Virus record (IMG/VR): IMGVR_UViG_3300048021_000427
Location: 1 to 24,671 of that record
DNA length: 24,671 nt
Strand: one strand, 5' to 3'
Source of the DNA: a virus
Under the pieces are notes generated by a model. It did not search any database. It saw only the letters and a program-made list of their open reading frames with translations, and was not told where the DNA came from. The position numbers were made by a program, and so were the translations under genes. This document shows positions 1-24,671 of the stretch, piece after piece (position 1 is the first letter of the stretch; every line of letters starts with the position of its first letter).

Positions 1-1
1 A

Positions 2-463
2 GATTTTAATAAAAAGGTAAGAAACTCTAATATTGTTTGGATTAATGAACCATGGATTTATAGAGAACTTTGGGATTATATTCATCATTTAAATGCACAA
101 TCTAAATGGAACTTCAATGTAGACTTTGCAGAGCCCTGTCAATTTACAATATATAAAAAAGGACAACATTATAATTGGCATATAGATGGTGGAATAACTA
201 AACCTGAATATAAAGGAAAAATTAGAAAATTATCTATGACAATTTTATTATCAGACCCAAAAGATTTTCAAGGTGGAGATTTAGAATTTGATTTTCAAAA
301 CAATAAACCTTTTTCAGATGTAAACATATATAGTACAACAGGACTTTTAAGAAAAGGAAGTATATGTATGTTTCCTAGTTTTGTTTATCACAGAGTGACA
401 CCTGTAACAAAAGGCACTAGATATTCTTTAGTTGTATGGGTTATAGGAGAACCATTTGTATAA
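2..463 (+). CDS. 2OG-Fe(II) oxygenase, prolyl-4-hydroxylase-like (5' truncated by window edge)
   Basis: The reading frame is open from base 2, so the start lies outside the window; 153 residues remain. It shows the double-stranded beta-helix signature of 2-oxoglutarate/Fe(II) dioxygenases. The first metal pair is in YNWHIDGG (H-x-D, His codon at about 179). A GGD strand follows, then the distal histidine in FVYHRVTP and a 2OG-binding arginine in KGTRYSLVVW. The catalytic set is therefore complete although the N-terminus is missing. Enzymes of this family couple 2OG decarboxylation to hydroxylation; the substrate cannot be told from sequence. It closely resembles the oxygenase at 15366-15959 (shared GGD, FPS and KGTRYS blocks), so the two are probably paralogs. 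The next oxygenase begins 4 bases after this stop codon. Confidence 0.88.
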   Translation, partial: DFNKKVRNSNIVWINEPWIYRELWDYIHHLNAQSKWNFNVDFAEPCQFTIYKKGQHYNWHIDGGITKPEYKGKIRKLSMTILLSDPKDFQGGDLEFDFQNNKPFSDVNIYSTTGLLRKGSICMFPSFVYHRVTPVTKGTRYSLVVWVIGEPFV

Positions 464-467
464 GATT

Positions 468-1136
468 ATGAATATAAGAAGAAAAAAATATGCCGTAGTA
501 AAAAATGCATTGTCACCCGAAATGTGCGATTTAGCATTTAATTATTTAAAAAACAAAAAAACTGCAAGACAGGTTTTATTAGATACTAAAAATATGAATC
601 CTTTTTCAAAAGACTTAGGATTATCAACTGATGGCCAAGCAGACTGTTATTCTGTTTATGGTGATTTATTGATGGACACATTACTATCAAAAATAAAACC
701 AATAATGGAAAAAAATACAGGTTTAGTATTAAATGAATCATACTCATACACTAGAATATATGAAAAAGGCAATGAATTAAAAAGACATAAAGATAGATTT
801 TCTTGTGAAATATCTTCAACATTATTTTTAGGTGGAGATGAATGGCCTATATTTGTAGACCCAAATCCAAAAAATGGATATTATGATACTGAAAGTGAAA
901 AGTATATTTCTAAGGGTGCAAAAGGTAAAAAAATAGATTTAAAAAAAGGCGATATGTTAATTTATTTAGGTCAAGAACTAGAACATTGGAGAGATGTATT
1001 TTTTGAAGATACTTGTTGCCAAGTATTTTTTCACTATAATGATTTGACAACAGAAGGTGCAGAAGAAAATCAATATGATAGGAGACTGTGTTTAGGTCTT
1101 CCAGACTATATGAGGGATGTTAAGTTAGATAAATAG
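468..1136 (+). CDS. 2OG-Fe(II) oxygenase family protein
   Basis: 222 residues from ATG 468. A TTG at 456 in the same frame also has an AGGAGA (445-450) at closer spacing, so the start is not certain; I prefer the ATG because it lies just beyond the previous stop. The family signature is H107-x-D109 in KRHKDRF, an LGGDEWPIF strand, and a distal His173 in LEHWRDVF. The usual 2OG-binding Arg/Lys about ten residues after the distal His is not evident (CCQVFF there), which is atypical and could mean a different co-substrate grip. It differs clearly from the preceding oxygenase, so this is not a simple tandem duplicate. The substrate is unknown. It directly precedes the terminase small subunit gene. 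Confidence 0.8.
   Translation: MNIRRKKYAVVKNALSPEMCDLAFNYLKNKKTARQVLLDTKNMNPFSKDLGLSTDGQADCYSVYGDLLMDTLLSKIKPIMEKNTGLVLNESYSYTRIYEKGNELKRHKDRFSCEISSTLFLGGDEWPIFVDPNPKNGYYDTESEKYISKGAKGKKIDLKKGDMLIYLGQELEHWRDVFFEDTCCQVFFHYNDLTTEGAEENQYDRRLCLGLPDYMRDVKLDK
1128..1135 (+). promoter_or_regulatory. Possible late promoter box upstream of gp16 (GATAAATA)
   Basis: GATAAATA is one mismatch from the T4 late box TATAAATA. It is followed by GTAATATG, almost the same context as the perfect box at 13305-13312 (GTACTATG), with the same 5-base gap to ATG. It overlaps the TAG stop of the upstream gene. The identical geometry raises confidence, but the mismatch keeps it tentative. Confidence 0.4.
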
Positions 1137-1140
1137 TAAT

Positions 1141-1584
1141 ATGAGTGATGATACATTAAATAAAATATTAGGTTTAACAGAAGTAGAGGAGAAAAAAGAA
1201 TTCAAACCTCCTGTGGTTCGTAATGAAGATAAAGATAAACCTGATGTAGATAACGATTATGATTATAGTCGAGAAGCTTACTATGACCTAATTCAAAAAG
1301 GTCAAGAGGCAATAGATGGTATATTATCTGTTGCAAAAGAAGGCGAACATCCAAGAGCTTACGAAGTAGCAGGGCAACTTATTAAAAGTGTTGGTGATAC
1401 TGTTGATAAACTTCAAGACTTACAAAAGAAACTAAAAGATTTAAAAGAACTGCCAAAAACGGCAGACACTAAAATACAAAATGCTCTTTTTGTTGGTTCT
1501 ACAGCAGAACTACAAAAAATGTTGAACAAAGATGAAAAAACTAAAAGTAAAATAGTTTCATCTGTAGATAAAGAAGATGTCTGA
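1141..1584 (+). CDS. 16: Terminase small subunit (T4 gp16-like)
   Basis: 147 residues; T4 gp16 is 164. An acidic, charged N-terminus (1-45) is followed by a predicted helical core. The core holds the blocks EHPRAYEVAGQLIKSV and LQDLQKKLKDL and a C-terminal NALFVGSTAELQKML, which I recognise from gp16 of marine T4-like phages. The family forms an oligomeric ring that recognises concatemeric DNA and regulates the gp17 motor at packaging initiation. The gene overlaps gp17 by 8 bases, so the two should be co-translated. No convincing Shine-Dalgarno precedes ATG 1141. A late-promoter-like GATAAATA ends 5 bases upstream, so the message could start at or next to the ATG. Confidence 0.9.
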   Translation: MSDDTLNKILGLTEVEEKKEFKPPVVRNEDKDKPDVDNDYDYSREAYYDLIQKGQEAIDGILSVAKEGEHPRAYEVAGQLIKSVGDTVDKLQDLQKKLKDLKELPKTADTKIQNALFVGSTAELQKMLNKDEKTKSKIVSSVDKEDV

Positions 1585-3208
1585 CGCTTACTTAGGAAAT
1601 CCTAATCTTAAAAAAATAAATGTTCCTGTAGAATTTACTAAGGAACAATTATCTGAATATGTCAAATGTGAAAAAGACCCTTTATATTTTATTCAAAATT
1701 ATGTACAGATAGTATCACTCGATGAAGGTTTAGTACCATTTAAAATGTACAACTTTCAAAAAGAAATGATTGGTACTATGCATAAGAATAGGTTTACAAT
1801 ATGTAAACTACCTAGACAGTCTGGTAAATCAACAACTATTGTATCATATCTTTTACATTATGCATTATTTAATCCTAATTGTAATATTGCTATTCTGGCA
1901 AACAAATCAAATACTGCTAGAGATATTTTAGGAAGATTACAACTTGCGTATGAAAACTTGCCAAAGTGGTTGCAACAAGGTGTTATAAATTGGAATAAAG
2001 GTTCTATAGAATTAGAAAATAAATCAACTATTGTAGCTGCCTCAACATCATCAAGTGCAATTCGTGGTGGTTCATATAACATAATATTTCTTGATGAGTT
2101 TGCTTTCGTACCAGCAAATATAGCTGAAGCTTTCTTCTCATCTGTATATCCTACAATATCTTCTGGACAAAAAACTAAGATGATAATTGTATCTACACCT
2201 CATGGGATGAATATGTACTACAAGTTGTGGACAGACGCTGTTAACAGCAATAACGATTATGTTCCAATTGATGTGCATTGGTCAGAAGTGCCAGGTCGTG
2301 ATGAAAAATGGAAAGAAGAAACAATAAGAAATACATCACAAGAACAATTTCAATCAGAGTTTGAGTGTGAATTTTTAGGCTCTATTGATACTCTTATTGC
2401 CCCAAGTAAAATTAAGGCAATGCCTTATGAAACACCTATTACATCAAATGCTGGTTTAGATATGTATGAAAAACCTAATAAAGATAAAACTTATGTGTGT
2501 AGTGTTGATGTTGCACGAGGAACTGTAAAAGATTATTCTGCTTTTATTATATTTGATGTATCACAAGTTCCTTATCGTGTTGTTGCAAAATACAGAAGTA
2601 ATGAAATAAAACCTTTTGTGTTTCCTAATATTATTGCTCAAGTATGTGCCAATTATAATCAAGCACATGTATTAGTAGAAGTAAATGATTTAGGACAACA
2701 GATATCAGATACACTACAGTTTGAAATAGAATATGAAAATCTACTTATGACAACTCAAAGAGGTCGTGCAGGCCAAGTATTAGGTACAGGATTTTCAGGT
2801 CGTGGTTCATCTTTAGGTGTAAGAATGACTAAACAAATTAAAAAAATAGGATGTTCAAATATTAAAACACTTATAGAATCAGATAAGATAATAATAAACG
2901 ATTTCAATATAATAGAAGAAATATCTACCTTCTCAAAAAGAGGAAACTCTTGGCAGGCTGAAGATGGATGTAATGATGACTTAATGATGTGTTTAGTAAT
3001 TTTTGGTTGGTTATCAAATCAAGATTACTTCAAAGAAATGACTGATTCAAATATCAGAAATCAACTTTATGTTGAACAACAAAATCTCATAGAACAAGAT
3101 ATGGCACCATTTGGATTTGTAGATGATGGTGTTACTCGTCCAGGTGAAGAAACGGAAGTAGATGAATATGGTACAGTCTGGCACCCTGTGGTCCGTAAAG
3201 GGGAATAG
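1577..3208 (+). CDS. 17: Terminase large subunit, DNA-packaging ATPase/nuclease (T4 gp17-like)
   Basis: 543 residues (T4 gp17 is 610). The N-terminal ATPase has Walker A PRQSGKST (about 79-86), Walker B IIFLDE (169-174) with catalytic Glu174, and coupling motif STPHG (206-210). The C-terminal RNase H-like nuclease has VDVARG with Asp311, a second acidic strand LVEVND, and a late NDD near the end. This enzyme cuts concatemeric DNA and pumps it through the portal into the prohead. The start ATG lies inside the end of gp16 (8-base overlap), which favours translational coupling. All key residues are present and no frameshift is seen. It is followed by a 108-base intergenic region with a late promoter. 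Confidence 0.97.
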   Translation: MSDAYLGNPNLKKINVPVEFTKEQLSEYVKCEKDPLYFIQNYVQIVSLDEGLVPFKMYNFQKEMIGTMHKNRFTICKLPRQSGKSTTIVSYLLHYALFNPNCNIAILANKSNTARDILGRLQLAYENLPKWLQQGVINWNKGSIELENKSTIVAASTSSSAIRGGSYNIIFLDEFAFVPANIAEAFFSSVYPTISSGQKTKMIIVSTPHGMNMYYKLWTDAVNSNNDYVPIDVHWSEVPGRDEKWKEETIRNTSQEQFQSEFECEFLGSIDTLIAPSKIKAMPYETPITSNAGLDMYEKPNKDKTYVCSVDVARGTVKDYSAFIIFDVSQVPYRVVAKYRSNEIKPFVFPNIIAQVCANYNQAHVLVEVNDLGQQISDTLQFEIEYENLLMTTQRGRAGQVLGTGFSGRGSSLGVRMTKQIKKIGCSNIKTLIESDKIIINDFNIIEEISTFSKRGNSWQAEDGCNDDLMMCLVIFGWLSNQDYFKEMTDSNIRNQLYVEQQNLIEQDMAPFGFVDDGVTRPGEETEVDEYGTVWHPVVRKGE

Positions 3209-3224
3209 TGCAGTTTACGGTTCT

Positions 3225-3232
3225 TATAAATA
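3225..3232 (+). promoter_or_regulatory. Late promoter TATAAATA upstream of gp18
   Basis: Exact match to the T4 late-promoter box, recognised in T4 by gp55-containing RNA polymerase with gp33 and the gp45 clamp. It lies in the 3209-3316 intergenic region about 85 bases before the gp18 ATG. The implied leader contains a small hairpin (GGTAT 3261-3265 with ATACC 3271-3275) and the 3290-3303 palindrome. Confidence 0.82.
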
Positions 3233-3289
3233 GTGTCGAGTGAATATTTTTGACTATGGGGGTATGAATAATACCAAAAATGATAAAAT

Positions 3290-3303
3290 TAATTAGCTAA
3301 TTA
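3290..3303. repeat. 14-base perfect palindrome before the gp18 Shine-Dalgarno
   Basis: TAATTAGCTAATTA equals its own reverse complement. It directly abuts the GAGGAGA ribosome binding site (3304-3310) of gp18. In the transcript it could form a short stem or pair between molecules; as DNA it could be a protein site. A similar arrangement occurs before gp22 (9451-9466). Confidence 0.6.
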
Positions 3304-3316
3304 GAGGAGATAACAC

Positions 3317-5242
3317 ATGGCTTTTCAAGTATCACCAGGTGTTCTCGTACAAGAGAGAGACTTAACTAGGGTAATTCCTGCTGTTTCAACTTCAATAGGT
3401 GCTGTTGCTGGGCAATTTGCAAAAGGACCTTTAGATGAAATCGTAGCAATTTCTAGTGAACAAGAGTTAGTAGATACTTTTGGTAAACCAGATTCAAGTA
3501 CATTTGAGTACTTTTTCTCAGCTGCCAATTTTTTACAATACTCTAACGCTTTAAGAGTAGTACGAGCTACCAATACTTCAGTTGTGAACGCTAATACTAG
3601 TGGTTCAGGACTGTTAATAAAAAATAACGACCATTATACTAATAACTATGCAACAGGTCAAGGTTCAGTTGGAACTTTTTCAGCTAGAACTGCTGGTGCA
3701 TGGGGTAACAGTTTACTTGTGTCTACTTGTCCAAACGCAACAGCGTATGAGGAAGAAGGTGCAACAACAGTAAATGATAGTTCAACAGCTGTAGGAGACA
3801 CAACAATTGTAGTTACTGCTGGCGGAGAGTTTGTTGTAGGAGATATTATATCTTTTTCAACAACAGCTGGCCAAAATGACTATGATGACGGTCATCAATA
3901 CAGAATAACTGCTATTGACACACATACTTTGACAATTGTTCAAAAAGAAAGTGGAACAGGTGGTTTACAAACAACTATTACAGACGGTGCAAATGTAAGA
4001 AGAAGATGGAGATATTACGATTCAGTAGATGGTGCTCCAGGTACTTCAGCATATGCTTCAACAAGGTCTGGCGCTAACGATGAACTTCATGTCGTAGTAG
4101 TAGATGAAGACGGTGGAATTACAGGCGTACCTGGTTCAGTTTTAGAAACTTATTCTAAAGTATCTAAAGCTTCAGACGCTAAAACTCCACAAGGCGATAA
4201 CAACTATTATCCAGATGTAATTTTTACAAAATCAAATTATGTCTATTGGATGGACCATCACGCTTCAGGTACAAATTGGGGTACAGCAGCTTCAGGTGTA
4301 ACATTCACTGCTGTAGATGCTCCTTCATTAGAATCTTTATCTGGTGGGGTAGATGGTTCTGCTGTAACAACAGGCGAACTAAAAACTGCTTATGAAAAAT
4401 TCCAAGACGCTGATACAGTAGATGTTGGATTAATTATCGCTGGTAAAGGAGATGGTACACATGTTGAAAACTTAATAACAATAGCTGAAAACAGGAAGGA
4501 TGCAGTAGTATTCTGTTCACCTGAAAGAAGCGATGTTGTTAATGTAACAAACTCAAATACACAAACAGAAAATGTAAAAGACTTTTTTGACGCTAGAAGT
4601 TCTTCTAGTTATGCTGTATTCGATAGTGGTTACAAATACATGTATGACAAATATAGTGATGTATATCGCTTTGTACCTTTAAATGGAGACATTGCTGGTT
4701 TAGCGGCTAGAACAGATTCTATTGCAGATTCTTGGTTCTCACCTGCTGGATTTAACAGAGGTGTTGTAAGAGGTGTAGTTAAACTTGCTTACAATCCAAC
4801 TAAAGCACAAAGAGATATTTTATATCCAAAACGAATCAATCCTGTTGCAACCTTCCCAGGTCAAGGAACAGTATTATTCGGAGACAAAACTGCATTAGGT
4901 TCACCAAGTGCTTTTGATAGAATCAATGTAAGAAGACTATTCATAGTATTAGAGAAAGCAATTTCAACTGCTTCTAAATTCCAACTCTTTGAATTCAACG
5001 ATGAGTTTACAAGAGCTAACTTTAGAAACATTGTAGAACCTTTCCTAAGAGAAGTGCAAGGTCGTAGAGGGATTACAGACTTTTTAGTAGTTTGTGATGA
5101 AACAAATAATACAGGCGATGTAATAGATAGAAATGAATTCGTAGCAGAAATTTTTGTAAAACCTGCTCGTTCAATCAATTTTGTTACATTACAATTCGTT
5201 GCTACACGAACAGGTGTTGCATTTGAAGAAGTCGCTGGATAA
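3317..5242 (+). CDS. 18: Contractile tail sheath protein (T4 gp18-like)
   Basis: 641 residues, near the 659 of T4 gp18. The N-terminus (SPGVLVQERDLTRVIPAVS, then GAVAGQFAKGPLDE) and the C-terminal region (INPVATFPGQG, RINVRRLFIVLEKAI, EPFLREVQGRRGI) are the conserved ends of myovirus sheath proteins. The middle, about residues 130-330, is Ser/Thr/Gly-rich and probably the variable surface domain. Sheath subunits polymerise around the gp19 tube and contract to drive the tube through the host envelope. A strong GAGGAGA sits 7 bases before the ATG. The gene is preceded by its own TATAAATA box and followed 15 bases later by gp19, so the two form a late transcription unit. Confidence 0.96.
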   Translation: MAFQVSPGVLVQERDLTRVIPAVSTSIGAVAGQFAKGPLDEIVAISSEQELVDTFGKPDSSTFEYFFSAANFLQYSNALRVVRATNTSVVNANTSGSGLLIKNNDHYTNNYATGQGSVGTFSARTAGAWGNSLLVSTCPNATAYEEEGATTVNDSSTAVGDTTIVVTAGGEFVVGDIISFSTTAGQNDYDDGHQYRITAIDTHTLTIVQKESGTGGLQTTITDGANVRRRWRYYDSVDGAPGTSAYASTRSGANDELHVVVVDEDGGITGVPGSVLETYSKVSKASDAKTPQGDNNYYPDVIFTKSNYVYWMDHHASGTNWGTAASGVTFTAVDAPSLESLSGGVDGSAVTTGELKTAYEKFQDADTVDVGLIIAGKGDGTHVENLITIAENRKDAVVFCSPERSDVVNVTNSNTQTENVKDFFDARSSSSYAVFDSGYKYMYDKYSDVYRFVPLNGDIAGLAARTDSIADSWFSPAGFNRGVVRGVVKLAYNPTKAQRDILYPKRINPVATFPGQGTVLFGDKTALGSPSAFDRINVRRLFIVLEKAISTASKFQLFEFNDEFTRANFRNIVEPFLREVQGRRGITDFLVVCDETNNTGDVIDRNEFVAEIFVKPARSINFVTLQFVATRTGVAFEEVAG

Positions 5243-5257
5243 TAGAGGAGAAAAAAG

Positions 5258-5785
5258 ATGGCAAATATATCAGATTTCAAAGCTAAACTATCAGGCGGTG
5301 GTGCAAGACCTAATCAGTTTAAGGTTACAATGCCTTTTCCTGGCTACGCTCAAGTTGGTGGTGAAATAGAAGACCTAGCGTTTCTATGTAAGGCAACAAG
5401 TTTACCGGCTATGGCGATAGGAAGTTTTCCTGTTGCTTTTCGTGGTAGACAAATTAAGGTTGCTGGAGATAGAACATTTGAAGATTGGTCTATAACAGTC
5501 TACAACGATACATCATTCAAAGTAAGAAATGCTTTTGAAAGATGGCAAAATGGTATCAACAACATGACAGATGGTGAAGGTTTAACTAACCCAGCTGATT
5601 ATCAAGTTGACGCTTTTGTTGACCACTTAGACAGAAATGGAAACACAATTAAGTCTATAACATTAAGAGGGGCTTATCCAGTGTCAGTAGGTAATATTGC
5701 TTTGGATTATAGTTCTAATGATGAGATAGAAACTTATGAAGTTTCATTTGCGTATCAATTCTTTGAAACAAATACAACTACCTAG
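5258..5785 (+). CDS. 19: Tail tube protein (T4 gp19-like)
   Basis: 175 residues (T4 gp19 is 163). It begins MANISDFKAKLSGGGARPNQF, the usual N-terminus of T4-like tube proteins, and ends with the beta block LRGAYPVSVGNIALDY followed by ETYEVSFAYQFFE. The protein stacks as hexameric rings to form the inner tail tube. An AGAGGAG site lies 7-8 bases before the ATG. It has no TATAAATA of its own and is probably transcribed with gp18. A diverged relative with the same start (PTQFKFNI) and end (FPVSLGGLNY, then VTFNYKLYEF) is encoded at 13719-14342. Confidence 0.95.
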   Translation: MANISDFKAKLSGGGARPNQFKVTMPFPGYAQVGGEIEDLAFLCKATSLPAMAIGSFPVAFRGRQIKVAGDRTFEDWSITVYNDTSFKVRNAFERWQNGINNMTDGEGLTNPADYQVDAFVDHLDRNGNTIKSITLRGAYPVSVGNIALDYSSNDEIETYEVSFAYQFFETNTTT

Positions 5786-5791
5786 TGGTCG

Positions 5792-5799
5792 TATAAATA
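5792..5799 (+). promoter_or_regulatory. Late promoter TATAAATA upstream of gp20
   Basis: Exact T4 late box in the 39-base gap between gp19 and gp20, 25 bases before the gp20 ATG. A short inverted repeat (ATTG 5800-5803, CAAT 5807-5810) lies between the box and the AGGAG ribosome binding site. Confidence 0.82.
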
Positions 5800-5824
5800 A
5801 TTGATACAATATAGGAGTTAAAGT

Positions 5825-7363
5825 ATGGCTGAATTATTTGGGTTTCAAATTACGAGAGTAAAGAAAACAGAAGACCCTAAGCAAAGCTTTACAACTACCC
5901 AGGCGGATGACGGAACACAAACCGTCGCCGCCGGCGGGTATTTTGGCCAGTACCTCGATATGGAAGGTACTGCTAAAAGTGAAGCAGACTTAATAAGAAG
6001 ATACAGAGAAATTTCATTACATCCCGAATGTGATATGGCAGTCGAGGATATTGTTAATGAGGCAATCGTATCAAATGAATTGAGAGACGCTGTAAGAGTA
6101 AACACAGATAACTTACCTTACGGCAAAGATGTTAAAAAGAAAATTAACGATGAATTTAAAAATGTATTAAATCTAATGCATTTCAATACAAAAGGACATG
6201 ACATCTTTAGAAGATGGTATGTTGATGGTCGTATATATTATCAAAAAATTATTGATAGAGATTCACCTGTAAATGGTATAACAGAATTAAAATATATTGA
6301 CCCTAGAAAAATTAAAAAAATTAGAGAAGTTAGAAAGGCAAGACCTGAAAGAAATGACGCTGGATTAACTGTAGTAGATGAATATGTAGAATATTATCTG
6401 TTCAATGAAAAAGGTGTTTCAGGCACAACATCAGGTAGTGGTATAAAAATTGCACCTGATACAATCTCTTTTTGTCCTTCAGGATTAGTTGACCAACAGA
6501 AAAATATTGTAATGTCTTATTTACATAAGGCAATCAAACCTGTTAATCAATTAAGAATGATAGAGGACGCTGTTGTAATATACAGAATTGCAAGGGCGCC
6601 AGAAAGAAGAATTTTTAAAATAGATGTAGGAAATTTACCAAAACTAAAAGCAGAACAATACCTAAGAGATGTTATGGCAAGATATAGAAATAAACTTGTA
6701 TATGACGCTTCAACAGGAGAAATCAGAGATGATAGAAACTATATGTCCATGCTTGAAGATTTTTGGTTGCCTTCAAGAGATGGTGGCAGAGGTACTGATA
6801 TCTCAACATTACCTGGTGGACAAAACTTAGGTGAAATTTCAGATATCGAATACTTTCAAAAGAAACTATATCGTTCACTAAATGTGCCTGTAAGTAGATT
6901 AGAATCTTCGCAAGGTTTTAATTTAGGTCGTGCTAGTGAGATATCTAGAGATGAACTTAAATTTACTAAGTTTGTACAAAGATTAAGAAAGAAATTTACA
7001 GAGTTATTTAATGACTTACTAAAAACTCAATTAATTCTGAAAAAAGTTATATCTGAAGATGATTGGCACACAATCAATCAAAACATTAATTATGACTTTT
7101 TACAAGACGGACATTTTGCTGAATTAAAACATACTGAAATGATGAGAGAGAGACTTCAGTTAGCTGGCGAAATGAGAGATTATATTGGTAAGTTTTATAG
7201 TGTTGAGTATATTAGAAAGAATATATTACAACAAAGTGATAGTGAAATTATCGAAATGGATAAACAGATTAAGAAAGAAATTGATGATGGTATTATTCAA
7301 GACCCAACGGCTCAAATGGATGATACACCAGGCGACAACCATAATATGGAGGATGAAATATAA
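5825..7363 (+). CDS. 20: Portal vertex protein (T4 gp20-like)
   Basis: 512 residues (T4 gp20 is 524). Recognisable T4-like portal blocks are YREISLHPECDMAVEDIVNEA, YIDPRKIKKIREV, LHKAIKPVNQLRMIEDAVVIYRIARAPERRIF, and VPVSRLESSQGFNLGRASEI near the C-terminal third. Twelve copies form the ring at the packaging vertex; it nucleates head assembly, docks the gp17 motor and later joins the tail. TAGGAG precedes the ATG. Codons about 23-39 sit in an exceptionally GC-rich island (5891-5940, 32 of 50 bases G or C) with a palindrome and a potential hairpin, unlike the rest of the gene. The acidic C-terminus overlaps the next gene by one base. Confidence 0.96.
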   Translation: MAELFGFQITRVKKTEDPKQSFTTTQADDGTQTVAAGGYFGQYLDMEGTAKSEADLIRRYREISLHPECDMAVEDIVNEAIVSNELRDAVRVNTDNLPYGKDVKKKINDEFKNVLNLMHFNTKGHDIFRRWYVDGRIYYQKIIDRDSPVNGITELKYIDPRKIKKIREVRKARPERNDAGLTVVDEYVEYYLFNEKGVSGTTSGSGIKIAPDTISFCPSGLVDQQKNIVMSYLHKAIKPVNQLRMIEDAVVIYRIARAPERRIFKIDVGNLPKLKAEQYLRDVMARYRNKLVYDASTGEIRDDRNYMSMLEDFWLPSRDGGRGTDISTLPGGQNLGEISDIEYFQKKLYRSLNVPVSRLESSQGFNLGRASEISRDELKFTKFVQRLRKKFTELFNDLLKTQLILKKVISEDDWHTINQNINYDFLQDGHFAELKHTEMMRERLQLAGEMRDYIGKFYSVEYIRKNILQQSDSEIIEMDKQIKKEIDDGIIQDPTAQMDDTPGDNHNMEDEI

Positions 7364-7659
7364 TGAGTGAAGAAATAAAAAACTTTATAGATAAGTTAGG
7401 TAATGGTAACAATATAGAAGCTGGAGACGCTTTTAAGGATGCTTTGAGAACAAAAGTAGGAGACACATTAGACGCTAAGAGAAAAGAATTAGCTGGTCAA
7501 TTGTTTAGTACTGCTCAATCAATTCCAAATGAAGCAACATCTTTTAGTGACCCAAAACCTGAAATTGCAGAACCAGGAACATTTAATCAAGATGGTTCTG
7601 TAACAAATCAAAATGACGGTTCAGTAGATATAGATTTGACATCAGATGAAGCTAAGTAA
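7363..7659 (+). CDS. 67: Small acidic prohead core protein, gp67-like
   Basis: 98 residues. It sits directly after gp20, the place of gene 67 in T4. The central helix AGDAFKDALRTKVGDTLDAKRKELAGQLF follows the T4 gp67 pattern (an amphipathic helix with F, A, R and K then IA/LAGQLF), and the tail is acidic and disordered-looking. In T4, gp67 is a minor scaffold component needed for correct head shape and is destroyed by the gp21 protease. Start ATG 7363 shares a base with the gp20 TAA and lies just after GGAGGATG, a good ribosome binding site. The family call rests on position plus this helix. Confidence 0.6.
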   Translation: MSEEIKNFIDKLGNGNNIEAGDAFKDALRTKVGDTLDAKRKELAGQLFSTAQSIPNEATSFSDPKPEIAEPGTFNQDGSVTNQNDGSVDIDLTSDEAK

Positions 7660-7915
7660 TATTTTTGAAGATTATAATTTAGTAGATTCATCTGCTTATA
7701 AATCATTGTCGCCAAAATTAAAAACGGCTGTCAATGAGTTTTATAAAATGTTAGACAATAGACATGATAATGGAAGTTATCAAGATGATAATTTTTGTGA
7801 AAATATAGAAGACTGTGTGAAGACAATAGTATCTTCACATGATATAACAAAAGAACAATTGTTAGATTACATAGAATTAGAAGTAAGAGAACAATTGAAA
7901 CAAACAGAGGTGTAA
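7646..7915 (+). CDS. Small hypothetical protein in the gene 68 position
   Basis: 89 residues, starting MKLSNIFEDYNL and overlapping the previous gene by 14 bases. It looks all-helical and acidic: helices near 20-37, 48-64 and 68-86. No catalytic motif or membrane segment is seen. In T4 the gene after 67 is 68, another prohead core protein of 141 residues. The shared position is the only argument for a core role, and the sequence itself does not confirm it. Confidence 0.55.
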   Translation: MKLSNIFEDYNLVDSSAYKSLSPKLKTAVNEFYKMLDNRHDNGSYQDDNFCENIEDCVKTIVSSHDITKEQLLDYIELEVREQLKQTEV

Positions 7916-7922
7916 AGAAACT

Positions 7923-8303
7923 ATGGCAGTTACAACAAAAATTTTATCAGATAGTAAAACACATGCCAAAGTATTACTCACCTGGAACGCTGACGCCGCT
8001 ACAACAGCTGCGGCCGTGGATGCTTCAGGATTAAGTGGACATGCTGATGGAGCTAAACTTCATATTACAAACATTGTATATGGTGTAGGTTTAGGAGAAT
8101 GTAAATTAGAATTTAAAGGTGCTTCAAGTGATGTTGAGGCAATAAACTTATGTGGTTCTGGTCATTACTATGGCGCTGTAATTAAAAATACGGCAACTAA
8201 CACAACTGCAACTGGTGGAGACATTGAGGCAATTACAACTAATGCTTCATCTGGTTTTGCATTATTGACATTACAAAAACAAGGTATGGGTGAAAATAGC
8301 TAG
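7923..8303 (+). CDS. Small beta-rich virion-type protein, first of a tandem pair
   Basis: 126 residues, Thr/Ala/Gly-rich with alternating beta-strand pattern and no signal peptide or membrane helix. It aligns by eye with the next gene product. HITNIVYGVGLGECKLEF matches VISKVYYSINTSDSKSGVELIW, LCGSGHYYG matches LSGQGFMDF, and both have an A-T...TGGD/TGD segment before a final strand. The two are likely a tandem duplication. Lying between portal and prohead protease genes they are plausibly structural, perhaps head-associated, but I do not recognise a named family. Codons about 20-36 fall in a GC-rich patch (7981-8030, 32 of 50 bases G or C). Confidence 0.7.
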   Translation: MAVTTKILSDSKTHAKVLLTWNADAATTAAAVDASGLSGHADGAKLHITNIVYGVGLGECKLEFKGASSDVEAINLCGSGHYYGAVIKNTATNTTATGGDIEAITTNASSGFALLTLQKQGMGENS

Positions 8304-8311
8304 GAGACATT

Positions 8312-8704
8312 ATGGCAGATTTAGTAACAACACAGACAATTGCTGATACATCAGGTGTTAAATTTGTAGCAAAACTTACAAACTTTTCCGATGGTACAGG
8401 CGAAACTTTGGTTAAAAAAGTTGACGCTTCAACATTAACCTTTATGTCTGAAGATGGTAATAGGGTTATATCTAAAGTATATTATTCTATCAATACATCT
8501 GATAGTAAGTCTGGTGTTGAGTTGATTTGGGATGGAAGTACTAACGCAACAGCCTTATTTTTATCAGGACAAGGGTTCATGGATTTTAGAACTGATGGTA
8601 ATAGTATACCAAATAATGCGACAACACCGACAGGTGATGTGTTATTAAGTACAAAAAACTTTGCAAATGGTGATAATTATAGTATAATTGTAGAGTTTAG
8701 ATAA
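8312..8704 (+). CDS. Small beta-rich virion-type protein, second of a tandem pair
   Basis: 130 residues with strands typical of a compact beta-sandwich: KFVAKLTNF, VISKVYYSI, VELIWDG, TALFLSG, YSIIVEFR. AGGAG lies a few bases before the ATG. It is related to the product of 7923-8303, sharing strand order and the motif SG-x-G followed by a PTGD turn, but has diverged strongly. No enzyme motif is seen. Transcription probably continues from gp20, as the next TATAAATA box lies after this gene. A head decoration or other structural role is an inference from position only. Confidence 0.7.
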   Translation: MADLVTTQTIADTSGVKFVAKLTNFSDGTGETLVKKVDASTLTFMSEDGNRVISKVYYSINTSDSKSGVELIWDGSTNATALFLSGQGFMDFRTDGNSIPNNATTPTGDVLLSTKNFANGDNYSIIVEFR

Positions 8705-8733
8705 GAAAATCCTAATATAGAAGTAATTGTTTG

Positions 8734-8741
8734 TATAAATA
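8734..8741 (+). promoter_or_regulatory. Late promoter TATAAATA upstream of gp21
   Basis: Exact T4 late box 28 bases before the gp21 ATG, in the 65-base gap after the paired small genes. A purine-rich AAGAGAGAG lies downstream as the ribosome binding region. Confidence 0.82.
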
Positions 8742-8769
8742 GTATTAGAAAAAAAGAGAGAGTACACTA

Positions 8770-9414
8770 ATGAAATTAATTTCAGAAGAAGTATCAAATG
8801 CCGAATATCTTATAGAAGAAAAGAACGGCAAAAAAGAATACAAGATTAGAGGTGTTTTTTTACAGTCTAACATTAAGAATCGTAACGGTAGAGTTTACCC
8901 AAAAGATATCTTAATGAAAGAAGTAACAAGATACAACAAAGAATTTATCAATAAACATCGTGCATTTGGTGAGTTAGGACATCCAGATGGACCTACGGTC
9001 AATCTAGAAAGAGTTTCTCACATGGTAAATAAACTTTACCCTGATGGCGATAACTTTATTGGTGAAGCTAAAATCATGGACACGCCTTATGGTAAGATTG
9101 TAAAAAATCTTATAGATGAAGGTGCTCAATTAGGAGTATCATCTAGAGGCATGGGTTCCATTTTACAAAAGAACGGTGCTAACTATGTGAAAGATGACTT
9201 TTACTTAGCTACAGCCGCAGACATTGTAGCCGACCCTTCAGCTCCAGACGCTTTCGTAGAAGGTATTATGGAAGGAAAAGAGTGGGTGTGGGATAACGGT
9301 CTCTTAATTGAAAAAGATGTAGAGGCGTGGAAGATGGAAATGATGAGAGCGAAAAAAAGAGATTTAGAAGAACAAAAACTAAAAATCTTTGATTCGTTTA
9401 TTAAAAAACTATAA
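8770..9414 (+). CDS. 21: Prohead core protease (T4 gp21-like)
   Basis: 214 residues, the usual size for the T4-type prohead protease. The herpesvirus-assemblin-like fold is marked by NRNGRVYPKDIL, then GELGHPDGP with catalytic His71, and GVSSRGMGS with the nucleophile Ser at 124 or 125. A conserved ADIVADPSAPDAFVEGIMEG follows. The enzyme matures the prohead by cutting after (L/I)-x-E before Ala or Gly. Such a site, IME|G (166-169), lies within the protease near its C-terminus and may be an autocleavage point; IGE|A (97-100) is another match. Targets with matching sites are encoded next door (gp22, gp23). Confidence 0.95.
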   Translation: MKLISEEVSNAEYLIEEKNGKKEYKIRGVFLQSNIKNRNGRVYPKDILMKEVTRYNKEFINKHRAFGELGHPDGPTVNLERVSHMVNKLYPDGDNFIGEAKIMDTPYGKIVKNLIDEGAQLGVSSRGMGSILQKNGANYVKDDFYLATAADIVADPSAPDAFVEGIMEGKEWVWDNGLLIEKDVEAWKMEMMRAKKRDLEEQKLKIFDSFIKKL

Positions 9415-9417
9415 TAT

Positions 9418-9425
9418 TATAAATA
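9418..9425 (+). promoter_or_regulatory. Late promoter TATAAATA upstream of gp22
   Basis: Exact T4 late box starting 4 bases after the gp21 stop codon and 57 bases before gp22. The leader between them holds an inverted repeat (AAACTC 9431-9436, GAGTTT 9448-9453) and the overlapping 16-base palindrome. Confidence 0.82.
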
Positions 9426-9450
9426 TATCCAAACTCAAATAAGTTTAGAG

Positions 9451-9466
9451 TTTATAGTACTATAAA
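9451..9466. repeat. 16-base perfect palindrome before the gp22 Shine-Dalgarno
   Basis: TTTATAGTACTATAAA is its own reverse complement and ends against the AAGAGGAGA ribosome binding site of gp22. Its left arm overlaps the right arm of an AAACTC/GAGTTT inverted repeat, so two alternative RNA folds are possible. The placement mirrors the palindrome before gp18. Confidence 0.65.
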
Positions 9467-9481
9467 AAGAGGAGATTTTCA

Positions 9482-10603
9482 ATGGCAGAATCAGAAATGC
9501 AACCAGAAGCTATCGAAGAAGCAAGCGCTAATCCTATGGCGGATGCTCCTAAGAAGAATGCTGTTGCGGCTGAACCATCACATCTTGAAACTGATTATGA
9601 AGATTTAGGTTCACCAGTTGTTAAACCAACAGACAGTAATCCCGATGGTAGCAAAAAGGTTAATAAAGTATCTGATGAAGTTTCTAAAAGTGCTCAAGTG
9701 GCTGCAGAGCCATCACACTTGAAATCTGAAGAAACAGATGAAGATACAGATTCTAAAGATATTGAAGAAGCGAAAGCTAAAGAAGAAGTCAAAAAGGACG
9801 ATAAAGAAGTAGAAGAAGAAGGATATAAAAAGAAATCTTTGAAAGCTTCTAATTGTGAAGACATAAATGTTAAGGAAGACATTGACGCTTTAGTTGGAGA
9901 TGCAGATTTATCTGAAGAATTTAAAGAAAAGGCTGCTACGATTTTTGAAGCTGCAATTACTTCTAAAGTAAAAGCAGAAACAGAAAGATTAGAAGCTGAG
10001 TACAAAAACAAATTCGATGAAGAAGTTGAAAAATCTAAAGCTGAACTTACAGAAAAAGTTGATTCATACTTAAACTATGTGGTTGAAGAATGGATGAATG
10101 AAAATAAGTTAGCTCTAGAGAGAGGTATCAAGGGCGAAATCGCAGAAGACTTTATTGGTGGTTTGAAAAAATTATTTGAAGACCATTACATAGATGTACC
10201 TGATGAGAAATATGATGTTCTTGAAGACCAGGCTTCTAAAATAGAAGACTTAGAGAAAAAACTTAACGAAGAAATTGAAAAATCTGTAGAACTTAAAAAA
10301 GAAGTTGGCATTTTCAAAAGACAGGACATCATTGATGAAGCGTCTAAAGATTTAGCTGATACTTCTAAAGAAAAGTTTAACGGACTAGTAGAGAGCGTTG
10401 AGTACTCTAATGAAGAAGATTTTGCAAAAAAAGTAGAGACCATTAAGGAATCTTATTTTGGGCAAAAAGCTGAAAATTCATCTTCGGATGATATTCATAA
10501 TGTAGCGGCAAGCGATGAAACAGCAGATGTTGATTTATCGGATGCTATGGCTGCTTACACGGCCGCTATTACAAAAACCAAAGACATTAAGTTGTCGAAA
10601 TAA
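9482..10603 (+). CDS. 22: Major prohead scaffold protein (T4 gp22-like)
   Basis: 373 residues, very rich in Glu and Lys, helical with long coiled-coil segments (about 155-205 and 240-290), as expected for the T4-type scaffold core. T4 gp22 is 269 residues, so this one is longer, mainly through an acidic low-complexity N-terminal third. That third repeats VAAEPSHL exactly at 28-35 and 73-80. Candidate gp21 cleavage sites fitting (L/I)-x-E|A are IEE|A at 11-14, IEE|A at 94-97, and IFE|A and IDE|A further on. The scaffold fills the prohead and is degraded before packaging. The position between gp21 and gp23 is the T4 order. A strong GAGGAG precedes the ATG. Confidence 0.93.
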   Translation: MAESEMQPEAIEEASANPMADAPKKNAVAAEPSHLETDYEDLGSPVVKPTDSNPDGSKKVNKVSDEVSKSAQVAAEPSHLKSEETDEDTDSKDIEEAKAKEEVKKDDKEVEEEGYKKKSLKASNCEDINVKEDIDALVGDADLSEEFKEKAATIFEAAITSKVKAETERLEAEYKNKFDEEVEKSKAELTEKVDSYLNYVVEEWMNENKLALERGIKGEIAEDFIGGLKKLFEDHYIDVPDEKYDVLEDQASKIEDLEKKLNEEIEKSVELKKEVGIFKRQDIIDEASKDLADTSKEKFNGLVESVEYSNEEDFAKKVETIKESYFGQKAENSSSDDIHNVAASDETADVDLSDAMAAYTAAITKTKDIKLSK

Positions 10604-10627
10604 TAGTAATAAAGGAGAGACAAAGAT

Positions 10628-11959
10628 ATGTACTTATCTGAAACTTACGAAAAAAAATGGCAGCCAGTCTTAGACCATCCTGACCTTCCCGAAGTAAAGG
10701 ATAGTTATAAGCGTGCCGTTACAAGTGTCATCTTAGAGAACCAAGAACGTTCTTTAAAAGAAGACCAAGCTTTCCTATCTGAAGCTGCGCCAGTAAACAA
10801 TACTGCTGGTGTTTCAAATTGGGATCCAATCCTAATTTCTTTAGTTAGAAGAGCAATGCCTAACCTTATTGCATATGATATCTGTGGTGTTCAGCCAATG
10901 ACTGGCCCAACAGGTCTTATATTTGCAATGAGAAGTAGATATACAAACCAATCTGGAACTGAAGCTTTATTTGATGAAGCTGATACAGATTTCTCTGGTA
11001 GAAACGCAGCTGGTTCATCTAACGGTGGATTCTCTGCAACAGCCCACGATGGAACAAACCCAGGTGCTTTAAACGATAGTCCTTCTGCTGGTACTTATAC
11101 TGCTGGTACAGGGATGTCTACAGCTGAGGCTGAGCAACTAGGTGACGCTGGCGCTAACGCTTTTGCTGAAATGGCGTTCTCAATTGAGAAATCAACTGTA
11201 ACTGCTAAATCAAGAGCATTAAAAGCTGAATACACAATGGAACTTGCACAAGACCTTAAAGCAATTCATGGTCTTGACGCTGAAACAGAATTAGCAAACA
11301 TTTTGTCTGCTGAAATTCTTGCTGAAATCAACAGAGAAGTAGTCAGAACTGTCTACATCAATGCTGAGAAAGGCGCAGCTGTAAGCACAACAACTGCTGG
11401 AATCTTTGACTTAGACACAGATTCTAATGGTCGTTGGTCTGTTGAGAGATTCAAAGGACTTATGTTCCAAGTTGAACGAGAAGCAAACCACATTGCACAA
11501 AGAACTCGTAGAGGGAAAGGTAACATGATTATCTGTTCATCTGATGTAGCTTCGGCTCTTCAAATGGCGGGTGTTCTTGATTACGCTCCTGCGTTAAACA
11601 ACAATCTAAATGTTGATGACACAGGAAACACTTTTGCTGGTGTTCTTAATGGTAAATATAAAGTATATATTGACCCATATTCTGCTAACCAAGCTGCAAA
11701 CCAATATTTCGTTTGTGGTTATAAAGGTACTTCACCATATGATAGTGGATTATTCTACTGCCCATATGTACCTCTACAAATGGTTAGAGCAGTTGGTCAA
11801 GATACTTTCCAACCAAAAATTGGGTTTAAAACTCGTTATGGTTTACAAGCAAACCCATTTGCTGAAGCTGGTACAGGCGACGCTGCTGTTATTAACGGCT
11901 CTGGTTCTGCAAACAGCAACAGATACTACCGTAGAGTACAAGTACAAAACTTAATGTAA
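10628..11959 (+). CDS. 23: Major capsid protein (T4 gp23-like)
   Basis: 443 residues, shorter than T4 gp23 (521). HK97-fold and T4-like blocks are PNLIAYDICGVQPMTGPTGLIFAMRSRY, FSIEKSTVTAKSRALKAEYTMELAQDLKAIHGLDAE and, near the end, QPKIGFKTRYGL. The N-terminal region (1-52) looks like the propeptide. LSE|A at 50-53 fits the gp21 consensus exactly and would leave a mature protein of about 391 residues. A strong AAAGGAGAG precedes the ATG. It has no late box of its own in the 24-base gap, so it is probably read from the gp22 promoter. A rho-independent terminator follows 28 bases after the stop. Confidence 0.97.
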   Translation: MYLSETYEKKWQPVLDHPDLPEVKDSYKRAVTSVILENQERSLKEDQAFLSEAAPVNNTAGVSNWDPILISLVRRAMPNLIAYDICGVQPMTGPTGLIFAMRSRYTNQSGTEALFDEADTDFSGRNAAGSSNGGFSATAHDGTNPGALNDSPSAGTYTAGTGMSTAEAEQLGDAGANAFAEMAFSIEKSTVTAKSRALKAEYTMELAQDLKAIHGLDAETELANILSAEILAEINREVVRTVYINAEKGAAVSTTTAGIFDLDTDSNGRWSVERFKGLMFQVEREANHIAQRTRRGKGNMIICSSDVASALQMAGVLDYAPALNNNLNVDDTGNTFAGVLNGKYKVYIDPYSANQAANQYFVCGYKGTSPYDSGLFYCPYVPLQMVRAVGQDTFQPKIGFKTRYGLQANPFAEAGTGDAAVINGSGSANSNRYYRRVQVQNLM

Positions 11960-11968
11960 TTGTATTTT

Positions 11969-12016
11969 ATCGTTAGTAAACGATTGAGGGGGCTCACGAT
12001 GGTGGCCCCCTTTTTT
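11969..12016 (+). terminator. Rho-independent terminator after gp23, with a preceding hairpin
   Basis: The main stem is GGGGGC (11988-11993) with GCCCCC (12005-12010), extendable by one T-G wobble, followed by six T residues (12011-12016). Just upstream a perfect second stem, ATCGTT (11969-11974) with AACGAT (11979-11984), has a 4-base loop. The block closes the structural operon; a late promoter begins 5 bases later. Confidence 0.92.
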
Positions 12017-12020
12017 GTTG

Positions 12021-12028
12021 TATAAATA
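12021..12028 (+). promoter_or_regulatory. Late promoter TATAAATA upstream of the 12049 oxygenase
   Basis: Exact T4 late box placed immediately after the gp23 terminator. It restarts late transcription into the accessory cassette 12049-14342. The following 20 bases are entirely A/T with no Shine-Dalgarno. Confidence 0.8.
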
Positions 12029-12048
12029 ACTATATAATATTATAAATT

Positions 12049-12684
12049 ATGGCATGTGATATGAAAGAACACAGTATTAACAAGAAAAATCTATTTATTG
12101 ACGGATATTACATAGATGATAAGGTATGTGATAATTTAGTAGATTGGTTTGAAGACAATAAGTATAAACAAAAACCTGGAGTAAGTGGTGGTGTAGGTAT
12201 TATAAATCCTGAAATTAAAGATTCAACAGATATTTCTGTCTTTTGGCCATATGAAACTAGAGAACATTTAGCCCTAAACGATTATTGTTCTCAAATGGAT
12301 ATTGCTTTAGAGCATTATTGTGATAAATGGACAGTATTAAACCAAGGTGGAAATTTTTCTATGCATACAATGTTTAATATTCAAAAATATGAGCCTACAC
12401 AAGGTTATCATAATTGGCATAGTGAAAGAACTGATACAACTGTAACTACAAGAATGCTTGTCTTTATGACATATTTAAATGATATTAAAGAAGGTGGTGA
12501 AACTGCTTTTTTATATCAAAAAACAAAAATTAAACCCGAAAAAGGACTAACATTATTTTGGCCTTCAGACTGGACACATACACATAAAGGTATAATGTCT
12601 TACACACAAACAAAATATATTGCAACAGGATGGTATGTTTATACACAATATCCAGCAGGACAGGGTATGTTACGATGGACTTAG
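12049..12684 (+). CDS. 2OG-Fe(II) oxygenase with an H-x-E metal motif
   Basis: 211 residues from ATG 12049; an in-frame ATG at 12061 is an alternative, and neither has a clear ribosome binding site. The motif YHNWHSE (120-126) gives H124-x-E126 rather than the usual H-x-D. Then come a GGET strand (149-152), PSDWTHTHKG with the distal histidine at 177 or 179, and a Lys in TKYIATGW where most relatives have Arg. These are conservative changes, so activity is plausible. The substrate is unknown. It has its own late promoter and overlaps the next gene by 10 bases. Expression at late times suggests a role in virion or late-stage modification rather than in early takeover; that is inference. Confidence 0.82.
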   Translation: MACDMKEHSINKKNLFIDGYYIDDKVCDNLVDWFEDNKYKQKPGVSGGVGIINPEIKDSTDISVFWPYETREHLALNDYCSQMDIALEHYCDKWTVLNQGGNFSMHTMFNIQKYEPTQGYHNWHSERTDTTVTTRMLVFMTYLNDIKEGGETAFLYQKTKIKPEKGLTLFWPSDWTHTHKGIMSYTQTKYIATGWYVYTQYPAGQGMLRWT

Positions 12685-13313
12685 AGGTTAGACCAGAAGC
12701 TATTCAAAGAATGAGAGAGCGAACATACTCAGGCTCAGAGAGTGATATGGTATGTAATATGGGTGCTATAGGATTTAGAATAACCTGTTTAGTATTAGAA
12801 GATTGGGATGATTATGAACATAGTATGTTAACATCAAAGTATGATTATCCAGCAGACATGCATGGCACACCTTTGCCTGACCACGGATTTAGAAGAATAT
12901 GGCCAAACGGTGGTTCAAATTTTTATTGTGATTCTGACCCTGCTTTTTGTGATACACCTGGTTTAGAAGAAGAAAAACCCTTGAAATATGATATATGGGA
13001 ATATAAAAAATGGATAAAAAGAGATAGTCTTACATACAAAAGAATATTCAATAGAGAGTGGTATTGGTACTTTTACGATAAAGAAAGTAAAATAGGAAAT
13101 GGTCATTTTATGACACCAATTTATAACAAAAATACTAGAAAGTCTGAAGACATACAGTCTGATGATTATGTACAAGACCACGATGGATTCAAAATTGTAC
13201 TATCTCCTGAAAGTAGAGAATTATGTCAAAATAAAGTAATTCACATGTTACCTAAAGATATAAATGATGAGTGGTTAACTTACTCACAAGAAGAATTAAT
13301 CTCTTATAAATAG
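12675..13313 (+). CDS. Hypothetical late protein, Trp/Tyr-rich
   Basis: About 212 residues from ATG 12675 (MDLEVRPEAIQRM). A longer reading from GTG 12630 would overlap the oxygenase by 55 bases and looks less likely. The protein is rich in Trp, Tyr and Asp (IWEYKKWIKR, REWYWYFYDK, MTPIYNKNTRK) and has no membrane segment or signal peptide. Its C-terminal part (ELCQNKVIHMLPKDINDEWLTYSQEEL) is probably helical. I do not recognise the family. It lies in a late-promoter unit between an oxygenase and structural-looking genes. The stop codon TAG lies within the next late box. Confidence 0.65.
   Translation: MDLEVRPEAIQRMRERTYSGSESDMVCNMGAIGFRITCLVLEDWDDYEHSMLTSKYDYPADMHGTPLPDHGFRRIWPNGGSNFYCDSDPAFCDTPGLEEEKPLKYDIWEYKKWIKRDSLTYKRIFNREWYWYFYDKESKIGNGHFMTPIYNKNTRKSEDIQSDDYVQDHDGFKIVLSPESRELCQNKVIHMLPKDINDEWLTYSQEELISYK
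13305..13312 (+). promoter_or_regulatory. Late promoter TATAAATA upstream of the 13318 gene
   Basis: Exact T4 late box overlapping the TAG stop of the upstream gene. Only 5 bases separate it from the ATG at 13318, so a T4-like start site would fall at or very near the A of ATG, giving a leaderless or nearly leaderless late mRNA. Confidence 0.72.
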
Positions 13314-13317
13314 TACT

Positions 13318-13722
13318 ATGGCAATTACTATAACAGATTCATTACAAACATCAATGTCAAGTATAGGTGAACATTGGAGACTAGATATACATCCGGTAGT
13401 ATTTGGTGCCGATGAAAATCCTGTAACAGCTCAAAATGAATTTCCAGGTAAAAAACAAATAGGATTTAATATTAACCCCAATAGTGAAGAAGTAACAGAT
13501 GAGATTTTAAAGACACTAAATGCTGATTTTTTTGTTTATGATTCTAGTTCAAAAACAGCAACAGGTGTTTTTCTATACAATGTAGATTCTGCGCCTGAAG
13601 GTCTTACAAGTGAATCATTATCAGGTTGTACAGTATATTATGATACAGATACACAATCGCATTGTGATACAAAAACTATAGATATAGAATTAGATAATCA
13701 ACATTTCACTATAACAGAATGA
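13318..13722 (+). CDS. Hypothetical small late protein, probably structural
   Basis: 134 residues, starting MAITITDSLQTSMSSIGEHW. It looks beta-rich and acidic (IDIELDNQHFTITE at the C-terminus), with no membrane helix, signal peptide or catalytic signature. It has its own late box and its last codons overlap the start of a tail-tube-fold gene (ATGA junction, 4 bases), so the two are very probably co-translated. Pairing with a tail-type protein suggests a tail or baseplate role, but this is inference from neighbourhood. No family recognised. Confidence 0.65.
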   Translation: MAITITDSLQTSMSSIGEHWRLDIHPVVFGADENPVTAQNEFPGKKQIGFNINPNSEEVTDEILKTLNADFFVYDSSSKTATGVFLYNVDSAPEGLTSESLSGCTVYYDTDTQSHCDTKTIDIELDNQHFTITE

Positions 13723-14342
13723 CAGTAACAAATTCATATACAAGACAACCTACACAGTTAGATTACGCTTCACCTACACAGTTTAAATTTAATATAGTTA
13801 AACTACCAAAGGTTGAGTATTTTGTAACATCTGTAAATGTGCCAGGCATATCTATGGGCACCACTACTCAAGCAACAATGTTAAGAGATTTGCCAGGACC
13901 TGGCGATAAATTATCTTATGAATCATTAACATTAAGCTTTCTTGTAGATGAACATTTAGAAAACTATCGTGAGATACATGGTTGGTTAACAGGTCTAGGA
14001 TTTCCTAGAGACCATTCAGAGTTTAAAACTCTCCAGGACGCTGGGACAGACAGATTCCCAACCTCATCTGGAAATGTATCAACCGAGGCAGGTAAAGTCA
14101 ACAACAACACACCAGATGAAGGTTCGACATTCTCCGACGCTACCTTAATGATACTGTCAAGCAAGAATAATGCGATAGTAGAAGTTAGATTCAGAGATAT
14201 ATTTCCTGTATCTTTAGGTGGTTTAAATTATGAACAACAGGCCGGTGATGTAGAATATCTAACAACATCTGTTACATTCAATTATAAACTTTATGAATTT
14301 GCCACAGTAGGTTCTAGTACTACAACAGTAACTACTACCTAG
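13719..14342 (+). CDS. Tail-tube-fold virion protein (diverged gp19 paralog; tail terminator or tube initiator)
   Basis: 207 residues. It aligns with the gp19 of this same window: SPTQFKFNIVKLP against RPNQFKVTMPFP, VNVPGISMG against SLPAMAIGS, and the C-terminal pair FRDIFPVSLGGLNY/SVTFNYKLYEF against LRGAYPVSVGNIALDY/VSFAYQFFE. Between them lies an extra, Ser/Thr/Asp-rich insertion (about 105-145) with higher GC than its surroundings. A tube-fold protein encoded away from gp19, and in the place where some marine T4-like genomes put gp3, could be the tail terminator (gp3) or the tube initiator at the baseplate (gp54-like). The sequence does not decide between them. It overlaps the previous gene by 4 bases and ends just before a sigma70 promoter. 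Confidence 0.7.
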   Translation: MTVTNSYTRQPTQLDYASPTQFKFNIVKLPKVEYFVTSVNVPGISMGTTTQATMLRDLPGPGDKLSYESLTLSFLVDEHLENYREIHGWLTGLGFPRDHSEFKTLQDAGTDRFPTSSGNVSTEAGKVNNNTPDEGSTFSDATLMILSSKNNAIVEVRFRDIFPVSLGGLNYEQQAGDVEYLTTSVTFNYKLYEFATVGSSTTTVTTT

Positions 14343-14344
14343 AC

Positions 14345-14373
14345 TTGACATTACTTGGCAATTAATATATAAT
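14345..14373 (+). promoter_or_regulatory. Perfect sigma70 promoter (TTGACA-17-TATAAT) upstream of uvsY
   Basis: TTGACA at 14345-14350, a 17-base spacer, and TATAAT at 14368-14373: all 12 consensus bases at the optimal spacing. It would be used by the host polymerase as an early promoter, independent of gp55. Transcription should begin about 7-8 bases after the -10, at or next to the uvsY ATG (14382). Confidence 0.88.
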
Positions 14374-14381
14374 GGTAATCT

Positions 14382-14810
14382 ATGACATTAGAAGAACTTC
14401 AAGATTTAGTCGATAAAGATTTAAAGCTTAACGATTCAGAGTTAGATTTAGAATCTTTAAAGACACCTCAAATACATAACAAATACTTAAAACATTACAA
14501 TAATTTTAAGTTGTTATTGGTTAGAGCTGAATCTGAACACAAGATACTTAAAAGAGAAAAATGGGAATACTATACAGGTAAGGCAAGTCCACAGGTATAT
14601 AAAGACAAACCATTTGACTTAAAAATATTAAAAACAGATATAGATAAGTACCTTGATTCAGATGTAGATTTACAAAAACTATCTCAAAAGATATCTTACT
14701 TAGGAACTGTTGTTGATTACTTAGATAAAGTATTAAGACAAATTACCAATAGAGATTGGCAAATAAAAAATGCTATTGAGTGGCGTAAATTTACTTCTGG
14801 CGCTGTATAA
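14382..14810 (+). CDS. uvsY: Recombination mediator UvsY
   Basis: 142 residues (T4 UvsY is 137). It begins MTLEELQDLVDKDLKL and has a helical, basic body with the T4-like pattern of a KWEYYTGKA segment, an L-x-TDIDKYLDSD turn and a C-terminal VVDYLDKVLRQITNRDWQIKNAIEWRKF. UvsY loads the UvsX recombinase onto single-stranded DNA coated with gp32 during recombination-dependent replication; uvsW, gp46 and gp47 in this window act in the same pathway. The gene starts 8 bases after a perfect sigma70 -10, so its early message should be leaderless or nearly so. No clear Shine-Dalgarno is present. Its TAA shares one base with the next ATG. Confidence 0.88.
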   Translation: MTLEELQDLVDKDLKLNDSELDLESLKTPQIHNKYLKHYNNFKLLLVRAESEHKILKREKWEYYTGKASPQVYKDKPFDLKILKTDIDKYLDSDVDLQKLSQKISYLGTVVDYLDKVLRQITNRDWQIKNAIEWRKFTSGAV

Positions 14811-15400
14811 TGTTACATCATAAATTATTTCCCACCAATATTTTCTTAATTGATAATCTTCTATCAAGTGAAGAGCTTTCTAAAATACATAACAGAGTTA
14901 CATTTGAAAAAGAAGACACAGAAAATTGGCAAAGTGATTATCTATTACACCATAATATTTACTTTAAAAATTTTGCTGAATTAGTTATGATACAAAATAA
15001 AAAGGCATTAAAGACATTGGGTTATCACTTTAATAGTTTAGAAATTACTGATATGTGGGCAAATATTTTAAGACCAGGCGAAATGCACACAGTACACAAT
15101 CACTCAAATAATTTTTTTAGTGGTGTTTTTTATGTTTATGCACATGAAACATCAGGTATCAATTTTTCGGACCCAAGACCACAAGCGTCAGTTTTTTTAC
15201 CTAAAAAAGATGACAACTTAGATAATGCCAATGTAATAACATATGATTCAAAATCAAATAGAATGTTATTATTTCCCTCATGGCTGTCTCATTGGGTACC
15301 TATAAATAAAAGTAAACATGATAGAATAAGTATATCATGGAATATTATGATACGAGGTGAAATGGGTGAACACAAAGATTTCCAATCAGCAAACTTCTAG
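14810..15400 (+). CDS. Putative 2OG-Fe(II) oxygenase of the HxxHNH / SGVFY type
   Basis: 196 residues. The block MWANILRPGEMHTVHNHSNN (82-101) followed by FFSGVFYVYA (102-111) is the signature of a putative 2OG-Fe(II) oxygenase group common in marine phages and bacteria. Metal ligands would come from H93/H96/H98 rather than a classical H-x-D. The distal part has LLFPSWLSHWVP with His161 and an Arg172 in KHDRISISWNI. It shows little similarity to the other oxygenases here outside the fold. It starts on the last base of uvsY, so it is coupled to the early recombination operon. The substrate is unknown. Confidence 0.78.
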   Translation: MLHHKLFPTNIFLIDNLLSSEELSKIHNRVTFEKEDTENWQSDYLLHHNIYFKNFAELVMIQNKKALKTLGYHFNSLEITDMWANILRPGEMHTVHNHSNNFFSGVFYVYAHETSGINFSDPRPQASVFLPKKDDNLDNANVITYDSKSNRMLLFPSWLSHWVPINKSKHDRISISWNIMIRGEMGEHKDFQSANF

Positions 15401-15959
15401 TTTATTAAAAACTTCTTACATTTCTTATTTTAAGGACGCCATTAGTTCAAAGTTATGTAATATCATAATTAATTACTTTGATAAAAATGCTAAGTGGGAA
15501 ACTTCTACATTTTCTACATCTTCAGGCATTTCTCCAATTACTAAAAAACAAGTGTTCATGCACAATTATTGGATTACTCAAAATCAAAAATATTATTCTC
15601 ACTTAAAAGAATGTTATCTTAATTGTGTCAATGAATACACAAAGAAACACCCAAGAATTATACCAGAAAGATTTACAGATTTTAGAATGAATCGTTACAC
15701 AAAAGGTGGTTATATGAAAAGTCATATAGACAATATACACCATAGTCATGGGCAACAGTTTGGTTACCCACATATAACTGCCTTACTATTTTTAAATGAT
15801 GACTATGAAGGTGGTGATTTTATTTTATGTGATGGTGAATATGAAGTACCTAAAAAGAAAGGTTCATGTATAATATTCCCTTCAAACTTTATGTACCCAC
15901 ATGAAGTAAAGTATGTATCAAAAGGAACAAGATATAGTGTAATGACTTGGATTATATGA
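15366..15959 (+). CDS. 2OG-Fe(II) oxygenase, prolyl-4-hydroxylase-like
   Basis: About 197 residues, using GTG 15366, which has GAGGTG (15354-15359) at good spacing; GTG 15357 in frame is the alternative, and no ATG exists near the N-terminus. The catalytic set is complete: KSHIDNIHH (H120-x-D122), YEGGDFILCD, FPSNFMYPHEV (H179) and KGTRYSVMTW (R189). The blocks GGDF, FPSNF and KGTRYS parallel those in the truncated oxygenase at 2-463, so the two are probably paralogs flanking the structural block. It overlaps the preceding oxygenase gene and shares an ATGA junction with uvsW, placing it in the uvsY-uvsW operon. The substrate is unknown. Confidence 0.85.
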   Translation: MNTKISNQQTSSLLKTSYISYFKDAISSKLCNIIINYFDKNAKWETSTFSTSSGISPITKKQVFMHNYWITQNQKYYSHLKECYLNCVNEYTKKHPRIIPERFTDFRMNRYTKGGYMKSHIDNIHHSHGQQFGYPHITALLFLNDDYEGGDFILCDGEYEVPKKKGSCIIFPSNFMYPHEVKYVSKGTRYSVMTWII

Positions 15960-17434
15960 GAAATATTATAATAACTAAAAAAGATGAAGTACATCTTCAA
16001 GTGGATGCCGAAGCTGATTTAAGGAGAGATTTATCATCTTACTTTACCTTTGAAGTGCCTGGTTATAAGTTTATGCCACAGTATAGAAGTAGAAGGTGGG
16101 ATGGAAAAATTCGCCTGTTTTCCTACGCTAATGGTCAAATCTATACAGGTCTATATCCTTACATACTTAATTGGTGTAAAGAAAATGATGTAGAGATAAT
16201 AGATAACACAGGCATAAAGGATGCCACACTAGATGATAAACTAGTAGATACATTTATCTCTAAACTAAAGATACCTTTTGAAGTAAGAGATTATCAGAAA
16301 GCTGCCTTTAAACATTCGTTAGTTAAGAGTAGATGTTTGTTATTATCGCCGACGGCCTCCGGAAAATCTTTAATAACCTATCTGATGGTTCGTTTTAATT
16401 TACTAAGATTAAAAGAGGAGAAAAACAATAAGATATTGATAATAGTTCCGACTACTTCTTTGGTTGAACAATTATATAAAGACTTTAATGATTATGGTTA
16501 TAATAGTTTAAAGAATGTTCATAAGATATATCAAGGTCATGAAAAAGAAACAAACAAAAGAATTGTGATATCTACTTGGCAATCTATCTATCAAATGCCT
16601 AAAAATTGGTTTCAAGAATATGGTATGATAATAGGTGATGAGGCACATCTATTTAAAGCAGTATCACTAACAAAGATATTATCTAAACTTGTAGACTGTA
16701 AATATAGAGTAGGTCTTACAGGCACTTTAGATGATAGTAAAACACATAAGTTAGTTTTAGAAGGATTATTTGGTGCTGTAAACAGAGTTGTATCAACAGC
16801 AGAATTACAAGAAAAGAAACAGTTAGCTGCTTTAAAAATATATTGCCTTGTTCTGCAACATGACAAGTATTCTAGAGATTTTTTAAGAGAAAAAAGTTAT
16901 CAAGAAGAAATGGATTTTCTTGTATCTTGTGAGTCTCGAAATAAATTTATAACCAATCTGTGTTCCGATTTACAAGGTAATTCTTTATGTTTATTTCAAT
17001 ATGTAGAAAAACATGGTATGTTATTAAAACAAATGATTGAAGATAAGGCAAAGAATAAACAAGTCTTTTTTGTATATGGTGGTGTAGAAGCTGAAGAAAG
17101 AGAAAGAATTAGAGAGATAACTGAGAAGTCTGATAATGCAATTATTATTGCCTCATATGGTACTTTTAGTACAGGTATTAATATTCGCAATTTACATAAC
17201 ATAGTCTTTAGTAGTCCTAGTAAAAGTAAAATAAGAAACTTACAGTCTATTGGTCGTGGTCTTAGATTAAAAGATAATAACTCTAGTGCAACATTATATG
17301 ATATATCAGATGATTTAACACATAACGAAAAAGAGAACTATACTCTGGCCCACTTTAGAGAAAGGATAAATATTTACAACGAAGAAGGTTTTGATTACGA
17401 AATACATGATGTGGAGTTAAACAATGGAAGTTAA
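15956..17434 (+). CDS. uvsW: DNA helicase UvsW
   Basis: 492 residues from ATG 15956 (T4 UvsW is 503). The N-terminal domain (1-105) with FMPQYRSRRWDGKIRLF is the UvsW nucleic-acid-binding module. The SF2 helicase core has RDYQ (111-114), Walker A SPTASGKS (131-138), DEAH (228-231), LTGT (254-257) and motif VI QSIGRGLR (about 430-437). It unwinds R-loops and branched recombination intermediates and helps switch replication from origins to recombination. The TTG at 15947 is a less likely start; ATG 15956 overlaps the preceding stop as ATGA. The Walker A codons sit in a short GC-rich run (16348-16363) unlike surrounding codon choice. Confidence 0.96.
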   Translation: MRNIIITKKDEVHLQVDAEADLRRDLSSYFTFEVPGYKFMPQYRSRRWDGKIRLFSYANGQIYTGLYPYILNWCKENDVEIIDNTGIKDATLDDKLVDTFISKLKIPFEVRDYQKAAFKHSLVKSRCLLLSPTASGKSLITYLMVRFNLLRLKEEKNNKILIIVPTTSLVEQLYKDFNDYGYNSLKNVHKIYQGHEKETNKRIVISTWQSIYQMPKNWFQEYGMIIGDEAHLFKAVSLTKILSKLVDCKYRVGLTGTLDDSKTHKLVLEGLFGAVNRVVSTAELQEKKQLAALKIYCLVLQHDKYSRDFLREKSYQEEMDFLVSCESRNKFITNLCSDLQGNSLCLFQYVEKHGMLLKQMIEDKAKNKQVFFVYGGVEAEERERIREITEKSDNAIIIASYGTFSTGINIRNLHNIVFSSPSKSKIRNLQSIGRGLRLKDNNSSATLYDISDDLTHNEKENYTLAHFRERINIYNEEGFDYEIHDVELNNGS

Positions 17435-17882
17435 AACAGAAGAAAGTAAAGTAAAAGTATCTAAATCATTTGGTGTTAGAATCATTAAACTTATTAATGG
17501 TGATGATATTATTTGTGTTGTTCCTGCTGACAATAGACAGACGCCAGACGCTTCGCCTGTTTTGAGGGTGATAAAACCTTTATTGTTAAAATATGTGCCT
17601 TCTATGGAAGAAGATGGTTTAAGAGATTATATCGCTTTAGTTAAATGGACATCTTATTCTAACGATGAACTTATAAATCTTCCAAAAGATAAGATTATGA
17701 CTATCACTAGTGCAAACGAAGCTATAAAAGAAAGTTATAAAAATGTTTCTAAAGCATATACAGGTGGTGAAACTGATAGTTTAAATCAGGAAGTTTATTC
17801 TAAAGAAAAGATGACTGATGAATTGTCTAACAAAATAAATGAAATCTTTGACACCTTGGATGATGATACAACCAAACATTAA
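17424..17882 (+). CDS. Hypothetical protein with Sm/Lsm-like N-terminal strand pattern
   Basis: 152 residues. The N-terminal half is beta-rich: SFGVRIIKLINGDDIICVV, then VLRVIKPLLLKYV and IALVKWTSY. The KLINGDDI segment resembles the first strand pair of small Sm/Lsm-like barrels. The C-terminal half (about 100-152) is helical and acidic. Similar small proteins near uvsW occur in marine T4-like phages as far as I recall, but without a function. An RNA- or nucleic-acid-linked role would be a guess. GGAG (17411-17414) lies 9 bases before the ATG; the gene overlaps uvsW by 11 bases and is the last of the uvsY operon. A 79-base spacer follows. Confidence 0.6.
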   Translation: MEVKTEESKVKVSKSFGVRIIKLINGDDIICVVPADNRQTPDASPVLRVIKPLLLKYVPSMEEDGLRDYIALVKWTSYSNDELINLPKDKIMTITSANEAIKESYKNVSKAYTGGETDSLNQEVYSKEKMTDELSNKINEIFDTLDDDTTKH

Positions 17883-17961
17883 TCCTTACCTCCAAGCCTT
17901 CTCTGCACACGCAACACGCTAATTTTAACACAGATTTTTGAATCTGTCAATGGTGAAACGA
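17883..17961 (+). promoter_or_regulatory. C-rich spacer with a stem-loop before the desaturase genes
   Basis: The first 38 bases are pyrimidine/C-rich on the + strand, unlike anything nearby. They are followed by a perfect 7-bp stem, ACAGATT (17930-17936) with AATCTGT (17941-17947), and a 4-base loop. No T-run follows the stem, so it is not a classical terminator. No convincing sigma70 or TATAAATA box is seen. It may be a 5' leader element or a transcript-end structure. Confidence 0.4.
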
Positions 17962-18699
17962 ATGAATATATATCAGAAAATGAAACTAATAATGGTACTT
18001 TCCTACACATTATCTATTGTAGGAATGTTTTTTATTACAACAAACTATTTCTTAGTTTCACTTGTTATGTGGATATTATTTACAATAGGTGTATCTGGTG
18101 GATATCACAAACTATTATCTCATAAACAATTTAAAACAGGCAATTTTTTTAAATACTTTTTAATATTCATAGGTACTATATCTGGGTTAGGTAGTAGTAT
18201 CGCCTGGGTTTCACAACACAGGTTACATCATAGACACTCAGATGTCAAGGGTGAAGACCCATATTATCCACAAGAAAAACCTATACTAACAGGATTTCAT
18301 GGTTTCTGGCCAGTCAAAACATTTAATCTAATGATAGTAAAAGACTTGATGAGAGACCCTATACAACTTTTTATACATAATCACTATTTTAAAATAATAA
18401 CAATCTACATTTTATTGTTATTGTCAATCAACCCATTATTAGTTATCTATATGTGGGCGTTGCCATGTACCATGTATCTATTGTGTGTACACTTTGGTGT
18501 AGGTGTATTTGGTCATGGTCAACCAATAGAACTAGGTTGGAGAGAACATGATTTACCAGACAAAAGCATAAATAGTCATGTGCTTAATATATTTACATTA
18601 GGTGAGAGTTATCAAAACAATCATCATTTTGAACCTACTAAACTAATATGTGGTAGATATGATATGTTAGGTTATTTGATGAGAGCAATATCGAAATGA
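17962..18699 (+). CDS. Membrane fatty-acid desaturase 1 (acyl-lipid/acyl-CoA delta-9 type)
   Basis: About 245 residues from ATG 17962, preceded by GGTGA at 5 bases; ATG 17950 and TTG 17938 are in frame but lie in or next to the stem-loop. Hydrophobic segments lie near 8-28, 30-45, 63-80 and 130-165. The three histidine boxes of the di-iron desaturase family are HKLLSH (49-54), HRLHH (86-90) and YQNNHH (217-222). A Gln opens the third box instead of His, a variant I know from bacterial acyl-CoA desaturases. The family introduces double bonds into acyl chains in the inner membrane using O2 and an electron donor. No donor (ferredoxin, cytochrome) is encoded here. It is the first of three consecutive desaturases and ends in an ATGA overlap with the next. 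Confidence 0.9.
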   Translation: MNIYQKMKLIMVLSYTLSIVGMFFITTNYFLVSLVMWILFTIGVSGGYHKLLSHKQFKTGNFFKYFLIFIGTISGLGSSIAWVSQHRLHHRHSDVKGEDPYYPQEKPILTGFHGFWPVKTFNLMIVKDLMRDPIQLFIHNHYFKIITIYILLLLSINPLLVIYMWALPCTMYLLCVHFGVGVFGHGQPIELGWREHDLPDKSINSHVLNIFTLGESYQNNHHFEPTKLICGRYDMLGYLMRAISK

Positions 18700-19445
18700 C
18701 AAGTTATCAAATAGAAAACGCTAAACTATGTGCCTATCAAGGATTTTCTCTTATAGGCATAATTTATGGTTTATTCATTTTACCATTTTATCTATGGCTA
18801 ATATTTTGCTTCGTAGGATGGTTTCTAGGTGGAGTTATAGGTCATGGTGTTGGTCTACATAGATATTGGGCTCATAGAAGTTTTGAAGTAAACAAATTTT
18901 GGCATTATGTATTATGCTTTCAATCAACAATGTGTGGTATGGGGTCGCCAGCTACATATGCAAGTGTACATTTAAGACATCACAAATATTCAGATACAGA
19001 CAAAGACCCACATAGTCCTACACATAAAGGTAAACTATCAGTATTTTTTGGTTACTTTTTTAATATCTATGCTGTAGATTTATCGTATGCAAAAAGATTT
19101 TTAGTTAAATATCCAGAACAGAAATTTGTACATCAACACTATAACAAGTTTCATGTAGTATACATTACATTATTATTTTTAATTAATCCTATTTTATTAT
19201 ATCCATTATATTTCTTCCCTATAATATGGGCAGTTTTATTTGGTGCAATCGTAAATGTATTTAATCATTTACCTGATGAAGGGGTATCAAATAAGAAATG
19301 GATTGAATGGTTATTAGCAGGTGAAGGGTGGCATAAAGAACATCATTATAGAGCTACAGCAACTTATCCTTTTCCTGACTTTTCAGGTACCATTATAAAA
19401 CTTATAGGTGAACCAAAGGTTAAGTATCGTGTCCGTCAACCATAA
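18696..19445 (+). CDS. Membrane fatty-acid desaturase 2
   Basis: 249 residues. Histidine boxes are HRYWAH (55-60), HLRHH (92-96) with a following DKDPHSP, and GEGWHKEHH (209-217), all intact. Hydrophobic stretches near 17-50, 68-82 and 150-185 fit the four-helix topology. It shares the DKDPHSP block, INPIL and overall layout with desaturase 3 and is less close to desaturase 1, so 2 and 3 look like the more recent duplicates. It overlaps desaturase 1 by 4 bases and desaturase 3 by about 17, showing one transcription unit. Regiospecificity (delta-9, delta-12 or other) cannot be read from the sequence. Confidence 0.92.
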   Translation: MTSYQIENAKLCAYQGFSLIGIIYGLFILPFYLWLIFCFVGWFLGGVIGHGVGLHRYWAHRSFEVNKFWHYVLCFQSTMCGMGSPATYASVHLRHHKYSDTDKDPHSPTHKGKLSVFFGYFFNIYAVDLSYAKRFLVKYPEQKFVHQHYNKFHVVYITLLFLINPILLYPLYFFPIIWAVLFGAIVNVFNHLPDEGVSNKKWIEWLLAGEGWHKEHHYRATATYPFPDFSGTIIKLIGEPKVKYRVRQP

Positions 19446-20136
19446 ACTAGGAATTCTACATATACTAATTTGGCTAGGTGCATTATCTAGTTTCTTTATA
19501 TTGTCATTAACTGAATGGTTAATATGTATGTTTATAGGTTGGGTGTTAGGACTTGTCGCACAACCAATAGCAATACACAGATATTTCACACACAAGGCAT
19601 TTAAAACAAATAAATTTTGGCATTACTTCTTATTTCTACATGCTATTTTAGCAAGTGAAGGTTCACCATTAATGTATAAGTCTATACACTTGACACATCA
19701 TAGACATACAGATAGTAATAAAGACCCACATAGTCCAAAGTATAATGGAAAACTAGATACATTCTTTCCATACTTTAACTTTAAAAAAGATTTAAATATA
19801 AACCTATTAAGTGCAAGAGACTTATTAAAAGACAAAGAACATATTTTTGTAGACAAACATTACTTCAAAATTCATTTATTTTATTTCTGTCTCCTGCTTG
19901 CAATTAATCCAATTTTAGTGTATCCTTTCTATATATTTACAGCATTAGTATCAATAGTGGGTGGTGGATATATAAACACATTCTGTCATTATCCAGATTA
20001 TCCACAAGATAAATGGTTATATACAGTACTGTTTGCTGATGGTCACCATAAATATCATCATGATAATCCAGCAGATTACTATGTGCCGTTTACAATATGG
20101 ACAAATACATTTATAAAACTAATAAAAACCAACTGA
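19429..20136 (+). CDS. Membrane fatty-acid desaturase 3
   Basis: About 235 residues from GTG 19429, with AAAGG about 9 bases upstream; GTG 19408 in frame is an alternative, and no ATG start exists near the N-terminus. Histidine boxes are HRYFTH (50-55), HLTHH (87-91) with DKDPHSP, and HHKYHH (206-211), all intact. The region around the third box (ADGHHKYHHDNP) differs from the GEGWH of its neighbour, so substrate or position preference may differ. It lies immediately upstream of the gp55 promoter; read-through from this operon would also transcribe gp55. Confidence 0.9.
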   Translation: MSVNHKLGILHILIWLGALSSFFILSLTEWLICMFIGWVLGLVAQPIAIHRYFTHKAFKTNKFWHYFLFLHAILASEGSPLMYKSIHLTHHRHTDSNKDPHSPKYNGKLDTFFPYFNFKKDLNINLLSARDLLKDKEHIFVDKHYFKIHLFYFCLLLAINPILVYPFYIFTALVSIVGGGYINTFCHYPDYPQDKWLYTVLFADGHHKYHHDNPADYYVPFTIWTNTFIKLIKTN

Positions 20137-20139
20137 CCA

Positions 20140-20168
20140 TTGACATAAAGTATAATATGGAGTATAAT
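20140..20168 (+). promoter_or_regulatory. Perfect sigma70 promoter (TTGACA-17-TATAAT) upstream of gp55
   Basis: TTGACA at 20140-20145, a 17-base spacer, TATAAT at 20163-20168. The -10 overlaps an in-frame ATG at 20167, so a transcript from here cannot include that codon. The second ATG, 20176, lies 7 bases beyond the -10, where transcription should begin. A GGAG at 20159-20162 would only be present on read-through transcripts. Confidence 0.88.
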
Positions 20169-20175
20169 GAATAAC

Positions 20176-20709
20176 ATGAAATCAGATAAGAAAAAAGAAC
20201 ATTATGTAAATAATAAAGAGTTTTTAGCCGCAATGGTTGAATACAGAAAGTTATGTAGTGAGGCAGAAGAATCTGGCGAAGCAAAACCACCTGTAACAAA
20301 CTATATCGGAGAATGCTTTTTAAAAATTGCAAACCATTTATCATATAGACCAAACTTTATAAATTATACATTTAGAGATGATATGATATCTGATGGTATT
20401 GAAAACTGTCTACAGTATCTTGACAATTTCAATCCTGAAAAATCAAACAATCCTTTTGCATATTTTACACAAATAATATACTATGCATTTGTAAGAAGAA
20501 TACAAAAAGAAAAGAAACAATCAGAGATTAAAAGTAGATTGATATTTGAAGGAAACTATGATGAATTTTCACTAAATGATGGTGAAGACAGAGATTTTAG
20601 AAATCAGTTTTCCGACTTTCTACAAAAGAATACTATACTTGACATGCCTAAACCTAAAGCTAAAAAGAAAAAGGAAGTTAAGAAAGGAAGACTTGAATAC
20701 TTTTATTAG
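20176..20709 (+). CDS. 55: Late-transcription sigma factor gp55
   Basis: 177 residues from ATG 20176 (180 from ATG 20167); T4 gp55 is 185. Conserved blocks are YVNNKEFLAAMVEY, YIGECFLKIANHLSYRPNFINYTFRDDMISDGIENCL and NFNPEKSNNPFAYFTQIIYYAFVRRIQKEKKQ, a minimal sigma region 2 that reads the TATAAATA box. The lysine-rich tail ends GRLEYFY, which resembles the hydrophobic C-terminal motif that in T4 binds the gp45 sliding clamp. It fits the TATAAATA sites throughout this window. The start is chosen because the perfect sigma70 promoter would place the RNA 5' end at about 20175. It is the third gene in this window with an ATG right behind a promoter. Confidence 0.94.
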   Translation: MKSDKKKEHYVNNKEFLAAMVEYRKLCSEAEESGEAKPPVTNYIGECFLKIANHLSYRPNFINYTFRDDMISDGIENCLQYLDNFNPEKSNNPFAYFTQIIYYAFVRRIQKEKKQSEIKSRLIFEGNYDEFSLNDGEDRDFRNQFSDFLQKNTILDMPKPKAKKKKEVKKGRLEYFY

Positions 20710-20712
20710 ATT

Positions 20713-21774
20713 ATGAAAATTGCACTATTGAACGATACTCATTTCGGAGTAAGAAATGATTCACCTGCCTTTATGGAATATCAAAACAAATTCTATGATG
20801 AATTGTTTTTTCCATATCTAGAAGAACATAAAATCAAATGCCTAGTACATCTAGGTGATGTTGTTGATAGAAGAAAGTTTATTAACTTCAACACAGCACA
20901 CAACTTTCAACAAAAATTTTGGCGAAGATTGTGGGATATGAAGATAGATACTCATATAATTTTAGGCAACCATGATACTTATTATAAGAATACTAATGAA
21001 GTTAATGCAATGCAACAACTCATTACAACATTTGATGGTAAGGCAGAACCATGGATTTATTCATCACCAAAAGAAATGATATTTGATGGACTAAAAATAT
21101 TATTAGTGCCTTGGATATGTGATGACAATTATGATGAAAGTGTAAACATGATACAAAACTCCACAGCTCAGATATGCATGGGCCATTTAGAAGTAAAAGG
21201 ATTTGAAATGCATAAAGGATTTTTCAATGACCATGGTTTAGAAAAGAACTTATTTAAAAGATTTGAAAAGGTTATCTCTGGACACTTTCATAAGAAATCA
21301 GATGATGGTCAGATATATTATTGTGGTACACAGTATGAAATGACTTGGAACGATTATAAGTGTCCAAAAGGATTTCATATATTTGATACTCAAACAAGAG
21401 AATTAACTAGAGTACCTAATCCATTAAGAATGTTTAGAAAGATTTATTATGATGATAAACAAACTGATTATTCAAAAGAAGATGTATCAAAATATGATAA
21501 TACACATATTAAGATATTTGTAACCAACAAGACTGATAATAATATGTTTGAATCCTTTGTTAATAAATTACATACAGAGATAAATGCACACGAACTTACC
21601 ATTATTGATGAAGATACATCAGACATTACAGCTTCAGTTAGAGATGACATTTTAGACCAAGGAGAAGACACATTGACATTCTTAGGTAATTATGTAGAAC
21701 AAATAGATACTGATTTAGATAGGGCCAAACTTAAACAGTTTATTAATAATCTTTACAAAGAGGTTAACGAATGA
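20713..21774 (+). CDS. 47: Recombination nuclease subunit gp47 (Mre11/SbcD-like)
   Basis: 353 residues (T4 gp47 is 339). Calcineurin-like phosphoesterase motifs are NDTHFG (7-12), HLGDVVDRR (46-54), LGNHD (84-88), then GHLEVKG and SGHFHKK, giving the two-metal site. With gp46 it forms the Mre11/Rad50-type complex that resects DNA ends to create 3' tails for UvsX/UvsY recombination. The gene starts 3 bases after the gp55 stop in a TAGATTATG junction without a Shine-Dalgarno, and overlaps gp46 by 4 bases (ATGA). No defect is seen in the active-site motifs. Confidence 0.95.
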   Translation: MKIALLNDTHFGVRNDSPAFMEYQNKFYDELFFPYLEEHKIKCLVHLGDVVDRRKFINFNTAHNFQQKFWRRLWDMKIDTHIILGNHDTYYKNTNEVNAMQQLITTFDGKAEPWIYSSPKEMIFDGLKILLVPWICDDNYDESVNMIQNSTAQICMGHLEVKGFEMHKGFFNDHGLEKNLFKRFEKVISGHFHKKSDDGQIYYCGTQYEMTWNDYKCPKGFHIFDTQTRELTRVPNPLRMFRKIYYDDKQTDYSKEDVSKYDNTHIKIFVTNKTDNNMFESFVNKLHTEINAHELTIIDEDTSDITASVRDDILDQGEDTLTFLGNYVEQIDTDLDRAKLKQFINNLYKEVNE

Positions 21775-23483
21775 TTCATTTTAAGAAGGTTGAATGGAAA
21801 AACTTCTTATCTACAGGCCAAACACCAATAGAAATAGATTTAGATAAATCGCCAACTACATTAATTATTGGTAAAAATGGTTCTGGTAAATCTACACTAT
21901 TAGACGCTCTATGTTTTGCATTGTTTAATAGACCATTTAGAATAATCAAGAAAGACCAAATAGTAAATTCTATAAATGATTCAGACTGTGAGGTCAAAGT
22001 ATCATTTTCCGTTGGTACAAAAAACTATACAGTTATCCGTGGTATCAAACCAAATAAGTTTGAAATATACGATGGTGATACATTGGTAAATCAAGACGCT
22101 TCAAATGTAGATTATCAAAAATATCTAGAACAAAATATTATGAAATTGAATTATCGTTCATTCATTCAAGTCGTATTATTAGGTTCTTCATCGTATGAGC
22201 CGTTCATGAAGATGAAACCAAGATACAGGCGTGATGTTGTAGAAGAAATTCTTGATATTAAAGTTTTTACACAAATGGACTTGATTTTACGTTCCCAACA
22301 GAGCGAGCTGGCAAAAAAAGTCATCGAGGTAAGGCATTCCTGCGATTTAATTGATAGTCGGTATGCACTACAGTACGAGCATTACGAAAGTCTCAGGAGG
22401 CGTACAGGAGAGGCGGAGGGAAGGTCTCGTACAAAAATTGAACAAAATCAAGAGGCGGATAGACTATATAGACTAAAATTAAAAGAAATTGATGAAAAGA
22501 TAGCAAAACATCAGGCAATTGTAGAACAAAAGCCAAAAGTTACAAAAAAAGTAAATGAATTAAGCAAACTTGAAGCTAAGATTGAAAACAATTTAAATAA
22601 TCATAAAAAGACATTATCATTTTTTGAAGAACATGATGATTGTCCTGTATGCACACAGAATATACCATCAGAATTAAAAGATAAAAAGATTACAGAAGAA
22701 AAACAGACAATAGATAAATTAGAAAAAGGCCTGCAAGAGTTAACAGGAGAAATAGTTAAAGTAGAATCTAAGGTTACTGAAATGGATGCTGTATCTAAAA
22801 AGATTCAAGACCTAAATGTAGAGGTTGCAAAAATTAATACCTCATTATCTGAATTGAAAAAACATAGTGATAGTATAAGTGAAGATATTGAAACTCTAGA
22901 TGATGGAGAATCTTCAGAACAATTAGAAAAAGAACTAGAACAATTAAAAGAAGACCTTAAAAAGGCAAAATCTGAATTAACCTCTGTAACAGAAGAAAAG
23001 GATTATGTAGATGTAGTTAGAGAGATATTATCTGATAAGGGGGCTCGTGCAAACATTATCAAGAAATATCTACCTATCATGAATAATCTAATAAACAAGT
23101 ATCTACAAGATATGGACTTTTTTGTCTCATTTCACTTAGATGAAGAATTTAACGAAACAGTTAAAAGTAGAAACAGAGATAAATTTAATTATAACAATTT
23201 TAGTGAAGGTGAAAAAATGCGAATTGATTTGGCATTACTGTTTACCTGGCGTTCTATTGCGAAACTTAAAAACAGTACAAACACAAATCTATTAATATTA
23301 GATGAGATATTTGATAGTAGTTTAGATGGTCAAGGTACTGAAGACTTCTTTAAAATTATTGGTGCTCTTAAAAACGAAAATGTTTTTATAATATCACATA
23401 AAGGAGATATTCTATTTGACAAGTTTACAAACATAGTCTCATTTGAAAAAGAACACAACTTCACGAGGTTACAAAATGTCTAA
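21771..23483 (+). CDS. 46: Recombination nuclease subunit gp46 (Rad50/SbcC-like ATPase)
   Basis: 570 residues (T4 gp46 is 560). Walker A GKNGSGKS (34-41) is followed by long coiled coils (about 180-280 and 305-420) with a zinc hook CPVC at 291-294. The ABC signature FSEGEKMRIDLALLF starts near 477, and Walker B LLILDE has Asp511/Glu512. It is the ATPase partner of gp47. A stretch of about 120 bases (22321-22440) has about 47% GC and codons such as AGG, CGT, CGG and GAG. It encodes the Arg-rich SLRRRTGEAEGRSRTK at the start of the coiled coil, out of keeping with the rest of the gene. The gene overlaps the deformylase start by 8 bases. Confidence 0.95.
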   Translation: MIHFKKVEWKNFLSTGQTPIEIDLDKSPTTLIIGKNGSGKSTLLDALCFALFNRPFRIIKKDQIVNSINDSDCEVKVSFSVGTKNYTVIRGIKPNKFEIYDGDTLVNQDASNVDYQKYLEQNIMKLNYRSFIQVVLLGSSSYEPFMKMKPRYRRDVVEEILDIKVFTQMDLILRSQQSELAKKVIEVRHSCDLIDSRYALQYEHYESLRRRTGEAEGRSRTKIEQNQEADRLYRLKLKEIDEKIAKHQAIVEQKPKVTKKVNELSKLEAKIENNLNNHKKTLSFFEEHDDCPVCTQNIPSELKDKKITEEKQTIDKLEKGLQELTGEIVKVESKVTEMDAVSKKIQDLNVEVAKINTSLSELKKHSDSISEDIETLDDGESSEQLEKELEQLKEDLKKAKSELTSVTEEKDYVDVVREILSDKGARANIIKKYLPIMNNLINKYLQDMDFFVSFHLDEEFNETVKSRNRDKFNYNNFSEGEKMRIDLALLFTWRSIAKLKNSTNTNLLILDEIFDSSLDGQGTEDFFKIIGALKNENVFIISHKGDILFDKFTNIVSFEKEHNFTRLQNV

Positions 23484-24021
23484 TGATTTAAAATTAATAC
23501 CACCATCAGACCCAAGAGTACAATGTGCAATAGCACCCATGCAAGATGAAATGTTAGAAGAACATGGATTTGAAGATAGAGAAGCATTATCTAAAAAAAT
23601 GATTGCAGCTATGCAAGCTATGGGTGGTGTAGGTCTAACATGTAATCAGGTGGGATTGCCTTTCAATTTCTTTTGTATTGGTGGCCATCCTGATATCGAA
23701 TCAGGGTTGACATTAAAGTGTTTTAACCCTATAATAGTATCTTCAGGTGATGAAGAAATCAACATGACTGAAGGTTGTCTCACATTTCCTTTTGTGTTTC
23801 TTAATCTTAAAAGACCAAGAAAGATTGTAGTCAAATACGAAGATGAAAAGGGCGATTTAAAAGAGGCACACTTAGATGGTATCATGAGTAGAATTTTTCA
23901 ACATGAGATGGACCATATATTAGGAAGAACATTTACTGAACATGCAAGTCAACTCAAATTGGAAAGAGCATTTAAAAAAGCAGAAAAACAATTTGATAAA
24001 TTACAAAGAGCAAGAAGATGA
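23476..24021 (+). CDS. def: Peptide deformylase
   Basis: 181 residues from ATG 23476, with GAGGT 7 bases upstream; the TTG at 23443 is rejected. The three deformylase motifs are GVGLTCNQVG (51-60, motif 1), EGCLTFP (99-105, metal Cys) and QHEMDH (142-147, metal His pair with catalytic Glu). It removes the N-formyl group from nascent proteins and needs Fe2+ or a similar metal. Phage-borne deformylases are known from marine T4-like phages, where they are thought to speed maturation of phage or host photosystem proteins. The C-terminus continues with a charged helix (ERAFKKAEKQFDKLQRARR). A perfect sigma70 promoter lies inside the gene at 23707-23735. Confidence 0.95.
   Translation: MSNDLKLIPPSDPRVQCAIAPMQDEMLEEHGFEDREALSKKMIAAMQAMGGVGLTCNQVGLPFNFFCIGGHPDIESGLTLKCFNPIIVSSGDEEINMTEGCLTFPFVFLNLKRPRKIVVKYEDEKGDLKEAHLDGIMSRIFQHEMDHILGRTFTEHASQLKLERAFKKAEKQFDKLQRARR
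23707..23735 (+). promoter_or_regulatory. Intragenic perfect sigma70 promoter inside the deformylase gene
   Basis: TTGACA (23707-23712), a 17-base spacer, TATAAT (23730-23735). It would start RNA near 23743, inside def, and transcribe the two downstream genes. Chance cannot be excluded, but all 12 bases match at the ideal spacing, as for the uvsY and gp55 promoters. Confidence 0.5.
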
Positions 24022-24212
24022 TGATAATATTAACAACCTTATTAATACTTATTTTAGTATTTGTATCAATAATGCATAATCGACCAGATTGGTGGTCATC
24101 ACTTACTCATTGGTTACATATTAGAACTTCTATGTTAAGGCCAGAAATTAGCATATGTGAATTGATAATACTACTATTGGTATTAGCTATATTCGTTAAA
24201 TTATATTTTTAG
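24018..24212 (+). CDS. Small two-helix membrane protein
   Basis: 64 residues. Two hydrophobic segments, about 2-18 (MIILTTLLILILVFVSI) and 47-63 (ELIILLLVLAIFVKLYF), flank a short Trp/His/Arg-containing loop (NRPDWWSSLTHWLHIR). It overlaps the deformylase stop by 4 bases; ATG 24021 is an equivalent start. No family recognised. Size and topology fit small phage inner-membrane proteins, and a holin-like role is conceivable but unsupported. A TAGATTATG junction links it to the next gene. Confidence 0.6.
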   Translation: MMIILTTLLILILVFVSIMHNRPDWWSSLTHWLHIRTSMLRPEISICELIILLLVLAIFVKLYF

Positions 24213-24215
24213 ATT

Positions 24216-24671
24216 ATGACAACAGCAGAAAAAATAGATATACACCAAAAACAAGACTTAGATTTTGTTGAAAGTGAATGGAAGAAATGGCAAGATGAGA
24301 ATGATGTCTCAACGATAGAAGATGTTGATGAATCATTTTTAAGAGAAACTATTGTCAAAGACCTATCATTTGTATCTAAAATGACAGTACAAGAATATAC
24401 ACTATTTCAAAAGTGGACAGAAGTACATAAGAAATATCCAACAACAAACGCTAGTACATTGTTTGGTGATGAAGTTTTAATGGAAAATCCAGAACAAAAA
24501 AAGATGGTTCAAGAAGTTAAAAATAATATTTGGATTCCAGAATCGCCAGAAGATTATGAAAAGTTAGAACCGGTATTAGAGTTTACAGATGATACCGAAA
24601 AACGGTTTAATGGTAAATCTGTACGAGGCAATTTATCAGAAAAGTGGAACACACTTAGAACATTTTTATCT
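24216..24671 (+). CDS. Unrecognised protein, 3' truncated by window end
   Basis: Open from ATG 24216 to the end of the window, 152 residues so far, with no stop. It begins MTTAEKIDIHQKQDLDFVES and is acidic and mainly helical to about residue 75, followed by KKYPTTNASTLFGDEVLMENP and IWIPESPEDYEKLEPVLEF. The last visible part, KRFNGKSVRGNLSEKWNTL, looks like the entry to a folded domain. No known motif is identified. It starts 3 bases after the previous stop without a Shine-Dalgarno, in the same TAGATTATG junction seen before gp47. Confidence 0.7.
   Translation, partial: MTTAEKIDIHQKQDLDFVESEWKKWQDENDVSTIEDVDESFLRETIVKDLSFVSKMTVQEYTLFQKWTEVHKKYPTTNASTLFGDEVLMENPEQKKMVQEVKNNIWIPESPEDYEKLEPVLEFTDDTEKRFNGKSVRGNLSEKWNTLRTFLS

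Follow-up and report, generated by a model that had tools for sequence, protein, structure and literature searches.

What a T4-like phage does with three adjacent fatty-acid desaturase genes is the question raised by a 24.7 kb fragment from IMG/VR (24,671 nucleotides; this whole stretch is called the window below). A sequence-only reading had placed three overlapping plus-strand genes at 17962–20136, between uvsY–uvsW and gp55, and had suggested that they carry out sequential or position-specific desaturation of host membrane lipids.

The locus and its phage

Three intact ORFs with matches to PF00487 are found at this position, and profile matches of the flanking genes agree with the placement. 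Start codons were chosen by comparison with orthologues, that of DES1 being set against the contig L007. The likeliest starts are 17962, 18696 and 19429, so the limits first given for the three genes are correct. The longest ORF of DES3 opens further upstream, at GTG 19408. DES1 and DES2 overlap by ATGA, and DES2 and DES3 by 17 bp. Upstream of the cassette are uvsY, two 2OG oxygenase genes, uvsW and a gene of the phrog_431/471 family (phrog_471 is labelled methylamine utilization), and downstream are gp55, gp47 and gp46. The features of the locus are as follows.

17424..17882, + strand: left border gene, phrog_431/471 family, directly upstream of the site
17955..20123, + strand: inserted cassette, the segment that is 44 bp in the close relative L216 (blastn)
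17962..18699, + strand: DES1 (subtype A), membrane desaturase of 245 aa, ATG 17962, third box QNNHH
18696..19445, + strand: DES2 (subtype B), 249 aa, ATG 18696, boxes HRYWAH / HLRHH / HKEHH
19429..20136, + strand: DES3 (subtype C), 235 aa, GTG 19429, boxes HRYFTH / HLTHH / HKYHH
20140..20168, + strand: sigma-70 promoter consensus TTGACA-N17-TATAAT without mismatch, at the cassette's right edge, before gp55
20167..20709, + strand: gp55 late sigma factor, right border gene (phrog_234, E 8e-65)

The sigma-70 consensus at 20140–20168 scores 12/12 and overlaps the start of gp55, so that transcription would begin near the second ATG. The same consensus precedes gp55 in many relatives with and without the cassette, including L216, where the site is empty. 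A minus-strand promoter-like site (11/12) is located at 17922–17950, just upstream of DES1 and pointing away from the cassette, and overlaps a small inverted repeat, ACAGAT...ATCTGT.

Genes for several different 2OG-Fe(II) oxygenases lie dispersed among structural and recombination genes, at 12049–12684, 14810–15400 and 15357–15959 in the window and at 5461–6081 in the contig L126. Two of them, in tandem, adjoin uvsW, and the Pelagibacter phage Mosig EXVC030M has many more such genes.

The window aligns with Mosig at 76% nucleotide identity over 41% of its length and with HTVC008M at 81% over 4%, and shares with both Pelagibacter isolates the order of head, tail and replication genes. These matches identify the window as a piece of pelagimyophage DNA, from a SAR11-type, T4-like phage of the Kyanoviridae, in agreement with its first description as a T4-like phage carrying three desaturase-family enzymes. 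The same gene order and sequence match, seen in relatives of this metagenomic contig, make SAR11 the likely host.

Family, histidine boxes and predicted fold

DES1 and DES2 match the PF00487 (FA_desaturase) profile with 54.5 and 55.7 bits, above the cut-off of 29.7. DES3 gives nothing in hmmscan at E 0.01 and 31.1 bits in a six-frame search; its orthologue in L009 reaches 38.2 bits. All three score between 26.9 and 42.8 bits with the NCBIfam DesA family NF049918, below the equivalog cut-off of 400. The mutual identity of the three proteins is about 30% (28–31% when measured against DES1).

Boxes of the forms HX3-4H, HX2HH and (H/Q)X2HH are present in all three enzymes. Across an alignment of 44 relatives, eight histidine positions never vary and one more, the ninth, hardly does. 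In DES1, with boxes HKLLSH / HRLHH / QNNHH, the ninth position is Gln, as it is in the proteins of L007 and L009, and in L011 it is His; the change from His to Gln therefore arose within subtype A. DES1 is the one copy in which a ligand histidine is replaced by Gln. The suggestion that third boxes differing between the copies hint at different specificity keeps its force for DES1 (context YQNNHH), but not for DES2 and DES3 (GWHKEHH and GHHKYHH), which both have the standard HxxHH.

The AlphaFold models of DES1 and DES2 have pLDDT values of 92.7 and 92.8. The only PDB matches of the DES1 model with E < 0.001 are human and mouse stearoyl-CoA desaturases (SCD; 4zyo, 4ymk and 6wf2), with TM scores of 0.73–0.78. 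Among viral models, the DES2 model has two desaturase matches, a desaturase of Emiliania huxleyi virus and an 'OLE1' protein of an uncultured phage. DES1, by fold search, and DES2, by its model, thus have a predicted SCD-like fold. The likeness to SCD1 (PF00487; 4zyo, 4ymk) extends over the fold (TM 0.78 for DES1), the three histidine boxes and the nine-histidine pattern. In contrast to SCD, DES1 has Gln in place of one ligand histidine, the phage carries three to five different copies, and the enzymes are shorter (235–249 aa against 318–339 aa in the solved chains), with 18% identity. The residue four positions before an invariant histidine is Asn in SCD, DES2 and DES3, and Gly in subtypes A, D and E.

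The uvsW–gp55 site in related phages

This site is free of desaturases in L216, a close relative that shares 95.6% identity in gp55 with the window. By blastn its homology to the window stops after position 17954 and starts again at 20124, the two parts being separated by 44 bp in L216, which defines the cassette as 17955–20123. Mosig and HTVC008M also have no desaturase between uvsW and gp55. In empty sites a very short basic ORF of 9–36 codons takes the place of the cassette (L218, about 1095–1163; L216, 4222–4251; Mosig, 21290–21400).

Among viral contigs with both flanks readable, the site is empty of desaturases in 77 and holds three (n = 9), four (n = 12) or five (n = 2) in 23 distinct contigs, tallied by hand and including the window; since loci chosen through their desaturases are pooled with loci chosen through gp55, these counts describe a pattern and give no frequency. 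Sites with one or two desaturases are absent from this set. A triad standard in all related phages had been named beforehand as an outcome that would count against the sequence-only reading; the 77 empty sites, that of the relative with the near-identical gp55 among them, show that it is not standard.

About seven diverged subtypes, A to G, make up seven arrangements at the site: ABC, ABF, ABFC, ABFGC, DEC, DEF and DEFC. The triad of the window is thus one of seven combinations of three to five genes. From this comparison, the cassette is best described as an exchangeable multi-desaturase unit of pelagimyophages, present in the window in a three-gene version.

One pelagimyophage contig with the DEFC arrangement (L178; IMG/VR 3300048023_000188) has a further PF00487 gene at 10426–11709 on the minus strand, whose product of 427 aa (100 bits) resembles by eye an AlkB-type alkane monooxygenase.

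Desaturases at other sites

The D–E pair also occurs outside the uvsW–gp55 site. In L079, whose terL is 97% identical to that of the window, it is located directly upstream of the neck genes. A second desaturase site at this position in the phage of the window was considered and rejected, as a near-identical contig has tail-fibre-like genes there. About 50 further contigs carry D–E, sometimes with a relative of F. One of them (L096), examined in detail, has internal-virion and tail-fibre genes upstream, and its best matches are Pelagibacter phages such as EXVC031P Hodr and HTVC023P, suggesting that the pair is also present in podovirus-like contigs resembling a pelagiphage.

Subtype E has another desaturase directly upstream, either D or a different partner, in 79 of the 79 contigs in which upstream sequence is present. 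The different partner is found in the more distant contigs L110, L112, L115 and L116. In L110, a viral contig of 48 kb, the desaturase pair has at least four radical SAM genes as neighbours in the region 1–12753, and two of these encode SPASM domains.

Single desaturases are found in Mosig, away from the uvsW–gp55 site, and in the viral contigs L032–L038, so a set is not always needed. The Mosig protein (Mosig_00080; PF00487, 44.0 bits) comes from the same phage group as the window, but it is encoded by a single desaturase gene near 60 kb, in a different cluster that includes aminotransferase, Asp/Arg hydroxylase-like and FMN reductase genes, and it is 24–30% identical to DES1 and DES2. Matches to 'Acinetobacter phage MD-2021a' were set aside; this record (L044, CAKLQH020000002.1) holds a large number of ordinary bacterial chromosomal genes, among them btuB, baeSR and ydiU, and seems to be mislabelled.

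Origin of the subtypes

A tree was built from 46 viral and 34 cellular sequences; several of its deep branches are weak and some rows long. In it, B and C are sisters (support 99/93), A, D, E and F/G form separate clades, and no viral clade lies near the sampled cellular enzymes. Because the subtypes are separate clades, distant from cellular enzymes, the sets were put together from phage lineages of long standing, neither recent duplication nor capture from a host being their source. Recent tandem duplication is rejected by the 28–31% identity of the copies and by clades that are shared with other phages. Recent host capture is rejected in turn, since the closest cellular matches to subtype E are 25–37% identical and the PF00487 proteins examined in the presumed host are of another type.

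DES1, DES2 and DES3 are under purifying selection, with pN/pS values of 0.14–0.51 against their relatives, and the same holds for all subtypes tested.

Electron donor, partner genes and presumed host

Eighteen desaturase-bearing contigs, all of them fragments, encode no ferredoxin (Fer2 protein), in line with the earlier remark that no electron donor is encoded nearby. Mosig encodes a 2Fe-2S ferredoxin. In polyyne gene clusters, acyl carrier protein, ferredoxin or thioesterase genes stand between the desaturases. None is hidden in the arrays, where more desaturases occupy the intervals; acyl carrier, ligase and thioesterase genes are absent from among the desaturases at the site, and the cassette contains no integrase or transposase.

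We provisionally take the host order to be Pelagibacterales, through a match to a SAR11 16S probe sequence together with genome size (mostly 1.0–1.4 Mb) and low GC; a literature search for the probe sequence found no confirming paper. FabA scores above its cut-off in 86 of 97 genomes of this order, suggesting that the presumed host usually makes its unsaturated fats with this enzyme. PF00487 is found in 59 of 197 genomes, essentially with one copy each, and those copies that were examined differ in type from the phage enzymes (HEGAHG...HLSHH...HLEHH).

Possible roles of the cassette

On balance we favour a cooperating acyl-desaturation module that would act on host lipids and is carried by a pelagimyophage as an exchangeable three-gene cassette, a predicted activity that we regard as somewhat probable. 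Each gene would encode a minimal membrane diiron oxidase of the stearoyl-CoA desaturase kind, as indicated by sequence and, for DES1 and DES2, also by their models. The gene overlaps suggest a single transcript from which the enzymes would be made together. Fed by O2 and by electrons, most likely from host ferredoxin, the enzymes may introduce several double bonds into host membrane acyl chains, with each enzyme serving one position or one substrate; acyl chains are the expected substrate given the fold and the nearest relatives. The infected SAR11 cell, normally with FabA-type unsaturated chains, would then contain lipids whose double bonds are more numerous or lie at other positions. Such a change might serve to keep the membrane fluid, to prepare its lipid for lysis or to produce an unusual lipid.

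The enzymes probably work sequentially or complementarily, since the genes at this site come as sets and not singly. The long-separated, well-supported clades of the subtypes imply that they are not recent duplicates. The all-or-none pattern and the fixed D–E pair also favour the sequential or position-specific desaturation proposed initially, although we can only infer it. In its most specific form, which we put forward tentatively, two to five diverged desaturases acting in sequence would constitute a complete pelagiphage polyunsaturation pathway, giving SAR11 membranes polyunsaturated or otherwise unusual acyl chains beyond the reach of the uninfected host.

It is rather unlikely, but deserves attention, that the enzymes act in parallel, each turning its own kind of acyl chain, set apart by length, head group or sn position, into a monounsaturated product, with gene number setting dosage or adapting membrane fluidity to temperature. 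The nearly full ligand set and individual constraint of each enzyme would fit such a role, as would a gene number that varies from three to five with interchangeable types, and passages on single viral desaturases argue that they adjust fluidity under cold or salt stress (PMC7300359). Dosage alone, however, does not predict the fixed order and pairing of D and E or the missing one- and two-gene sites.

PF00487 also includes hydroxylases and other oxidases. The cassette could accordingly encode same-fold oxidases with a substrate outside the membrane or another reaction, such as hydroxylation, acetylene formation or the modification of a phage-specific lipid, a glycan acyl group or a signal molecule. 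The altered third box of DES1, the Gly that replaces the SCD Asn in three subtypes, the metabolic neighbours of the Mosig gene and the radical SAM genes around related pairs in L110-type contigs all point in this direction. We nevertheless consider it improbable, as the best sequence and structure matches are acyl-CoA desaturases and the arrays are devoid of acyl carrier, ligase and thioesterase genes.

That the cassette is passenger DNA of little benefit, selfishly mobile or recently duplicated, is very improbable: its presence differs between near relatives and related modules occur at other sites and in other phage types, but DES1–3 are intact with pN/pS well below 1, the subtypes diverged anciently, and the cassette is free of integrase and transposase genes.

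Relation to known viral desaturases and significance

The desaturases of cyanophages (vFADs) are reportedly single genes of two types. Like the cassette enzymes they are membrane desaturases encoded by marine phages, and they provide the precedent for single phage desaturases (Roitman 2018, as cited in both PMC11480375 and PMC7300359). A tblastn search with the cassette desaturases matched no isolate cyanophage. Desaturases have also been described in PMP-D pelagimyophages (PMC7029224), in viruses of cryopeg brine and sea ice (PMC7300359), in a Baikal Nitrospirota virus together with ferredoxin-related genes (PMC7678222) and in a pelagiphage-like scaffold (PMC11480375). In the passages found, these enzymes are likewise proposed to change host lipids, but none of the passages speaks of three to five genes in tandem. 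The literature searched, whose scope leaves out most subscription papers, makes no mention of multi-desaturase phage arrays. Within these sources, phage desaturases are known as single genes, and tandem sets of three to five are apparently new.

SAR11 is among the most abundant bacterial groups, and its phages are abundant too. By bringing three to five desaturases into a presumed host that has at most one, such a phage would alter the membrane lipids of cells as they die, and the cassette could supply unusual unsaturated lipids to seawater. With an all-or-none cassette and a clean empty site in a near relative, the role of phage desaturases, long open, becomes directly testable.
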